Shown here piece after piece: positions 1 through 64,000 of a DNA stretch of 64,000 bases (position 1 is the first letter of the stretch; every line of letters begins with the position of its first letter). The DNA is from Pseudooceanicola lipolyticus (GTDB lineage Bacteria; Pseudomonadota; Alphaproteobacteria; Rhodobacterales; Rhodobacteraceae). Location: positions 1-64,000 of the forward strand of contig NZ_PGTB01000007.1 in assembly GCF_002786325.1 (NCBI RefSeq), read 5' to 3'. A model generated the notes under the pieces. It had not been told where the DNA came from. It ran no database searches and was given only the letters and a program-made list of their open reading frames with translations. Both the position numbers and the translations under genes were made by a program.

Positions 1-902
1 GCCACCGCACCGCCGGGCAGCCGGCCGGTCACCTTGGCCGGTTTCAGCACGATGCCGTTCGACCGGGCCAGGGTGCGGAACACGTCGCCGGCATAGTCGG
101 CCGGGCGCCGCACCGGCAGCCAGCGCGCGCCACCATTGCCCAGGGCCTGCGACGCCACCGTCCAGCTGTCGGCGGCGCCGTTATTGGCATAGGTATAGAC
201 CGGCGTCTTGCGGTCGACGACGCGCATCCGCGCCATCTGCACCTCGGGGCGGTAACGCTCGGTGCGGGCATCCATGCTGATCGCCCAGCCCGAAGCGGCG
301 CGTTTCCATTCGAAATGGACCCGGTTGTAATTCAGCGCGATGCCGCTGACCGCCGGGCTGTAGCCGACATGGTCGGGCTGGCCGGCATCGATGCTGCGCA
401 CAAAGGGCAGGGCGCCGTCATAGACCAGGAAATCGCCGCGCACCTCGTGCAGCCCGGCGGCTTTCAGCTGGGCCGCCAGCGCGGCCAGCGCATCGGTGTC
501 CAGCGTCGGGTCGCCGCCGCCGGCAAGGATCAGGTCGCCGGTGAGGATGCCGTTGCGGACCGCGCCGGCGGCATAGACGCGGGTTTTGAACCGGTGCTCG
601 GACCCCAGGCTTTCCAGCGCGTAAAGCGCGGTCAGCGTCTTGGCGACGCTGGCGGGGGGCAGGGCCAGGCCGCCATTCACCGCCTCCAGCCGCAGGCCGG
701 TTTTGACATCGGCCACCGACCAGGCGACATCGCCGCTGGTGCCGGCCTGGGACAGCATCGACTCGGGCTGCGACACCTGCCGAGCGCCGGTCTGGCGCAG
801 GCGCGGCCGCAGCGAGGTGGCCAGCGGGTCGGCATGCGCCGCCCCGGCGGCCCAGGCCCCGAGACCGGCAAGGATGAAACGGCGCGTGAACTTGACCTGC
901 AT
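1..902 (-). CDS. dacB: D-alanyl-D-alanine carboxypeptidase/endopeptidase (PBP4, DacB family), 3' end beyond the window
   Basis: Penicillin-binding protein 4 family, which trims and cleaves peptidoglycan cross-links in the periplasm. The reading frame is open from the ATG at 902 to the window edge (about 300 residues; the family is usually 450-500), so the C-terminus with the KTG motif is missing. Residues 1-24 form an export signal with a twin-Arg-like RRFILAG stretch and an AHA cleavage site. The catalytic SxxK motif is seen as PPASVAKTLTALYAL (Ser85, Lys88), followed by typical PBP4 sequence (GDLILAGGGDPTLDTD; YNRVHFEW). It is divergent from the DMT transporter gene, with under 100 bp between them. 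Family assignment is firm; the exact substrate preference is not visible. Confidence 0.9.
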   Translation of the reverse strand, partial: MQVKFTRRFILAGLGAWAAGAAHADPLATSLRPRLRQTGARQVSQPESMLSQAGTSGDVAWSVADVKTGLRLEAVNGGLALPPASVAKTLTALYALESLGSEHRFKTRVYAAGAVRNGILTGDLILAGGGDPTLDTDALAALAAQLKAAGLHEVRGDFLVYDGALPFVRSIDAGQPDHVGYSPAVSGIALNYNRVHFEWKRAASGWAISMDARTERYRPEVQMARMRVVDRKTPVYTYANNGAADSWTVASQALGNGGARWLPVRRPADYAGDVFRTLARSNGIVLKPAKVTGRLPGGAV

Positions 903-989
903 GGCCGCACTTAACCGCAGCAAGTGACGTCGGACAAGCGGCGCTTTGCGGCTTTTTGCCGAACTGTGGCCGTGCTAGTGCCTGGCGCC

Positions 990-1817
990 ATGTGGCAGGC
1001 GATCCTGATCATGTTCATCGCCATGTCGAGCGTGCCGGCAGGCGATCTGTGCGGCAAGCTGCTGACCGGCGCGCAGGGGGCCGACCCGGTCTTCGTGGCC
1101 TGGTCGCGCTTTGCCATCGGGGCTGTGCTGACGCTGCCGTTTGGCCTGCGCGGCAGCGCCCGGCTGCTGCGCGACTGGCGCATCTGGCTGCGCGCGGGGC
1201 TGATCGCCGCCGGCGTCTTGTCGATCCAGACCGCGCTGCGGACCGAGCCGCTGGCCGATGTCTTCGCCGCCTTCTTCATCGGTCCGATCGTCAGCTATGT
1301 GTTGGCGGTGATCTTTCTGCACGAGCCGGTGCAGCCGCGGCGCGCGTTGCTGATGCTGGTCGGGTTCTGCGGCGTGCTGCTGGTGGTGCGGCCCGGTTTC
1401 GGCGGGTCGGGCGGGTTGATCTGGGCGGTGATCGCGGGCTGTTTCTATGGCGCCTTCCTGACCGCATCGCGCTGGCTGTCCGGGGCGGGCCATCCCCGAC
1501 AGATGATCTTTACCCAGCTGGCGCTCAGCGCGGTGATCCTGCTGCTGCCGGGGCTGGCGCATCTGCCGCCGATCACCCCGGCGACCGCGGCGCTGACCTT
1601 TGGAAGCGCCGCCTTTTCGGCGGCGGCCAACCTGCTGTTGTTCATCGCCTATGCCAGGGCGGCGGCCACGGTGCTGGCGCCCTTCGTCTATTTCCAGCTG
1701 CTATCGGCCACCGCGCTGGGCTGGGCGGTGTTCGGCGATCTGCCCGACCTGCTGACCTGGGCGGGGCTGCTGGTGATCATCGGCGCCGGGCTGGCCTCGG
1801 CGCTCGTGCGGCGCTGA
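990..1817 (+). CDS. DMT-superfamily (EamA) transporter
   Basis: An integral inner-membrane protein of about 275 residues with roughly ten hydrophobic segments and the two-fold EamA repeat (for example [14 protein letters not shown] in the first half and [15 protein letters not shown] at the end). Family members export metabolites or amino acids; the substrate cannot be read from sequence. The frame is open upstream to a GTG at 924, but that extension is Arg-rich and unlike the family. The ATG at 990, directly before the first membrane segment, is preferred, although no strong ribosome-binding site is visible. The 3' end overlaps the convergent nadD gene by 117 bp. Confidence 0.85.
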
Positions 1818-2408
1818 CCAGCCGCCGCGGGCGCGGATCGCGGTCGAGCTGAGATCGACCATCGGCACATTGACGAAACACCAGGCCGGCGCGGTGGCAT
1901 GGCCGAGCAGGTGGCTGGCCGCGCCGCTGATCCGGTAGCGCCGGTAGATCCGCGCTGCCGGCGACATCCGCGCCGAGATACGGTCGCCCGGCCGCGCCAG
2001 CACGCCCACTGGCACGCTGTCCATGATAAAGCGCCAATCCTGCCAGAGATGCAGTTGGGCCAGGTTGTCGGCCCCCATCAGCCAGACAAAGCGCACGCCG
2101 GGATACAGCGCCAGCAGCGCCGCGATGGTATCGGCGGTGGCGCGGGTGCCCAGGTCGGCCTCGATATCGGTGATGGTGACGCGCGGATCCTGCATGATGT
2201 CCCGCGCCCGCGCCATCCGGTCGGCCAGCGGCGCCGGGCCGCGCGATTTCAGCGGGTTGCCGGGCGAGACCAGCCACCAGACCCGGTCGAGCCCGAACCG
2301 TTTCAGCGCCTCTCGGGTGATATGGGCATGGCCCGGATGGGCCGGGTCGAAAGACCCGCCCAGCAGGCCCACGGCCTGGCCGGGCCGCGCAAATGGCCGG
2401 TTGTTCAA
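1701..2408 (-). CDS. nadD: Nicotinate-nucleotide adenylyltransferase
   Basis: Transfers AMP from ATP to nicotinate mononucleotide to make deamido-NAD in NAD biosynthesis. Near the N-terminus it has the nucleotidyltransferase signature [17 protein letters not shown], with the HxGH-type motif, then [11 protein letters not shown] and [14 protein letters not shown]. The final conserved element is [12 protein letters not shown]. The start is a TTG at 2408 preceded by a GGGGAGA ribosome-binding site; no in-frame ATG fits. The frame runs about 35 residues past the usual family end, and this Arg/Gly/Gln-rich tail is antisense to the last 117 bp of the DMT transporter. Either the tail is a real extension or a stop was lost. 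Core function is confident. Confidence 0.9.
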
Positions 2409-2571
2409 GTCTGTCTCCCCAAGGGCAGTTTCTGGTGTTCTGCCGGGACTCGCGCGATTGTCAATCCCGCGCGCCCCTGGCAGGTGCCGGGCCGGCGCTG
2501 GCAAAACTGCGGTTTTGACGGCTCGCGCGTTGGCCGGTATCAAGGTCGCGCCCCTGTCCCGGACCGCCGCC

Positions 2572-3345
2572 ATGGACCCAACGCCCGACCCCCGCGCCCT
2601 GGAAATCCGCGATGCTGCCTGCGCGGCGATGATCGCCGAACTGTGCGATGCGGCGCCCGACGGCGCCGATCTGGACGCGATCGACACCTTTGTCCGCGGG
2701 TTGTTCGCCAGCTTGTTTGCCGCCAGCCAGCAGAAGCGCGAACCGCCCGAGGTGGCGGCGCCGAAAATCGCCCGCATCGTGGCGCGCCGGGCGCGGCAGA
2801 AATTCCCGGCGGCGGCACCCACTGCGCCAACCACCGCGCCGTCCGCAGCGCCGCCGCAGCCGGGCGCCACGATTACCGGCAAGACCACCGGCATCGACCG
2901 CAAGATCCTGGCCATCCTGACCGAGGTTTCCGGGTTCTACGCCGCCCCCATCGCCATCCTGTCGGGCCAGCGCAGCCGGCGGGCGCAGGCGCTGGCGCTG
3001 TATACCAATTGGCAGAGCCACCTGCGCCGCGGCAAGGACAATGCCTGGCTGGCCCGGAAGGAGGCGCTGCGCCTGCAACTGGACGAGCGCAAGCAGGAGA
3101 AGGACCGCGACGGGTTCATCGCGCTGCTGGAGGCCAAGGCGGACTGGTCGGCGCTGAGCCGGCACCTGACCGGCGACGAGGTCGACCTGGCGGTGACGAC
3201 CGATCCGAACATCATCGCCGCGCTGGCGACCTGCCTCAATCACCGCCAGGGCCGCAACTCGGAAGGGGCCCGCTGCCACCATTTCGACAACAGCAAAACC
3301 CTGTGGCCGATCCCCAACAGCACCCGTGCCCGCTGGAAGCGGTGA
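2572..3345 (+). CDS. Hypothetical protein with a DnaA-domain-IV-like central segment
   Basis: A predicted 257-residue soluble protein, not recognised as a named family. Residues about 1-75 are alpha-helical and acidic. Residues 80-105 are an Ala/Pro/Thr linker. Residues 110-150 ([16 protein letters not shown] followed by ALALYTNW) resemble the helix-turn-helix of the DnaA C-terminal domain, where a Tyr-rich helix precedes an Arg-rich turn. The C-terminus is charged ([12 protein letters not shown]). The ATG at 2572 follows a region free of features and gives a compact protein; the frame is open further upstream but antisense to nadD. It lies 80 bp before ettA. DNA binding is inference only; it could equally be a general structural protein. 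Confidence 0.6.
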
Positions 3346-3425
3346 AACCGCCGGCTGACTGATTGCGGTTTGCCCTTGCCTCGACTAGATGAGGGCCGGA
3401 TCGCGGTCCGGCAAAGGGGAAGATC

Positions 3426-5081
3426 ATGGCAGCCTATCAATACGTCTATCACATGCACGAGGTCTCCAAGACCTATCCGGGCGGCAAGAAATGTTTTGAA
3501 AACATCAACCTGAACTTCCTGCCGGGGGTGAAGATCGGGGTGGTCGGCGTCAACGGCGCCGGTAAGTCCACGCTGATGCGCATCATGGCCGGAATCGACA
3601 CCGATTTCTCGGGCGAGGCGTGGTCGGCCGAGGGCGCCAAGGTGGGCTATCTCCCGCAGGAGCCGCAGCTGGATGAAAGCCTGTCGGTACGTGACAACGT
3701 GATGCTGGGCGTGGCGGCGAAAAAGGCCAAGCTGGACCGCTTCAACGAGCTGGCGATGAACTATTCCGACGAGACCGCCGACGAGATGGCGGCGCTGCAG
3801 GATCAGATCGATTCCGAGAACCTGTGGGATCTGGACAGCCAGATCGACGTCGCCATGGAGGCGCTGCGCTGCCCGCCGGACGACGCCGATGTAGCGACCC
3901 TCTCGGGCGGGGAACGCCGCCGCGTGGCGCTGTGCAAGCTGCTTCTGGAAGCGCCCGACATGCTGCTGTTGGACGAACCGACCAACCACCTGGACGCCGA
4001 AACCATCGCCTGGCTGCAGAAACACCTGATCGAGTACAAGGGCACCATCCTGATCGTCACCCATGACCGCTATTTCCTGGATGACATCACCGGCTGGATC
4101 CTGGAACTCGACCGTGGCCGCGGCATCCCCTACGAGGGCAATTATTCCGCCTGGCTGGAACAGAAGGCCAAGCGGCTGGAGCAGGAGGCCCGCGAGGACA
4201 AGTCGCGCGCCAAGACGCTGGAACGCGAACTGGAATGGATGCGCCAGGGCGCCAAGGCGCGGCAGGCCAAGTCGAAGGCGCGGATCCAAGCCTATAACGA
4301 GCTGGCCAGCCAGTCCGAGCGCGAAAAGCTGACCCGCGCCCAGATCGTCATTCCCAGCGGCAAGCGGCTGGGCGGCAAGGTGATCGAGGTTGACGGGCTG
4401 AAAAAGGCGATGGGCGACAAGCTGCTGATCGAGGGCCTGTCCTTTGCCCTGCCGCCGGGCGGCATCGTCGGCGTGATCGGCCCCAACGGCGCCGGCAAAT
4501 CGACCCTGTTCAAGATGCTGACCGGGCAGGAAAGCCCGGATTCCGGCAGCATCGAGGTGGGCGATACCGTGGATCTGGCCTATGTCGACCAGTCGCGCGA
4601 CGACCTGCAGGCCGGTGATACCGTGTGGGAGGCAATCACCGGCGGCGCCGAGGTGATCGAACTGGGCGATGCCAGCATGAATTCGCGCGCCTATTGCTCG
4701 GCCTTCAACTTCCGCGGCGGCGACCAGCAGAAAAAGGTCGGCCTGCTGTCGGGCGGTGAACGCAACCGGGTGCATATGGCGCGGCTGCTGAAATCGGGCG
4801 GCAACGTGCTGCTGTTGGACGAACCGACCAACGACCTGGACGTCGAAACCCTGCGCGCGCTGGAAGACGCGCTGGTCGATTTCGCCGGCTGCGCCGTGGT
4901 GATCAGCCACGACCGCTTTTTCCTCGACCGCATCTGCACCCATATCCTCGCCTTCGAGGGCGAGGCCCATGTGGAATGGTTCGAGGGCAATTTCGCCGAT
5001 TACGAGGAAGACAAGAAACGCCGCCTGGGCGCCGACGCGCTGGAGCCCAAGCGGTTGAAATACAAGAAATTCTCGCGCTAG
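3426..5081 (+). CDS. ettA: Energy-dependent translational throttle protein EttA (ABC-F)
   Basis: A soluble ABC-F ATPase that binds the ribosomal E site and gates entry into the elongation cycle according to ATP/ADP ratio. The 551 residues match the usual length of about 555. Two ATPase cassettes are visible: Walker A GVNGAGKST (41-49) with signature LSGGERRRVAL and LLLDEPTNHLD, then Walker A GPNGAGKST with LSGGERNRVHMARLL and LLLDEPTNDLD. Between them is the charged P-site tRNA interaction motif region with the EttA-typical KSKARIQAYNELA. It has no membrane segments. A GGGGAAGATC ribosome-binding site precedes the ATG at 3426. Confidence is high because the inter-domain linker separates EttA from Uup and drug-resistance ABC-F types. 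Confidence 0.96.
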   Translation: MAAYQYVYHMHEVSKTYPGGKKCFENINLNFLPGVKIGVVGVNGAGKSTLMRIMAGIDTDFSGEAWSAEGAKVGYLPQEPQLDESLSVRDNVMLGVAAKKAKLDRFNELAMNYSDETADEMAALQDQIDSENLWDLDSQIDVAMEALRCPPDDADVATLSGGERRRVALCKLLLEAPDMLLLDEPTNHLDAETIAWLQKHLIEYKGTILIVTHDRYFLDDITGWILELDRGRGIPYEGNYSAWLEQKAKRLEQEAREDKSRAKTLERELEWMRQGAKARQAKSKARIQAYNELASQSEREKLTRAQIVIPSGKRLGGKVIEVDGLKKAMGDKLLIEGLSFALPPGGIVGVIGPNGAGKSTLFKMLTGQESPDSGSIEVGDTVDLAYVDQSRDDLQAGDTVWEAITGGAEVIELGDASMNSRAYCSAFNFRGGDQQKKVGLLSGGERNRVHMARLLKSGGNVLLLDEPTNDLDVETLRALEDALVDFAGCAVVISHDRFFLDRICTHILAFEGEAHVEWFEGNFADYEEDKKRRLGADALEPKRLKYKKFSR

Positions 5082-5143
5082 GACGGGGTTTTCCCCATGC
5101 CGCGCACCGGCCGGTTCCGACTTGCGCGGGGATGACGGGGGAA

Positions 5144-5171
5144 CGCGCGGGCGGTTCTAACCGGCCGCGCG
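5144..5171 (+). terminator. Strong GC hairpin after ettA (no U-tract)
   Basis: An inverted repeat of 13 base pairs with one G-G mismatch and a loop of about two bases (CGCGCGG-G-CGGTT / AACCG-G-CCGCGCG). It lies 63 bp downstream of the ettA stop and 90 bp upstream of the DUF4864 gene. There is no run of T after it, so it may be an RNA stabiliser or Rho-assisted end rather than a classical intrinsic terminator. Confidence 0.4.
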
Positions 5172-5261
5172 GCAATGGTGTGGATTCGATCCTGCCCTGA
5201 TCGATTGATTGATCCGATCCGGCCGGGCGCTATCTCTTCCCGAAACATTCGGGAGGAGATC

Positions 5262-5663
5262 ATGCGCACCCTGTTGATTGCCTGGCTGCTGATACTGGGC
5301 CTGGCCGCGCCGGTGGCGGCGCAGAATGCCGAGATCGAAGCGACCATCGGCGCCCAGATGGAGGCGTTCAAGGCCGATGATGTCGACCGCGCCTTCAGCT
5401 ATGCCAGCCCGACAATCCGCGGCATATTCCGCACGCCGCAAAATTTCGGCGCCATGGTGCGCAACGGTTATCCGATGGTCTGGCGGCCGTCGGACGTGCA
5501 GTTCCTGGAGCTGCGCGAGATCGACGGCGCGCTGTGGCAGACGGTGCAGGTGACCGATGCGCAGGGCCGGGTGCATTACCTGGGCTACCAGATGATCGAG
5601 ACCGAGAGCGGCTGGAAAATCAATGCCGTGACCCCGTTGCAACCGCCCGCGGTCAGCGCCTGA
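5262..5663 (+). CDS. Exported DUF4864 protein
   Basis: A 133-residue periplasmic protein with a signal peptide (hydrophobic LLIAWLLILGLAAPVAAQ, cleavage after VAA-Q). The mature part (FKADDVDRAFSYASPTIRGIF; MVWRPSDVQFLEL; YQMIETESGWKINAV) matches the DUF4864 family, a small NTF2-like alpha+beta fold of unknown function common in Rhodobacteraceae and Rhizobiales. The ATG at 5262 is chosen because a good GGGAGGAGAT ribosome-binding site precedes it and the signal peptide starts there; the longer upstream frame has neither. It is probably monocistronic. Confidence 0.85.
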   Translation: MRTLLIAWLLILGLAAPVAAQNAEIEATIGAQMEAFKADDVDRAFSYASPTIRGIFRTPQNFGAMVRNGYPMVWRPSDVQFLELREIDGALWQTVQVTDAQGRVHYLGYQMIETESGWKINAVTPLQPPAVSA

Positions 5664-5753
5664 TCCGCCCGACCGTCACGGTGGTCTGAGGCGACCTTTA
5701 CCCTTTTGCCTTAGCGAGATGGCCTGCACAGGCGATCCGGGAAAGGGTTTGAG

Positions 5754-8039
5754 ATGAACAAGGCGATCACCGATGGCGTGCTGCTGATGCCGCCGGCCTT
5801 CGAGGCGGGGCTGGACGTCTGGTCCAGCGGCAATGGCACGCCGGGATCCGACACCTATGACGGCGACATGAACGTGGCGCTGGTGCCGGCGGACCAGGAT
5901 TTTTCCGGCTGCCTGGAACTGCAGAAAACCGACGCTGTGCAGAAGATCCGCTATATGGGGGAAACGCCGCTGCTGCCCGGTTGCTATCTGCAGATCAGGG
6001 TGCGGGTGAAGGCGATCAGTGGCAACCTGCCGGGCCTGCGCATCGCCGCCTGGGCCGGCGGCGCCGGTGGCGCGCATGTGGAGGGGGTGGCCGAAACCGG
6101 GCCTGCGACCACGCTGACCACCTATGGCGAGGTGGTCGAGATCCGCGCGATTGTCGGCGCCGGCAGGCGCGGCGGGGTGGATATGCCCTGGGGTGCCGCG
6201 GCGCTGTACGGGCATTTCGGGCTGGACCTGACCGGGCCGAGCGGCGGCATCGTGCGGATCGACGATATCGTGATCGAGGATGTCACCTCGTATTTCCTGC
6301 GTGACATGCTGAGCCTGGTCGATGTGCGCGATTACGGCGCCTATGGCGACGGGATTTTCGACAATACCGCCGCCTTTACCGCCGCCAATACGGCGGCGGC
6401 CGGGCGGCGGGTACTGGTGCCGGCAGGCAGCTATTACCTGGATGACAGCGTCACCTTCGACGTGCCGGTGGAGTTCGAGGGCACGGTGATGATGCCCGAG
6501 GACAAGATGCTGCTGCTGACCCGCAATTGTGACCTGCCCAGCTATATCGCCGCCTTTGGCAGCGAGGAACTGGCGTTCAGAAAGGCGTTCCAGGCGCTGC
6601 TGAACAATGCCGATCACGATTCGCTTGACCTGGGCGGGCGCAAGGTGACGCTCACCGGCCCGGTCGACCTGGCGGCGGCAGTGCCCAACAAGACCAGCTA
6701 TACCACCCGCCGGGTGATCCGGAACGGGCAGCTGAACGCCAGCGGCGGCGCCTCCTGGGACACCGAGACCGTCACCTCGCAGGCCACCTACAGCGCCGGC
6801 AACGACAAGACGCTGAGCAATGTGGTGAATGTCGCCAATATCCCGGTTGGCGCGCTGGTCGAGGGCACCGGGGTGGGCCGCGAGATCTATGTCAAGGAGC
6901 GCAATATCGGGGCCGGGGAACTGACGCTGAGCGCGCCGCTGTACGGGGCCGCGGGCGCCCAGACCTATACCTTTCGGGATTTCAAATACATGCTGGATTT
7001 TTCCGGCTTCAGCAAGCTCAGCAAGTTCGAGCTGAACGAGGTCGAACTGCAGTGCAACGGGCTGTGCAGCGGCATCCGCATGGCGCCCAGCGGCGTCGCC
7101 TTCGCGCTGCACAAGTCGCTGATCACCAAGCCGAAGGATCGCGGGCTGACCTCGATCGGGTCGGGCTGCCAGGGGCTGCTGGTGGACGAGTGCCAGTTCC
7201 TGTCGGACGAGGATGCGCTGGACGTCGAAGACCGGGTGTCGATCGCGATCAGCGCCAATGCCAATGACGTCAAGCTGCGGCACAACCGGGCCACCCGGTT
7301 CCTGCATTTCGCCATCCTGGGCGGGGCCAATAACATCGTCACCGGCAACCATTTCTTCCAGGGCGATTCGGTGCCCGGCGGCGTGCGCAGCGCCGGGCTG
7401 ATCCTGGCCGATAATGTCACCTCGTCGACGGTGGCGGGCAATTACATCGACAACTGTTTTGTCGAATGGTGCAACGAACGCGACGCGACGCCGGATTTTT
7501 CCACCGGCTTTTCCTTCAGCGCGCTCAGCCTGACCGACAACATCTTTCTCAGCGGCGATGTCAGCAGCCTGTTCAGCTATCTCGTGGTCAAGCCCTTTGG
7601 CAGCGGCCATTACCTGAACGGGCTGACGGTGACCGGCAACAAGTTCCGCAGCACCGGCAGCAGCATCGACCGGGTCGAGCGGGTGGATGCCAGTCTTGCC
7701 GCGCTGGATCACGGCAAGGCCAAGGACGTGACCTTTGCCGCCAATACCTTTCACCAGGTGGCGGTGCAGGTTGCCAACCCGCTGCGCCTGAGCCTTGGCG
7801 CAGCGACGGCGGCGCAGACCTGGACCGCCGATCTGGACGGCGCGCTGCCCTTCGGCGGGCAGACCCGCGCGGTGGAATCGGTGGTGGCGCTGGGCGCGCT
7901 GGAAACCGGCAGCGGCGCGGGTCATTTCGGCGCCCCGCATGTCCTGACCCAGCAGGGGCCGGGCGCCGACCGCATCGATCTGGTCTGGGGCACGCCGGTC
8001 AGCGGCGCGGTGGCGTTGGTGGTGCGGATGGACGCGTGA
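5754..8039 (+). CDS. Right-handed beta-helix (pectate-lyase-3/GH28-related) protein
   Basis: 761 residues. The N-terminal 190 residues look like a carbohydrate-binding beta-sandwich. From about residue 195 the sequence VRDYGAYGDGIFDNTAAFTAA is the classic opening of pectate-lyase-3 (PF12708) beta-helix domains, as found in polysaccharide depolymerases and tailspikes. The middle has beta-helix rungs rich in N, G and V (ANNIVTGNHFF; TVAGNYIDN; LTVTGNKFR). No N-terminal signal peptide is visible, so it is either secreted by a leaderless route or carried by a phage-tail-like particle. A GGGAAAGGGTTTG sequence precedes the ATG. The substrate and catalytic residues cannot be assigned. It could act on the cell's own polysaccharide, but it is 20 kb from the EPS locus. 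Confidence 0.75.
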   Translation: MNKAITDGVLLMPPAFEAGLDVWSSGNGTPGSDTYDGDMNVALVPADQDFSGCLELQKTDAVQKIRYMGETPLLPGCYLQIRVRVKAISGNLPGLRIAAWAGGAGGAHVEGVAETGPATTLTTYGEVVEIRAIVGAGRRGGVDMPWGAAALYGHFGLDLTGPSGGIVRIDDIVIEDVTSYFLRDMLSLVDVRDYGAYGDGIFDNTAAFTAANTAAAGRRVLVPAGSYYLDDSVTFDVPVEFEGTVMMPEDKMLLLTRNCDLPSYIAAFGSEELAFRKAFQALLNNADHDSLDLGGRKVTLTGPVDLAAAVPNKTSYTTRRVIRNGQLNASGGASWDTETVTSQATYSAGNDKTLSNVVNVANIPVGALVEGTGVGREIYVKERNIGAGELTLSAPLYGAAGAQTYTFRDFKYMLDFSGFSKLSKFELNEVELQCNGLCSGIRMAPSGVAFALHKSLITKPKDRGLTSIGSGCQGLLVDECQFLSDEDALDVEDRVSIAISANANDVKLRHNRATRFLHFAILGGANNIVTGNHFFQGDSVPGGVRSAGLILADNVTSSTVAGNYIDNCFVEWCNERDATPDFSTGFSFSALSLTDNIFLSGDVSSLFSYLVVKPFGSGHYLNGLTVTGNKFRSTGSSIDRVERVDASLAALDHGKAKDVTFAANTFHQVAVQVANPLRLSLGAATAAQTWTADLDGALPFGGQTRAVESVVALGALETGSGAGHFGAPHVLTQQGPGADRIDLVWGTPVSGAVALVVRMDA

Positions 8040-8131
8040 GGGGGCGCCTGGGGCGGCGCTGCGCACCATCGGCCCGGTCTGTGCCCCCTGTCATCCCCGC
8101 GCAATCACCCTGTGCCGCATCTGCCGCCCTG

Positions 8132-8797
8132 CTAGAACCGCCGCCACAGCCCCAGGATCAGCGCGGTCGACAGTCTGCCGGCGCGCTTGCGTTCGAGCCC
8201 GACGGTCCAGGTCACCTGCTCGGGCCCGTCGAAGAGAAGGTGGGCAGAAGCCGACCAGCCGAGCCGCTGGCCGGGGGTATGGCTGCTGCCCAGCTTGATC
8301 ATCGGGCGCAGCCTGGCGCCGCCCGACTGGCCCAGCGTCAGGTCAATCTTGTACTCCGGATCCGGTAGCCCCCGGCGCCGTTCCAGCGCGGTTTCCAGGT
8401 TCAGCCAGCTGGTGCCGCCCGGCCAGGTCAGGCCGCGGCCATAGGCCAGGGCCAGCCGCTGCATCGGGCGCCACTGGCCCTGGCGGTGATGCGCGCCGAG
8501 GCCCAGTTCGACGCTCAGCCGCGCTGGCCCGTCACGCCGCCCCAGCGGGAGGCGCAGGAAGGCCAGCGCATGGCCCGAATCGCCGCCGGTATCGTTATAG
8601 GCCAGCCCGGCGGTCAGCCGCGGACCGAGACCGTGTTCGGCGTAAAGATCGGTTTCCAGATACTCTGCCGAGCCGGCCTGACGCAGGCTGCCGGTGAGCG
8701 AGAGAAAGCTTTCGCCTTCGCCGCGGAGCCAAGCGCCGGCCAAGGCGGGCAGGGGCGTAAACAGGCAGATCAGCAAGAGTGCAAGGGCAGGGCGCAT
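8132..8797 (-). CDS. Exported outer-membrane-like beta-barrel hypothetical
   Basis: A predicted 221-residue protein with a signal peptide (MRPALALLLICLFTPLPALA-GAW). The mature part alternates hydrophobic and polar residues in short strands (ARLSVELGLGAH; LGWSASAHLLFD; QVTWTVGLERKRAG) and ends in Phe (GLWRRF), as outer-membrane beta-barrels do. Function unknown. The GGAGG ribosome-binding site lies six bases before the ATG at 8797 and none before the next ATG at 8803, which decides the start. It is convergent with the beta-helix gene and divergent from the ParA-like gene. No clear family name was recognised. Confidence 0.7.
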   Translation of the reverse strand: MRPALALLLICLFTPLPALAGAWLRGEGESFLSLTGSLRQAGSAEYLETDLYAEHGLGPRLTAGLAYNDTGGDSGHALAFLRLPLGRRDGPARLSVELGLGAHHRQGQWRPMQRLALAYGRGLTWPGGTSWLNLETALERRRGLPDPEYKIDLTLGQSGGARLRPMIKLGSSHTPGQRLGWSASAHLLFDGPEQVTWTVGLERKRAGRLSTALILGLWRRF

Positions 8798-8924
8798 CGA
8801 CATCCTCCGCGCCCCAGATTGCGGATCTGTGGTTAAGGCTTGGTTACCAAATCGCCGCGGGATTAGGACTTTCTGCAGGGTCACAGTGCTGTTATGTTGC
8901 AGTGCAGCAGTGCTGGGGGACAGA

Positions 8925-9554
8925 TTGGGTCAGATCATCACCATCGCGCAGCAAAAGGGCGGCGCCGGGAAGACAACGCTTGCGGTCAACCTGGCTGTCG
9001 GTTTCGCGCAGGCCGGGAAATCGGTGGCGCTAATGGACACCGATCCGCAGGGCAGCGCCGGGCGCTGGTTCATGACCCGCGCCGAAGAGCGCGCCGATCC
9101 CGGTCTGGAGTTTTCCACTGCCTCGGCCTGGGGCGTGCCCTATGAATGCCGCAAGCTGGCCGACCGCCACGACATCGTCATTATCGACACGCCGCCCAAG
9201 GCAGACAGCGATCTGCGCCCGGCGCTGCGTGCCGCCGACCTGGTGTTGATCCCGGTGGCCACCAGCCATTTGGACCTGTGGGCGGTCGAGGTGGTGCTGT
9301 ACCTGGCCGCGCGCGAGGGCAAGCCCTCGATGATGGTGATGACCCGCGCCCGCAAGGGCACCCGGCTGGGCGCCGACGTGGCCGCCAAGGCAGCCGAGAT
9401 GGAGGCCGATATCGCCGCGGCGGCGATGGCCAACCGCATCGTCTATGCCGAGACGCTGGGCCAGGGCAAGGCGGCGCTGGAGGCGCCGAAAGGCCCCGCC
9501 CATGCCGAGTTGCAGGCGCTGGTCGAAGAGATCGGCGCGGCGCTGAACCGCTAG
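8925..9554 (+). CDS. ParA/MinD-type ATPase, orphan
   Basis: A 209-residue P-loop ATPase of the ParA family, which uses ATP-dependent DNA binding to position cargo. The deviant Walker A motif is KGGAGKTT (about residues 11-18), Walker A' is MDTDPQGSAGRW, and Walker B is IVIIDTPP. The C-terminus has the helix-rich ParA tail. No parB gene or parS-like site lies next to it, so it is probably not the chromosomal partition ATPase but one of the short orphan ParAs common in alphaproteobacteria. No ATG fits; the TTG at 8925 after GGGGGACAGA is the best start, with a GTG at 8910 as alternative. Confidence 0.8.
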   Translation: MGQIITIAQQKGGAGKTTLAVNLAVGFAQAGKSVALMDTDPQGSAGRWFMTRAEERADPGLEFSTASAWGVPYECRKLADRHDIVIIDTPPKADSDLRPALRAADLVLIPVATSHLDLWAVEVVLYLAAREGKPSMMVMTRARKGTRLGADVAAKAAEMEADIAAAAMANRIVYAETLGQGKAALEAPKGPAHAELQALVEEIGAALNR

Positions 9555-9751
9555 CACCGCCATTTCCGAGAGGGAAATTTCCCGACGAAAATTGCCAGGA
9601 ATGTTCCAAGATTCTTGCCCCGGCGCGTGGCAATCCGGCCGCCTTATCACCGGCTTGCGTTGACTTCGCCCGCCGCGGGCCTAGCATGGATCAGGCTCGG
9701 GCATGGCCAACATCGTCGCCGGCCCGGACCAACCGGCAGAGGGAGGAGCCG

Positions 9752-10072
9752 ATGCTGACCATAAGGGACGACGCGGCGCTGCAGACCGTGATCACCACTT
9801 TCGAGATGACCCCCGGCACCTGCCAGGATCTGCTGGATGCGCTGGAATCGGCCTATGACGAATTCATCTCGAAACAGCCCGGCTTCATCGCCGCCGGGCT
9901 GCATGTGAACGATGCCCAGACCCGGATCGCCAATTATTCGCAATGGCAGCGGCGCGAGGATTTCCAGGCGATGTTGCGCAGCGAGGAGATGCGCGCGCGC
10001 AACCGCAAGATCCACACCCTGTGCCGCAGTTTCGAGCCGGTGATGTACGAGGTGGCCAAAAGCTTCGGCTAA
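9752..10072 (+). CDS. Antibiotic biosynthesis monooxygenase (ABM) domain protein
   Basis: A 106-residue single-domain protein of the ferredoxin-like ABM fold. The typical pattern TFEMTPGTCQDLLDALE, then QPGFIAAGLHVND, then ARIANYSQWQRREDFQAM is visible. Members include heme-degrading and quinol monooxygenases and many unassigned proteins, so the substrate is unknown. A GGGAGGAGCC ribosome-binding site precedes the ATG at 9752. The gene is 28 bp upstream of a universal stress protein gene on the same strand and is probably cotranscribed with it. The 197-bp gap before it contains a 12-bp palindrome, GGGAAATTTCCC, at 9572-9583, of unknown role. Confidence 0.75.
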   Translation: MLTIRDDAALQTVITTFEMTPGTCQDLLDALESAYDEFISKQPGFIAAGLHVNDAQTRIANYSQWQRREDFQAMLRSEEMRARNRKIHTLCRSFEPVMYEVAKSFG

Positions 10073-10100
10073 GCCGCTTCGCGCCGGAAGGAGGACGTAG

Positions 10101-10508
10101 ATGTATCACAATATCCTGGTGCCGATCGCCTTCGAGGCCGATCACGACACCACCGCGCCGATCAAGCTGGCGCGGCTGCTGGCAACCCCCGAGGCGCGGA
10201 TCACGCTGATGCATGTGATCGAGCATATCCCGGCCTATGCCATTTCCTACATGCCGGCGGATTACACCGCCGCGGCGCGGCAGGCGGTCGAGTCGCAGCT
10301 GAAATCCATGGCGGCAGAGCTGCCCAATTGCACCGCCGAGGTGATCGAAGGGCATTCCGGCGGCAGCATCGTCGACTGGGCCGAGGAACATGGCTGCGAC
10401 CTGATCATCCTCGATTCGCACCGGCCGGGCATGCAGGACGTGATCCTGGGGTCGACCGCCACCCATGTGGTGCGCCACGCGCAATGCGCGGTGCATGTGG
10501 TGCGCTGA
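10101..10508 (+). CDS. Universal stress protein (UspA family)
   Basis: A 135-residue cytoplasmic UspA-fold protein. It opens with YHNILVPIAFEADHD and has TLMHVIEHIP in the middle. It ends with the ATP-binding signature region DLIILDSHRPGMQDVILGSTATHVVRHAQCAVHVVR, here close to the canonical G-2x-G-9x-G(S/T), so it is probably an ATP-binding member. A GGAGGACGTAG ribosome-binding site precedes the ATG. Likely cotranscribed with the ABM-domain gene 28 bp upstream, suggesting a stress or redox setting. The convergent ABC transporter gene begins 12 bp after its stop. Confidence 0.9.
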   Translation: MYHNILVPIAFEADHDTTAPIKLARLLATPEARITLMHVIEHIPAYAISYMPADYTAAARQAVESQLKSMAAELPNCTAEVIEGHSGGSIVDWAEEHGCDLIILDSHRPGMQDVILGSTATHVVRHAQCAVHVVR

Positions 10509-10520
10509 GGCGCGGCGCGC

Positions 10521-12341
10521 CTATTCCGCCGCGATGCCGTCGGTGAATTGCAGCCGCGCCAGCCGGGCATACAGCCCGCCCTCGGCGACCAGGTCGTCAT
10601 GGCTGCCGGTGGCGACGATGCGGCCCTGGTCCATCACCACGATGCGGTCGGCCTTTTTCACCGTCGCCAGCCGGTGCGCGACGATCAGGGTGGTGCGGCC
10701 CTGGGCCAGCCGGTCGACCGCCTGCTGCACCAGCCGTTCGCTTTCGGCATCCAGCGCGCTGGTCGCCTCGTCCAGCAGCAGCACCGGCGCGTCGCGCAGG
10801 ATGGCACGGGCGATGGCGATGCGCTGTTTCTGCCCGCCCGACAGCATCACGCCGCGTTCGCCCAGCGGGCTGTCATAGCCCTGCGGCAGCGCGCTGATGA
10901 AGTCATGCGCGGCGGCGGCCCGGGCGGCGGCCTCGACCTCGGCGTCGCTGGCGCCGGGGCGGCCAAAGCGGATATTGTCGCGGGCGCTGGAGGCGAAGAT
11001 CACCGGGTCCTGCGGCACCATGGCCAGGTATTGCCGGAAGTCACTCCGCGCCAGCTGGTCCAGCGCCACGCCGTCCAGCAGCACCGTGCCGCTGGAGGGG
11101 TCGTAAAAGCGCTGGATCAGCTGGATGATGGTGGTCTTGCCGGCGCCCGAGGGGCCGACAAAGGCGACGGTTTCGCCCGGCGCGATCCGCAGCGAGACAT
11201 TGTCCAGCGCCGCGGAGTCGGGCCGCGCCGGATAGGTGAAACTGACCGCATCGAAGGTGATCGCGCCGCGCACCGGCTGCGCCAGCGCCTGCGGCGCCGC
11301 CGGATCCTGCACCTTGTCGGTGGCGTTCAGCAATTCGACCAGCCGCTCGGTGGCGCCGGCGGCGCGCTGCAATTCGCCCCAGATCTCGGACAGCGCCGCC
11401 ACCGAGCCGGCCATGATCACCGAATAGATCACGAATTGCACCAGCATGCCTTCGGTCATCGACCCGGTGCGCACGTCGCGGGCGCCGATCCACAGCACCC
11501 CGACCACGCCGGAAAACACCAGGAAGATTACGATCACAGTCAGCAGCGCCCGGGTGTGGATGCGCCGCAGCGATACGTCATAGGCGGTTTCGGTCATCTC
11601 GGCAAAGCGGCGGCGGCTGTGCTCCTCATGGGTGAAGGCCTGCACCGTCTGCACCGCGCCCAGGGTTTCCGAGGCATTGCCCGAGGACGCGGCGATCCAG
11701 TCCTGGTTTTCGCGGCTGATCCGGCGCAGCCGCCGCCCCAGCACCAGGATCGGCACCAGCACCGCCGGCACCAGCAGCAGCACCAGCCCGGTCAGCTTGG
11801 CCGAGGTGGCCAGCATCAGCACCAGCCCGCCGCAGAACAGCAGCAGGTTGCGCAGCGCGATCGAGGCGGACGAGCCCAGCACCGACTGGATCAGCGTGGT
11901 ATCGGTGGTGATCCGGCTGAGCACCTCGCCGGTCATGATGGTTTCGAAAAACGCCGGGCTCATGCCAGTGACGCGGTCAAACACCGCCCTGCGGATATCG
12001 GCGACCACCCGTTCGCCCAGCCGGGTCACCAGCGCATAGCGCAGCCCGGTGCCCAGGGCGAGCAGCCCGGCAATGCCGAGGGCGGCGAGGAAATACTGAT
12101 CGAGCAGCTGGCCGTCCTGGCCGCGGAAATTGTCCACCACCCGGCGCACCGCCAGCGGCAGCATCAGCGAAACCGCGGCGGTAAAGATCAGGGCGAGGCA
12201 GGCGGCGGCCAGCAGGCGGCGATAGGGGCGCAGGAAGGGCCACAGCGCCTCGAGCCCGGAAATATTGCGCGATGCGGCGCGCTCCTCTTCCGCGCCGGGC
12301 GCGGGAGGCGGCGGGGTGCTGCCAGATCGGGTGCGGGCCAT
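10521..12341 (-). CDS. ABC exporter, fused permease-ATPase (MsbA/BmrA type)
   Basis: A 606-residue half-transporter that works as a homodimer in the inner membrane. Residues about 40-330 carry six membrane segments of the ABC type-1 exporter fold (LDQYFLAALGIAGLLALGTG; LLTVIVIFLVFSGVVGVLW). The C-terminal ATPase shows Walker A GPSGAGKTT, the Q-loop, signature LSGGQKQRIAIARAILR and Walker B LLLDEATSALD. The ATG at 12341, with AAGGACAGGC just upstream, is preferred over the longer frame because that extension runs into tRNA-Gly antisense sequence. The substrate could be a lipid or a drug; it cannot be read from the sequence. Confidence 0.9.
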   Translation of the reverse strand: MARTRSGSTPPPPAPGAEEERAASRNISGLEALWPFLRPYRRLLAAACLALIFTAAVSLMLPLAVRRVVDNFRGQDGQLLDQYFLAALGIAGLLALGTGLRYALVTRLGERVVADIRRAVFDRVTGMSPAFFETIMTGEVLSRITTDTTLIQSVLGSSASIALRNLLLFCGGLVLMLATSAKLTGLVLLLVPAVLVPILVLGRRLRRISRENQDWIAASSGNASETLGAVQTVQAFTHEEHSRRRFAEMTETAYDVSLRRIHTRALLTVIVIFLVFSGVVGVLWIGARDVRTGSMTEGMLVQFVIYSVIMAGSVAALSEIWGELQRAAGATERLVELLNATDKVQDPAAPQALAQPVRGAITFDAVSFTYPARPDSAALDNVSLRIAPGETVAFVGPSGAGKTTIIQLIQRFYDPSSGTVLLDGVALDQLARSDFRQYLAMVPQDPVIFASSARDNIRFGRPGASDAEVEAAARAAAAHDFISALPQGYDSPLGERGVMLSGGQKQRIAIARAILRDAPVLLLDEATSALDAESERLVQQAVDRLAQGRTTLIVAHRLATVKKADRIVVMDQGRIVATGSHDDLVAEGGLYARLARLQFTDGIAAE

Positions 12342-12479
12342 GCCTGTCCTTCTTGCTGCGCAGGTGCCGGCCGCGGCCGGTATCTGGCCCCGTGTCATGG
12401 CCGGGCGCGGCGCCGCGGTCAACCGCAAATGGGGTGTGCAGCGTGCGGCGATTTGGGCAGGATCCGAAGGGCGAAGGAT

Positions 12480-12553
12480 TGGAGCGGGCGGCGGGAATCG
12501 AACCCGCGTCATTAGCTTGGAAGGCTAAGGTCTTACCACTACACAACGCCCGC
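12480..12553 (-). tRNA. tRNA-Gly (anticodon UCC)
   Basis: Reading the minus strand from 12553, the acceptor stem GCGGGCG pairs with CGCCCGC. The D arm contains AGTGGTA. The anticodon stem-loop TTAGC-CTTCCAA-GCTAA gives anticodon UCC. The T arm GCGGGTTCGATTCCCGC is canonical. Discriminator base T is followed by an encoded CCA, giving 74 nt. The upstream region of the ABC exporter lies beyond its 3' end. Confidence 0.97.
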
Positions 12554-13098
12554 GTATCAACAGTGTCATGGCCTATTTCAAGAGGCGGTGAAGGTCAAGA
12601 GGAGCCGGCCGATTCTGCGCGGATAGTCCGTCTCGTCGGACCGCACATGCTCGATACGGACACTGCGGCAGGAACCTGACCGAAGAGGTCGCTGTCGCGC
12701 GCCATCCCCGCTTTTGGTCATTTTTTGGGAGTCCTCGGATCAAGATTCTTGAATGGATGTTGAGAACTTTTCAGCCCCCGGGAACAATCCAATCCGTTGA
12801 CGTAGAACTGTCATTGTCGCAGCTGGCGCATCGTGTCGGATTGGCCTTCAATTCGACGGCACTGTCTCAAGGCAACGATGTCAATTTTCAGCCAGTTTTC
12901 ATGGAAAATATTGCAAATGCGGCTGCGGTCGATCGCGCCATGATTGTGTTTAGGGTGCTTGAATCTGCTTGACGCATAGATGCTCATTCCTGAATTTGGC
13001 CAAAATTGGGCGTTTCGTGGTTATTTATTGACCGTTTTTTGAAGCAGCGTTGAGTTTTTGGTCACCTTGTGTGCCCTGTGAATTGTTGGAGAATTGAT
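12554..13098. other. Intergenic region before the giant secreted-protein gene
   Basis: 545 bp, more AT-rich than its surroundings. A 71-codon frame at 12757-12972 is open but has no recognisable family and weak initiation signals, so I do not call it. The rest is probably the promoter and 5' leader of the giant gene; no clear -35/-10 pair or operator was recognised. The segment between 12990 and 13080 has several T-runs. Confidence 0.5.
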
Positions 13099-16000
13099 TT
13101 GACCGATTTCTACGAACGGCTGGGTGAAGAGTTTCTGGTCAATTCCGAGACAGAGGGGAGTCAATTTGAGCCCGCAATCGCCGCGCTTTCGAACGGCGAT
13201 TTCGTGGTGACGTGGCGAACAAACGACTCCCTCCAGGACGGCAGCTCTTCAGCCATAAAGGCACAAATCTTTGACGCCGCCGGAACTGCGCAAGGCAGCG
13301 AGTTTCTGGTCAATTCCGAAACGCTGTACTATCAGTACGCCCCCGCGATCACCGCGCTGTCGGGCGGCGGCTTCGTGGTGACGTGGCGCACACACGATAC
13401 TGCCCAGGACGGCAGCGGGACTGCCATCAAGGCGCAGCTGTTCGATGCCTCCGGCGCCGCCCAGGGCAGCGAGTTCCTGGTCAATTCGGAAACTCTGAAC
13501 AATCAATACGATCCGGCGATCACCGCGCTGTCGGACGGCGGCTTCGTGGTGACGTGGCGCACACACGATACTGCCCAGGACGGCAGCGGGACTGCCATCA
13601 AGGCGCAGCTGTTCGATGCCTCCGGCGCCACCCAGGGCAGCGAGTTCCTGGTCAACACCCAAACAGCGGATTTTCAACACGATCCAGTGATCACCGCGCT
13701 GTCGGGCGGCGGCTTCGTGGTGACGTGGCGCACACACGATACTGCCCAGGACGGAAACGGTTATGCCATCAAGGCGCAGGTCTTTGATGCCTCCGGCGCC
13801 GCCCAGGGCAGCGAATTGCTGGTCAATTCCGAAACCGCAGACAGTCAGTTCACCCCCGCGATCACCGCGCTGTCGGACGGCGGCTTCGTGGTGGCGTGGT
13901 ACACGCAGGACCCTGCCCAGGACGGTAGTGGGTCTGCCATCAAGGCGCAGATCTTCGATGCCTCCGGCACCGCGCAAGGCAGCGAATTCCTGGTCAATTC
14001 CGAGACGGTGGATTATCAATACATTCCCGCGATCACCGCGCTCGCGACCGGAGGCTTCGTGGTGACGTGGCATACGAATGACTCCACCCAAGACGGCAGC
14101 AGGACTGCCATCAAGGCGCAGGTGTTCGATGCCTCCGGCGCCGCCCAGGGCAGCGAATTTCTGGTCAATTCCGAGACGGCGAATTCTCAGGAAGCTCCCG
14201 CGATCACCGCGCTGTCGGACGGTGGCTTCGTGGTGACGTGGTACACGGATGATGTGACGCAAGACGGCAACGGCACGGCCATCAAGGCGCAGGTGTTTCA
14301 GCCCTATTCCGGCGCACCGATGGATGTCGAACTTTCGACGAGCGAGGTTAGCGAAACCGCAATCGGCAACCTGGCGGTGGCAACCCTGACGGCTACCGGC
14401 GCTGTAAATGGCGCGCACAGCTACGAGATTATCTCGGACCCGAGCGGTGCCTTTGTCATCGACGGCAACAAGCTGGTCATCGGAAATGCCGCTGCGCTTG
14501 ACTATGAGACCATGCCGACGGTTTCGGTGGTCGTGCGCGTCACCGGGCCGGAAGGCAATACGCTGGACAAGACCTTTGACCTGACCGTGACCGACAGCAG
14601 CCTCGAAGACCGGTATGAGGCGGGCAATGAATTCCTGGTCAACACCGAGACGGTGAATAATCAATATGAACCCGCGATAACTGCGCTTTCAAACGGCGGT
14701 TTCGTGGCGACGTGGTCCACGCAGGATTCAGCCCAGGACGGTAGCTCGTCTGCCATCAAGGCGCAGGTTTTCGACGCTTCCGGTACCGCCCAAGGCAATG
14801 AATTCCTGGTCAACACCGAGACGGTGAATAATCAATATCACCCCGCGATCACCGCGCTGTCGAGCGGCGGCTTCGTGGTGACCTGGACCACGCAGGACTC
14901 CACCCAGGACGGCAGCGGGACCGCCATCAAGGCGCAGCTGTTCGACGCCTCCGGCACCGCCCAAGGCGGCGAGTTCCTGGTAAACTCCGAGACGTTGAGT
15001 TTTCAGGACTTCTCCGCGAGCACCGCGCTGTTGGGCGGTGGCTTCGTGGTGGCGTGGGTCTCGGGTGACACGACGCAGGATGGTAGTGGGTATGCCATCA
15101 AGGCGCAGATGTTCGATGCCTCCGGCACCGCCCAGGGCAGCGAATTCCTGGTCAATTCCGAGACGGTGGATTCTCAGTACGAACCCGCGATCACCGCGCT
15201 CTCAAACGGCGGTTTCGTGGTGACATGGTGGACCGCGGACACTACCCAGGACGGCAGCGGGTATGCCATCAAGGCGCAGGTCTTCGACGCCACCGGCGCT
15301 GCCCAGGGAACTGAATTCCTGGTCAATTCCGAAACCGTGAGCCACCAGTCCGTGCCCGCCATTACCGCCCTGAAGGGCGGCGGTTTCGTGGTGACGTGGT
15401 ATACGCAAAACGCGAGTCAGGACGGTAGCGGGTCTGCCATCAAGGCGCAGGTTTTCGATGCTTCCGGCACCGCCCAGGGCAGCGAATTCCTGGTCAATTC
15501 CGAGACATGGGATGATCAGAATCAGCCCGCGATCACCGCGCTGACAAACGGCGGCTTCGTGGTGACATGGACCACGCGGGACACAACCCAGGACGGAAAC
15601 GGGTATGCCATCAAGGCGCAGGCGTTCGATGCCTCCGGCGCCGCCCAGGGCAGCGAATTCCTGGTCAATTCCGAGACGGTGCTTCATCAGGATTCCCCCG
15701 CGATCACCGCACTGCCAGATGGAGGCTTTGTGGTGACCTGGTACACCAGCGACACTACCCAGGACGGCAGCGGGGCCGCTATCAAGGCGCGGGTGTTTTC
15801 CGCGGTGGATCTGAACGACGCCCCCGTGGCGCAGGATGACAGCTTCTCGCTCTCCGAGGATGGCGCGCTGACCGGCGAGAGCGTTCTGGCCGATAACGGC
15901 AACGGAGCGGACATCGATATCGATGGCGATACGCTCTCCGTCTCGCTGGTCTCGGACGTCAGCAACGGCTCCCTGACGCTGAACCTCGACGGCAGCTTCG

Positions 16001-19000
16001 ACTACACGCCGGATGCGGACTTCGCGGGCAGCGACAGCTTCACCTACGCGGTGGACGACGGCAATGGCGGCACCGACCAGGCCACGGTGACACTGGACGT
16101 CGATGCGGTGAACGATGATCCCTCGGCCGCGTCCGACATCGGTCGGACCGACGAGGATACGCCGGTCACCGTTGCGGTTCTGGACAACGATACCGACATT
16201 GACGGCGACACACTGACGGTGACGTCCTCCTCCGGCAGCGTCGAGGGGGGCACCACGCAGGTCAACCCGGACGGGACGATCACCTACACGCCGCCCGCAG
16301 ATTTTGTCGGTGAAGACAGCTTTACCTACGAGGTTTCCGATGGCGCTTCGGGGACCGCGACTGGCACGGTGACGGTGACCGTCGGCACCGATCTGTATGA
16401 ACGGCTCGGACCCGAGACGCTGGTGAATACCGCTGCATATTCCTTTCAGTTCTCTCCCTCGGTGACAGGCCTCGCGGGCGGCGGCTATGTCGTGACCTGG
16501 GAAAGCTACGACAGCGCGACGTCCAGCCCGTTCGAGATCAGGGCCCAGCTCTACGATGCGGATGGCCAGGCCATCGGCGGTGAATTTCAGGTCAACTCCG
16601 ACACCGCTTATAGCCAGCGCAGAGCGGTTGTCACGGCACTGGATGACGGTGGATTCGCAGTCGCTTGGAAAACGCAAGACACCAGCCAAGACGGTGACCG
16701 CGACGCGATTAAAGCCCAGGTCTTCGATGCCAACGGTACGATGCGCGGCGGTGAGTTCCTGGTCAACACCGATGGCGGAGGCCAGCAGGAGTTCCCAACG
16801 ATCTCATCTCTGTCAGATGGTGGGTTCGTGGTCGGATGGGTCAGCAATAACAATGGCGCCACGACTGTCGGCAACGACGTCCGTGCGCAACGCTTCGACG
16901 CCAACGGCACGAAGGTCGGGGGCGAGATATCGGTCAACCAGACCACCAGCGGCTCTCAGGATCAGGCATCAGTCGCTGGTCTGGAAGGCGGCGGGTTCGC
17001 CGCGGTTTGGCGGTCGGAAACCAGCATCAATGCCGCTGTCTACGACGCCAGTGGAGTTCTCGTCGGAAGTGAGTTCACGGTCAATATCTCGACGACTTCC
17101 GGCCGGGGCGAACCGGTGATCACGGCGTTGCAAGATGGCGGTTTCGCTGTTGCCTGGACCGATCAGGACTACACACGGGACGGAAGCACATATGCTATCA
17201 TCGCCCGGCTCTATGATGCGGATGGCACACCGCGCGACGATGATTTCGTCGTCAATACGGAAGTGGAGTCGGTCCAGAACAGCCCGGCAATCAGCGTGCT
17301 TCCCGATGGCGGTTTCGTCGTATCCTGGAAAACGAGTGACAGTTCGCAGGACGGCAGCAGCGACGCCATCAAAGCACAGGTGTTTGACCAGAACGGCAAT
17401 CCTGTGGGCACCGAGTTCCTGGTGAACAGCGAAACGGAAAGCTCACAGAACTTTCCAGCGATTACATCCTTGACCAACGGCAATATCGTTGTGGCATGGG
17501 GTACCTACGACCCGGCGCAGGATGGTGATGGCCCTGCGATCAAGTCGCAGGTGTTCACGCCCTCCTTCGATACTCCCGAAACGCTTTTCGTCGAGGAACT
17601 CGGGCACATTTCCGAACTCGAAGATGGTATGCCCTTTGCTGATCTCGGCAATGATGGCGCCGTCAACACGCAATACACCTACGAAATCGTGTCGGACAGT
17701 TCGGGTGCCTTCGGAATCCTGGGTAATCAGCTGGTCCTGGCGGACTTCAAGGCGCTCTATTACGGCGCCTCGCCGGCCTATGACCTCGAGATCCGGGCGA
17801 CCGACCTGGACGGCAAAACGACCGTTCTGTCCTATAGCGGCGTGCTGTCGGGCGAGGTGTTTGACCTTCTCACTTTCGAGGCCAGCGAACCGACGCCGAT
17901 CGACCGGGTCGGGGAAGGCGAGCACATCGTCGCCGCGGTCAGTGCCAATGGTGCGGGTGTCGCCTTCACGGGTCTCGAGGGTGAGGGCATCGTCTATGAC
18001 CCTTCGACCGCCACCGCAGAGAGTGACGTTGTCACCATCACGCTGGAAGATGAATCGGGTGTTCAACGCACGCAGGTACTGAAGATCGACATCCTGCAGA
18101 GCGACCGGGTACTGACGCCGGTGGATGGCACGGGTGGGAATGACATGCAGAACTTTCACAGTCTGGATCTGGCCAACTTTGTTGGGACCCTGACCAATCC
18201 GTTCTCCGGCATGACCGTTCATCTTGATGATGCATACAGGGTAAACATTGGTGCCTACGACGGTAAAGGTGGAAATGACACGCTGATCAGCTCGTCCCAA
18301 AGTGACCTGATCGGTACCCGGTTCGGTCTCGGATCTGTGACAAGTATCGAAACGATTTTCTTGAGCACGGGAAGCGATTTTGCGGACCTTACGGGCGCTG
18401 TCGCTTCGATGCATTTGGCTGCATCTTCCGGCGACGACATCGTATGGGCTGGTGGCGGTGCCGATACCATCATCGGTGCTGACGGCAATGATCTTCTTGA
18501 CGGTGGGCTCGGCGACGATCAACTGATAGGCGGGGCAAACGACGACATCATCGATGGCGGCGCCGATACCGATACGGCCTATTACTCGGGCAACCGCGCG
18601 GACTATGCGGTCACCGACAATGGTGATGGTACCATTACGATTGTCGATACCCGGACCGACTCTCCTGATGGCACCGACCTTGTTCGCAATGTCGAATTCT
18701 TCGGCTTCGCTGACACGACGGTATCATTTGCCGAACTCCTGAATGCCGCTCCCGTCGCGCAGGACGACGGCTTCAGCCTGGATGAGGATGCCAGCCTCAT
18801 AGGGCAGAGCGTGCTGGCCGATAATGGCAACGGCGCCGACAGCGATCCCGAGGGCGACACGCTCACCGTTTCCCTGGTGTCCGACGTATCCAACGGGACA
18901 TTGACGCTGAACCCGGATGGCAGCTTTGACTACACGCCGGATACCGACTTCATCGGCACGGACAGCTTCACCTACGAAATTACCGATGCCTTCGGCGAAA

Positions 19001-22000
19001 CCGACCAGGCGACGGTGACGCTGGACGTGCAAGAAACCTTCGACCTGACGACCTTTGAAGAGAGCCTGCCGACTCCGATCGACCGTGTCGAGGCTGGCGA
19101 GCACATCGTCGCCGCGGTCAGCGCCAATGGCGCAGGCGTCACCTTTTCGGGTCTCGATGGCGAGGGCATCGTCTATGACCCCTCGACCGCCACGGCAGAG
19201 AGTGACGTGGTTACCATCACGCTGGAAGACGGCGCGGGTGTGCAGCGCACGCAGGTGCTGAAGATCGACATCCTGCAGAGTGACCGTCTGTCATTGTCGG
19301 ACGAGGCTACAGCAGGTGACGAAGTCGTCAATTTTGAAGGTCCGTCTATCCAACTCGTTGGAACACTGGCCAATCCGTCAACGGGCAGTATCGTTCATCT
19401 CGACGGGGTCTATGTCGTCAGCACAGCGGGATACGACGGAGGCGACGGTTTCGATATTCTTTCGGCCGGCAATCAGAGCGATCTGGTAGGTACCCGCTTT
19501 GGTCTGGGTTCCCTCGAGAATTTTGAGGTCCTTCAGCTCGGAGCAGGAGCCGATTTTGCCGATCTCACTTTGCTCGCCGAGCCCGCCACAGTCGTTGCGG
19601 CACAAAACGACGATGTTGTTTGGGCGGGTAGCGGCGATGACATGATTTTTGGTCAGGGTGGCGACGACGCTCTTGAAGGTGGTGCTGGGAACGACCTGAT
19701 CTCAGGGGGCCCCGGTAACGACCTGATCAATGGCGGAGCCGACACCGACACGGCTCAGTATTCGGGCAGTCGCTCAGATTACGCCGCCACCGACAATGGC
19801 GATGGCACGCTTACGATCATCGATACGCGCACGGATCCCCGGACGGACGGAACCGACCTGGTCAGCAATGTCGAACTGTTTGAGTTTGCCGACGGCACGA
19901 TCAGCCTTGCCGAACTGCTAAATACCGCTCCCGTAGCGCAGGATGACAGCTTCTCGCTTTCCGAGGATGGCGCGCTGACCGGCGAGAATGTCTTGGCCGA
20001 CAATGGCAGCGGCGCTGACAGCGATATTGATGGCGACACGCTGTCGGTCAGCCTCGTGAGCGATGTCAGCAACGGCGCGCTGACCCTGAACCCGGACGGG
20101 ACCTTTGACTACACGCCGGATGCGGATTTCACCGGCAGCGACAGCTTCACCTACGCGGTCGATGACGGCAATGGCGGCACCGACCAGACCACGGTGACGC
20201 TGGACGTCGGCGCATTGAATGACGCGCCCGTCGCGCAGGATGACAGCTTCAGCCTCAATGAAGATACCAGCCTCACCGGGCAGAGCGTGCTCACCGACAA
20301 TGGCAATGGTGCCGACAGCGATATCGATGGCGACACCCTGACGGTCTCGCTGATTTCGGACGTCAGCAACGGCACCCTGACGCTGAACCCGGATGGCAGC
20401 TTCGACTACACGCCGGATGCCGATTTCACCGGCAGCGACAGCTTCACCTACGCGGTCGATGACGGCCATGGCGGGACTGACCAGGCCACGGTGACCCTGG
20501 ACGTCGGCGCGGTGAATGACGCGCCCATGGCGCAGGATGACAGCTTCTCGCTCTCCGAGGATGGCGCGCTGACCGGCGAGAATGTCCTAGCCGACAACGG
20601 CAATGGCGCCGACAGCGATATCGATGGCGATACGCTGTCGGTCAGCCTCGTGAGCGACGTCAGCAACGGCTCCCTGACCCTGAACCCGGACGGGACCTTT
20701 GACTACACGCCGGATGCGGATTTCACCGGCAGCGACAGCTTCACCTACGCGGTCGATGACGGCAATGGCGGCACCGACCAGGCCACGGTGACGCTCGCGG
20801 TCAACGACCGGCCTGAACTGCCCGGCGAGATCGGCCTCGGCGAGACCGAAGCAGAGACCTTGGTCCTGTCCGGGGACTACCAGGTGGAGGCTATCCCCAA
20901 CCCGGATACCTCCGGTGGCGCGGTGATCAAATCGACCGGGACCGGCTTTGCCACCGGCACCTTCACCGGCGCCGCGGGGGACTACTGGCTGGACGTGGCC
21001 TGGTACAACGAGAACGACGGCGTCTCGCAGTTTGCGGCTCTGGTCAACGGGGTGCAGGTGGCTGCCTGGACCGGTGCAGGAGGCACCGCGTCAGGTTCGC
21101 GCGAGATCGAGCATATCGCGGTCTCGCTGGAGGCCGGTGACGAGATCACCCTGCGGGGGATCAGGGGCGGGGGTGAACCGGCGCGGATCGATACGTTGAT
21201 CGTCACGGAGCGGGAGACCGAGCCGGAGCCAACCGGCGCGACCATCGGCCTCGGCCTCACCGAGGCCGAGGCGCTGGACCTGTCGGGCGCCTACCAGGTG
21301 GAGGCGAATGCCAGCCCCGATTTCTCGGGCGGAGCGATGATCAAGGCAATCGGAACGGATGCCGGCTTTGCCACCGGCACCTTCACCGGCGCAACCGGGG
21401 CCTACTGGTTGGATGTCGCTTGGCTCAATGAGAATGACGGTGTCTCGCAGTTCGCGGTCCTGGTCGATGGGGTCGAAGTGGCGACCTGGACCGGTGCGGG
21501 CGGCGCAAGTTCCGGTGCGCTCGAGACCCGGCATATCGAGTTGACGCTCGAGACCGGCGACGAGATCGTCCTGCGCGGGGTCAAGAATGGCGGGGAACAT
21601 GCGCGGATCGACGCAATCACCATCGGGGCCAGCGACGGCAACAACGCGCCGCAGGCGGTGGATGACAGTTTCGAGACCGAGGCCGGAACATCGCTCACCG
21701 TGGCCGCGCCGGGCATTCTCGACAACGACAGCGATCTCGACGGTGATCCGCTGACCATCGCGCTGGTGACGGATGTCAGCAACGGGAGCCTCACGCTGAA
21801 CGCGGATGGCAGCTTCAGCTACGCGCCCAATGCAGCCTTTGCGGGCACGGACAGCTTCACCTACGAGGTCGATGACGGCAATGGTGGCAGCGACCAGGCC
21901 ACGGTCATCATCGAGGTGGGGGACCTTCCCGACGGCGCCCTGATCGGGATCGGCGATACCGAGGCCGAGGCGCTCGATCTCTCCGGCGCCTATCAGGTCG

Positions 22001-22407
22001 AGGCGATCCCCAATCCCGATGCCTCGGGCGGTGCGGTGATCAAGTCGACCGGCACGGGCTTTGCCACTGGCACCTTCATCGGTGCGAGCGGCGACTACCT
22101 CCTGGACGTGGCCTGGTACAACGAAAACGACGGCGTGTCGCAATTCGCCGTGCTGGTCGACGGTGTCCAGGTTGCAGGCTGGCAAGGGGCAGGAGGCACC
22201 GCCTCGGCCGCACGTGAGATTGAGCAGATCGCGCTGTCGCTCGATTACGGCGATGAAATCACCTTCCGCGGAAGCAAGGATGGTGGTGAGCACGCCCGTA
22301 TCGACATGTTCACGCTGAGCGAGCAGATAGCCTCGGTATCGTCGGCCGGTGACAGCTTCGTTTTCAACAGCCCGCCCGATCCGGATCTGAATTGGCTGGA
22401 GTTCTAG
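13099..22407 (+). CDS. Giant modular secreted Ca-binding protein (beta-propeller, cadherin/VCBS and RTX modules)
   Basis: About 3,102 residues, probably extracellular and exported by a type I system, since there is no N-terminal signal peptide. Three blocks (13123-14319, 14623-15819, 16408-17577) each contain exactly seven 57-residue repeats of the form FLVNSET...PAITALSDGGFVVTW...QDG...IKAQVFD, which suggests three seven-bladed beta-propellers. Cadherin-like or VCBS domains (APVAQDDSFSLSEDGAL...DSFTYAVDDGNGGTDQAT) lie at about 15820-16380, 18745-19035, 19920-20810 and 21640-21930. RTX-like GGxGxD stretches lie near 18445-18560 and 19620-19745. Three related beta-sandwich modules (FATGTFTG...VAWYNENDGVSQF) lie at 20820-21210, 21235-21630 and 21940-22320. 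The TTG at 13099 is preferred because GGAGA sits six bases upstream; a GTG at 13069 is possible. No type I secretion genes are nearby. Likely role is adhesion or surface matrix; inference. Confidence 0.85.
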   Translation: MTDFYERLGEEFLVNSETEGSQFEPAIAALSNGDFVVTWRTNDSLQDGSSSAIKAQIFDAAGTAQGSEFLVNSETLYYQYAPAITALSGGGFVVTWRTHDTAQDGSGTAIKAQLFDASGAAQGSEFLVNSETLNNQYDPAITALSDGGFVVTWRTHDTAQDGSGTAIKAQLFDASGATQGSEFLVNTQTADFQHDPVITALSGGGFVVTWRTHDTAQDGNGYAIKAQVFDASGAAQGSELLVNSETADSQFTPAITALSDGGFVVAWYTQDPAQDGSGSAIKAQIFDASGTAQGSEFLVNSETVDYQYIPAITALATGGFVVTWHTNDSTQDGSRTAIKAQVFDASGAAQGSEFLVNSETANSQEAPAITALSDGGFVVTWYTDDVTQDGNGTAIKAQVFQPYSGAPMDVELSTSEVSETAIGNLAVATLTATGAVNGAHSYEIISDPSGAFVIDGNKLVIGNAAALDYETMPTVSVVVRVTGPEGNTLDKTFDLTVTDSSLEDRYEAGNEFLVNTETVNNQYEPAITALSNGGFVATWSTQDSAQDGSSSAIKAQVFDASGTAQGNEFLVNTETVNNQYHPAITALSSGGFVVTWTTQDSTQDGSGTAIKAQLFDASGTAQGGEFLVNSETLSFQDFSASTALLGGGFVVAWVSGDTTQDGSGYAIKAQMFDASGTAQGSEFLVNSETVDSQYEPAITALSNGGFVVTWWTADTTQDGSGYAIKAQVFDATGAAQGTEFLVNSETVSHQSVPAITALKGGGFVVTWYTQNASQDGSGSAIKAQVFDASGTAQGSEFLVNSETWDDQNQPAITALTNGGFVVTWTTRDTTQDGNGYAIKAQAFDASGAAQGSEFLVNSETVLHQDSPAITALPDGGFVVTWYTSDTTQDGSGAAIKARVFSAVDLNDAPVAQDDSFSLSEDGALTGESVLADNGNGADIDIDGDTLSVSLVSDVSNGSLTLNLDGSFDYTPDADFAGSDSFTYAVDDGNGGTDQATVTLDVDAVNDDPSAASDIGRTDEDTPVTVAVLDNDTDIDGDTLTVTSSSGSVEGGTTQVNPDGTITYTPPADFVGEDSFTYEVSDGASGTATGTVTVTVGTDLYERLGPETLVNTAAYSFQFSPSVTGLAGGGYVVTWESYDSATSSPFEIRAQLYDADGQAIGGEFQVNSDTAYSQRRAVVTALDDGGFAVAWKTQDTSQDGDRDAIKAQVFDANGTMRGGEFLVNTDGGGQQEFPTISSLSDGGFVVGWVSNNNGATTVGNDVRAQRFDANGTKVGGEISVNQTTSGSQDQASVAGLEGGGFAAVWRSETSINAAVYDASGVLVGSEFTVNISTTSGRGEPVITALQDGGFAVAWTDQDYTRDGSTYAIIARLYDADGTPRDDDFVVNTEVESVQNSPAISVLPDGGFVVSWKTSDSSQDGSSDAIKAQVFDQNGNPVGTEFLVNSETESSQNFPAITSLTNGNIVVAWGTYDPAQDGDGPAIKSQVFTPSFDTPETLFVEELGHISELEDGMPFADLGNDGAVNTQYTYEIVSDSSGAFGILGNQLVLADFKALYYGASPAYDLEIRATDLDGKTTVLSYSGVLSGEVFDLLTFEASEPTPIDRVGEGEHIVAAVSANGAGVAFTGLEGEGIVYDPSTATAESDVVTITLEDESGVQRTQVLKIDILQSDRVLTPVDGTGGNDMQNFHSLDLANFVGTLTNPFSGMTVHLDDAYRVNIGAYDGKGGNDTLISSSQSDLIGTRFGLGSVTSIETIFLSTGSDFADLTGAVASMHLAASSGDDIVWAGGGADTIIGADGNDLLDGGLGDDQLIGGANDDIIDGGADTDTAYYSGNRADYAVTDNGDGTITIVDTRTDSPDGTDLVRNVEFFGFADTTVSFAELLNAAPVAQDDGFSLDEDASLIGQSVLADNGNGADSDPEGDTLTVSLVSDVSNGTLTLNPDGSFDYTPDTDFIGTDSFTYEITDAFGETDQATVTLDVQETFDLTTFEESLPTPIDRVEAGEHIVAAVSANGAGVTFSGLDGEGIVYDPSTATAESDVVTITLEDGAGVQRTQVLKIDILQSDRLSLSDEATAGDEVVNFEGPSIQLVGTLANPSTGSIVHLDGVYVVSTAGYDGGDGFDILSAGNQSDLVGTRFGLGSLENFEVLQLGAGADFADLTLLAEPATVVAAQNDDVVWAGSGDDMIFGQGGDDALEGGAGNDLISGGPGNDLINGGADTDTAQYSGSRSDYAATDNGDGTLTIIDTRTDPRTDGTDLVSNVELFEFADGTISLAELLNTAPVAQDDSFSLSEDGALTGENVLADNGSGADSDIDGDTLSVSLVSDVSNGALTLNPDGTFDYTPDADFTGSDSFTYAVDDGNGGTDQTTVTLDVGALNDAPVAQDDSFSLNEDTSLTGQSVLTDNGNGADSDIDGDTLTVSLISDVSNGTLTLNPDGSFDYTPDADFTGSDSFTYAVDDGHGGTDQATVTLDVGAVNDAPMAQDDSFSLSEDGALTGENVLADNGNGADSDIDGDTLSVSLVSDVSNGSLTLNPDGTFDYTPDADFTGSDSFTYAVDDGNGGTDQATVTLAVNDRPELPGEIGLGETEAETLVLSGDYQVEAIPNPDTSGGAVIKSTGTGFATGTFTGAAGDYWLDVAWYNENDGVSQFAALVNGVQVAAWTGAGGTASGSREIEHIAVSLEAGDEITLRGIRGGGEPARIDTLIVTERETEPEPTGATIGLGLTEAEALDLSGAYQVEANASPDFSGGAMIKAIGTDAGFATGTFTGATGAYWLDVAWLNENDGVSQFAVLVDGVEVATWTGAGGASSGALETRHIELTLETGDEIVLRGVKNGGEHARIDAITIGASDGNNAPQAVDDSFETEAGTSLTVAAPGILDNDSDLDGDPLTIALVTDVSNGSLTLNADGSFSYAPNAAFAGTDSFTYEVDDGNGGSDQATVIIEVGDLPDGALIGIGDTEAEALDLSGAYQVEAIPNPDASGGAVIKSTGTGFATGTFIGASGDYLLDVAWYNENDGVSQFAVLVDGVQVAGWQGAGGTASAAREIEQIALSLDYGDEITFRGSKDGGEHARIDMFTLSEQIASVSSAGDSFVFNSPPDPDLNWLEF

Positions 22408-22430
22408 GTGTATGACCCATTTAAGGACTA

Positions 22431-22460
22431 GGCCGTCCGCCATGACGGCCGCTTCTCTTT
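22431..22460 (+). terminator. Intrinsic terminator of the giant gene
   Basis: A perfect seven-base-pair stem GGCCGTC / GACGGCC with loop CGCCAT, followed by a pyrimidine/T-rich tract (TTCTCTTT). It lies 24 bp after the stop codon at 22407. Confidence 0.7.
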
Positions 22461-23283
22461 AATGCTCATCTTGCCTCACTCGAGTTTCAGTGTTCGGCGG
22501 GCTAAGAAGCCGTCATCGGAAGATGTGAAATCCAGGAGTGATGCTGCCAGTTTCCCGAGCAGAATCGCACGGCCTTTCTTTCGCGAAGCGCCTCTTGAGG
22601 CGCAGAAAAAGCCAGATGCCGAAGGTTCTCACGGCATTTGCGGCCTTGGACGTAGATGTCAGTTCCGGCGCTGTTGGCAATCCTGCCGCGTTCCTTGTAG
22701 CTGTTGATGTGTCCGAGATCCGGCTCGATATACATGCAATTGTGCCCGCCGGCCCCGTCCAGGCCATTTGCCCTGATGTCGTCTTCGCTCTGGCGATTGC
22801 TTCATACTTCGGCGGAAAAGTAAGTGCCCCCGAGGCGGATGATGCTGATATAGATCAGTTTCTACACACCGGCCGCACGGCCAGCGTCGGTAACGTTGAG
22901 GTGCTGTAGGATGCGGTACTCAGCCGGGACCATGCCGAATACGATCCACGCATTGCATGAATATGCAGTTCTTGCTGCGTCGATCCTATGATCAAAACCA
23001 CCAGCCATGCTGGTTGCGGAAAATAGCGAAAAATCCCAGACCCTACCAGATTAAGCTGCTGGCCACCTGATGCGGAAGAGATACCCGGTCATCTGTGAGA
23101 CCGCGCTCCAGCCGTCATGGCCAGTGGCAAGCTTCACTCAGAGTCGTGGCGGCGCTGAGATCGGTCCAAAACCGGCAGGCCGTCGAGGGTGTCGAACGCT
23201 GCGACGCGTTTCATCAGACCGGGTTTTTGCTGCGGCTCCACAACTTTTGCGATGCCGAGCGGACGGTGAGCGGGACAGCCCCG
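22461..23283. other. Gene-poor region, no supported gene
   Basis: About 820 bp. Frames of 70-140 codons are open on both strands (for example 22538-22909 plus, 22502-22735 minus), but none shows a recognisable domain or a clear ribosome-binding site, and they overlap each other. The region may be decayed genes or mobile-element debris. I see no inverted repeats that define an element. Confidence 0.4.
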
Positions 23284-23523
23284 TCATTCAGAAACGGCAT
23301 CCCTCAGCCATGAGACCTTTGCCTTTGCCTCTGCAAATGCTTGATCGAAGGTCCCGAAAGAAGCTGCGCCATAGCGCCCAATGCTATACCAACCTCGACC
23401 GTCTTCCGGGTCTCTCCGATACTCATCAAAACCGTAAGTGTTGTCAGGGCGACGAAAAATATCGACGCAGATGGTTTCGCCATCCAGATTGATCGAGCGG
23501 ATAACCTTGTTCTTGTGCGCCAT
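23284..23523 (-). CDS. Small conserved hypothetical protein
   Basis: A 79-residue soluble protein. It begins MAHKNKVIRSINLDGETICVD, continues with IFRRPDNTYGFDEYRRDPED and GRGWYSIGRYG, and ends with a helix (FDQAFAEAKAKVSWLRDAV). This pattern of an N-terminal strand pair, an aromatic/Gly-rich turn and a C-terminal helix matches small alphaproteobacterial conserved hypotheticals I have seen, but I know no function. Strong family-like composition and regular secondary structure make it more credible than neighbouring frames. The ribosome-binding site (GAAAGCTGG) is weak. It stands alone in a gene-poor stretch. Confidence 0.55.
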   Translation of the reverse strand: MAHKNKVIRSINLDGETICVDIFRRPDNTYGFDEYRRDPEDGRGWYSIGRYGAASFGTFDQAFAEAKAKVSWLRDAVSE

Positions 23524-24028
23524 GACCAGCTTTCAAATCTTGGGTGATTTAAGTTGCCACGATTATAAGTGCCAGCCGCGTGCTTTGGTAGGTATGGGCT
23601 GTACAGCGGTCCTGTGGCGCCGCGGCGCAGGAAGCGGTCGACCGGGCAGGGCACCGTGACTTTTCGGCCCAAAGCCGACCATCCCCGCTTAGTCGTTGAA
23701 CGCCTGCTTTTATTCCATGTCCCACCGATTCCCGGTGTGCAGCGGGGGCGGATGGCCTTGGCACGAGTTCACCTGGCCGAATGCGGATCTTCCTGTGAAC
23801 ACTGAATTGGAGGGCAAGGTCGCTGCCCTCATACCGTTCGATCTCGGGCCAGGGCCTATGCATCCCGCGCGCGACAAGGCGCCACCGGGTGCACTTGCCC
23901 TGTCTTGAACCTATACAAGCCATCGCAATTGCTCTAAACGCGGTTGGCTGTGCGCCCTTTTGGGCGCGAAACCTACCCGTTCGCCGGCCCGGATCACTCC
24001 GAGCAGTTCCCGAGAGTAAAGTTCCTCC
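23524..24028. other. Intergenic region before the DEAD-box helicase gene
   Basis: 505 bp with no supported gene. It contains the 16-base string CGGCCCAAAGCCGACC at 23665-23680, which recurs at 27796-27811. DEAD-box helicase genes often have long 5' leaders that respond to cold, and this region could hold one, but no defined structure was recognised. Confidence 0.35.
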
Positions 24029-25978
24029 ATGCATCCTGCACTTCGCGCGGCCCTCGATGACCGTGGATACACCACGTTGACACCGGTTCAGACCTCGGTG
24101 CTCGACCCCGCTTTGAAAGGTCGTGACCTGCTGGTTTCGGCGCAAACCGGCTCGGGCAAGACGCTGGGCTTCGGCCTTGCCATCGCGCCCACGCTTCTGG
24201 GGGACGGTGAGGTTTTCTCGCCGGGTGCCACACCGCTTGCCATTGTCATTGCCCCGACGCGCGAGCTGGCCTTGCAGGTCAAACGCGAACTCGGGTGGCT
24301 TTATGCAAAAACGGGGGCGGTCCTGGCCTCCTGCGTGGGAGGCATGGACATGCGCGACGAACGCCGCGCGCTGGAACGCGGGGCGCATATCGTTGCCGCC
24401 ACACCGGGGCGACTGCGCGACCATATCACCCGCGGCTCCATCGATCTCTCCGCCGTGCGCGCCGTCGTCCTCGACGAGGCCGACGAAATGCTCGACCTCG
24501 GATTTCGCGAGGAGCTGGAATTCATCCTGGACGAGTTGCCCTCCGAGCGGCAGACCTTGCTGTTCTCGGCCACCGTTCCGCCGACCATCGCCGCGCTCGC
24601 GAAAGGCTATCAGAACAACGCCGAACGGATCGTCGCCAGGTCCGAAACCCCGCAGCACGACGATATCGAGTACCGCGCGATGATGGTGGCCGAACGCGAT
24701 GTCGAGAACGCGGTGATCAACACGTTGCGGTATCACGAAGCCCCCAATGCGCTGGTCTTTGCCAACACGCGCGCGATGGTCAACCGGCTTGCGACGCGGC
24801 TGTCGAACCGCGGGTTCAACGCGGTGGCGCTGTCGGGCGAGCTGTCGCAATCCGAACGCACCCACGCCTTGCAGGCGATGCGTGACGGGCGCGCGCGGGT
24901 CTGCGTCGCGACCGACGTGGCGGCGCGCGGCATCGACCTGCCAAGGCTCGATCTTGTCGTGCATGCCGAACTGCCATCCAACCAGGAGACCCTGCTGCAC
25001 CGCTCCGGGCGCACCGGCCGGGCCGGGCGCAAGGGCGTGAGCGCGCTGATCGTGACGCCGCGCGTGCGCAAGAAGGCCGAACGCTTGCTGGGCTGGGCCA
25101 AGGTCACGGCCGAATGGGGCAGCGCGCCGTCCGCCGCCGAGGTCCGCGCGATGGATGAAGAGCGGCTGTTTTCCGACCCGACCTGGCAGGAACCGGCAAC
25201 CGAGGAAGAGCAGGCGAGCGCGAAGCGGCTTCTCGATGCGTTTTCGCCCGAGCAGATCGTCGCCGGTTACCTGCGCGTGCTGCACACGCTGCGCGCCCCT
25301 CCCGAGGAACTGGCCGAACCGGGGGCCAAGCCCGAGCCCGTCAGGGAGTTCGGCCCCGCGACCTGGTTTGCCGTGTCAGGTGGACGCGACGCGGGCGCCG
25401 AGCCGCGCCGCCTGTTGCCGATGCTCTGCAAGGCGGGCGGCCTGTCGAAAGACGACATCGGCGCAATCCGGGTGCAGCAAGACCGGAGTTTCGTGCAGAT
25501 CCGCGACGAGGCCGTCGCGGGTTTCCTGGCGAACGTGGGCGAGAGCATGGTGCTGGAAAAGGGCGCGCAACTCACCCAACTGGCTGCGCCCCCCGACCTC
25601 GCGGCCAGGGGGGCGGGACCCAGGAAGGGCAACGCCGGACGCAAACCCCACGGCTCCAAACCGCATCGCGGCAAGGCACCGGTGCCGGCCGGCCCTGAAC
25701 CTGATCCGGCGACGACGCCCGAGCGAAAGCGCCCCCACCGGACCAGCGATGGCCGCAAGGAAGCGGTCGACCGCGCCCCTGTGGAGCCCGGTAGCGCCGC
25801 CAAGCCAAACCGTAAACCAAAGGGGCCGCCGCCGCCCAAGGGCAAGCCGAGCAGCAAGAAGAACCGCGCTCGCGCCGCAGCGGCCATGTCGGGCAAGGGG
25901 CCAGGAAAAACCCGCAACAAACCCGGCGCGCCAAAACGGCAGCCCAAAGGCCCCAAGCCGGCAGGTGGTGGATCCTAG
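24029..25978 (+). CDS. DEAD-box ATP-dependent RNA helicase with C-terminal RNA-binding domain and basic tail
   Basis: 649 residues, cytoplasmic. All the core motifs are present: Q-motif YTTLTPVQ (14-21), Walker A AQTGSGKT (38-45), PTRELALQV, TPGRLRDH, DEAD (about 150), SAT, and in the second RecA domain TDVAARGIDLP and HRSGRTGRAGRKG. A DbpA/CsdA-type RNA-binding domain follows (about residues 450-520). The last 130 residues are very rich in K, P, G and R, a disordered RNA-binding tail. Such proteins unwind RNA in ribosome assembly, mRNA decay or cold adaptation. It is closest to DeaD/CsdA in layout, but I do not assign the symbol firmly. Confidence 0.92.
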   Translation: MHPALRAALDDRGYTTLTPVQTSVLDPALKGRDLLVSAQTGSGKTLGFGLAIAPTLLGDGEVFSPGATPLAIVIAPTRELALQVKRELGWLYAKTGAVLASCVGGMDMRDERRALERGAHIVAATPGRLRDHITRGSIDLSAVRAVVLDEADEMLDLGFREELEFILDELPSERQTLLFSATVPPTIAALAKGYQNNAERIVARSETPQHDDIEYRAMMVAERDVENAVINTLRYHEAPNALVFANTRAMVNRLATRLSNRGFNAVALSGELSQSERTHALQAMRDGRARVCVATDVAARGIDLPRLDLVVHAELPSNQETLLHRSGRTGRAGRKGVSALIVTPRVRKKAERLLGWAKVTAEWGSAPSAAEVRAMDEERLFSDPTWQEPATEEEQASAKRLLDAFSPEQIVAGYLRVLHTLRAPPEELAEPGAKPEPVREFGPATWFAVSGGRDAGAEPRRLLPMLCKAGGLSKDDIGAIRVQQDRSFVQIRDEAVAGFLANVGESMVLEKGAQLTQLAAPPDLAARGAGPRKGNAGRKPHGSKPHRGKAPVPAGPEPDPATTPERKRPHRTSDGRKEAVDRAPVEPGSAAKPNRKPKGPPPPKGKPSSKKNRARAAAAMSGKGPGKTRNKPGAPKRQPKGPKPAGGGS

Positions 25979-26303
25979 CAGGCGAAACACCGGTTCGGGG
26001 GTTCGATCGCGGCGCTCTCGGCCCATTGCTGCCGTTCGTTTGCCGCTGCGCTCTCCGGCGCAGTTCATCCGAAGAGGGCATCGAACGCCGGGTGCAGCAT
26101 TGGTTGGCTAACCCGCACTGCCGCTCTCGCCAAGTGACGCGGCGTCTGCGCGACATTAAGGGCAGCCTTCCACCCCTTGCAGAACCGGTTCGCTCTCGCC
26201 TCACACTATCTGCATGTGCTTTTAGGTGTTCCGTCAAACTTGCCAATTGTACAAAAATCCACTGAACTGCGAAACGAGCGACGATGCGAGGAGCGGCAAG
26301 ACA

Positions 26304-26774
26304 TTGATCAAACCAAGCAGCATCACGGAAAACGAAAACTTTCGACTATTCAAAAGGGTGTCGGCCGTATTGATTTCCATGATGGCCGTTGGTGGCGTCG
26401 TCTATTCTGGTATCGAACCAAGTCCATATGAGGAAGATAAAAATTTGTTCTTCCGGGCAATGGAAACCAACGATATAGCATATCTAACTTTGATCTGCCC
26501 AACCGGGGCCGATTTCCTGTCTAAGAAAGATTATGCAAATCTTATCGCACATGTGAGAAAAAGCAGCCCAAGAGAATACAGAGAAAATCTTAGGAATGTC
26601 TTGAAGGATTGCGACGTATTAACCAGGGATATCGCTTGCGAAGTTTATCCATTACAAGAATTTCAAGGGCGAGTGACTTTTCTAGACGAGATTTTCGCAA
26701 GTTATTGCGGGCGCGATTTCTTTAAAGATAGTGGGGTACATGTAAAAACATATCATGGTGCCATTTTACATTGA
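26304..26774 (+). CDS. Membrane-anchored hypothetical protein, low GC
   Basis: About 156 residues, no family recognised. One membrane segment lies near residues 20-38 (VSAVLISMMAVGGVVYSGI), so the rest (FFRAMETNDIAYLTLICPTG; RVTFLDEIFASYCGRDFF) is probably periplasmic. Four Cys residues follow the membrane segment and could form disulfides. The base composition is clearly lower in GC than the flanking genes. A TTG at 26304, ten bases after GAGGAG, is the chosen start; the frame is open further upstream to 26226 but that part is unlike a membrane-anchored protein. With the next gene it forms a low-GC patch and may be horizontally acquired. Confidence 0.5.
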   Translation: MIKPSSITENENFRLFKRVSAVLISMMAVGGVVYSGIEPSPYEEDKNLFFRAMETNDIAYLTLICPTGADFLSKKDYANLIAHVRKSSPREYRENLRNVLKDCDVLTRDIACEVYPLQEFQGRVTFLDEIFASYCGRDFFKDSGVHVKTYHGAILH

Positions 26775-26921
26775 CTGTACTGGAGGCCGGAATTGAAAAA
26801 TCAGAGTGAGGATATATTGCATTGGGTCTTGTCAGGGGTACTTGCCTTGAGCCAGGCAAGGCGCGCTCGATTTGAGCTGACAGCATAATGAAGGCGGTCT
26901 ATTTGATTCTGTGAGTTATTT

Positions 26922-27353
26922 TTATCCGTTGCGCCTGCCTTTAAATATGTTGAATAGAGTCATCGCTACGAATAACGGAAGCGTTACAACGATATACCAT
27001 CTGAATAGATCGTACGCTGCCGCGAGGAATATTGACGAAAAATCTGATATGTGGCGAAAGTCGAAGTAGTAAGTGGCGGTAAGTACAAAGAGAAAAAAGA
27101 ATGTATAGAAGATGTAGAGATTCCAGAAATCTCTTGCCCTAGTTATTATGAATACAATGAGTAATACGAGTATGGCTATTAAGGTTACTCCATAGGTCGC
27201 ACGACGTATTGTGTAGCTGGCAGGTGTATAATCTTTGGCAAAAAGAAGCAGCCCGAAGAATGTTAACTCTAGCAAAATGGCGGAATATAGAAGTGCTTTC
27301 CCCTTAGTAACGTTTGAACTCGCTTCGGTCGGCGCTCTCTTCATTCCCCGCAC
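26922..27353 (-). CDS. Four-helix integral membrane hypothetical, low GC
   Basis: 143 residues with four hydrophobic segments: LLYSAILLELTFFGLLLF, YGVTLIAILVLLIVFIIT, FWNLYIFYTFFFLFVLTATY and WYIVVTLPLFVAMTLF. Both termini are basic (MRGMKRAP; FKGRRNG). No family was recognised. The start may be the ATG at 27353 or at 27344. It is low in GC and convergent with the preceding membrane-anchored hypothetical. Not evidently linked to the EPS locus, although the position 2 kb from it is suggestive. Confidence 0.6.
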   Translation of the reverse strand: MRGMKRAPTEASSNVTKGKALLYSAILLELTFFGLLLFAKDYTPASYTIRRATYGVTLIAILVLLIVFIITRARDFWNLYIFYTFFFLFVLTATYYFDFRHISDFSSIFLAAAYDLFRWYIVVTLPLFVAMTLFNIFKGRRNG

Positions 27354-27979
27354 CCTTTTCGGTACCTTCGCCTATAACATCTTAGGCTTTTTCTAGCCTG
27401 ACGGAGGATGCCGAACAACTACATCATAAAATGTATTTCCTAAGACGCCTGTCGCGGGCACTGTCATACAAACGTGGCTTGAGGCGGGGCAGGACGCTGG
27501 CCAGCTTCCGTCCATGCCCCAACGCGCGCCTTTCCAATACTTAAAGGCCAGCCCGGAGGTCGTCCGGCTGCCTGGTTTTACTGTAGCTGCCGTACCGCGC
27601 TGCCTTCCTTCACCTTTCCGCCCTGTGTGTGGATCCTTCAGGAGCGATGGATTGACATTGGTGGAAGGTCCGCTTCCAAGTTCAGCTAAAGTCTCGTTCG
27701 CAAGTGTAGCGAACGATCGCTTCCCGCCCCTTCTATCGATGGACGCGAACGGCCCCTTGCGGACAGTCGAGCATGATGCCGGGCAACGCCGGGCCCGGCC
27801 CAAAGCCGACCTCCGTCTCGGGGGTTCGAGGCTGCGGGGGGCGGTCAGAGAGGACCGTCGCCGCGCCGGCGAACCGTTGCTGGTGGCGCACGGACAGATC
27901 GCGGGAGGGTCAGCCTATGAAACCGGCAGGCGATTGATCCGGATATCCCGTTGCACTTTGGATGCCACGGGAGGGAATC
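27354..27979. other. Gene-poor region, no supported gene
   Basis: 626 bp. Overlapping frames on both strands (27393-27803 minus, 27514-28356 plus) have no recognisable domain. The second copy of CGGCCCAAAGCCGACC is at 27796-27811. It reads like decayed spacer DNA. Confidence 0.4.
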
Positions 27980-28267
27980 TTATTCAATTCGTCCCTTCAA
28001 GCACACGCTGCCAGACAGGCAAAGCTTGGCCCCTCCGTACCCGTGGTGGTCAACGATCAACACCGCGGACCCGTAGTGATACGGGTATTGGTAATCTTCG
28101 CAAACGAACACCCAGCCGTTGGAGAACACCGTGGCGACCTGATCATACTCGCATTCCTCGATTTCGAGGTAGTCCACCTTGTAGGTCTCGGCAGCGCCAG
28201 CGTCGGATGCGCTCAGCACCATCAAGACAGGCGCAAGCGATGCGGCAATCGGGATGTATTTGTTCAT
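27980..28267 (-). CDS. Small exported hypothetical protein
   Basis: 95 residues with a clear signal peptide (MNKYIPIAASLAPVLMVLSASDAGAA, cleavage before ETYKVD). The mature part (about 70 residues) has four Cys (EECEYDQ; FVCEDYQ; KLCLSGSVCLKG) and many Tyr, so it is probably a disulfide-stabilised periplasmic protein. The ATG at 28267 is chosen because the signal peptide starts there; the longer frame to 28408 would bury it. The upstream AAAGAAA is only a weak ribosome-binding site. No family recognised. Confidence 0.6.
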   Translation of the reverse strand: MNKYIPIAASLAPVLMVLSASDAGAAETYKVDYLEIEECEYDQVATVFSNGWVFVCEDYQYPYHYGSAVLIVDHHGYGGAKLCLSGSVCLKGRIE

Positions 28268-28809
28268 TTTCTTTGCGGGTTGGACCAAATCCCAAAGCCG
28301 CGCCATCTCGCCAATCAGATCTTTCAAACCGTCTTGATCCACATTCCAAAGTTTAGTCCACAATCGACGGAGAAACTCATACGAATGTTTGTTGCTGGAT
28401 TGTGGCAAGGCGGTGGATATTCAAAGGCTGGGGCCTCTGCCCGAAATCTCTGAAAAGCGCTCGAATCGTCCAAGCGGCGCTGCAGCGAGGGTGTCGACTG
28501 CGGCATCGCCGCTTCGCCAGACCGGCCATTGGTGCAGCGCGCAGCACTTAGGGGCATCGGGGGTCGACAGCGTGCACAGAAGTCGCATCCGCCGCGGTCG
28601 CGCCAATCTCTGCATCTTGGCTGCTCAACTCAGCCGTACCATTCTCAAGCCAATTGATTCCCAATAAGGTCAATGGCCTAGTGTACGTGACCGTAGACGT
28701 CCCGGTGTGTTCTGCCGGGCAACGTTGCACCCGCCCAATGCAAGGGGGCACCTGACAGAGGTGAGCGCAGCTCCTGTCAGCGATATGCCTAAAGAACCAG
28801 GGAGCCACC
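28268..28809. other. Intergenic region, no supported gene
   Basis: 542 bp between the small exported protein and the AraC remnant. Frames at 28389-28667 (plus) and 28421-28615 (minus) show no recognisable protein. Nothing else was seen. Confidence 0.35.
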
Positions 28810-29304
28810 GTGGAAAGTAAAGTCTCCATTTTTCCGATCACCCAAGCGACGACAGCCACGTTCACCGAGCTCTATTTCCGTCTTACGTTTTTCTTCTTCA
28901 TCCAACGCGGCAGCAAATATGTTCTCTGCCCAACCCAAGGCGAGGTGATAGGCGAAGAAGGCGACCTGATGATCTTTCCGCCAGGCTCAATGGTCACCGT
29001 AGCGGAACGGCCGAGCCTCTGGTCGACCTGCTCCACCAGCTACGCCGTATCTATAAAACTACATGCGTTCATCGAGGCTCCGATCGAACCACATCGGCAA
29101 GACCATAATGCAGCCACGCAGATGCCAGGCGAAGATCCGTGCAGCGTGCAGCATCCGTCGAAATGGGCTCAAACACCAAATCGCTGCGCGATGGGAATGT
29201 CGCGGGTGGTGGTGTCGGAGGTGCTAGCGCACGGCAACGCTCGACACGATCGCAGCTCCGCAGCGTGCCTTCCCAGAATGACAAGCGCCGGCCACAGCAT
29301 GTAG
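28810..29304 (+). pseudogene. Truncated AraC-family regulator (N-terminal domain only)
   Basis: Starts at a GTG after CAGGGAGCCACC. Residues about 20-75 (YFRLTFFFFIQRG, GEVIGEEGDLMIFPPGS, MVTVAERPSL) match the cupin-like ligand-binding N-terminus of AraC-type regulators. After about residue 80 the sequence loses any resemblance, and no C-terminal double helix-turn-helix follows. The open frame runs on into antisense of the Wzy-like gene and ends at 29304. It is most likely a remnant cut when the EPS locus was inserted or rearranged. A short functional protein cannot be excluded. Confidence 0.55.
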
Positions 29305-30515
29305 GCCTCGATTTCAATATTTTCCCCGAACGACAATAGGACCAAGGTCATCGAGATGCTCAGCGGCAGGTAGCCTCGGGGTGATCTGGCCGAGTCGACC
29401 AGCGACAGCAGCGTCTGCCATGCCAGGGGCACCAGGAGGGCGACAAAGCCGACCAGCCCCTTCACGAACAGCAGCCCCCACCAGGTGTGGTGGCTTCCGA
29501 TCGGCATATATTCAACGAGATGCGGACCGGGCTGTACTGTGCCATGGCCGAACCAGAACGCTTCATTTTGCCAGCGCTCGCCCGCGATGCGCTGTAGGGT
29601 TTCACGGACACGGGTGCTGTCGGCGCGCGCGCCCTTGAAGGCGGCGATACCATCCTTGACCGATTGCAGCAGCGCAGCCCCAAGCACGGCCATGGTGGCG
29701 GAAATGGCAGCGAGAAGCTGCCAGGCCCAGCCTCGCAACAGCAACGGCACCAGGCGCGGTCCCAGCGTGCACGCAACCAGTCCGACAAGACCCATGCGCG
29801 ATTTGGAAAGCAGCACCATCGCGGTGCCGGCGGCGATGCCAATCGCCCGCCACCGGATGTTTCGTTCTTCCATCGCAAAGCAGATCTGCAACACGCCCAG
29901 CAGCGCGGCAAAGGGCGACCATGGCGCGTAGAATTGCCAGCGTGGCGTCCAACTTGCCGGGTCCCAGGTGAAGAAATAGACCGAGAAATATTCGGGGCCG
30001 GGCCCGCCGATCGCTTTGAGTGGCGACGTGAACAGCTTTTCGGGCAGCCCGACATAGGGCGCGACGAACAGAACGGGCAGCAACGCAAGCGTCCACAAAC
30101 CTACGATACACTGGGCGCGAATGATCACCTCGCGCCGGATCGGGAGGATGGCGCCGGCGAAGGGAAACAGCGCGAGCAGCGCCCACCCCTTGGCCCATCC
30201 GATCGAGGACTTGATGGTTTGTTTCAGCCCCAGGCCCCAGTCGAGATGACCGACCCAGAGCGCGACAAGCATAACCGTCATCCCTAAACACCATGCCATA
30301 ACCACTGGCGGAACCGGGCCAGTGGCCTGGAGATCGCGGCGGATGGCCGGCCCGAGGTACAGGGACAGCGCCGCCAACCCGCCCAGCAACCAGGCCAGAA
30401 CAGGCCCTGCCACGTAGAGCGCACCGACAAAGTACAGCGGCCAGGTCCAGACCAGTGTCCGGAAGATCATGGCCTCGGCCGGGTTGTGCGGCTGGATGTC
30501 AGTGCGCGCGTTCAT
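29169..30515 (-). CDS. O-antigen ligase/polymerase-like membrane protein (Wzy type)
   Basis: 448 residues with about ten to twelve membrane segments. It probably polymerises lipid-linked repeat units at the periplasmic face of the inner membrane. The large periplasmic loop in the second half (WFGHGTVQPGPHLVEYMPIGSHHTWWGLLFVKG) has the Gly/His pattern of the O-antigen ligase superfamily. The ATG at 30515 overlaps the stop of the upstream Wzz-like gene (ATGA, 4 bp), so the two are translationally coupled. The other EPS components nearby fit a polymerase rather than a lipid A ligase, but the families cannot be separated by sequence alone. Confidence 0.8.
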   Translation of the reverse strand: MNARTDIQPHNPAEAMIFRTLVWTWPLYFVGALYVAGPVLAWLLGGLAALSLYLGPAIRRDLQATGPVPPVVMAWCLGMTVMLVALWVGHLDWGLGLKQTIKSSIGWAKGWALLALFPFAGAILPIRREVIIRAQCIVGLWTLALLPVLFVAPYVGLPEKLFTSPLKAIGGPGPEYFSVYFFTWDPASWTPRWQFYAPWSPFAALLGVLQICFAMEERNIRWRAIGIAAGTAMVLLSKSRMGLVGLVACTLGPRLVPLLLRGWAWQLLAAISATMAVLGAALLQSVKDGIAAFKGARADSTRVRETLQRIAGERWQNEAFWFGHGTVQPGPHLVEYMPIGSHHTWWGLLFVKGLVGFVALLVPLAWQTLLSLVDSARSPRGYLPLSISMTLVLLSFGENIEIEAYMLWPALVILGRHAAELRSCRALPCASTSDTTTRDIPIAQRFGV

Positions 30516-31993
30516 TCCGCGGCCATAAGGGGCGCGTGGATCGGCTGCACCGGGTTGTGCAACAGCCGGGAGATCAATGATTTTCGAAGCCAGCCGAGAA
30601 GCAGGCCAAGCAAGAAACAAAATGTCGCGGCACAACCGGCTGCAACAGCCAGCAGACGTTTGGGGGAAGAGGGATCTGTAGGCAACGACGGGTCCTCCAA
30701 TACCTGGACCAACGGATACGAGGCGTAGACATCGGTTTTGCTGGTCTGCGTTCGCGCCATTGCAGAAGCAAAAACAGCTTCGGCCACGGCGAAATCGCGC
30801 TGGAGGTCTTCCAGTTTCGCGGCCGGTTCGATCAGGCTCAGCTTGCGCGCTTCTGCGGCTTGCAATCGAATTGACATCGCCTGGTATTCTGCGGCCAGAC
30901 CGGCGCGCTCGGCTTCCAGGGTCACAAGATCGCTCAACAACCCGGCGCGGCTGCCGACATGGCTGAGATCGAGATCTTCAAGCTCTGATGCCTTCAGCCC
31001 CGTCAGGGCGTGGGCCCGGTTGAAGGCCTCGTGTTTAGTGGCACGTTGGCCGGTCTCTGCCGCCAGCACTTCGGGGTGCTTGTTGCCATAGCGGCCGCGG
31101 GCCATGGACAGCGCAGCCGCCTGCTCCGACATCTGTTCGGTCAAGGTGGTGAATTCGGTGTCGGCATGAAGGCGGAGGGCCGCGGCCGCCAGATGGGGTT
31201 CGGTCCCGAGAGTGATTTTCAAAGCGGAGACAGCTTCGGTTTTTTCCTCCAGTTCGATCGCCAGTTCCGCCAGCGCCTGCGCCTGGCCATCGGTTTCAGA
31301 GACCAGTTCGTGATATTGAGCGGCCGAGATAAGACCGGTTTCGCGCTGAAGTCGCGAGATCTCATTGCGGGTGGAAAGCACCGATTGCCGGTATTCCTCG
31401 ATCGCATCGCGCCCGCTGTCTTCGCGAGTGACCACCTCGTCATTGCGCAACGCCTCGATCTCGCTGAAAAACGCATCAAGCAAGGCCGCACCGCGCCGTT
31501 GGGCGTCTTCCGGCGAGTTGCCGGTGATCGAGATGTGAATAAGGCTGGTCTGGTCCACCAGCTCGATCCGCGCCTTGCCGAAATCTCGGGTCTTCATGTG
31601 CATGGCACCGGCCGCGGTATCCAGAATGCGACCGGCGCCAAGCAGACGCTTGTAGGTTTCGGTAGGGCTGACCGCATTATTGGAGAAGGCCGAATTGGCA
31701 AACGAGGATGCCTGCCCGATACGATCGAGGTTGACCGAAGCAGAGGCGCCCGATCCCGGCAGAATCAGAGACATGGTGCTGGTGTATTTCAGCGGCGCGG
31801 TTTGAAGGTAGCTGACGATCGGCGCCCATATGCAGAGGACGCCAATTGCAAACAGGCCGACATAGCGGGGCAGGCGCCCGGTATCATTGAGCCGCCCCCC
31901 GCAAAGCAGGCGGGCGGGTGACAGCTGGCGCAACGGCACTCGGACCAGACGCGGCAGAGAGAATTGATTCAATTTGAAATTCGGGCGTGGCAT
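30512..31993 (-). CDS. Polysaccharide co-polymerase / chain-length determinant (Wzz/GumC type)
   Basis: 493 residues. It has an N-terminal membrane segment (GLFAIGVLCIWAPIVSYL, about 47-64), a long periplasmic part with coiled coils (EEYRQSVLSTRNEISRLQRE; LAELAIELEEKTEAVSAL), and a second membrane segment near the end (AAGCAATFCFLLGLLLGWL). This is the Wzz/PCP-2 layout. No cytoplasmic Tyr-kinase domain is attached, and no separate kinase gene is seen here. It controls chain length and cooperates with the Wza-like export lipoprotein encoded at 37839-39053. A CTATCC-N4-GGATAG-like site lies 92 bp upstream of its start. Confidence 0.88.
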   Translation of the reverse strand: MPRPNFKLNQFSLPRLVRVPLRQLSPARLLCGGRLNDTGRLPRYVGLFAIGVLCIWAPIVSYLQTAPLKYTSTMSLILPGSGASASVNLDRIGQASSFANSAFSNNAVSPTETYKRLLGAGRILDTAAGAMHMKTRDFGKARIELVDQTSLIHISITGNSPEDAQRRGAALLDAFFSEIEALRNDEVVTREDSGRDAIEEYRQSVLSTRNEISRLQRETGLISAAQYHELVSETDGQAQALAELAIELEEKTEAVSALKITLGTEPHLAAAALRLHADTEFTTLTEQMSEQAAALSMARGRYGNKHPEVLAAETGQRATKHEAFNRAHALTGLKASELEDLDLSHVGSRAGLLSDLVTLEAERAGLAAEYQAMSIRLQAAEARKLSLIEPAAKLEDLQRDFAVAEAVFASAMARTQTSKTDVYASYPLVQVLEDPSLPTDPSSPKRLLAVAAGCAATFCFLLGLLLGWLRKSLISRLLHNPVQPIHAPLMAAE

Positions 31994-32084
31994 TTGCGTT
32001 TCTCCTTGCCCAGGGTTCTACACCTGGCGCCAGGATCATGCGCGGCTGCGGAAGGATGTCTGCAGGGGGCAATCGAGAATGGAA

Positions 32085-32100
32085 CTACCCCATCGGATAG
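32085..32100. promoter_or_regulatory. Candidate EPS operator, site 1 (upstream of the wzz-wzy operon)
   Basis: Sequence CTACCC-CATC-GGATAG: one mismatch to the inverted repeat CTATCC-N4-GGATAG. It ends two bases before the stop of the LuxR-type regulator gene (minus strand) and lies 92 bp upstream of the Wzz-like start. Confidence 0.6.
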
Positions 32101-32101
32101 G

Positions 32102-32713
32102 TCAGAACAGGCCCTTGTCACGCGCGATCATCGCGGCCTGCGTCCGGTTTGACGCGCCGATCTTGCGATACAGCGTTTTCACATGCAGCTTGACCGTCGG
32201 TTCACGAATATCCAGATCGCGCGCGATTTCTTTGTTCGATTTGCCCTCTGTCAAACCTTGCAGGACCTCGATCTCGCGCTGCGAGAGGGATTTCGCCAAG
32301 GGATGTTCCGGCTCGTTCTCCGCGGCGCGAAGAAAATCCAGTGGCGCATATTGTTCGCCCATGGCCATGAAGCGGACGGCGTTGATCAGCGACTTGGCAG
32401 ACAGCGTTTTCGGCAGGAACCCCGCGGCTCCGCTGGCCAGCACCTCTTCGGCAACTTCGCGTTTTGCGGTGCCCGAAATGATCGCAACGCGCTGTCCGCC
32501 ATCCATACCCATGATGCGTTCAAGCCCGGCTAGACCGTTCATCCCGGGCATGGAATAGTCCAGCAGGACCAGGTCGAACGAGTCCTTGGCTACCAGTTCC
32601 TCGGCGCTGGCCAGATCTGGCGCAGTCACCGTTTCGATGCCGCCCTCGCTTTCCAGGAACAGGACCAGCGTATCGCGCAGCAACTCGTGGTCGTCGGCGA
32701 TCAGTATTCGCAT
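32102..32713 (-). CDS. LuxR/NarL-type response regulator
   Basis: 203 residues. The receiver domain (1-120) opens with MRILIADDHELLRD, has the phospho-acceptor in LVLLDYSMPGMNG (Asp52), and the conserved Lys near FLPKTLSAKSL. The C-terminal LuxR helix-turn-helix (about 140-200) contains LSQREIEVLQGLTEGKSNKEIARDL, with VKLHVKTLYRKIGASNRTQAA. The ATG at 32713 is fixed by a GGAGGGAGCGAA ribosome-binding site; the longer frame is not supported. It probably receives phosphate from the hybrid kinase encoded at 35273-37864, which has its own HPt domain, and controls the EPS genes. A CTATCC-N4-GGATAG site lies 170 bp upstream, so it may also regulate itself. Confidence 0.9.
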   Translation of the reverse strand: MRILIADDHELLRDTLVLFLESEGGIETVTAPDLASAEELVAKDSFDLVLLDYSMPGMNGLAGLERIMGMDGGQRVAIISGTAKREVAEEVLASGAAGFLPKTLSAKSLINAVRFMAMGEQYAPLDFLRAAENEPEHPLAKSLSQREIEVLQGLTEGKSNKEIARDLDIREPTVKLHVKTLYRKIGASNRTQAAMIARDKGLF

Positions 32714-33067
32714 TTCGCTCCCTCCTGTCGCACCGGACTTCTGTGAAAAGTTGCGTTGCTGGATCAGCATATGTGTGTCTCCGGAATTCGGCATCAACAA
32801 ATCGAAGAACTTGACTCGATTTTCAGATGTCGCAGTAAGCACGAACAAATTGGCAAAAACAGGGCGCCCACGGATACCGCGGCTATCCAACCGGATAGGT
32901 GCCTGCAATCCGATCTCAAACATTGCGATCCCTTGGGAGGAAAAGGCTAGTTGATCAGCCCCGATCACTCCTCCTTTGACCCCGCTTACTGTCCTCTCGG
33001 GCTTTTGAAAGCTTGGGTGAATTCATTGCAAGTAACTGGAAACGCAATCAAATGAGGAGCGTTCCCA
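32714..33067. promoter_or_regulatory. Divergent promoter region with EPS operator site 2
   Basis: 354 bp between the LuxR-type regulator and the divergent WecG-PHPT fusion gene. The inverted repeat CTATCC-AACC-GGATAG (a perfect match) sits at 32883-32898, exactly 170 bp from each start codon. This equal spacing suggests one site serves both promoters. No other feature was recognised. Confidence 0.65.
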
Positions 33068-34483
33068 GTGACCTATCTCAGCGACTTTCAGTTCTCCGGC
33101 CCGGCACCCACTGCCGACACCGCGCGCGCGTCCAAGCGGGTCGAAGCCCCGTCTTTCGGCCATGTCACCCTATTCGGGCTGCCCGTTGTCTCGGCTTCGA
33201 CGCCGGCCGTTGTGGAACGGCTTCTGGCACCCGGACGACGCAGCCGGGTTGCATTTCTGAACGCCCATTGCGGGAATGTGATGGCGCGCAACCCGGACTA
33301 TGCGGATGCGCTGCATACGGCGGATATGGTGCTGCCCGATGGCATCGGGGTCGAACTGGCAGCGCGCATGGGAGGGGACACGATCCGTGAAAATCTCAAT
33401 GGGACAGATTTCGTTCCCGCGCTGTTGGCCGAGGCGGGGAGGCGGGGCCTGAGTGTCTTCCTGTTCGGTGGTCGGCCCGGCGTCGCCAAGGATGCCGCCG
33501 ACAAGTTGTGTTTGAAGATTCCAGGTCTGCGCGTGGTCGGAACGCGCGACGGGTTTGAGGGCTCGGCCGATACCGGCGCCGCGATCGCGGCGATCAACCG
33601 GGCGCGTCCCGACATCGTCCTTGTCGCCATGGGTGTGCCCCAGCAAGATCTGTGGTTGGCGCGCAATGCGCGGCACCTCGATGCACGCATCACATTGGGT
33701 GTCGGCGCGCTGTTCGATTTTCTCTCCGGCCGTGTCCGACGTGCCCCGAAGATTGTGCGCAAAGTGAAATGCGAGTGGATTTGGCGATTGGCGATGGAGC
33801 CGCGTCGAATGGCCAAACGCTATCTGATCGGCAATTTCTCATTTCTCGCCCGCTCTGCAATCCACGCCATCGCCAGGACCGATCGGATCGCTGTCGCGCG
33901 CCGGGGTCTTGACCTGACGATTGCCCTGACTGCCCTGGCTGTTTTGCTGCCGTTTTTTATCTGCCTGGCCCTTGCGATCCGGCTGGACAGCCGCGGGCCG
34001 GTCCTGTTCCGACAGACCCGGATCGGGCGCGACGGTCAACCATTCGAGATGCTGAAATTCCGGTCGATGTATGCGGATGCCGAAGCGCAGCGCGCGGCTC
34101 TCTTGCTGCATTCGGATCGCGACGGCGTGTGTTTCAAATCGCGTAGCGATCCGCGGATCACGCGGATCGGCAGGATTATGCGCCGCTTCTCGATCGACGA
34201 ATTGCCGCAAATCCTGAACGTGCTGCGTGGCGAGATGGCAGTTGTCGGCCCACGGCCGGCCTTGCCAGAGGAAGTTCTGGCCTATCACGACCGCGCGCGC
34301 GAACGCCTTGAGGCGAAACCCGGACTGACCGGTATTTGGCAGGTTTCAGGCCGTGCCGAGATCGGTTTTGAGAAGATGATCGACATGGACCTCGCTTATG
34401 TCCGGTCGCGGACGATCGTTCTCGACCTCATGCTTGTCTTGCTGACATTCCGCGCAGTGGTCGGAGGTCGTGGCGCCTATTGA
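33068..34483 (+). CDS. WecG/TagA/CpsF glycosyltransferase fused to a polyisoprenyl-phosphate sugar-phosphotransferase
   Basis: 471 residues in two domains. Residues about 30-255 are a WecG/TagA/CpsF (GT26) glycosyltransferase: FLNAHCGNVMARNPDYADAL, DMVLPDGIGVE, NGTDFVPAL and VGVGALFDFLSGRVRRAP. Residues about 275-471 are a bacterial sugar transferase (PHPT): one membrane segment, then RIGRDGQPFEMLKFRSM, SIDELPQILNVLRGEMAVVGPRPA and KPGLTGIWQVSGR. The C-terminal half probably puts the first sugar phosphate on undecaprenyl phosphate, and the N-terminal half adds the next sugar, so both steps of repeat-unit start would sit in one chain. The start is a GTG at 33068 after AGGAGCG. It probably acts at the inner membrane. 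Confidence 0.9.
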   Translation: MTYLSDFQFSGPAPTADTARASKRVEAPSFGHVTLFGLPVVSASTPAVVERLLAPGRRSRVAFLNAHCGNVMARNPDYADALHTADMVLPDGIGVELAARMGGDTIRENLNGTDFVPALLAEAGRRGLSVFLFGGRPGVAKDAADKLCLKIPGLRVVGTRDGFEGSADTGAAIAAINRARPDIVLVAMGVPQQDLWLARNARHLDARITLGVGALFDFLSGRVRRAPKIVRKVKCEWIWRLAMEPRRMAKRYLIGNFSFLARSAIHAIARTDRIAVARRGLDLTIALTALAVLLPFFICLALAIRLDSRGPVLFRQTRIGRDGQPFEMLKFRSMYADAEAQRAALLLHSDRDGVCFKSRSDPRITRIGRIMRRFSIDELPQILNVLRGEMAVVGPRPALPEEVLAYHDRARERLEAKPGLTGIWQVSGRAEIGFEKMIDMDLAYVRSRTIVLDLMLVLLTFRAVVGGRGAY

Positions 34484-34628
34484 CGACGCCAGCCGGCGGT
34501 GAAGGTGCGTGGATCACCTCCAGCCCTGGAACGAGGGGCAAGGGGACAAACCCTAAGTCGTCGGACTGAAAACCTCGCTTGGTCAGACCTATCGCTTCAC
34601 GGGCGGTAAGTTGCCCGCACACCGCCAC

Positions 34629-34644
34629 CTATACGATCGGATAG
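34629..34644. promoter_or_regulatory. Candidate EPS operator, site 3 (upstream of the PruR-like gene)
   Basis: Sequence CTATAC-GATC-GGATAG, one mismatch to the repeat, in the 240-bp gap between the WecG-PHPT gene and the PruR-like gene, 79 bp upstream of the latter's start. It places the signalling pair under the same control as the EPS genes. Confidence 0.6.
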
Positions 34645-34723
34645 GTGCCCTGCACCGATGCGCCGATGACGCGGCACCGACAGCCGTGGCATAAACCACT
34701 TGGTCACATTCGGAGAACTTCAC

Positions 34724-35239
34724 ATGTCTTGCTTCAACCTGCCAAAGCTTGTCTTGGCTTCTCTTTTTCTCATCGCCCCTTTACGCCTTTATGCTGCGGA
34801 ACTCGCTGCGCCGGAGGGCGAAGTCATTCTGGTCATCAGTGGCGACATCGGCGTGACCAACGTTGGAGATACTGCGCAGTTCGACCGGGACATGCTGGAA
34901 CAGCTCGGCGTGGTTACGATCGAGACCACCACGATATGGACAGAGGGACTGCAAACTTTTACTGGCGTGCCGTTGGCCCAACTGATGGACGTGGTGCAGG
35001 CCCGCGGGAAAACCCTCAGCGCAACCGCCATCAATGATTACGCCGTGGACATACCCGCCGAAAATTGGGGTGAAACATGGCCGATCGTCAGTTTTCTTCA
35101 CAATGACGAACCCATGTCGATTCGCGACAAGGGACCCCTCTGGATCGTCTACCCCTACGACTCGAACCCCGATTTTCAGACCGAAGTGATTTATTCTCGT
35201 AGTATTTGGCAACTGGATCGGATCATCGTGAAGGACTGA
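34724..35239 (+). CDS. Periplasmic SUOX-fold pterin-binding-like protein (PruR-like)
   Basis: 171 residues with a signal peptide (LVLASLFLIAPLRLYAA, cleavage near AAELAA). The mature part (VILVISGDIGVTNVGDTAQFDR; TFTGVPLAQLMDVV; WPIVSFLHNDEPMSIRDKGPLWIVYPYD; SIWQLDRIIV) resembles the molybdopterin-binding fold of sulfite oxidase. However, it has no Cys in the mature part, so the usual Mo ligand is absent. Agrobacterium PruR has the same fold, binds a pterin in the periplasm and controls a membrane signalling partner that governs attachment and c-di-GMP. The next gene here is a hybrid kinase with a periplasmic loop, which fits a PruR-like partner. The start at 34724 follows CGGAGAACTTCAC. PruR function is inference. 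Confidence 0.65.
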   Translation: MSCFNLPKLVLASLFLIAPLRLYAAELAAPEGEVILVISGDIGVTNVGDTAQFDRDMLEQLGVVTIETTTIWTEGLQTFTGVPLAQLMDVVQARGKTLSATAINDYAVDIPAENWGETWPIVSFLHNDEPMSIRDKGPLWIVYPYDSNPDFQTEVIYSRSIWQLDRIIVKD

Positions 35240-35272
35240 GCTTCGAAGACATCGGGTTAAAGGGAGGTGCGC

Positions 35273-37864
35273 TTGGCTGGCACTGAATCAAACTGGCGAC
35301 AGCGCACCGTTTGGACGCGCACCTCCGCAATCGTCCTTTTGCTGGTGTTTTGCATGGGGACAGTGGCCAGTATGGCTTGGCTCGTGCTGCGCGAAATCGA
35401 TGAATTGAGCACTGCCAACTCGGACAACCTGCAATGGAGTCTGGCACAGGCAGATGTCGAGTTCCTGAAATTCGAACTGGCCGTGAACGAGGCCTTGCGG
35501 AATCCGGAAAATCTCCGCGAGGTTCGGCGGCGGTTCGATATCTTCTACAGCCGAATGCAGACGCTGCAGCGTGGGGAGGTGTTTCAGGCGCTGAGGTCCG
35601 AACCCGAATTCGAACAGTCCCGTCAAGGAATTGAAAACTTTCTCTCTACAAGCGTGTCGCAGATTGACGGTACCGATCAGGCTCTGGTCGATGCGCTTCC
35701 TGCAATGGCGTCAGCTGCCAAGCAGGCCGCCGCGGACGTTCGCCAGATTTCGCTGTCAGGCTTGGCGGCCTTTGCCAAGCTCTCCGATCAGCGCCGCGAG
35801 GAAGTTGTGCAGAGCTTGGTCCGTGTGTCCATTGTGTTGGCCGTGCTTTTGGGCGGTCTGTCTCTTTTGGCTTATTCATTCAACCGGCTTTACCGGTCTG
35901 CCGAGCAGAATGCGCTGGCTGCGCAACGCGCAAGCACGCGCAGTCGCACGGTTGTCGAAGCCGCAGCCGATGCGATCATAGTTTGTGACGACGACGGTCA
36001 CGTCGTTGAGATGAACGCGGCCTCCCAAAATCTGTTCGGGTATTCCCGCGACGAAACGTTCGGATGCCCGGCGCTTGAGTTGTTTCAACCGCCAAGCGTT
36101 CGGGGCGCAGTTCTCGATAGGCTGATCAAGGCGACAGAAGACACAGAGAACCCTGAGGCTCACCAACGTCAGGTCGAAACCATTGCCGTTGATCGGGCAG
36201 GGCGCGAATTCCCTGTCGAAATTTCGATGGCCAAGGCCGAAGCGGCGGGGGAACGGGTATTTGTCGCGCATATCCGGGATATTTCCAACCGCAAGGCCGC
36301 CGAGAAAGGGCTGACCGAGGCGCGCGACCGGGCACTGGCGGGCGAAAAGGCCAAAGCCGAGTTCCTGGCCTTGATGAGCCATGAAATGCGTACGCCGCTG
36401 AATGGGTTGCTAGGCACCATGGACCTGCTGCGCGACCACAAGTTGACCGAGCGACAAACCGATTTGCTGGATCATATGCAGTCGTCAGGGCACTTGCTTT
36501 TGGGCTTGGTGAACGATGTCTTGGACCTGTCGAAATTCGAGGCAGGCAAGCAGCGGGCAGAAACGCGGCCCTTCAATATCACACGTCTGCTGGATGGCGT
36601 GGTTGAAACGACAATGAGCCTGGCCGCGGCAAGTGGAAATTCAGTCGCTTGGTCTTGGCAAGGAGAACCGGATGCACAGGTTCTCGGCGATTCCAGACGT
36701 CTGCGGCAGGTGCTTCTGAATCTGGTGAGCAATGCGATCAAATTTACCCGTGCGGGAACGATCGATATCGAGGTGGAGCGTCTGCCGGGGCAGGAGGATC
36801 TGGTCGAATTTCGGGTGATCGATACGGGGATCGGCATCGCCCCGGAAAATCTGGCACGCATATTCAAGGATTTCGAAACGCTGGATTCTTCTTATGCACG
36901 GCGGGCCGGGGGAACCGGTCTGGGACTTGGCATCTCCAAGCGTTTCGTCGGCCTGATGGGGGGCGAGATCGGCGTCGAAAGCGAACCGGGCGAGGGCAGC
37001 ATGTTCTGGCTGCGCGTCCCGCTTCCCGTCGAGGAGCAGGGGTCGTCGGATACGACCAACACTGCCAAAAAGACCCCGGATGCCGACGGGGTCGCCCGGC
37101 CTTTGTCCATTCTTCTGGTCGAGGACAACGAAATAAACAGATTTGTTGCCCGCGCCATGATCGAAGCCGAGGGTCATACCGTGACCGAAGCCGTTAACGG
37201 CAAAGCCGGCGTCGAATGGGCGCAGGCGCAGGAATTCGATGTGATCTTGATGGATATCTCTATGCCCGTGATGGACGGGCAGGAGGCTGCCCGGGCCATC
37301 CGCGCGGGCAATGGCGCTTCGGCCAATAGCCCGATCGTGGCGGTCACGGCCCATGCGCTGCCAGAAGAGATCGCCGGATTTAAGGCGGCGGGGATGAAAC
37401 ACTGCATCAGCAAACCGATCGACCGCAAAGCTTTGCTTGGGCTGCTGAATGAGGTGGCAATCCGGACGGAGCATCCGGAACCAGGCCCCACGGCGCAGGA
37501 GGCTTTGCTGCTGGACACGAATATTCTGAATGAATTGCGGGACACGCTTGGAGCAACCCAGACCGCACGGCTGATCGGAAAATGTATCAACGAGCTTGAT
37601 ACCTCCATTCAGGAGTTAACGGAAACCGCCACGGATGATCGAGCGTTGGGTTCCACCGCGCACAAATGCGCCGGATCGTGCAGCTCTTTCGGGATGGTCG
37701 CGATGCGGCGGGCGCTGGGGCGGATCGAAACTCAAGCGGCCAACGGGTCCGTCAAGCGGCAAGACCTACAGGCGCTCGCGTCGGTCTGGGAAGACAGCAA
37801 GCTGGCTCTGCAGGTTTGGGAGGCGACTGGAGAACCCGTCAGTCGACTAACGCGCCCAGCGTGA
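35273..37864 (+). CDS. Hybrid sensor histidine kinase (TM-periplasmic-TM-PAS-HisKA-HATPase-REC-HPt)
   Basis: 863 residues in the inner membrane. Domains in order: membrane segment near 20-40, a periplasmic loop of about 140 residues, a second membrane segment (SIVLAVLLGGLSLLAYSF), PAS (about 225-340), HisKA with ALMSHEMRTPLNG (His370), HATPase (LVSNAIKFTRAG; DTGIGI; GTGLGLGISKRF), a receiver (VILMDISMPVMDG, Asp661) and an HPt domain (TAHKCAGSC, His797). The relay can pass phosphate to a separate regulator, most likely the LuxR-type protein encoded at 32102-32713. The start is a TTG at 35273, six bases after AGGGAGG, rather than the GTG at 35267 inside that site. It follows the PruR-like gene by 33 bp. 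Its 3' end overlaps the convergent Wza-like gene by 26 bp. Confidence 0.92.
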   Translation: MAGTESNWRQRTVWTRTSAIVLLLVFCMGTVASMAWLVLREIDELSTANSDNLQWSLAQADVEFLKFELAVNEALRNPENLREVRRRFDIFYSRMQTLQRGEVFQALRSEPEFEQSRQGIENFLSTSVSQIDGTDQALVDALPAMASAAKQAAADVRQISLSGLAAFAKLSDQRREEVVQSLVRVSIVLAVLLGGLSLLAYSFNRLYRSAEQNALAAQRASTRSRTVVEAAADAIIVCDDDGHVVEMNAASQNLFGYSRDETFGCPALELFQPPSVRGAVLDRLIKATEDTENPEAHQRQVETIAVDRAGREFPVEISMAKAEAAGERVFVAHIRDISNRKAAEKGLTEARDRALAGEKAKAEFLALMSHEMRTPLNGLLGTMDLLRDHKLTERQTDLLDHMQSSGHLLLGLVNDVLDLSKFEAGKQRAETRPFNITRLLDGVVETTMSLAAASGNSVAWSWQGEPDAQVLGDSRRLRQVLLNLVSNAIKFTRAGTIDIEVERLPGQEDLVEFRVIDTGIGIAPENLARIFKDFETLDSSYARRAGGTGLGLGISKRFVGLMGGEIGVESEPGEGSMFWLRVPLPVEEQGSSDTTNTAKKTPDADGVARPLSILLVEDNEINRFVARAMIEAEGHTVTEAVNGKAGVEWAQAQEFDVILMDISMPVMDGQEAARAIRAGNGASANSPIVAVTAHALPEEIAGFKAAGMKHCISKPIDRKALLGLLNEVAIRTEHPEPGPTAQEALLLDTNILNELRDTLGATQTARLIGKCINELDTSIQELTETATDDRALGSTAHKCAGSCSSFGMVAMRRALGRIETQAANGSVKRQDLQALASVWEDSKLALQVWEATGEPVSRLTRPA

Positions 37865-39053
37865 ACACACCAATCAATCGCCCGATTTCTCCCAGGTTGG
37901 TGACCCCGCTGTCATAACAGGCGATGGCATCTCCGGGGAGCACATAGGGGTCATAGTCATCACGATCCGCGCGGGTGCGCAGTTCTTCGACGCGCCGTTC
38001 GATCACGACGGAAACACCCGTGACGGGATTGCGTGAGAATAGCGCTGCCGATCGGTCTGCACTGGTGGCTCGGGCGCCGCCAACACAGTTCGCGTCGATC
38101 ACTGCCTGCAAATAGCGGGTTCCATATGGCACCTCGCGCACGCCTTGCGAAACCGCCGCCGCGGCGTTGTTGTTCGCGGGCTGGGTCAGGTTCGACATGT
38201 AAAGCGATACGCCCGGCGGACTGACCGGGCTCGGCGTCATCAGTTCGTCCTGAAAACACTGCCGTGACGGAACATAAACCTCGTCTCCGGTCACCAGCAT
38301 GATGTCATCGAAATGTCGCCCGTCGACGGCGCCACGGAGGTCGACAATATGATTGGTTCCTGCCCGGGTGATGCGCACGGCGGACAGGTCCGCATCGGGG
38401 CGCACTCCGCCGGCACTGCGCAGCGCGACCGACAGGTTGCGGCCTTCCGTCGAGGCGCCCAAGGCGGCCTGCCGGCGCGAGTCCACCTGATCGCCCTGAA
38501 CCCCGCCGATATCGCTGGCCTGCGGATCGAAGACGGCACCGGAAACCCCGATGCGTACGGGGGCAAAATCCATCACCAGCAGAGACAGGGCTGGTTCGTC
38601 GACATAGAAGCCACCCGCGACAAGCTTGCGGCGGATCTCGGCCGCGACCTGCTCGGTCCGCCGGCCCTGTGCCGGGATCGGGTCGAGAAACGGTATCTTC
38701 AGCATCCCGTCACGAGAAACGACGAACTCACCGGTGAAGGTCTCGTCATTGGGCACGCGCAGATCGATCAGATCGCCGCGTGACAGCAGCTCGCCGCGCA
38801 AAGCGTCGGGCAGATAGGTGCGAAGCTTACCAGCACCCGCCGAACCGCTGTAAGGTTTGCACCGCGATGCGTTCATCAGGGCCGAGCGCAAAGTCGGACT
38901 GTCGGCGGCGGGGCGTTCCAGATCCCTATATTGCGCCTGGTAGGACTCGCCGCGCGACACTGCCTCGATATTGGCGGGGGTTTTGCCCCCACACGCGGCC
39001 AAGGCAATTATCGCCAGTGTGCTTGCCGCATTCCGGGCACTGGTGCGGGCCAT
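37839..39053 (-). CDS. Polysaccharide export outer-membrane lipoprotein (Wza/GumB type)
   Basis: 404 residues. The N-terminal signal ends in the lipobox LAACGGK, so the protein is anchored at the outer membrane. A polysaccharide-export (poly_export) domain follows (LLSRGDLIDLRVPNDETFTGEFVVSRDGMLKIPFL), then SLBB-like segments (VRIGVSGAVFDP; ITRAGTNHIVDL; DDIMLVTGDEVYVPS). It forms the outer-membrane channel for the EPS and pairs with the Wzz-like co-polymerase. The ATG at 39053 is chosen because GGAGCAG precedes it and the signal peptide begins there. It is divergent from the Wzx gene across a promoter region that holds operator site 4. Confidence 0.92.
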   Translation of the reverse strand: MARTSARNAASTLAIIALAACGGKTPANIEAVSRGESYQAQYRDLERPAADSPTLRSALMNASRCKPYSGSAGAGKLRTYLPDALRGELLSRGDLIDLRVPNDETFTGEFVVSRDGMLKIPFLDPIPAQGRRTEQVAAEIRRKLVAGGFYVDEPALSLLVMDFAPVRIGVSGAVFDPQASDIGGVQGDQVDSRRQAALGASTEGRNLSVALRSAGGVRPDADLSAVRITRAGTNHIVDLRGAVDGRHFDDIMLVTGDEVYVPSRQCFQDELMTPSPVSPPGVSLYMSNLTQPANNNAAAAVSQGVREVPYGTRYLQAVIDANCVGGARATSADRSAALFSRNPVTGVSVVIERRVEELRTRADRDDYDPYVLPGDAIACYDSGVTNLGEIGRLIGVFTLGALVD

Positions 39054-39146
39054 GAATTTACTGCTCCGGGTTTTTCTCGTCTTGGTTGATCGCGAATCTA
39101 AACGCAGTGGTGACACTACGTCCACAAGCACGCGCGGCTAGGCGTC

Positions 39147-39162
39147 CTATCCAACAGGATAG
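39147..39162. promoter_or_regulatory. Candidate EPS operator, site 4 (between wza-like and wzx-like genes)
   Basis: Perfect inverted repeat CTATCC-AACA-GGATAG within CCTATCC...GGATAGG, 94 bp from the Wza-like start and 113 bp from the Wzx-like start, so it could serve both divergent promoters. Confidence 0.65.
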
Positions 39163-39274
39163 GCCGATAGTCCGTTGCTTCTTTGCACTGTCCGCGCGCG
39201 CCTCGGACAGGCTGAGCCATCTGGTTTAGGCATGACCCAGCCGGAATAGGCCCCTCAGTCTCGGAAGTGCCACC

Positions 39275-40513
39275 ATGTTCAAGACCAATCGCATCGGTCC
39301 CTTTCTTCGCCACCTGATGGCCTATCTGCTGTCGGAAATGGCTGCCAAGGCGTCACGGCTGCTGGTTGTCATCGCCGTCGCGCGTTCGATGGATGCGGCG
39401 GCCATCGGGGTTGCCGCAATTGCACTGGCCGCCGCAGATATTTTCAAGTCTCTGACTGAAAACGGCGCAGGCCAGCGCATCATCGCCGCACCTGCGGACC
39501 GGCTGGACGCGACCTGCCGGACAGCCAGCCGCATTTTCTGGGTGTGGTGCCTCGGGCTGTTCGCAATTCAGCTGGTGATCGGCGCGGTGATCTGGCGGAT
39601 CAGCGGCGAAGCCACGCATTTTGTTTTACTCGCAATCCTGGCGGGGGAATACCTCTTCATGCCGGCCGGCCTGGTGCAATGCGCGCTGGCGATGCGGGCC
39701 GGAAAGCTGCGCCAGACTGCGGCGATCTCTGCCGGTCAGGTGGTCAGTGCCAATACCGCGTCGGCGGTGCTGGCCTTCGTTTTTCCGGGGCCTCTTGCCC
39801 TGGTCCTGCCTCGGCTGTTGGCGGCCCCGGTCTGGTTGGTCTGCATGCGCCGTTTGCATCCCTGGCGCCCGGACCCGCGCGTTGCTCTGGCCCCGGTTAC
39901 CCCCTTTATCAGGTATGGTTGGGCGGTTCTGGGCGTTGAAGTGGTCAAGGCGCTACGGCTGCAAGCCGACAAGCTGGTCATCGGCGCTATGGCCGGGACG
40001 GAAGTGCTGGGGCTCTATTTCATGGCGTTCAACGCCGGTCTCGGCCTGGCGAATTCCTTCGCCCAGGCGTTTGCGATCGCCTTGTTCCCGCATCTCTGTT
40101 CGGCCGAGAACCGCGACCGCGCCCTGCGCGGGGCGCTTGGGCTCAGCACGGCGGTGATTTCCGTCATCGTGGTTCTTCAGGCTTTGGCTGCGCCCTACTA
40201 TGTGCCTGTCCTTTTCGGCGACGGCTGGGACGGGATCGCCGAGGTGGTGTCGATCCTTTGCCTGGCAGCCATCCCTGCGGTGATCTGGAGCGGTGCGGCA
40301 CAATGGCTGCGCAGCCAGGAACGGCCGCAATTCGAATTTGTCGTCACCGTCGTGGTCACGCTGGCGCTGGTCGCGAACACGGTCCTGATGATCCCTCACG
40401 GGCTTACCGCCGTGGCCTGGGGCTATCTGATCATCGCCACTGTGACCCAGATTGGCGCAGCTGTTCCGACCCTTGCGTCGGCTTTCCGCAACCCCATTGC
40501 AAAGGTCGCCTGA
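39275..40513 (+). CDS. Polysaccharide flippase (Wzx / MOP family)
   Basis: 412 residues with about twelve hydrophobic segments. It is probably the flippase that moves lipid-linked repeat units across the inner membrane. The family pattern is seen in LRLQADKLVIGAMAGTEVLGLYFMA and in the repeated membrane pairs (VISVIVVLQALAAPYYVPVLFG; VAWGYLIIATVTQIGAAVP). It is the first gene of a four-gene operon with three glycosyltransferases; the next starts one base after its stop. The start at 39275 has no strong ribosome-binding site (TCGGAAGTGCCACC). Confidence 0.88.
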   Translation: MFKTNRIGPFLRHLMAYLLSEMAAKASRLLVVIAVARSMDAAAIGVAAIALAAADIFKSLTENGAGQRIIAAPADRLDATCRTASRIFWVWCLGLFAIQLVIGAVIWRISGEATHFVLLAILAGEYLFMPAGLVQCALAMRAGKLRQTAAISAGQVVSANTASAVLAFVFPGPLALVLPRLLAAPVWLVCMRRLHPWRPDPRVALAPVTPFIRYGWAVLGVEVVKALRLQADKLVIGAMAGTEVLGLYFMAFNAGLGLANSFAQAFAIALFPHLCSAENRDRALRGALGLSTAVISVIVVLQALAAPYYVPVLFGDGWDGIAEVVSILCLAAIPAVIWSGAAQWLRSQERPQFEFVVTVVVTLALVANTVLMIPHGLTAVAWGYLIIATVTQIGAAVPTLASAFRNPIAKVA

Positions 40514-40514
40514 T

Positions 40515-41429
40515 ATGCCCCGGTTTTCGATCATCATGCCCTGCTACAACGCGGCGGAAACGCTGATGGATACGCTGGATAGCCTGCGTTCGCAGAGCTT
40601 TTCAGATTGGGAAATGCTGTGCATCGATGACGGTTCGACCGATGCAACCACAAGGTTGCTGACCGATGCGGCGGCACAGGATCCGCGCATACGTCTATTG
40701 GACAATCCGGAACGGGGGCCAAGCGCGGCGCGGAATGTGGCGATCACAGAGGCAAATGGTGACCTCCTGGCTTTTTGCGATGCCGACGATCTGTGGATGG
40801 CAGACAAGTTGAACCGTATGAACGCGGCCTTTGCCGATGGCACGGTGGCTGCCGCCTATGCCCGGATCGCGTTTTTTGACGGTGCGCGGACGCGTTCGCA
40901 ATCGACCGTGCGCGCCGGTGATCTGACGGTGCCGGCATTGCTGGGCGAAAATCCGGTGTGCACCATGTCCAACCTGGTGGTGCGCCGCGACGTCTTTGCC
41001 GCCACCGGCGGGTTCAACACCAAAATGGTTCACAACGAGGATCTGGAATGGTTGGTCCGGTTGATTGCGCAGGGATACCGGCTGAGCGGGATTGACGAAT
41101 GCCTGGTGCGATATCGCACCAGCGTGACCGGATTGTCCGCTGATCTGGAGGCCATGCAATCCGGTCGACAAGCGGCGCTGGCAACCGCGGCGCATTACGG
41201 ATTTTCCACCAACCCCTGCGCAGAGGCGGTCTATTATCGCTATCTCGCGCGTCGGGCGTTGCGCGTCGGAGCGCCGGGTCGGGACGCGTTGCGCTTTGCC
41301 CTGGCCGGCATTGCAACCAGCCCTCGGGGCTTTTTTTCCGACTTCCGCCGCGGCGGTCTCACGCTGTTGGGGGCCGTTGTCGGCTCGGCAATGCCGGCAC
41401 CTCTCCACCGCGCTCTTTTTGCAAGCTGA
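40515..41429 (+). CDS. Family 2 glycosyltransferase
   Basis: 304 residues, GT-A fold. The N-terminus shows FSIIMPCYNAAETLMDTLDSL, the nucleotide-sugar site CIDDGSTDAT, and a DxD-type motif LAFCDADDLW. The C-terminal part (VRRDVFAATGGFNTKMVHNEDLEW) is typical of inverting GT2 enzymes. It adds one sugar of the repeat unit on the cytoplasmic side; donor and linkage are unknown. It starts one base after the Wzx stop and is followed by another GT2 gene of the same layout, suggesting gene duplication. Confidence 0.9.
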   Translation: MPRFSIIMPCYNAAETLMDTLDSLRSQSFSDWEMLCIDDGSTDATTRLLTDAAAQDPRIRLLDNPERGPSAARNVAITEANGDLLAFCDADDLWMADKLNRMNAAFADGTVAAAYARIAFFDGARTRSQSTVRAGDLTVPALLGENPVCTMSNLVVRRDVFAATGGFNTKMVHNEDLEWLVRLIAQGYRLSGIDECLVRYRTSVTGLSADLEAMQSGRQAALATAAHYGFSTNPCAEAVYYRYLARRALRVGAPGRDALRFALAGIATSPRGFFSDFRRGGLTLLGAVVGSAMPAPLHRALFAS

Positions 41430-41442
41430 AAGGAACCAAGCC

Positions 41443-42426
41443 ATGCCCAAGGCCACGATCGTCGTCCCGGCATATAACGTTGCCACCACCCTGGCGGACA
41501 CCCTTGCAAGCCTATGTGCCCAGACCTTTGCCGATTTCGAGATCATCGTCGTCGATGATGGCTCGTCGGACCGCACAGTCGCTGTTGCGCGCAGTCTGGG
41601 CGACCGACGCATTCGGGTCGTACAGCAGCCCAACCGTGGCCTGGCTGGCGCCCGCAACAGCGGCATTGCGCAAGCGCGCGGCGAATATATCGGCTTTTGT
41701 GATGCGGATGATTTGTGGCGCCCGACCAAGCTGGCGGCGCATGTCGCCCACCTGAATTCCAACCCGGTCGTAGGCCTGAGCTTTTCCGGCTCTGAGCTGA
41801 TCGACGACGCGGGCAATCCGCTCGGGCTGGCTCAGCGTCCGCGCCTGAAGCGGATCACGGCGGCGCATGTGTTTCTGCGCAACCCGGTTGGCAACGGGTC
41901 GGCCGCGGTGATGCGCCGAGCGGCGTTGGACGACATCGCATGGCGCCCCGCCCGCGAAACGCAGCGGGACTGGTGGTTCGATGAAAGCTTCCGTCAGTCC
42001 GAGGATATCGAATGCTGGCTGCGCCTGGCGCTGACGACCGACTGGCAGATCGAAGGCGTCGACGGGCTGCTGACCCGCTATCGCATCAGTTCAGGAGGGT
42101 TGTCGGCCGGCACCGACACCCAGCTTGCGACCTGGGAGCGCATGGTCGAGAAGCTTAGCCCGATCGCGCCGCAATTCATGGCGGCGCATACGCCGGCGGC
42201 GCGCGCCTATCAGTTGCGTTATCTCGCGCGTCGGGCAATCAGTTCGGGTGATGTCCCATCGGCCTGGCGCAACGTTCAGGCTTCGATGCGCTGTTCGCTC
42301 CACCCGCTGCTGAGCGAACCACTCAAGACGCTCAGCACCCTGATTGCGACCAGTGTGTTGGCGGCCTTCGGTCCGGCACCGGTTGCTGCCTTGCGTCGCA
42401 TTTCCGCCAGCAGAACCCGCGCCTGA
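41443..42426 (+). CDS. Family 2 glycosyltransferase
   Basis: 327 residues. It opens with ATIVVPAYNVATTLADTLASL, and has IIVVDDGSSDRTV and IGFCDADDLWRP. Its C-terminal half resembles the preceding gene (QSEDIECWLRLAL; RYRISSGGLSAG; YQLRYLARRAI), so the two are probably paralogues. The start at 41443 follows AAAGGAACCAAGCC; almost the same leader (AAAGGAACCAATGCC) precedes the next gene. It lies 13 bp after the preceding glycosyltransferase. Sugar specificity unknown. Confidence 0.9.
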   Translation: MPKATIVVPAYNVATTLADTLASLCAQTFADFEIIVVDDGSSDRTVAVARSLGDRRIRVVQQPNRGLAGARNSGIAQARGEYIGFCDADDLWRPTKLAAHVAHLNSNPVVGLSFSGSELIDDAGNPLGLAQRPRLKRITAAHVFLRNPVGNGSAAVMRRAALDDIAWRPARETQRDWWFDESFRQSEDIECWLRLALTTDWQIEGVDGLLTRYRISSGGLSAGTDTQLATWERMVEKLSPIAPQFMAAHTPAARAYQLRYLARRAISSGDVPSAWRNVQASMRCSLHPLLSEPLKTLSTLIATSVLAAFGPAPVAALRRISASRTRA

Positions 42427-42448
42427 TTTCATGAAAGGAACCAATGCC

Positions 42449-43426
42449 ATGTTGCGTATCGCCCATCTGATAGACGACACCCAGCCCGGTGGTGTCATGC
42501 GCTATCTCGATTTCCTCGCCACCAGCAGCGAACTCACCGGTTTGGCCGATCACCAGGTGATCCCGGTTTCGCGCATCAGGCCCGCGGCAAAGCCGATCGA
42601 GGCCGATCTCATCGTGTCGCACTTGACCATCACCTGGCGTGGGCTGCCGGGGCTGATGCTGCTGCGCGCCAGTTATCCGGGCACGCCAATCTATCATGTC
42701 GAACACAGCTATTGCGGAGGGTTTGCCGCTGCAAATGTCACCGCGCATGGCCGGTTTCGAAGCCTGCTGGGCAGTGGATACAGCCTGTTCGACCGGGTTG
42801 TGGCCGTCAGTACGGTCCAGGCCGACTGGATGCGCCGGTTGGACCTGATCGCGGCGAAGAGGTTGACGGTGATACCACCTTGCGTGGACCTCGGCGCGTT
42901 CCGGCAAATATCGGCGCCAATTGGCCCGGTCCGCCGGATCGGGGCGATCGGCCGGTTTGATCGCCAGAAGGGCTTTGACATCCTGATCCAAGCTTTTCGC
43001 TCCGTCCCCGGCGAAGACCTGGAATTGCTGATTTTCGGCGATGGACCCGAAGCGGAACGGCTGCACCAACTCGGGGCAGCGGATCATCGGGTGCGCTTTC
43101 CCGGCTTCGCAGCCAATCCCGCCGATGCCATAGCGCGATGTGACGCCGTCGTGATGCCGTCGCGCTGGGAGCCGTTTGGCCTGGTTGCGCTGGAAGCCAG
43201 GTCAGCGCAGCGCCCATTGATGGTGACGGCAGTTGACGGTCTTCGCGATCATGTCGCCATGGGGGCGATCCCGGTCCGCGGTCTTGCGGTGGAAAACTGG
43301 ACCGAAGCGTTAAGCGATCTCGTGGAGCACCAGAATGCCCTGACTTTGTCCGGGGAGGCGGTAGCATCGATCGTGGAACCGGAGGTGCGCACGCGTCGCG
43401 GCTGGTGCGACTTGTTGAGCGGCTAA
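42449..43426 (+). CDS. Family 4 (GT-B) glycosyltransferase
   Basis: 325 residues. A GT-B fold with LRIAHLIDDTQPGGVMRYL at the start and the GT4 C-terminal pattern RIGAIGRFDRQKGFDILIQAF, LLIFGDGPEAERL and VVMPSRWEPFGLVALEA (the E-x7-E motif region). It adds a further sugar to the repeat unit. The ATG at 42449 has the same leader as the previous gene and is preferred over 42431. It is the last gene of the wzx-GT-GT-GT operon. Confidence 0.9.
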   Translation: MLRIAHLIDDTQPGGVMRYLDFLATSSELTGLADHQVIPVSRIRPAAKPIEADLIVSHLTITWRGLPGLMLLRASYPGTPIYHVEHSYCGGFAAANVTAHGRFRSLLGSGYSLFDRVVAVSTVQADWMRRLDLIAAKRLTVIPPCVDLGAFRQISAPIGPVRRIGAIGRFDRQKGFDILIQAFRSVPGEDLELLIFGDGPEAERLHQLGAADHRVRFPGFAANPADAIARCDAVVMPSRWEPFGLVALEARSAQRPLMVTAVDGLRDHVAMGAIPVRGLAVENWTEALSDLVEHQNALTLSGEAVASIVEPEVRTRRGWCDLLSG

Positions 43427-43513
43427 ATTGACCGTTTCAAACGCTTCAGGTCGATATGTAGACGATAGGCGTGGTCGCTGGCCCATGACTATATGGGGCC
43501 AACTTCGATACTG

Positions 43514-44419
43514 GGGTCAGGATTTATTTAATCCCGCGTAGGGGCGTGCTTCACGGTTCGAAAACCGCGCGGTGCAAAGTCTGATCTCTTCTGGCTGGCA
43601 GATGCGCAGATGGCGCGTCTTGAGCCCCATCTTCCGAAGCCCCACGGCAAGCCGCGCGTCGATGATCGGCGTGTGTTGAGCGGGATTATCTTCATCATCC
43701 GCAATGGCTTGCGGAGGTGCGATGCGCCTGAGACCTATGGCCCGCACAAGACGCTCTACAACCGTTGGAAGCGGTGGCGAGACAAGGGCGTCTTCGCGCA
43801 GATCATGGCGGGCCTGGCGGCCGCGCACGGTGAGGAGAAGACGGTCCTGATCGACATAAGTAGGTGAACGCCATGCGTTCGAGTGAGCCTGCGCAAGCAT
43901 CTGAAGGCGCACCGGACCGCGACAAGCATGGCCGCGAAAAAGGGAGCGTGGACGCCTGATGGGCCGAACCAAGGGCGGCATGAACACCAAACTGCATACC
44001 ATCTGCGACAGACAGGGGCGGCCGCTCAACTTGTTTGTCACGCCGGTCAGGTCAGCGACGACATCGGCGCGCGGGCATTGCACGGCGACCTGCCGGATGT
44101 CGATTGGCTACTCGGAGACCGCGGCTATGACGCCGACTGGTTCCGAGAAGCATTGAAAGACAAAGGGATACGCCCGTGTATCTCCGGTCGAAAACAGCGC
44201 AAGAAAACTGTAAAGTTCCCTCTCGGGACATTGCTGCCGCGATTCCCTGCCGGGCGGTGGACAAGCGCCGATACAAACGACGCAACCGCATCGAAACCAT
44301 GTTCGGCAGACTGAAGGACTGGCGACGCGTGGCAACCCGATACGACAGATGCCCAAAGGTCTTCCTCTCGGCAATCGCACTCGCCGCAACCGTCATCTAT
44401 TGGCTATGTGTCCTGACCC
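43514..44419 (+). mobile_element. Decayed IS5-family insertion sequence
   Basis: A 906-bp element bounded by short inverted ends GGGTCAGGA (43514-43522) and TCCTGACCC (44411-44419). It contains a transposase read in at least three frames. No matching target duplication was found (flanks CTG and TAA), so it is old or has rearranged. It ends the EPS operon side and precedes the CARDB/RTX gene. Confidence 0.75.
43610..44419 (+). pseudogene. IS5-family transposase, frameshifted
   Basis: The N-terminal part (MARLEPHLPKPHGKPRVDD; GPHKTLYNRWKRWRDKGVF) stops at 43867. The middle (LKAHRTATSMAAKKGA, then GRTKGGMNTKLHTICDRQG, then VDWLLGDRGYDADWFREAL) switches frame at least twice. The C-terminal DDE-region (YKRRNRIETMFGRLKDWRRVATRYDRCPKVFLSAIALAATVIYWL) is in a third frame. 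A single programmed shift cannot explain this many, so it is inactive. The family is IS5, IS427-like. Confidence 0.85.
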
Positions 44420-44644
44420 TAAAGCCAAACACCGCGACAACAAATCAGCTGACAATCCTCAGTGACATGATAGCAAGTCATATGAAGCCGACAATCCAAG
44501 AATGGAGAAAAACCGACGCTGCACATGTTTCGCGGAAAGGTATCGGCCGGAAAAACGACCATTGCGGCCGAGCCGTCCCAACTCATTGAGGGGAGACCGC
44601 TCTCCTTCAACGGGGCAGCTTTTTTAAGTTAGTATCTCTGATGG

Positions 44645-46321
44645 TCAAAGCGAGAAATCGGTATCACTTAGAGCTATTGCACCTGTCAAGATAACGCGGA
44701 AATCTGCTTCCGAATTGCCGTCCAAATCGGCCAGGATGATCGTCTTGTCTTGTTGAACTTTCCTTACGTAGCGCAACTCACCTGTGCTGTCGGAAAACTG
44801 GTTCCGCCCGATAAACGTTAGCTCCTGATTGCCGGGGGTGTCGTCGTCGGCGTCGAGTGCGGTCAGGTCGATCAAGTCCACGCCGGTCCCGAACTTTTTC
44901 AGCAAGTCTGGCGCCTTGGGATTGCTCTCCTTGGCGTGGCCGAACACGAACACGTCCCGCCCCGCACCGCCGATCATCACATCGGCCCCCTTACCACCCT
45001 TTAGAAGGTCGGCCCCGCCGCCGCCCACCAAGGTGTCGGCGCCTGAGCCGCCTATTACTTTGTCCTTGCCATTGCCGCCGTTCAGAATGTCGCGCCCCGC
45101 ACCGCCAAGCAGGGTATCGTCGCCTGCCTCACCCCTAAGCGTGTCATTTCCACCTTTGCCCAGGATCACGTTATCGTAGCGATCCCCAATCAGCTTGTCT
45201 GGGTCCCTGGTCCCGACCAGCCTCGACGGCACAGGTGTCGCAACGGTTACGGCGACGCCGCTGCCATCGTTGCTGCTGTTGGAGCTCTCGTTGTTGCCTT
45301 CCTTGCTTTCGGCAATCTTGTCATCGTAGTCGGCAATGACGCCGATGTAGTAGGTTTGGCCTTCAACAACCCAGTTTGGCAAAGTGACCGACGCGCTCAC
45401 GTCATTGTAGTACTTTCCCGCTGTATGGCTGGCAAAGGATTTTGTGGTCAGCAACGTGTCTGCAGTGGATATGATGGAATTCGTCGAAAGATAAACGCCC
45501 GCCACGGACCCAGCCGCGTTGGCGTCGCCTATGTTATGGACGTCGAATGTTACGGTCGTGGTGTCACCCGCAGCTGGGGAGGTGTCGGCGACTTTCACAT
45601 CCTCTGCCGTTAGGTCAGGCGAACCCGTGGACCCTGTGGGTATGGTTACGGCGACGCCGCTGCCATCGTTGCTGCTGCTGGAACTCTCGTTGTTGCCTTC
45701 CTTGCTTTCGGCAATCTTGTCATCGTAGTCGGCAATGACGCCGATGTAGTAGGTTTGGCCTTCAACAACCCAGTTTGGCAAAGTGACCGACGCGCTCACG
45801 TCATTGTAGTACTTTCCCGCTGTATGGCTGGCAAAGGATTTTGTGGTCAGCAACGTGTCTGCAGTGGATATGATGGAATTCGTCGAAAGGTAAACGCCCG
45901 CCACGGACCCAGCCGCGTTGGCGTCGCCTATGTTATGGACGTCGAATGTTACGGTCGTGGTGTCACCCGCAGCTGGGGAGGTGTCGGCGACTTTCACATC
46001 CTCTGCCGTCAGGTCAGGCGCGCCTGCCGCCAGATCGAGGGCAGCTGCCGAGGCGCCAGACAGTTCAATTTTGTAGTCAAGAACATCGTTTGGCATTACG
46101 GCGCGCAACGCATCGCGGTCGTTCTTGCCCTCGACTGCGATACCATCAATGTTCCCTTGGAAAAGTTTTGAAACAAGATCGGGGATAGGTATCGGGGGTA
46201 CTACAGGCACTGCTCCTGTGTCAGAAACCAAGTCTTCGGTGATGGCTCCATATATCGCAAGTTTCGCGTCCTTCAGTGATCTGACGCTTAACTTGCTCGG
46301 TCCGAAAATGAACAAAGCCAC
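44645..46321 (-). CDS. Secreted CARDB/RTX calcium-binding protein
   Basis: 558 residues, no N-terminal signal peptide. The first 100 residues are unassigned. Two CARDB adhesion-type domains follow (PDLTAEDVKVADTSPAAGD...NWVVEGQTYYIGVIADYDD), nearly identical to each other. Then comes an RTX region (GKGGNDTLRGEAGDDTLLGGAGRDILNGG and on) and a C-terminal part of the hemolysin-type secretion domain (FGTGVDLIDLTALDADDD; IILADLDGNSEADF). It is probably exported by a type I system and bound to Ca on the cell surface. No ribosome-binding site stands out near 46321. Flanked by an IS5 element and an IS5 fragment, so possibly acquired. Confidence 0.85.
   Translation of the reverse strand: MALFIFGPSKLSVRSLKDAKLAIYGAITEDLVSDTGAVPVVPPIPIPDLVSKLFQGNIDGIAVEGKNDRDALRAVMPNDVLDYKIELSGASAAALDLAAGAPDLTAEDVKVADTSPAAGDTTTVTFDVHNIGDANAAGSVAGVYLSTNSIISTADTLLTTKSFASHTAGKYYNDVSASVTLPNWVVEGQTYYIGVIADYDDKIAESKEGNNESSSSSNDGSGVAVTIPTGSTGSPDLTAEDVKVADTSPAAGDTTTVTFDVHNIGDANAAGSVAGVYLSTNSIISTADTLLTTKSFASHTAGKYYNDVSASVTLPNWVVEGQTYYIGVIADYDDKIAESKEGNNESSNSSNDGSGVAVTVATPVPSRLVGTRDPDKLIGDRYDNVILGKGGNDTLRGEAGDDTLLGGAGRDILNGGNGKDKVIGGSGADTLVGGGGADLLKGGKGADVMIGGAGRDVFVFGHAKESNPKAPDLLKKFGTGVDLIDLTALDADDDTPGNQELTFIGRNQFSDSTGELRYVRKVQQDKTIILADLDGNSEADFRVILTGAIALSDTDFSL
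45246..45623 (-). repeat. Internal duplication, copy A (within CARDB/RTX gene)
   Basis: Nearly identical to 45645-46022 at an offset of 399 bp (133 codons). Only scattered single-base differences were seen, for example GAAAGATAAACG against GAAAGGTAAACG. Confidence 0.85.
45645..46022 (-). repeat. Internal duplication, copy B (within CARDB/RTX gene)
   Basis: Second copy of the 399-bp-period duplication described for 45246-45623; each copy encodes one CARDB domain and its Ser/Asn-rich linker. Confidence 0.85.
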
Positions 46322-46390
46322 GACTGCCTCCCCCCCTCAGCATGCGCGTGGCAATAATATCACAATTTTCAGCATTTTGATATCGCGGTC

Positions 46391-46485
46391 CCGCGCGCAC
46401 AAGACGCTCTAAAACCGTTGGAAGCGGTGGAGCGACAGGGGCGTCTTCGCGCGGATCATGGCCGGCCTGGCGGCCGTGCACGGGT
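46391..46485 (+). mobile_element. Fragment of a second IS5-family element
   Basis: About 95 bp closely matching the transposase segment at 43741-43835 (coding HKTLYNRWKRW...GVFAQIMAGLAA in the better copy), with small differences and a stop. It is the same strand as the decayed element at 43514 and lies just outside the start of the CARDB/RTX gene. Confidence 0.75.
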
Positions 46486-46491
46486 CGCGGA

Positions 46492-46528
46492 AAAGGGGGT
46501 CGGATGCATTGGGGTCCGGACCCCCTTT
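46492..46528 (-). terminator. Intrinsic terminator after the quinone oxidoreductase gene
   Basis: A ten-base-pair stem AAAGGGGGTC / GACCCCCTTT around an inner GGGGTCC-type loop. On the minus strand it follows the oxidoreductase stop (46535) by six bases and ends in TTTT. Confidence 0.65.
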
Positions 46529-46534
46529 CAGAGA

Positions 46535-47521
46535 TCAGATTTCCACGACCACCTTGCCGATAGCTTTGCCGCTTTGCAGCCGGCCATAGGCCTGCCCGGT
46601 CTTGGCAAAGGTGAAGGACGGCTGATCCAGCAGCGGTTTCACCGCACCGGCGTCAGCCAGTTGCGCAAGCTCGGCAAGGATCTTGCCGTGAACCTCGCGG
46701 CCATGGTCATGCAGCATCGGCAGCAGCATGAAGACGATGTGCAGCGACAGCCCTTTGAAATGCGCCGGGGACAGGTCGATTTCCGACAGCGCGACCGTGG
46801 TGACAACCTGCGCATTCAACGCCGCCGCCGCGAAGGAATTGGTCAGGTTGGCGCCGCCGACGCTGTCGAAGACGGCATCGAACCCCGCGCCGCCGGTGTG
46901 GCTGCCCACGTACGCCTCGATCTCTTCGGACTTGAAGTCGATCGGCCGCGCGCCGAAGCCTTCGATCACCGCAAGCTGATCGGCACCGGTTCCGGTGGCC
47001 GAGACCTCGGCCCCGAGATGGCGCGCCAGCTGCACGGCGATATGCCCCACGCCGCCGGCGCCGCCCTGAACCAGCACCTTCTGCCCCGCGGTCACGCCGG
47101 CACGGTCCAGCCCCTCCCAGGCGGTGATGCCGACCAGCGGCAAGGCCGCGGCTTCGCGCATGGAGTGCGATTTCGGCTTGTGGGCGATCAGCCGGGCATC
47201 GGCGGGAATGAATTCGGCCAGCGCCCCTTGCAGGTCGGCAAGACCGCCGGCGCAGCCATAGACCTCGTCCCCTACCTGGTAGCCGGTCACGCCATCGCCG
47301 ATCTCTTCCACGATGCCGGCGAAATCCATGCCAAGAATGGCCGGCAGCGCGGGCGACAGGGGCAGGTCGCGGCCCATGTTCTTGATCATCGTGTCGATCG
47401 TGTTGACGCTGGTCGCCTTGACGCGAACCAGGACCTGGCCGGGGCCCGCCATCGGACGCGGGAGATCGGTTTCGTCGAAGGACGCGTCAGGCCCGTAGGC
47501 GTTCAGGGTCATGGCTTTCAT
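46535..47521 (-). CDS. Zinc-independent quinone oxidoreductase (MDR family)
   Basis: 328 residues, cytoplasmic NADPH-dependent oxidoreductase. The N-terminal GroES-like domain shows MKAMTLNAYGPDASFDETDLP and GMDFAGIVEEIGDGV. The Rossmann part shows VLVQGGAGGVGHIAVQLARHLGAEV, with the AxxGxxG-type turn. The structural-zinc Cys cluster of true alcohol dehydrogenases is absent. Substrates of this subgroup are quinones or enals; the exact one is unknown. The ATG at 47521 has CAGGAGCTGACC upstream. It is divergent from the 2-oxoacid dehydrogenase operon. Confidence 0.88.
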   Translation of the reverse strand: MKAMTLNAYGPDASFDETDLPRPMAGPGQVLVRVKATSVNTIDTMIKNMGRDLPLSPALPAILGMDFAGIVEEIGDGVTGYQVGDEVYGCAGGLADLQGALAEFIPADARLIAHKPKSHSMREAAALPLVGITAWEGLDRAGVTAGQKVLVQGGAGGVGHIAVQLARHLGAEVSATGTGADQLAVIEGFGARPIDFKSEEIEAYVGSHTGGAGFDAVFDSVGGANLTNSFAAAALNAQVVTTVALSEIDLSPAHFKGLSLHIVFMLLPMLHDHGREVHGKILAELAQLADAGAVKPLLDQPSFTFAKTGQAYGRLQSGKAIGKVVVEI

Positions 47522-47661
47522 TGGTCAGCTCCTGTGTGTTGTTTGGATCCGAGATACAGGCCAATCGATCCGGAGATAATGGCTCAGATTATGAGTTCAG
47601 TTTTTTGATTTGGAATATAATTGAGGTGAGCGCGGCCCCCTGCCTCACGCGGCAACCCGAC

Positions 47662-47690
47662 CTGTCTCAACCTGACTCACGATGAGACAG
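47662..47690. promoter_or_regulatory. Inverted-repeat operator upstream of the 2-oxoacid dehydrogenase operon
   Basis: Perfect 8-bp arms CTGTCTCA (47662-47669) and TGAGACAG (47683-47690), 13 bp apart, so the centres are 21 bp, about two helical turns, apart. It lies 116 bp upstream of the first structural gene and 141 bp upstream of the divergent oxidoreductase start, a typical place for an AcoR-like activator to bind. Confidence 0.6.
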
Positions 47691-47806
47691 ATAAGCTCTC
47701 GCGGCGCCTTGGCAGGCGTCGGAAGATTGCCCGAACCTCTGCCCCGATGAACCCTCTGCCCAGTGTTCGAGGCGGCAATCCCGCCGCACATGACAGGGAG
47801 GAGTTC

Positions 47807-48796
47807 ATGGCACCTACACGCGACGAACAGCATTGGATGTATCGCAACATGGTCACGAGCCGTCGGTTCGAAGAGACCATCGCGAAGATCTATTTCGAAG
47901 GAAAGACGCCCGCGTTCAACATGGCAAACGGGCCGATCCCGGGCGAGATGCACCTGTCCGACGGGCAGGAGCCGGTGGCGGTGGGGGTCTGTGCACACCT
48001 GACTCCCGAGGATGTGGTCACGGCCACCCACCGCCCCCACCATCAGGCGATCGCCAAAGGCGTGGATCTGAACAAGATGGCGGCCGAGATCTTTGGCAAG
48101 GCAACCGGGCTTTCCGGCGGACGCGGCGGGCATATGCATCTGTTCGATGCGGATGTGAACTTTGCCTGCTCGGGTATCATCGCGCAGGGCATGGGGCCGG
48201 CCGTGGGCGCCGCGCTCAGCCGCAAGATGCAGGGCAAGCCGGGCGTGGCCGTGGCCTTTGTCGGCGAAGGCGCGGTGAACCAGGGCGGCTGGCACGAGGC
48301 GATGAACCTCGCCGCCGTGTGGAATCTGCCCTTCGTCTGCGTGATCGAGGACAACGCCTGGGGCATCTCGGTGGCCAAGTCCGCGGCAACCGCGGTGCCC
48401 ACCAACGATGTGCGCGCGGCGGCCTATGGCATTCCCGGCACCCGTGTCGAGGGCAATGACCCCTTCGCCATTTACGCGGCCGCCGGCGAGGCCATCGCCC
48501 GCGCCCGAAACGGCGAGGGCCCGTCGCTGATCGAGGTGGAGACCTATCGGCTTGCCGGGCACTTCATGGGCGACGCCGAGGGCTATCGTCCGGAAGGCGA
48601 AAAGGATGGCCTGTTCGAGAAGGACCCGATCCCTGCAATGCGCGCCCGTTTGCTCGCCGATGGTGCGGCCAGCGAGGCGGAGCTTGCCGCCATCGAGCGC
48701 GAGGCCGAGGCCCGCGTCGAAACGGCCATCACGTTCGCCCGCGACAGCGCGGAACCGGCGCCCGAAGACGCGCTGACCGCCGTCTTTGCAGCCTGA
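47807..48796 (+). CDS. acoA: 2-oxoacid/acetoin dehydrogenase E1 component, alpha subunit
   Basis: 329 residues. A thiamine-diphosphate-dependent E1 alpha subunit. The cofactor motif lies at about residues 153-183 (GEGAVNQGGWHEAMNLAAVW...IEDN), and SGGRGGHMHLFDAD is the common alpha-subunit loop. With the beta subunit it decarboxylates a 2-oxoacid or acetoin and passes the acyl group to the lipoyl protein. The ATG at 47807 is chosen because AGGGAGGAGTT precedes it. The operon with an AcoR-like regulator and lipoate ligase resembles acetoin dehydrogenase systems, but pyruvate or a branched-chain acid cannot be excluded. Confidence 0.88.
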   Translation: MAPTRDEQHWMYRNMVTSRRFEETIAKIYFEGKTPAFNMANGPIPGEMHLSDGQEPVAVGVCAHLTPEDVVTATHRPHHQAIAKGVDLNKMAAEIFGKATGLSGGRGGHMHLFDADVNFACSGIIAQGMGPAVGAALSRKMQGKPGVAVAFVGEGAVNQGGWHEAMNLAAVWNLPFVCVIEDNAWGISVAKSAATAVPTNDVRAAAYGIPGTRVEGNDPFAIYAAAGEAIARARNGEGPSLIEVETYRLAGHFMGDAEGYRPEGEKDGLFEKDPIPAMRARLLADGAASEAELAAIEREAEARVETAITFARDSAEPAPEDALTAVFAA

Positions 48797-48810
48797 AGGG
48801 AGGAAAACCA

Positions 48811-49839
48811 ATGACCAAATCGAACGAGAGAAAACTGACCATCGCCCGCGCCATGGCCGAGGCCACGGCGCAGGAAATGCGGCTGGACCCCAGCGTCTTT
48901 GTCATGGGCGAGGACATCGCAGCCCTTGGTGGCGTCTATGGCAACACCCGCGGCCTGCTTGAGGAATTCGGCCCCGAGCGTATCCGCGACACGCCGATCT
49001 CCGAGACCGCCTTCATCGGTGCCGCCGTCGGTGCCGCACAGGACGGGATGCGCCCGGTGGTGGAACTGATGTTCGTGGACTTCTTCGGCGTCTGTTTCGA
49101 CGCGATTTACAACCTGATGGCCAAGAACATCTATTTCTCCGGCGGCAACCTGAAGGTGCCGATGGTGCTGATGACCTCGACCGGCGGCGGCTATTCCGAC
49201 GGCGGGCAGCATTCGCAATGCCTTTACGGCACGTTTGCGCATCTGCCGGGAATGAAGGTGGTGGCGCCGTCCAACGCCTATGACGCCAAGGGGTTGATGA
49301 CCGCCGCGATGCGCGACGACAGTCCGGTGGTCTACATGTACCACAAGGGCTTGCAGGGCATGGGCTGGCTGGGCACCGAGCCCGCCGCCACGGTGCACGT
49401 GCCCGAGGAACGCTATACGCTCGAGATCGGCAAGGCCAAGGTCGTGCGCCAGGGCAAGGACGTCACCATTGTCAGCCTCGGTATGGGAGTGCACAACGCG
49501 CTGAAGGCCGCGAAGAAACTCGAGGCCGATGGCGTCAGTGCCGAGGTCGTGGACCTTGTCAGCCTGGTGCCGCTCGACCGCGACACGATCCGGGCCAGCG
49601 TCGCCAAGACCGGCCGGCTGATTGTCGTGGACGAGGATTACCAGAGTTATGGCGTCTCGGGCGAGGTGATCGCCAGCGTGACCGAGCATGACATCTCGGT
49701 CCTGAAGGCCGCGCCCAAGCGGGTTGCCTTCCCCGACGTGCCGATCCCGTTCGCCCGCGTGATGGAGCAGCACTGCTTGCCGAATCCGGTCAAGATCGTC
49801 GCCGCGTGGCGCGACATGTCGGCGATGCAGCCCGCCTGA
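48811..49839 (+). CDS. acoB: 2-oxoacid/acetoin dehydrogenase E1 component, beta subunit
   Basis: 342 residues. Transketolase-like beta subunit, with VFVMGEDIAALGGVYGNTRGL, RIRDTPISETAFIGAAVGAA and EVVDLVSLVPLDRDTI, followed by the C-terminal VDEDYQSYGVSGEV. It forms the heterotetramer with the alpha subunit encoded 14 bp upstream. A GAAGGGAGGAAAACC ribosome-binding site precedes it. The next gene is 73 bp downstream in the same operon. Confidence 0.9.
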   Translation: MTKSNERKLTIARAMAEATAQEMRLDPSVFVMGEDIAALGGVYGNTRGLLEEFGPERIRDTPISETAFIGAAVGAAQDGMRPVVELMFVDFFGVCFDAIYNLMAKNIYFSGGNLKVPMVLMTSTGGGYSDGGQHSQCLYGTFAHLPGMKVVAPSNAYDAKGLMTAAMRDDSPVVYMYHKGLQGMGWLGTEPAATVHVPEERYTLEIGKAKVVRQGKDVTIVSLGMGVHNALKAAKKLEADGVSAEVVDLVSLVPLDRDTIRASVAKTGRLIVVDEDYQSYGVSGEVIASVTEHDISVLKAAPKRVAFPDVPIPFARVMEQHCLPNPVKIVAAWRDMSAMQPA

Positions 49840-49912
49840 TCCCCACCTCACCACTCACGGAGCCCACCGGGGGCAGGCGGTGCCTGTCCCCGAACAGAGA
49901 AGGACAATCCAC

Positions 49913-50146
49913 ATGGCAACAGACATCACCATCCCCACGGACCTCTGGGAAGAAGACGAGGACTGCGTCATCACCGGCTGGCTCGTCGATGACGGCGCGG
50001 CGGTCGAGGAGGGCGCGCTGGTGGCCGAAATCATGACCGCCAAGGTGCAATACGAGGTGCACGCCCCGGCCGCTGGCAGCGTCAGGATCACCGAAGAGGC
50101 TGACGCGGTCGTCGCCAAGGGCGCGGTCATCGGGCGGATCGAATGA
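49913..50146 (+). CDS. Free-standing lipoyl carrier domain protein
   Basis: 77 residues, a single biotinyl/lipoyl domain. The lipoylated Lys is Lys44 in EIMTAKVQYEVHAP. Usually this domain is fused to the E2 catalytic core; here it is its own protein. It carries the acyl group from E1 to the separate E2 encoded next, and would be modified by the lipoate ligase at the end of the operon. The ATG at 49913 follows GAGAAGGACAATCCAC. Its stop overlaps the next start (ATGA, 4 bp). Confidence 0.9.
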   Translation: MATDITIPTDLWEEDEDCVITGWLVDDGAAVEEGALVAEIMTAKVQYEVHAPAAGSVRITEEADAVVAKGAVIGRIE

Positions 50147-50823
50147 GCGGCGCGGCCAAGATCGTTCCGCTGAAAGGCGTGCGCGGCATGATCGCCGACC
50201 GGATGGTGGAAAGCCTGCAAACGGCGGCGCAGCTGACCCATCACGGCAGCGCCGATGCCTCGGCGCTCCTGGCCGAAAAGGCGCGGCTGGCGGAGGCCGG
50301 GACGAAGGTCTCGGTCGAAGATCTGCTGATGCTGGCCGTGGTGCGAGCGCTCCGGTCGGTGCCCGATGCCAATGGCCGGGTCGAGGGGCGCGAGGTCAAG
50401 CTGTCGGAGGCGGTCGATCTGTCGGTCGCCATCGCGCTGCCGGGCAATCTGCTGGTGGCCCCGGCGATTTTCGGCGCCGAGAAGATGGGGGTGAGCGCGC
50501 TGCGCGCTGCCCGGCAGGACCTGGCCAGGCGGGCGAAGGCCAACAAGCTGAGCGTGACCGAGATGACCGGTGGCACCTTCACCGTCTCGAACCTTGGGCT
50601 GACGCGGGTCGAGCATTTCACACCTATCATCAACGCGCCGCAAATCTGCATTCTCGGCATCGGCCGCGTGACCGACCGCGCCGTGCGCGCGCCGGACAGC
50701 GGGATCGCGCTGCGCCCCCATGTCGGCCTGTCGCTGACCTTCGATCACCGCGCGCTTGACGGCGCCCCGGCGGGCGACTTGCTGACGGCGATCTGCGAAG
50801 AAATCGAGGCGATACGGGCATGA
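50143..50823 (+). CDS. 2-oxoacid dehydrogenase E2 core, catalytic domain only
   Basis: 226 residues, only the acyltransferase (chloramphenicol-acetyltransferase-like) domain. The active site is TFDHRALDGAPAGD, and the fold elements VSVEDLLMLAVVRAL and GGTFTVSNLGL are typical. It has no N-terminal lipoyl domain or E1/E3-binding segment, so it must use the free lipoyl protein encoded just upstream. It opens directly at the overlapping stop of that gene, and its own stop overlaps the lipoate ligase start, so the three are translationally coupled. How E1 and E3 dock without a binding domain is unclear. Confidence 0.88.
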   Translation: MSGAAKIVPLKGVRGMIADRMVESLQTAAQLTHHGSADASALLAEKARLAEAGTKVSVEDLLMLAVVRALRSVPDANGRVEGREVKLSEAVDLSVAIALPGNLLVAPAIFGAEKMGVSALRAARQDLARRAKANKLSVTEMTGGTFTVSNLGLTRVEHFTPIINAPQICILGIGRVTDRAVRAPDSGIALRPHVGLSLTFDHRALDGAPAGDLLTAICEEIEAIRA

Positions 50824-51518
50824 GCACTGCACTGCGGGTGGTGCCGACGGTGGCCGAGGGTCTGGCGTTGGAGGCGGAGGCTTTCGACGGCACCGGCCCG
50901 CCGGTGCGGCTCTGGATGGCGCAAGCTCGGGCGCTGGTTTGTCCGGCGGCCTTTCGACGCAAGCGCGGCTTTGACGCCGCCGCGCGGACCACGGCCGCGC
51001 GGAACTGGCCGCTGCATTTGCGGCCAACCGGCGGAGGAGCCGTGCCGCAGGGGCCGGGGGTGCTGAACCTCGCGCTGGCTTTCACCGCTGGGCCCGAATT
51101 TGGCATCGAAGCGGGCTACCACCTGGTCACCGATGTCATCCGCCACGCGCTTGGCCCCTTCGGCCGCAGCCTCGCCACCGGCGCCACGCCGGACAGCTTC
51201 TGCGACGGCGCCTGGAACCTCTCGGTGGCGGGGCGGAAGCTCGTCGGCACCGCGCAGCGTATCCGCCCCGCCAGCGGGGGGCGGCGCCGCGTTCTTGTGC
51301 ACGCGCTAATCCTCTTGGAGGGCGATCTTTCGGCCGGCGTCGAGGCGGTAAACGGGCTGCATGCGGACCTTGGCCTGCCGCGGGTGACGGACCAGGCCCA
51401 TACGACCCTTGCGCATGTCTTTGGGCCGGAGGCAGCCGAGCCTGCACAGCTTGCCAGACACCTCGCGGCCCACGCGGCGCAAGCGCTCGCCCCGCCGCCG
51501 GCGATCTTCGCCGCCTGA
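50820..51518 (+). CDS. Lipoate-protein ligase family protein
   Basis: 232 residues. LplA/LipB-type fold, shown by RPTGGGAVPQGPGVLNLALAF and the lysine motif VAGRKLVGTAQRI. It probably attaches lipoate to the free lipoyl protein encoded two genes upstream. It is translationally coupled to the E2 core (4-bp overlap). No accessory LplA C-terminal domain is seen, so it could also use octanoyl-ACP or free lipoate via a separate activator. It is the last gene of the operon and convergent with the AcoR-like regulator. Confidence 0.85.
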   Translation: MSTALRVVPTVAEGLALEAEAFDGTGPPVRLWMAQARALVCPAAFRRKRGFDAAARTTAARNWPLHLRPTGGGAVPQGPGVLNLALAFTAGPEFGIEAGYHLVTDVIRHALGPFGRSLATGATPDSFCDGAWNLSVAGRKLVGTAQRIRPASGGRRRVLVHALILLEGDLSAGVEAVNGLHADLGLPRVTDQAHTTLAHVFGPEAAEPAQLARHLAAHAAQALAPPPAIFAA

Positions 51519-51740
51519 ATTCACCACCGCTTGGAGCAGGGCGCGACGCCGATGCGGAGCAGGGGATAGGCAGGTCAGAGGCATTGCCGCCCCCTCCGCC
51601 GGCCGATTTTGCCAATCGGTGGGGCGTGGCGAGGCCACCGCCTCCGACAAGGCGACACCCTATATCCGGTGGTGCCGGAGGGGCCGTGGCCGCCGAAGCT
51701 CTCCTAAAAGGCCGGGTTCAACTGTTTCCGAGACTGCCGG

Positions 51741-53573
51741 TCAGGATGGCCGGATCAACCTGTGCCGCTTGATCTTGCGGTTGATGGTCGCGCGGCTCAT
51801 GCCGAGGCGCCGCGCGGCTTCGCTGACGTTCCAGCCGCTGGATGTCAGGGCATCGCGGATCTGCGTGGCCTCGTCATAGACCAGCCGAGGTGCCCGCGCG
51901 GCGGGGGGCGCGGCAGCAATCGCCGCACCCGCGGCGATCGAGGTCGGGCGCAGGTCGACCGGGGTGAGGCGGTCATTCGATGCGGTCATCAGCGCGCGCG
52001 ACAGGGCCGCACTCAATTCACGGACATTGCCAGGAAAGGGGTGCGCGCGGATCATCGCGGCGGCCTCGTCGCTGAGGTCGACCTGACGGCCGGCGATCTT
52101 GGTGGCGAGAACCTGTGCCAGCATCTCGGGATGCGCGCGCTCTCTGAGCGGTGGCAGCGCAACCCGCGCCCCGGCGATCAGGTAGTAGAGGTCATCGCGG
52201 AAGCGCCCCTCTGCCACCGCATCGAGCAAGGGCTGGCGGCTCAGGCCAACGATCCTTGGCTGCGCGCCATCTTCCCCCTGCCGGTCGGCCTCCACCTCGT
52301 CCAATTGCCTGCGGAGCTCCGCCTGCGCCTCGGACGGCATCTCGGCAATGTTGTCCAGCAGCACCGACGCCCTGTCCTGCGCCGCTTCGGGCATCAGCGA
52401 CAGGATCCGCGCCTGCGACAGAACACTGCGCAGAGCGTCGATATCCGCCGCCGTGCCGCCCATCGTGGCGCAATCGATCTTGAGCACGGGCGAGGTGCCT
52501 GCCAGTGCCGCGATCAGCGCCGACTTGCCCGTGCCGGTCTCGCCCTCGACAAGGAAGGGCATCGCCGCACGAAACAGCATCTTCGCCTCTGCGCAACGCG
52601 CCGCCATCAGCTTGCAGCCCGTCGCGAGTTCCAGCAGCGAGGGCGGCAGCCGACGTCGCCGGGGCGGCGAGGCGGGGCGGGCGGTGCGGGGCAGGGGAGC
52701 GGCTGTTTTCGGCAGCACAGCAGACAGCGTCATCGCCCGGCCCGTCGTCGTGGGTATCGAAAGCACACGCTCCGGCACCTTCGCCAGCGTGTCGCTGTCC
52801 ATATCGAAAACCGCCTGGAAGGGCTGCCCCTTCAGCTTCCCGGGCGCGCGGTCACCGACGATCCGCTGCACCGCGGATGTCGCGCCAAGGATGATCCCGG
52901 CTTCATCGACCGCGATCAGCCCGCCTCCCGACAGCGGCTGCCCCTCAGCGCCGGAGGACACTGATATGATCATGCTGTCCGCGAAATGCTGTTCGAACAG
53001 CTGGTGCTGGATGCGCTCGGCCGCGGTGTCGAGAAACTGGCGGGCAAAATAATGCTCCGCCGCGTTCCCGTTTTCGAAGGTGACGAGGTTTACCGCCCCA
53101 ACGAGCGCCCCCTCGGCATCGAAGATCGGCGCGCCGGTGCAGGCAAAGGGCTTGAGCCGCGCATAGAAATGATCGGCCCCGCCAACGGTAAAGGCACGGC
53201 CCGCGCGCAGGGCCATCGCGACGCCGTTCGTCCCGGCCACCCGTTCATCCCAGCAGGACCCCAGCGCGATGCCGTTCCAGTCTTCGGCGCCCCGCCACGG
53301 TCCGGCCATTTCCAGCCGCACCAGAACGCCATCGGCATCCGTAACGACCAGACACCGTTTGCCATCGCCTGCGAACGATGCCAGCTGGCGGAAAAAGCCC
53401 TGCCTGCCGCCGGTCCGTTCGGTTATCTGCTCAAGCCGCGGCGCGATCTCGCTGGCTTGCAGGCGCAGAATCGGCCGCGCCGCATCCCGGGTGAGCCTGT
53501 GCTGCCGCTCGCAGCGGTCCCACGAGGCCGCGATCTGCTCGCGGGTGAAAGCGTCTGGCATGTCTCCGATCAT
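51741..53573 (-). CDS. AcoR-like Fis-family regulator, AAA+ domain lacking the GAFTGA loop
   Basis: 610 residues. N-terminal GAF-type sensor (about 55-190, including GSCWDERVAGTNGVAMALR), a PAS-like segment (about 215-290), an AAA+ domain (about 315-545) and a Fis-type helix-turn-helix at the C-terminus (NVSEAARRLGMSRATINRKI). Walker A is GETGTGKSA (344-352), Walker B is VLLDNIAEMP, and LPPLRER is present. Between Walker A and Walker B there is no GAFTGA sigma-54 contact loop, so it probably cannot open sigma-54 promoters. Likely regulator of the dehydrogenase operon. The start at 53573 is chosen for the GGAGGAGAC just upstream. Confidence 0.85.
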   Translation of the reverse strand: MIGDMPDAFTREQIAASWDRCERQHRLTRDAARPILRLQASEIAPRLEQITERTGGRQGFFRQLASFAGDGKRCLVVTDADGVLVRLEMAGPWRGAEDWNGIALGSCWDERVAGTNGVAMALRAGRAFTVGGADHFYARLKPFACTGAPIFDAEGALVGAVNLVTFENGNAAEHYFARQFLDTAAERIQHQLFEQHFADSMIISVSSGAEGQPLSGGGLIAVDEAGIILGATSAVQRIVGDRAPGKLKGQPFQAVFDMDSDTLAKVPERVLSIPTTTGRAMTLSAVLPKTAAPLPRTARPASPPRRRRLPPSLLELATGCKLMAARCAEAKMLFRAAMPFLVEGETGTGKSALIAALAGTSPVLKIDCATMGGTAADIDALRSVLSQARILSLMPEAAQDRASVLLDNIAEMPSEAQAELRRQLDEVEADRQGEDGAQPRIVGLSRQPLLDAVAEGRFRDDLYYLIAGARVALPPLRERAHPEMLAQVLATKIAGRQVDLSDEAAAMIRAHPFPGNVRELSAALSRALMTASNDRLTPVDLRPTSIAAGAAIAAAPPAARAPRLVYDEATQIRDALTSSGWNVSEAARRLGMSRATINRKIKRHRLIRPS

Positions 53574-54151
53574 GTCTCCTCCGCCCCGGATGTTACGCCA
53601 AGGCCGCCATGATCTCCAAAACCAATCTTCAGGTTTGCCCGCCGTGCCGGTCAACTCGTGGATCGCATCCATCATCTTGGCTCGGGATCGACGTCGTTGG
53701 CCGCCGCTGCCACCGGGCCGAGGTCTGCCTGGTCGTTCGGCACCGCGACGCTGTGTCTCCGCCATTTGGCCTGGGTTTCGAGCATCGGGTGACCCACCTT
53801 TTCCGGCGGCATCCCGGAGAGGTCAGTCTGCGCGAGATGGATCAACTGGAACCTGCCGGACGGCAGGCCTTCGACGGCGAAACCGCACCGTTTGCCGTCG
53901 CCCTGCAACGCCTGCGGGGCGCCTCTGACGCCCGTCAAACGCGGTTCCGAATGACTCCACCCGGCGACGGTGATGCGGGTCCGATCTGAGCCCACAACCC
54001 ATCACTCACAGGGTATCAAATATTCGCGCTGAAGGAAAAAAAATTCTGGGAATAGACGGTTAGGCATCCCATCTTTAAGATAGAGACCAGCCGCCAGTGG
54101 CTTTTCATTACGTTCGGCGGCGTCGCCAATCCCGTGAATGGAGAAACCACG
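53574..54151. other. Intergenic region between the regulator and prkA
   Basis: 578 bp. Frames on both strands (53609-53989 plus, 53672-53995 minus) show no recognisable domain and lack clear starts. A ribosome-binding sequence ATGGAGAAACCACG lies at its end before prkA. The promoter of the stress operon is probably within 54000-54130, where the DNA becomes AT-rich. Confidence 0.4.
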
Positions 54152-56086
54152 ATGGAGGTATTTTCACGGTTCTTCGAGGATTTCGACAAGCGCAAAGTCG
54201 AGGAACTGTCGCTGCAAAACTATTTGCTTGGCTGTCGAGATTCGCCCCAGATGCGCGCCACAACTGCCGAGCGGATGGCCGCCGCCATTGGCGAGCCCGA
54301 GCTTGTCGACACCAGTCGCGATCAGCGGTTGGGCCGGATTTTTCAGAACCGCACCATCCGGCGATACCCGGCCTTTTCGGAGATGTACGGGGTGGAGGAG
54401 ACGATCGAGCGCATCGTCGGTTTCTTCCAACGTGCGGCGCAGGGTTTGGAGGAGCGCAAGCAGATCCTCTACCTGTTGGGGCCGGTAGGCGGCGGCAAGT
54501 CGACCCTGGCCGAGACACTCAAGCGACTTGTCGAACGCGAGCCGATCTATGTGCTGAAGGCGGGCGATCAGATCAGCCCGGTCTTTGAATCGCCGCTTGG
54601 CCTGTTCGACGAGGCGCGGTTCGGCAAGTTGCTGGCGGATAAGTACAACATCCCCGGACATCTGCTGCGATACCCGATCTCGCCCTGGGCGGTGAAGCGG
54701 CTGGAGGAATTCGACGGTGACATTTCCAAGTTCACCGTCGCGCGGATCTACCCATCGGTGCTGCGGCAGGCTTGCGTCGCCAAGACCGAGCCCGGAGACG
54801 AGAACAACCAGGACGTCTCGACGCTCACCGGCAAGCTCGACATTCGTCAACTGGAACATTTCAGCCAGAACGACCCCGATGCCTACAGCTATTCCGGCGG
54901 GCTCAACCGGACCACGCAGGGGCTTTTGGAATTCGTCGAGATGTTTAAGGCACCCATCAAGGTGCTGCACCCGCTGCTGACGGCCACGCAGGAAGGCAGC
55001 TATATGGGCACCGAGAATATCGGCGCCATGCCCTATCAGGGGATCGTACTGGCGCATTCGAACGAATCCGAATGGCTGCAATTCAAGGCGAACCGCAACA
55101 ACGAGGCCTTCCTTGACCGGATCACGGTCGTCAAGGTGCCCTATTGCCTGCGGGCGACCGAAGAGGCGCAGGTTTATCAAAAACTGATCGCCGACAGTAC
55201 GCTGCGAGAAGCGCCCTGCGCGCCCGAGACGCTGACGATGATGGCGCGGTTCAGCGTGTTAACCCGCTTGCGCGAACACGAGAACTCGACCCCCTATTCG
55301 AAGCTGCGGATCTACGATGGCGAAAGCATCAAAGACACCGATCCCAAGGCCAAGTCCAAACAGGAATATAGTGACAAGGCGGGTGTCGACGAAGGCATGA
55401 CCGGCATCTCGACCCGTTTCGCCTTCAAGGTTCTGTCCGAGACATTCAATCATGACACCAAGGAAATCGCGGCGGATCCGGTGCACCTGATGTATGTGCT
55501 GGAAAATGCCATCCTGCGCGAGCAGTTCCCCGAAGAGGTCGAGGGGCGCTATCTGGATTTCGTCAAATCCGAGCTGGCCCCGCGCTATGCCGATTTCATT
55601 GGCGAGGAGATCCAGAAAGCATATCTCGAGTCCTATTCCGACTATGGTCAGAATTTGTTCGATCGCTATATCGCCTATGCCGATGCCTGGATCGAAGATC
55701 AGGATTATCGGGATCCCGACACCGGTCAGATGTTTGACCGCGACGTGCTGGAACACGAACTGGAGAAAATCGAGAAACCGGCCGGCATCGCCAATCCCAA
55801 GGATTTCCGCAACGAGGTGGTCAAATTCGTGCTGCGGGCTCGGGTCGAAAATGACGGCCGCAATCCGGATTGGCGCAAATATGCCAAGCTGCGCCGGGTG
55901 ATCGAGAAACGCATGTTCAGCAAGGTCGAAGACCTGCTGCCGGTGATCAGCTTCGGCGCCAAACGCGACCGCGAAACCGATTCCAAGCATACGGAATTCG
56001 TGGAGCGGATGCAGGCGCGGGGCTATACCCAGCACCAGGTGCAACGCCTGGTTGAATGGTACATGCGGGTCAGCAGGGCGGGATAG
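54152..56086 (+). CDS. prkA: PrkA-family serine kinase (YeaG type)
   Basis: 644 residues, the same length as E. coli YeaG. The N-terminal AAA domain has Walker A LLGPVGGGKST (108-118), and the C-terminal PrkA kinase-like domain contains DFIGEEIQKAYLESYSDYGQNLFDRY and the conserved HTEFVERMQARGYTQHQVQ near the end. It takes part in the starvation and stress response with YeaH and SpoVR. The ATG at 54152 follows TGGAGAAACCACG, which decides against the ATG-proximal longer frame from 54134. First gene of a three-gene operon. Confidence 0.95.
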   Translation: MEVFSRFFEDFDKRKVEELSLQNYLLGCRDSPQMRATTAERMAAAIGEPELVDTSRDQRLGRIFQNRTIRRYPAFSEMYGVEETIERIVGFFQRAAQGLEERKQILYLLGPVGGGKSTLAETLKRLVEREPIYVLKAGDQISPVFESPLGLFDEARFGKLLADKYNIPGHLLRYPISPWAVKRLEEFDGDISKFTVARIYPSVLRQACVAKTEPGDENNQDVSTLTGKLDIRQLEHFSQNDPDAYSYSGGLNRTTQGLLEFVEMFKAPIKVLHPLLTATQEGSYMGTENIGAMPYQGIVLAHSNESEWLQFKANRNNEAFLDRITVVKVPYCLRATEEAQVYQKLIADSTLREAPCAPETLTMMARFSVLTRLREHENSTPYSKLRIYDGESIKDTDPKAKSKQEYSDKAGVDEGMTGISTRFAFKVLSETFNHDTKEIAADPVHLMYVLENAILREQFPEEVEGRYLDFVKSELAPRYADFIGEEIQKAYLESYSDYGQNLFDRYIAYADAWIEDQDYRDPDTGQMFDRDVLEHELEKIEKPAGIANPKDFRNEVVKFVLRARVENDGRNPDWRKYAKLRRVIEKRMFSKVEDLLPVISFGAKRDRETDSKHTEFVERMQARGYTQHQVQRLVEWYMRVSRAG

Positions 56087-56098
56087 CGGTGTTCGACC

Positions 56099-57415
56099 AT
56101 GACACAGTTCATCGACAGGCGTCGCAACCCAAAGGACCGTAGCCTCGGGAACCGACGCCGTTTCATCCGGCGGGTGCAAGGCGCGGTCAAGGAGGCCGTC
56201 GACAGTGCGGTCAGAAAGCGCGGGATCGCGGATGTCGACCGCGGCGATAGCGTCAGCATTCCTGCCAAAGGCATAAAAGAGCCGACTTTCCATCATGCCC
56301 GCGAAGGCGGACACCGCGAACATGTTCTGCCGGGCAACAAGAATTTCCGCCCCGGCGACCGGATCGACAAGCCGCAGGGCGCCGGGGGCGGCGCCGGAAA
56401 AGGCGGCGCGCCGGAAGGCGAGGCCGAGGATGATTTTCTTTTCGTTTTGTCCCGGGACGAATTCCTGGATGTCTTTTTTGAAGATCTGAAACTTCCCGAC
56501 ATGGTCAAGCGGTCGCTCAAGCGGGTCGAGGCGGTCCGGCCCCGGCGGTCCGGGATCTCGGTCACCGGGACGCCCGCCAATCTCAGTGTGGGCCGCAGCA
56601 TGCGCAATGCGATCGGACGCCGCTTTGCGCTTGGGCGTCCGCGCAACGAGGAAATCCAGCGCCTGCGGGACCGGATCGGAGACCTTGCCTCGCCAGGCGT
56701 GCCTGAGCAGCGGGATGCAGGGGAAATGGTGGGCCTGAAACGGCAATTGGACGATCTCCTGAAAAGGCGACAGCTGGTGCCTTTCCTCGACCCGCTCGAC
56801 CTGCGCTATCGCTATTACGAGATGCGACCGGAACCGACCGCGCATGCGGTGATGTTCTGCCTGATGGATGTGTCGGCCTCGATGGGCGAACGGGAAAAGG
56901 ATCTTGCCAAGCGGTTCTTCGCGCTTTTGCACCTGTTCCTGAAGCGATGCTACGAAAAGGTCGAACTGGTCTTCATCCGCCACACGCACGAAGCCAAGGA
57001 GGTTGATGAAGACACGTTCTTTCATTCCAAGGAAAGTGGCGGCACGGTTGTCAGTACCTCGCTTGCCGAGATGCAGCGCCTGATCGCGGCGCGTTACCCT
57101 CCGGCGGAATGGAACATCTATGCGGCACAGGCGTCGGATGGCGAAAATTATCCCGGCGACTCGGATAAATGCGTCAATATCCTGGACGCCGAGCTGCTGC
57201 GGATCTGCCAATATTTCGCCTATGTCGAAATCATCGAACCGGACGAAGCGCTGATCCTGAAAAGCCCGGACAGCGGGACCGAGCTTTGGCAGTCGTATTT
57301 GCGCGTCGCAAAGGAATGGCCGAATTTCGCGCTTAAACGGGTGGCGGCGCCCGCGGACATTTACCCGGTGTTTCGCGAACTCTTTTCGGCCCAATCGGAG
57401 CGCCGCGATGGCTGA
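56099..57415 (+). CDS. yeaH: YeaH/YhbH family protein (DUF444)
   Basis: 438 residues. N-terminal basic stretch (DRRRNPKDRSLGNRRRFIRRV) and a disordered Gly-rich linker (GAGGGAGKGGAP). The C-terminal part is a VWA-like domain with a MIDAS-type motif, FCLMDVSASMGEREKD, and FFALLHLFLKRCYEKVEL. It acts with PrkA; the molecular activity is unknown. The gene starts 12 bp after prkA and overlaps spoVR by 8 bp. Confidence 0.93.
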   Translation: MTQFIDRRRNPKDRSLGNRRRFIRRVQGAVKEAVDSAVRKRGIADVDRGDSVSIPAKGIKEPTFHHAREGGHREHVLPGNKNFRPGDRIDKPQGAGGGAGKGGAPEGEAEDDFLFVLSRDEFLDVFFEDLKLPDMVKRSLKRVEAVRPRRSGISVTGTPANLSVGRSMRNAIGRRFALGRPRNEEIQRLRDRIGDLASPGVPEQRDAGEMVGLKRQLDDLLKRRQLVPFLDPLDLRYRYYEMRPEPTAHAVMFCLMDVSASMGEREKDLAKRFFALLHLFLKRCYEKVELVFIRHTHEAKEVDEDTFFHSKESGGTVVSTSLAEMQRLIAARYPPAEWNIYAAQASDGENYPGDSDKCVNILDAELLRICQYFAYVEIIEPDEALILKSPDSGTELWQSYLRVAKEWPNFALKRVAAPADIYPVFRELFSAQSERRDG

Positions 57416-58904
57416 GCCTGCCGCCACAGACAAATTGTTGTTCGAAGGCAGCGAATGGACATTCGATGCCATCCGGCGGACCTATGACGCAATCGAGGCG
57501 GTCGCGCTGGAAGATCTCGGGCTTGATCTTTACCCGAACCAGATCGAGATCATCTCGGCAGAACAGATGCTGGACGCTTATTCCTCGTCGGGCATGCCGT
57601 TGATGTACGGGCACTGGTCGTTCGGAAAAAAGTTCATTTTTCATGAAAGCCGCTACAGCCGCGGGCTCGGCGGGCTGGCCTATGAGATCGTCATCAACTC
57701 CAACCCCTGCGTCAGCTACTGTCTGGACGAGAACACGATGGCAATGCAGGCGCTGGTCATGGCGCATGCGGCCTGTGGCCACAATCATTTCTTCAAGAAC
57801 AACCATCTGTTCCGGCAATGGACCGATCCCGAAGGCATAATCGATTATCTCGACTATGCCCGGGAATTCATTCGCCGCTGCGAGGAAAAGCACGGCTCGA
57901 CGGAGGTGGAAGAGTTGCTCGATGCGGCCCATGCGCTGATGCCGACCAGCGTGTTTCGTCACCGGCGACCGCCGCAACGGTCGCGACGCGCGGAACAGCA
58001 GCTGCGCCGCAGACGGCAGGAAGAAGAGGAGCGGGCGGTTCACTATATCTGGTCCGGTCTGGAACGATCGCGCGGCAAGGAGGACGCGCAGGACCTTGCA
58101 CAGGAACGCCGGCGCAAGATGCGCCTGCCGGAAGAAAACCTGCTCTATTTCATCGAAACCTACAGTCCGGTGCTGAAATCATGGCAAAGAGAGATCCTGC
58201 GCATCGTCCGCAACATCGCGCAGTATTTCTATCCGCAGACCCAAACGAAAATCATGAACGAGGGATGCGCCACATTCGTTCACGACCACATCCTCAAGCG
58301 GCTGCACGCGGCGGGTCGCATCGATGACGGGGCGATGTTGGAAATCCTCGTCAACCACACCGGTGTCTTGACGCAACCCGACTTCGATTCGCCGAACTAT
58401 AGCGGGCTCAATCCCTATGCGATCGGCTTTGCCATCATGCGCGATGTCGTCCGGATCTGTACGGAACCGACCGAAGAGGATCGCATCTGGTTCCCGGAAA
58501 TTGCGGGATGCGGCGATTGGCGGAACGTGCTCAGGGACGCGTGGGAAAAGTTCCGCGACGAAAGCTTTGTCCAGCAATTCCTTAGCCCGAAGGTGATACG
58601 CGATTTCCGGATGTTCGGCCTGACCGAAGCGGAAGGCAAGTCCTGGTATACGGTATCGGCCATTCATGACGAAGCCGGCTATCGCAGGGTGCGCGATCTG
58701 CTCGCGCATTCGGTGGATCCCGCGGTACGGCAACCGGTGATACAGGTCACAGACGTTGACCTGCTTGGCGATCGCGCGTTGCAGCTTGAGTTCCGTCCGC
58801 TCGAAGGCATCCCGCTGGCGGAAGAAGACAAGCAGAAGACGCTCGAATATTGCCGCCAGCTGTGGGGATATGAGGTCCACATGAAAGACGTCGGGCCGGG
58901 GTAA
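57408..58904 (+). CDS. spoVR: SpoVR family protein
   Basis: 498 residues, close to E. coli YcgB. Typical sequence is seen: LYPNQIEIISAEQMLDAYSS, PLMYGHWSFGKKF, INSNPCVSYCLDENTMAMQ, AHAACGHNHFFKNNHLF and MNEGCATFVHDHILKRL. Several His/Cys/Asp residues in these motifs may bind metal. Part of the stress operon; it overlaps the yeaH end by 8 bp. In Bacillus the homologue acts in spore cortex formation, and its role in non-sporulating bacteria is unclear. Confidence 0.94.
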   Translation: MAEPAATDKLLFEGSEWTFDAIRRTYDAIEAVALEDLGLDLYPNQIEIISAEQMLDAYSSSGMPLMYGHWSFGKKFIFHESRYSRGLGGLAYEIVINSNPCVSYCLDENTMAMQALVMAHAACGHNHFFKNNHLFRQWTDPEGIIDYLDYAREFIRRCEEKHGSTEVEELLDAAHALMPTSVFRHRRPPQRSRRAEQQLRRRRQEEEERAVHYIWSGLERSRGKEDAQDLAQERRRKMRLPEENLLYFIETYSPVLKSWQREILRIVRNIAQYFYPQTQTKIMNEGCATFVHDHILKRLHAAGRIDDGAMLEILVNHTGVLTQPDFDSPNYSGLNPYAIGFAIMRDVVRICTEPTEEDRIWFPEIAGCGDWRNVLRDAWEKFRDESFVQQFLSPKVIRDFRMFGLTEAEGKSWYTVSAIHDEAGYRRVRDLLAHSVDPAVRQPVIQVTDVDLLGDRALQLEFRPLEGIPLAEEDKQKTLEYCRQLWGYEVHMKDVGPG

Positions 58905-59008
58905 TGGCCCGATGACCCGCAGCCGGTAGACCCCGCCACAAGCTTGCCATCTGCACGGCGTTTTGCGCTGGCGGCGGTTGGGCGTATACTGGCGGTAGGG
59001 AGGCTGTC

Positions 59009-60466
59009 GTGCAACGTCTCTGGATATTGCGTCGCCTCGCTGCGGTTCTGGCGATTGCAATGGCGATTGCTTGCGTCGCGACGGCGCAGAACACAAACGA
59101 AGATAAATCCGGTTCGGTCGTGATGGCCGCGTCGATCGAGGGTCCGATCGGGCCTGCGACCGTCAAGCATGTCCATCGGGTTGTCGGAATTGCCCAGGAG
59201 CGCCGCGCCGCGGCGCTGTTGCTGCGCCTGAATACGCCCGGCGGTCTTGCGGACGCGATGCGCCAGGTGATTTCAGAGATCCTGCAATCCACAGTGCCCG
59301 TGGTCGGATATGTGGCGCCTTCGGGGGCACATGCGGCAAGCGCCGGCACCTACATTCTGTACGCGACCCATGTCGCCGCAATGGCGCCGGGCACCAATCT
59401 GGGCGCGGCCACGCCGGTGCAGCTCGGCGGACTGCCAGACGGATTTCCGGGCTCTGAGCGCGAGCCGGCCAAGGAGGAGACCAACCGCCCTGACGACGCA
59501 GATGCCGAAGGCGACCAGTCAGAGGCGCGCAAACCGGGTGTTCTGGGCGCCGACGACGCGATGACGGCAAAGGCCACGAATGATGCGGTGGCGCTGATCC
59601 GCAGCCTTGCAGAACTGCACGGGCGCAATGCCGATTGGGCCGAAACTGCGGTGCGCGAAGCCGCCAGCCTCTCCGCGGCGGCCGCGCTGGAGCGGAACGT
59701 GATCGATTTCATGGCATCGGACACCGACGCGCTGCTGAACGCCGTGCACGGACGAACCGTCACCGTGGCCGGGTCCGAGCACCGGATCGAGGTGAAGGGC
59801 CTGCCGGTCGAGACGATCGAGATGGATGCCGTGACGCGCATTCTGAGCGTTTTGTCCAACCCGAATGTCGCGCTGATCCTGATGATGGTCGGTGTCTACG
59901 GGTTGATCTTCGAGTTCTGGAATCCGGGGGCGCTGGTGCCCGGTGTTGTCGGCGCAATCAGTCTGACGCTTGGACTCTACGCGCTCAACCAGTTGCCGCT
60001 CGACTATGCCGGGCTTGCGCTGATCGGTCTCGGCATCGCCTTCATGGTGGTCGAAGCCCTGACGCCGACCTTCGGTGTTCTGGGCATCGGCGGTTTGGTG
60101 GCCTTCGTGTTCGGATCCTCGATGCTGATCGATACCGACGCCCCGCAATTCCAGATCTCGGTTTGGCTGATCGGCACCATGGCCGCGCTGAGCGGCGCAG
60201 TGCTGGTGCTGCTCTTGGGATTCACCTTTCGTGCCTATCGACGCGCCCCGGTGAGCGGTCACGCGCGGATGGTCGGGGCGCCCGCGCGCGTGATCGAATG
60301 GTCTGGCGGAAAAGGCTATGTCTGGACCGAGGGAGAGCGCTGGCAGGCCAGGGGGGACGCGGTGCTAACACCGGGCCAAACGGTGACGGTGCGGGCGGTT
60401 CACGGGCTTACGTTGGTCGTCGAGACCTCCTCAAGGGAAATCGCGCAGCCAGCGGGAAAGGGATAG
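59009..60466 (+). CDS. NfeD1b-type membrane serine protease
   Basis: 485 residues. After a signal peptide or anchor (LAAVLAIAMAIACVATA), a ClpP-like protease domain contains the nucleophile in SGAHAASAGTYIL (Ser111) and the general-base Lys in DDAMTAKATNDAV (Lys188). Between them is an acidic linker (GFPGSEREPAKEETNRPDD). Four or more membrane segments follow (LILMMVGVYGLIFEFWNPG; ISLTLGLYALNQL; GLALIGLGIAFMVVEAL), and the C-terminal OB-fold soluble domain ends the protein. It is a partner of the slipin encoded two bases downstream. The start is a GTG at 59009 after TAGGGAGGC. Confidence 0.92.
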   Translation: MQRLWILRRLAAVLAIAMAIACVATAQNTNEDKSGSVVMAASIEGPIGPATVKHVHRVVGIAQERRAAALLLRLNTPGGLADAMRQVISEILQSTVPVVGYVAPSGAHAASAGTYILYATHVAAMAPGTNLGAATPVQLGGLPDGFPGSEREPAKEETNRPDDADAEGDQSEARKPGVLGADDAMTAKATNDAVALIRSLAELHGRNADWAETAVREAASLSAAAALERNVIDFMASDTDALLNAVHGRTVTVAGSEHRIEVKGLPVETIEMDAVTRILSVLSNPNVALILMMVGVYGLIFEFWNPGALVPGVVGAISLTLGLYALNQLPLDYAGLALIGLGIAFMVVEALTPTFGVLGIGGLVAFVFGSSMLIDTDAPQFQISVWLIGTMAALSGAVLVLLLGFTFRAYRRAPVSGHARMVGAPARVIEWSGGKGYVWTEGERWQARGDAVLTPGQTVTVRAVHGLTLVVETSSREIAQPAGKG

Positions 60467-60468
60467 AT

Positions 60469-61218
60469 ATGGAAGTCTTTGTTTTCGAATGGATTCTACA
60501 GCTTGTTGGCGTCGTCCTCGTCGTCTTTATTCTCTACAATGCGATCTTCATCTTTCGCGAATACGAACGTGGCGTGATGTTCACCCTGGGACGCTTCACC
60601 AGGGTCTGCGGGCCCGGCTTCGTGATGATGATACCGATCGTACAGCAGGCGGTGCGCACCGATCTGCGCATGTTCGTCGAAGACGTGCCCAGCCAGGACG
60701 TGATCAGCCGGGACAATGTGTCGGTCAAGGTCAACGCGGTGATCTATTTCCGCATCATAGACCCGGAACGCGCGATCATAAATGTCGCCGATTTCAGGAC
60801 CGCGGTCAGCCAACTTGCACAGACGACGCTGCGCTCGGTCCTGGGCAAGCACGAACTGGACGAGATGCTTGCCGAGCGCGACCGCCTCAATGCCGACATT
60901 CAGGAAATCCTGGACCGGCAGACCGACGCCTGGGGGATCAAGGTGACAAATGTCGAGATCAAGCATGTCGACATCGATGAAAGCATGGTCCGGGCCATTG
61001 CCAAGCAGGCCGAAGCAGAGCGACTGCGCCGCGCGCGGGTGATCAACGCGGAGGGCGAGCAGCAGGCGGCCGGCAAGCTGGTGGAGGCGGGCAAGATGCT
61101 GGCCGAGCAAGCCAATGCCATGCAGCTTCGCTATTTCAACGCGCTGAACGACATCGCCACCGACAAGACCACGACGATAGTCTTTCCCTTGCCGACGGAT
61201 CTCCTTCCCAAGGCATAG
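60469..61218 (+). CDS. Slipin / stomatin-like SPFH protein
   Basis: 249 residues. An N-terminal membrane segment (LQLVGVVLVVFILYNAIFIF) and an SPFH domain (YERGVMFTLGRF; GPGFVMMIPIVQQAVRTDLRMF; VSVKVNAVIYFRIIDPERAI), followed by a coiled coil (AEAERLRRARVINAEGEQQA). It organises membrane microdomains and is the usual partner of NfeD1b, whose gene ends two bases upstream. The C-terminus FPLPTDLLP is typical of slipins and may be a substrate-like site for the protease. Confidence 0.95.
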   Translation: MEVFVFEWILQLVGVVLVVFILYNAIFIFREYERGVMFTLGRFTRVCGPGFVMMIPIVQQAVRTDLRMFVEDVPSQDVISRDNVSVKVNAVIYFRIIDPERAIINVADFRTAVSQLAQTTLRSVLGKHELDEMLAERDRLNADIQEILDRQTDAWGIKVTNVEIKHVDIDESMVRAIAKQAEAERLRRARVINAEGEQQAAGKLVEAGKMLAEQANAMQLRYFNALNDIATDKTTTIVFPLPTDLLPKA

Positions 61219-61316
61219 GGTGCCGCGGGAGCGGGCCTACATGACACGCGCACCAGCAACGCCAGTCGTCGGCGCGCCCGGTGGCGCGCCGGCCATTCTT
61301 GCCGGTCCCGCTGCGA

Positions 61317-62432
61317 TCAGTCCAGCGACCTGTCCAGCACCCGCAGGCGGCTGTCCCATTCGCCGCGATCAACGTAGCAACCGTGCAGGTGACGAAAGCC
61401 GGTGGACGGGTCAAAGGCCTCGCGGCCGTGCAGGACGCGGCGATTGTCGAAGACGACCATTTCGCCGCCGGTAAGTTTCAGCGCGATGCCGTAGGCGGGG
61501 TCGCGCGTCATCGCCATGAAACGCTGATAGGCGCGGTAGAACGGCTTCAGAGTTGCGGGCGCAAGGTCGACGATATCCGCCAGATGGGCGTTGAAACAGA
61601 TCTCGCAGACCGCCCCGCGCCCATCCAGCGTGATGATCGTCTTGCGCGAACGAATATCCGTGTGGCGGTCCTGGAACCGGAAGGGCACGGACAATGTCGT
61701 CAGAAGCGCGAAGGCGTCCGGATCACCGGCCCGCAGATCCTCGGCCACGGCGACGCCGTCGCAGAAGGTCGAACCGCCGCCCTCGGCCTCGTTGGCAAGA
61801 CAATGCAGGAACTGGTAGCCCGGCGGCAGTTCCTGATTGGTCAGGTCGGTATGCAGCGGCAGCGCATCCGAGGTATAGGCGAGGTTGTTGGGGTCCGGCC
61901 TGGAGACAACTTCGAAGGTCAGTCCGAAATTGGTCTCGCGCAGGTGGCCAACCCGACGTGCCAGCGCGATGCCGGCCTCGGTGCTGTTGGCCAGCCCGGT
62001 CACGATCGAGAGGCCGTAGCGCTTGGTGTCGCGCAGCCACGCCGCCAGGGCGGCGTCAGAATCGAGGACTCGATCGGCATCGTGACGGGGCACGCCATCC
62101 TTGCCGAGATCGGCCTTCCAGGCGACGGGCACAAGCTCGGCCGGATCGTGCCGCGCTTGCCCGGGGCGATGCGCCTTGATCCAGTCGAGGTCGAAACGGC
62201 TGGGCGTCGCGCCAGCGGTCCAAGTGACGAGCAGCGCATCCTGCATCACTTTGATTTCGTGGGGAACGAGGTCGAGCGGAACCTTGGTAAGGTCGAAAAT
62301 GCGCTCGCCGGTCTGCGGGTGAAAACCCGAGGGATCGGTATCGCGCAGCCAGATATAGGGGAAGTCGCCAACGGTTCCGTCGGGCCAACGCAATTCGAGG
62401 CCGTCGGCCCCGGTGCTGAGGGTCGGTTGCAT
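61317..62432 (-). CDS. Gamma-butyrobetaine hydroxylase-family 2-oxoglutarate dioxygenase
   Basis: 371 residues. The N-terminal GBBH-like domain (LELRWPDGTVGDFPYIWLRD) is followed by a TauD-type double-stranded beta helix. The iron-binding triad is LPLHTDL (His194, Asp196) and VLHGREAF (His335), with the 2-oxoglutarate Arg near FRHLHGCYVDRGEWD. Such enzymes hydroxylate gamma-butyrobetaine to L-carnitine or act on related trimethyl-amino acids. The ATG at 62432 follows CCGGAGACACAG. It is upstream of no clear carnitine gene here, so the substrate is inferred from the family only. Confidence 0.88.
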   Translation of the reverse strand: MQPTLSTGADGLELRWPDGTVGDFPYIWLRDTDPSGFHPQTGERIFDLTKVPLDLVPHEIKVMQDALLVTWTAGATPSRFDLDWIKAHRPGQARHDPAELVPVAWKADLGKDGVPRHDADRVLDSDAALAAWLRDTKRYGLSIVTGLANSTEAGIALARRVGHLRETNFGLTFEVVSRPDPNNLAYTSDALPLHTDLTNQELPPGYQFLHCLANEAEGGGSTFCDGVAVAEDLRAGDPDAFALLTTLSVPFRFQDRHTDIRSRKTIITLDGRGAVCEICFNAHLADIVDLAPATLKPFYRAYQRFMAMTRDPAYGIALKLTGGEMVVFDNRRVLHGREAFDPSTGFRHLHGCYVDRGEWDSRLRVLDRSLD

Positions 62433-62750
62433 CTGTGTCTCCGGTGCAGGGGGGTGGTCAGGCGTCGCGGGTCAGCGGCGCCGCGGCGGCGGCCACCAGG
62501 CGTGGGCCTTCGCATGCGGATGGCCCGGACTTCTGCCGAGGACTGTGCACATGGGTTCCGGTTGTATCTGCGCCGACCCATATGGAATATCACCCCGTCC
62601 GCCAAGGCAAGCAATTCCTGGGGCCGATGCCGCGCGATCGCGGCGCAAGGTAAGGTGCCGCGTTCTAAATCGGCCTGTCCGGGCTTGGCCCGGCTGGTCT
62701 TTTGGCCCACCCGTGCCGTTGCGCACAGGGCGGTTGCGCCTCCATTCAGA
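62433..62750. other. Intergenic region, no supported gene
   Basis: 318 bp between the dioxygenase start and the stop of the second DMT transporter gene. Several short frames overlap; none is credible. It probably holds the dioxygenase promoter. Confidence 0.4.
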
Positions 62751-63659
62751 CTAATGCTGGCGCGCTCCCGGCGGCGTGGCCTGTTTGCCGCGCCAAAGAA
62801 TGAACAGACCGGACAGCACGATTAAACCCGCCCCCAGCATCATCGACGGGCTCACCTGCTCGCCAAAAACCACGACCCCCAGCGCTATTCCAAACAGCAG
62901 GCGGGTGTATCTGAAGGGGGTGACGGCAGAAACATCTCCGGTGCGCATCGCTTTCATCAGGCAGGAATAGGCCGCGACGCCGGCCAGCACGGCGCCGGAC
63001 AGGAACAGCCAGGCGTCAGGGGTTGGCATCACGAAAGGGGCGGCCTGCCAGCCCGAAAACAAGATGCCGGCAGCAAGGATGGACAGAAAGCCATACAGCC
63101 CGAGAATCGACGTGTTGAGCGAGGCGGGGGCGGCGCGGCTGGCCAGGTCGCGCCCGGCAAACCCGAGCATGCCGAGAATCGCCAATAGCGACAGCAGGGA
63201 AAAACTGTCCGCACCTGGCTGGACGATGACCACGACCCCCAGCAATCCGATCAACACCGCCGTCCATCGGCGCCAGCCGACCTTCTCGCCAAAGACCAGG
63301 GCGGCGCCCGCGACCACGACCAGCGGCGCCGCCTGCAGGATCACCGTTGTGACCGAGAGCGGGGTCAAGGACAGGGCAAGCACGAAAAACAGCCTGCCGA
63401 CGATCTCGAAGACCACGCGAAAACGCATCGGTCGCGAAACCACGTCAGGCACGAACAGCGGCCGTTTCTGAATCAGCAACAGACCGGCAAAAACAAAAGC
63501 CCCGCCCAAGCCGAAAAGGATCAATATCTGACCGACCGGCAATGTCAGGGCGGCCGCTTTTACAAAAGCGTCCTCGACGGCGAAAACCGCCATTGCGGTG
63601 ATCATCCAAACGCTGCCGATCAGATTGGCCCTGCGGTCATTTGCAATGCGAGCTGTCAT
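62751..63659 (-). CDS. DMT-superfamily (EamA) transporter
   Basis: 302 residues with ten hydrophobic segments and two EamA repeats (TAVLIGLLGVVVIVQPGADS in the first; SMMLGAGLIVLSGLFILWRG in the last). The ATG at 63659 is placed just before the first membrane segment (SVWMITAMAVFAVEDAFVKAA), after GGGATTAATA; the longer frame up to 63863 lacks membrane character. It is the second transporter of this family in the window but not closely similar to the first. Substrate unknown. It may be cotranscribed with the dioxygenase gene, 318 bp further on. Confidence 0.85.
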   Translation of the reverse strand: MTARIANDRRANLIGSVWMITAMAVFAVEDAFVKAAALTLPVGQILILFGLGGAFVFAGLLLIQKRPLFVPDVVSRPMRFRVVFEIVGRLFFVLALSLTPLSVTTVILQAAPLVVVAGAALVFGEKVGWRRWTAVLIGLLGVVVIVQPGADSFSLLSLLAILGMLGFAGRDLASRAAPASLNTSILGLYGFLSILAAGILFSGWQAAPFVMPTPDAWLFLSGAVLAGVAAYSCLMKAMRTGDVSAVTPFRYTRLLFGIALGVVVFGEQVSPSMMLGAGLIVLSGLFILWRGKQATPPGARQH

Positions 63660-64000
63660 TATTAATCCCAGGCCGGTTTCCAGTCTGGCCGCCAAGATGA
63701 CAGCGCCATTCCGCGAAACATGTCGGGCCGGGATGCCGCACGGCCCGCGATCGGTCAATGCGCAAGCGCTTGATACCTGAACGATTCGGTGATTCCGCCT
63801 GGACGCCTGGACGCTGCCGGATTCGGCCCTTGCAGACGCTGAGGGGCCGCGTTGCGACGGCATGCAGCATGGCTGTTGGCCTCAACGCGGTGGAGCAGAA
63901 ACCAATACAAGGCAAGTAAGCTGGCGATGGTCCAAGGTGAAACTTGCGGTTCGGCGTCCAATCGGTAAGGTCGACCTGTGTTTGGATGAAAATGCAACGA
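63660..64000. other. Right-edge region, no supported gene
   Basis: 341 bp upstream of the second DMT transporter. Frames such as 63755-63997 (minus) have no recognisable protein. It holds the transporter promoter and possibly the 5' region of a gene beyond the window. Confidence 0.35.

Follow-up and report, generated by a model that had tools for sequence, protein, structure and literature searches.

The locus analyzed here raises the question of how a small, putatively exported protein, encoded next to a hybrid histidine kinase and flanked by exopolysaccharide (EPS) genes, might be connected to the expression of those genes. It lies in a stretch of 64,000 nucleotides, referred to below as the window, and its features are collected in Table 1. 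The preliminary description had taken the pair for a PruR-like protein lacking cysteine in its mature part and a partner kinase with a periplasmic loop of about 140 residues and a REC-HPt relay; each of these claims is borne out by the evidence given below, and the two genes almost certainly encode a PruR-DTB system.

Table 1. Coordinates of the EPS genes, the sensor pair, the regulator and the operator sites in the window
Feature	Position	Strand	Basis and remarks
Probable O-antigen ligase/polymerase	29169..30635	-	No Pfam match; position alone, after the annotated Ruegeria sp. B32 cluster
Chain-length (Wzz-like) protein	30512..31993	-	GNVR E = 6e-4, under Pfam cut-off; same place in 13 loci
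Operator A, 2 mismatches	32084..32101		Between wzz-like gene and 3' end of regulator gene; PWM 23.8
NarL/LuxR-type response regulator, 203 aa	32102..32713	-	Response_reg and GerE (Pfam result from a longer ORF reaching 32968); proposed terminal receiver of the relay
Operator B, 1 mismatch	32882..32899		Divergent regulator/glycosyltransferase gap
WecB/TagA/CpsF and bacterial sugar transferase fusion (EPS priming)	33068..34483	+	Pfam 3e-59 and 4e-62
Operator C, 1 mismatch	34628..34645		Upstream of pruR
pruR, putatively exported pterin-binding-type protein, 171 aa	34724..35239	+	phmmer to 7kos, kept N/Y/W residues, AF2 model
DTB-type hybrid histidine kinase, 865 aa, GTG start	35267..37864	+	TM, WX7E helical periplasmic domain, TM, PAS-HisKA-HATPase-REC-HPt; Pfam, conserved residues, sensor model
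Polysaccharide export protein (Poly_export)	37839..39131	-	Pfam 2e-11; convergent with kinase gene; true start may be downstream of ORF start
Operator D, 0 mismatches	39146..39163		Divergent polysaccharide export/flippase gap
Oligosaccharide flippase (Wzx-like)	39275..40513	+	Pfam 1.6e-28

In a phmmer search of solved structures, the 171-residue protein matched PruR of Agrobacterium tumefaciens (7kos; E = 4e-42) and a Vibrio cholerae protein (7kp2; E = 3e-19), and profile comparison with the solved PruR gave 5e-61. The asparagine, tyrosine and tryptophan of the pterin site in the solved PruR align with, and are kept in, the window protein, and their equivalents (N102, Y104 and W160) are present in 130, 130 and 131, respectively, of 131 PruRs that are accompanied by a DTB kinase and the regulator. 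In A. tumefaciens numbering, Tyr104 and Trp160 bind pterin and Asn102 is tied to specificity, according to the available text of PMC13259868. The N-terminus reads, by eye, as hydrophobic, and the AF2 model of the protein has a pLDDT of 95.1. Public records label proteins of this type "molybdopterin-dependent oxidoreductase."

The kinase gene follows pruR on the same strand after 27 bases, in what is a putative two-gene operon, and this order is kept in most loci fetched from other genomes; the conservation of the pair in related genomes, on which the preliminary description had staked its reading, is wide. Pfam places PAS, HisKA, HATPase, REC and HPt domains in that order, kinase domains thus standing instead of the GGDEF/EAL domains of the PruR-DcpA type, and the TorS/BaeS-like core of PruR-DTB kinases, in which PAS and REC are optional, is present (best NCBIfam match, TorS at 3e-117, under the family cut-off). 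Two transmembrane segments, at about residues 17-40 and 184-206, enclose a loop of about 143 residues as judged by eye, and residues 30-208 were modelled as all-helical with a pLDDT of 94. The WX7E motif reads WSLAQADVE (W57-E65); when the family and named sets are pooled, W occupies its position in 137 and E or D in 140 of the 144 kinases. With an hhalign probability of 88% (E = 3e-6), the DTB sensor profile matched DcpA-type sensors of Brucella/Ochrobactrum-type loci over 67 columns, the WX7E motif included, and a sequence-based comparison of this profile with solved structures returned no convincing relative (best E 0.04, unrelated names). The reading of the kinase as the partner of PruR is supported. 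A second PruR-DTB pair occurs in the same genome, its PruR being 72% identical to the first, and both the regulator and the operator are absent near it.

The EPS cluster around the pair is common to thirteen loci. Genera in which it was seen include Ruegeria, Sulfitobacter and Leisingera. EPS work on Phaeobacter inhibens names no LuxR regulator or histidine kinase in the available text of PMC10984933, and a search of a plasmid collection, which may lack P. inhibens plasmids, gave four matches to the window glycosyltransferase at E <= 1e-60, none of them from Phaeobacter.

The output of the kinase would be the NarL/LuxR-type regulator encoded in the same cluster, whose best NCBIfam match is NarL (1.6e-30, under cut-off) and which has no close duplicate elsewhere in the genome (29% identity with partial coverage at best). 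Of the 80 full-length PruR-DTB kinases in the family-wide set, 69 have a gene for this regulator nearby, as do 62 of 64 in the named set, which supports the LuxR-type output previously proposed; the two sets overlap, at least 6 of the 80 named loci coming from species that the family set also contains, and loci that are related do not count as independent. Among all 144 kinases, 131 of those with the HPt histidine had the regulator and 9 lacked it, and the regulator was near none of the 4 kinases without this histidine. The relay residues are kept almost throughout (H372 in 143, D663 in 142 and H799 in 140 of the 144 pooled kinases), as is D52 in 93 of 93 regulator relatives, and on these patterns a phosphorelay very probably leads from the kinase to this regulator. 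In the reverse search, 60 of 92 regulator matches of at least 200 bits lay within 10 kb of a pruR match (median, 0.94 kb), and the other 32 had none within that distance; Alloyangia pacifica has the EPS cluster and the regulator, and the pruR-kinase pair is absent there.

The candidate DNA site of the regulator is the palindrome CCTATCC-N4-GGATAGG. An operator of the form CACCTATN8ATAGGTG gave 2 matches, which is the chance level, and was dropped for this one. Since the consensus was set after inspection of the window, on sight of the third site, the 12 other loci serve as its test, and all 30 of their sites with at most one mismatch fall inside the intergenic gaps. Over the 13 EPS-sharing loci, this holds for 33 of 33 such sites, and 44 of 52 gaps carry the palindrome at two mismatches or fewer; L103 and L114, both syntenic EPS loci, have just one gap apiece with a site at this threshold. 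In the window, 5 matches with up to three mismatches were observed against 1.53 expected. In the 5.23-Mb genome, matches with at most one mismatch occur in three places, all in this locus, and the backward pattern in none; at two mismatches the genome-wide count is barely above that of the backward control (11 versus 8), and weaker matches alone therefore mean little. The preliminary description had credited the pair with its own operator copy, and such a copy exists, but at 34628-34645 it lies upstream of the interval 34724..37864 to which the pair was assigned.

The site follows the regulator across genomes. Sites with at most one mismatch numbered 79 (backward control, 5) in the 35 genomes whose regulator scores at least 240 bits, and 30 (backward control, 25) in the 116 genomes where no regulator reaches 185 bits. 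Among loci other than the 13 used for training, 53 have a close regulator, and in 51 of these the best site upstream of pruR scored above 30 shuffles; the same was true of 10 of the 62 loci that lack a regulator nearby. A recognizable site (three mismatches or fewer) precedes pruR in 38 of 69 family-set triads and is missing from the remaining 31, the four-base spacer being by far the commonest (38/69, shuffled 1; spacers of 0-3 and 5-12 bases, 0-10/69, shuffled 0-4). Recognition-helix residues are similar whether or not a regulator has a site close by, and a tree test of pruR against the operator yielded just 5 independent pairs, too small a number. Operator and regulator stay together even in loci where PruR-DTB has given way to another kinase: L294 retains the EPS genes, the regulator and the operators, but its hybrid kinase is of the GAF-PAS type and pruR is missing, and there, as in L302, the replacement kinase gene directly adjoins that of the regulator. 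Judged by this distribution, the regulator quite probably binds the palindrome. A sigma-70 scan found 0 promoter-like sites (shuffles, 1.9), so that position offers no argument for activator over repressor.

We consider it reasonably probable that these parts form one chain, in which (i) PruR would be exported and, by homology and its kept residues, bind a reduced pterin; (ii) pterin-loaded PruR would touch the helical WX7E periplasmic domain and alter kinase activity, as suggested by Agrobacterium DcpA; (iii) phosphate would pass from His372 to Asp663, to His799 of the HPt domain and to Asp52 of the regulator; and (iv) the regulator would bind the palindromes that precede wzz, its own gene and the glycosyltransferase gene, pruR-kinase, and the export and flippase genes, resulting in direct EPS control together with feedback on the sensor.

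The ligand could differ from the one assumed: the architecture may be right, with PruR sensing another small molecule or a redox state, or serving as a constitutive kinase co-factor. In the literature covered, we found no pterin-binding data for roseobacter PruRs, the relevant pterins are listed among the open points of a review (PMC13259868, section 14, in the text available), and a DTB-like kinase with the regulator persists without an adjacent pruR in some loci (5 of one set of 20). Against this stand the near invariance of the Y104 and W160 equivalents over 131 triads, the strong match to a PruR of solved structure, and a PruA-like SDR in the window genome (L195, C376:2431-3168) with the motifs TGX3RXG (TGAAKRLG) and YX3K (YTIAK). 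This enzyme passes NF006597 (347 versus a cut-off of 281), a family titled merely "SDR family oxidoreductase," and its next best match is the pteridine reductase family NF006598 (165, below cut-off, as is TIGR02685). We regard a different ligand as rather unlikely and a pterin as the probable ligand of the window PruR. That the small protein is instead an ordinary molybdenum-cofactor subunit of the sulfite oxidase type, as its public label and a weak Oxidored_molyb match (sub-threshold in Pfam, E = 0.086) might suggest, is hardly credible: the cysteine ligand is absent, the sole cysteine being residue 3 in the signal region (5 of 131 PruR relatives with DTB kinase and regulator have a mature-region cysteine at any position); the four solved sequences matched by the profile at E <= 0.01 include no sulfite oxidase (7kos, 7rkb and 7kp2, titled pterin-binding proteins, and 7kom, titled by domain alone); and the gene adjoins that of a DTB kinase.

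Kinase and regulator might also be neighbors and not partners, with the regulator receiving its signal from a different kinase or a different factor binding the palindrome. The occurrence of the regulator with other kinases or none, and the 31 of 69 triads without a site upstream of pruR, would fit such an arrangement. It is nevertheless improbable, since the regulator and the HPt histidine co-occur tightly (both in 131 cases, the histidine alone in 9, neither in 4 and the regulator alone in 0), the other hybrid kinases of L294 and L302 lie where a partner is expected, and site counts in genomes lacking the regulator come close to those of the control (30 versus 25). For the roseobacter family as a whole we lean, with a little less confidence than for the window, towards PruR-DTB kinases and a NarL/LuxR-type regulator dedicated to them forming a complete phosphorelay gated by pterin; the regulator would control EPS genes directly through a dedicated palindrome and by-pass c-di-GMP, and the pterin sensor would be an input module that can be exchanged for other hybrid kinases. 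If so, pterins outside the cell or in the periplasm would influence the transcription of biofilm matrix genes via a phosphorelay, and regulator, site and target cluster are present in many marine bacteria.

The preliminary description had seen in the pair a distinct version of pterin signalling, and here it does not stand: kinase-type PruR systems are an already published class, PruR-DTB, for which the available text of PMC13259868 (section 8) gives an example from Ruegeria, so that the kind itself is not new. The system of Ruegeria pomeroyi DSS-3 presented there likewise has a two-gene pruR-kinase operon, a DcpA-type periplasmic domain with WX7E and a PAS-HisKA-HATPase-REC kinase, and the window system has four further elements: an HPt domain at the C-terminus of the kinase, a NarL/LuxR-type regulator encoded nearby, a candidate operator and an EPS cluster as its putative target. 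The available text of the review gives no control targets for kinase-type PruR systems, section 8 mentions none of these four additions, and the terms "response regulator," "LuxR" and "exopolysaccharide" do not occur in the main text of the paper as available; the window locus offers candidates for the regulator, its DNA site and the cluster it would target, and this output of PruR-DTB is apparently new in the literature covered. With NarL/FixJ response regulators the window regulator shares the REC-GerE architecture and a candidate inverted-repeat site, and its 7-4-7 palindrome and proposed EPS targets set it apart from them. TorT-TorS-TorR combines a periplasmic binding protein with a REC-HPt hybrid kinase, a likeness echoed by TorS as the best, below-cut-off NCBIfam match; we take the window PruR, however, not to be a TorT-type binding protein and its regulator to be of the NarL/LuxR and not the TorR type. 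PruR-DcpA of A. tumefaciens shares with the window system the PruR binding-site residues, a related sensor domain and, by the chain proposed above, the control of surface polysaccharide, whereas the output proposed here would be a phosphorelay and transcription instead of c-di-GMP synthesis and breakdown.

By sequence, the 171-aa small protein encoded in the polysaccharide cluster of the window (see table) is identified as a homologue of PruR, the periplasmic pterin-binding protein of Agrobacterium. Phmmer comparison with solved structures retrieved the Agrobacterium protein 7kos/7kou (E=4e-42), 7rkb (6e-41), and the V. cholerae protein 7kp2 (3e-19), while the Pfam molybdopterin domain scored below threshold. 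Residues N80, Y82, and W138 (mature numbering) are invariant across 36 aligned relatives and, with 22 added to the window numbers, match residues 102, 104, and 160 of the Agrobacterium protein as numbered in a review (PMC13259868); the AlphaFold model is confident (pLDDT 95.1, pTM 0.89). On one side of the pair formed by pruR and the kinase gene lies a fusion of WecB-type glycosyltransferase and sugar transferase, and on the other a polysaccharide export gene in convergent orientation. Further out, a 3112-residue cadherin-like/RTX adhesin (13069-22407; Pfam Big_9, Cadherin_4/5, and HemolysinCabind) lies upstream of the EPS cluster, and a CARDB and RTX-repeat protein (44645-46321) lies downstream.

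Signalling genes of the EPS cluster (window coordinates)
Feature	Position	Strand	Remark
REC-GerE regulator	32102-32713	minus	203 aa
pruR	34724-35239		within polysaccharide cluster
Hybrid kinase	35267-37864		865 residues

The kinase carries PAS, HisKA, HATPase, REC, and HPt domains (Pfam), and its periplasmic stretch contains WSLAQADVE, an instance of the WX7E motif which section 8 of PMC13259868 ascribes to DcpA, the GGDEF/EAL partner of Agrobacterium PruR, and to the kinase-type partners (DTB). Its sensor, modelled as helical throughout (pLDDT 94.2, pTM 0.78), matches by profile the sensors that GGDEF-EAL partners of PruR carry at six Brucella/Ochrobactrum-type loci (probability 88%, E=3e-6, 67 columns). 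Motif and profile match together identify it, at the level of sequence, as a DTB kinase, a class already published in that section. Among 144 full-length homologues (family and named sets pooled), 137 retain W at the first motif column, 116 have E at the last one and another 24 have D, and the three phospho-residues persist in 143, 142, and 140. Literal searches for W-x7-E gave lower counts (57/80 family, 53/64 named), since W-to-Y/F and E-to-D substitutions go uncounted.

A REC-GerE regulator accompanies most of these kinases: an orthologue of at least 120 bits occurs within the fetched stretch at 69 of 80 family and 62 of 64 named loci. The 11 regulator-less family loci include L059 and L128, where pruR sits at a contig end and the regulator gene was located at the edge of a different contig of the genome (L291, L298), and L133, where it is 12.2 kb off. 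No regulator lies near any of the 4 of 144 kinases devoid of the HPt histidine. Conversely, 60 of 92 regulator matches of at least 200 bits in the family search fall within 10 kb of a pruR match, 47 of them at 2 kb or less. The window genome has no close second copy of the regulator.

The palindrome CCTATCC-N4-GGATAGG occurs at up to one mismatch in three places in the genome, every one inside the EPS cluster of the window; at up to two mismatches there are 11 places, versus 8 for the pattern read backwards. The order wzz-regulator / glycosyltransferase-pruR-kinase-export / flippase is common to thirteen loci from thirteen different genera. In their 52 gaps (four per locus, some reaching 30-40 bases into an adjacent gene and a few containing an extra gene), the best site was perfect in 19, with one mismatch in 14, two in 11, three in 2, and four or worse in 6, L103 and L114 being the poor loci. 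All 33 sites at up to one mismatch over 299,198 positions fell inside these gaps, which total 17,865 bases. Genome-wide, the 35 genomes with a close regulator (at least 240 bits) held 79 such sites, the 47 whose regulator was moderate (185-240 bits) held 52, and the 116 with none of these held 30, against 5, 14, and 25 for the backward control. A matrix built from 45 sites and applied upstream of pruR, with the 13 training loci excluded and some named loci belonging to the same species as training loci, beat 30 shuffles at 51/53, 40/54, 9/19, and 10/62 loci as the regulator went from close to absent. The operator is not universal, since at up to three mismatches it was found upstream of pruR in 38 of 69 family triads (pruR, kinase, and regulator), leaving 31 without it. 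Copies also adjoin group 1 glycosyltransferases at L065 1501 (~6 kb from a weaker regulator match) and L090 1501 (~8 kb from a pruR); these may be further targets.

Where it is seen, the operator tracks the regulator rather than PruR, as three loci indicate. At L294 (genome G004) the regulator gene is retained along with those for the export protein, flippase, Wzz, and glycosyltransferase, and operator sites lie at 9777 and 14542. Neither pruR nor a DTB gene was found at this locus, where the regulator gene is immediately preceded by an open frame of 997 codons (GAF, PAS, kinase, and REC domains). L302 resembles it in having two operator sites and an open frame with PAS, kinase, and REC domains, but has no glycosyltransferase match within its stretch. 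Alloyangia pacifica has the EPS cluster and regulator, but its glycosyltransferase and export genes do not enclose a pruR-kinase pair. Among the 20 hand-picked regulator loci (19 strong matches separated from a pruR match by over 10 kb and L305, beside one), several (L286, L289, L290, L291) gave no operator site. These sequence comparisons suggest that PruR-DTB is one of the regulator's input modules. Genome G089 (L287, L101) has an EPS-cluster DTB kinase without pruR and, on a separate contig, a pruR with a weak operator match upstream, apparently split away from its kinase.

PruR-like matches occur in at least 110 of 198 family genomes. The 121 loci examined comprise 117 from other genomes, two other copies from the window genome, the window itself, and L305, and leave out, e.g., G006:C62, G021:C77, G174:C33, G195:C41, G195:C44, and most of the weakest matches; a separate scan of named genomes covered the best 80 of 103 loci. 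Family and named sets are not independent, as at least six named loci (L208, L209, L215, L221, L237, L247) share contigs with first-set loci, as judged by length and place. Among plasmid records with PruR-like matches (E<=1e-5), 252 of 489 are from Klebsiella. The window genome holds a second PruR-DTB pair (G000:C11:42844-45948; L045 9920-12949), whose PruR is 72% identical. It lies in a different polysaccharide region, with Poly_export, sugar transferase, and GT2, its neighbourhood yielding neither regulator nor operator. A third, diverged PruR (29%; G000:C354:14836-15189; L046 8413-10265) adjoins a kinase frame of 486 codons that carries a W-ITSQLQF-E motif of its own. In L238, L245, and L246 (~10464-12040), in place of a signalling protein, PruR is followed by an open frame which, from its N-terminal sequence, we take to resemble SelO. 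Next to a PruR-EAL pair in Paroceanicella profunda pD4M1C (L310 7362-11910) are an SDR and, in divergent orientation, a gene for 6-carboxytetrahydropterin synthase, placing pterin-type genes close to PruR.

As to pterin supply, 12 of 36 SDR matches in the window genome were examined, one of which bears both TGX3RXG and YX3K, given as pteridine reductase motifs in PMC13259868. It passes NCBIfam NF006597, named merely 'SDR family oxidoreductase', with pteridine reductase second best and under the cut-off of the latter family; motifs and scores make a PruA-like enzyme likely, although not certain.

The preliminary description, which paired pruR with the hybrid kinase, was sound in that observation, and the mechanism it proposed, pterin sensing with transcriptional output to EPS genes, is largely borne out by the comparison; its claim of a distinct kind of signalling is too strong, because PruR-DTB is already published, with a 2024 PNAS paper cited for it in PMC13259868. 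No prior account of the output branch was found in the parts of the literature searched, which did not include that paper. What the present comparison adds to the published PruR-DTB system is its likely output branch.
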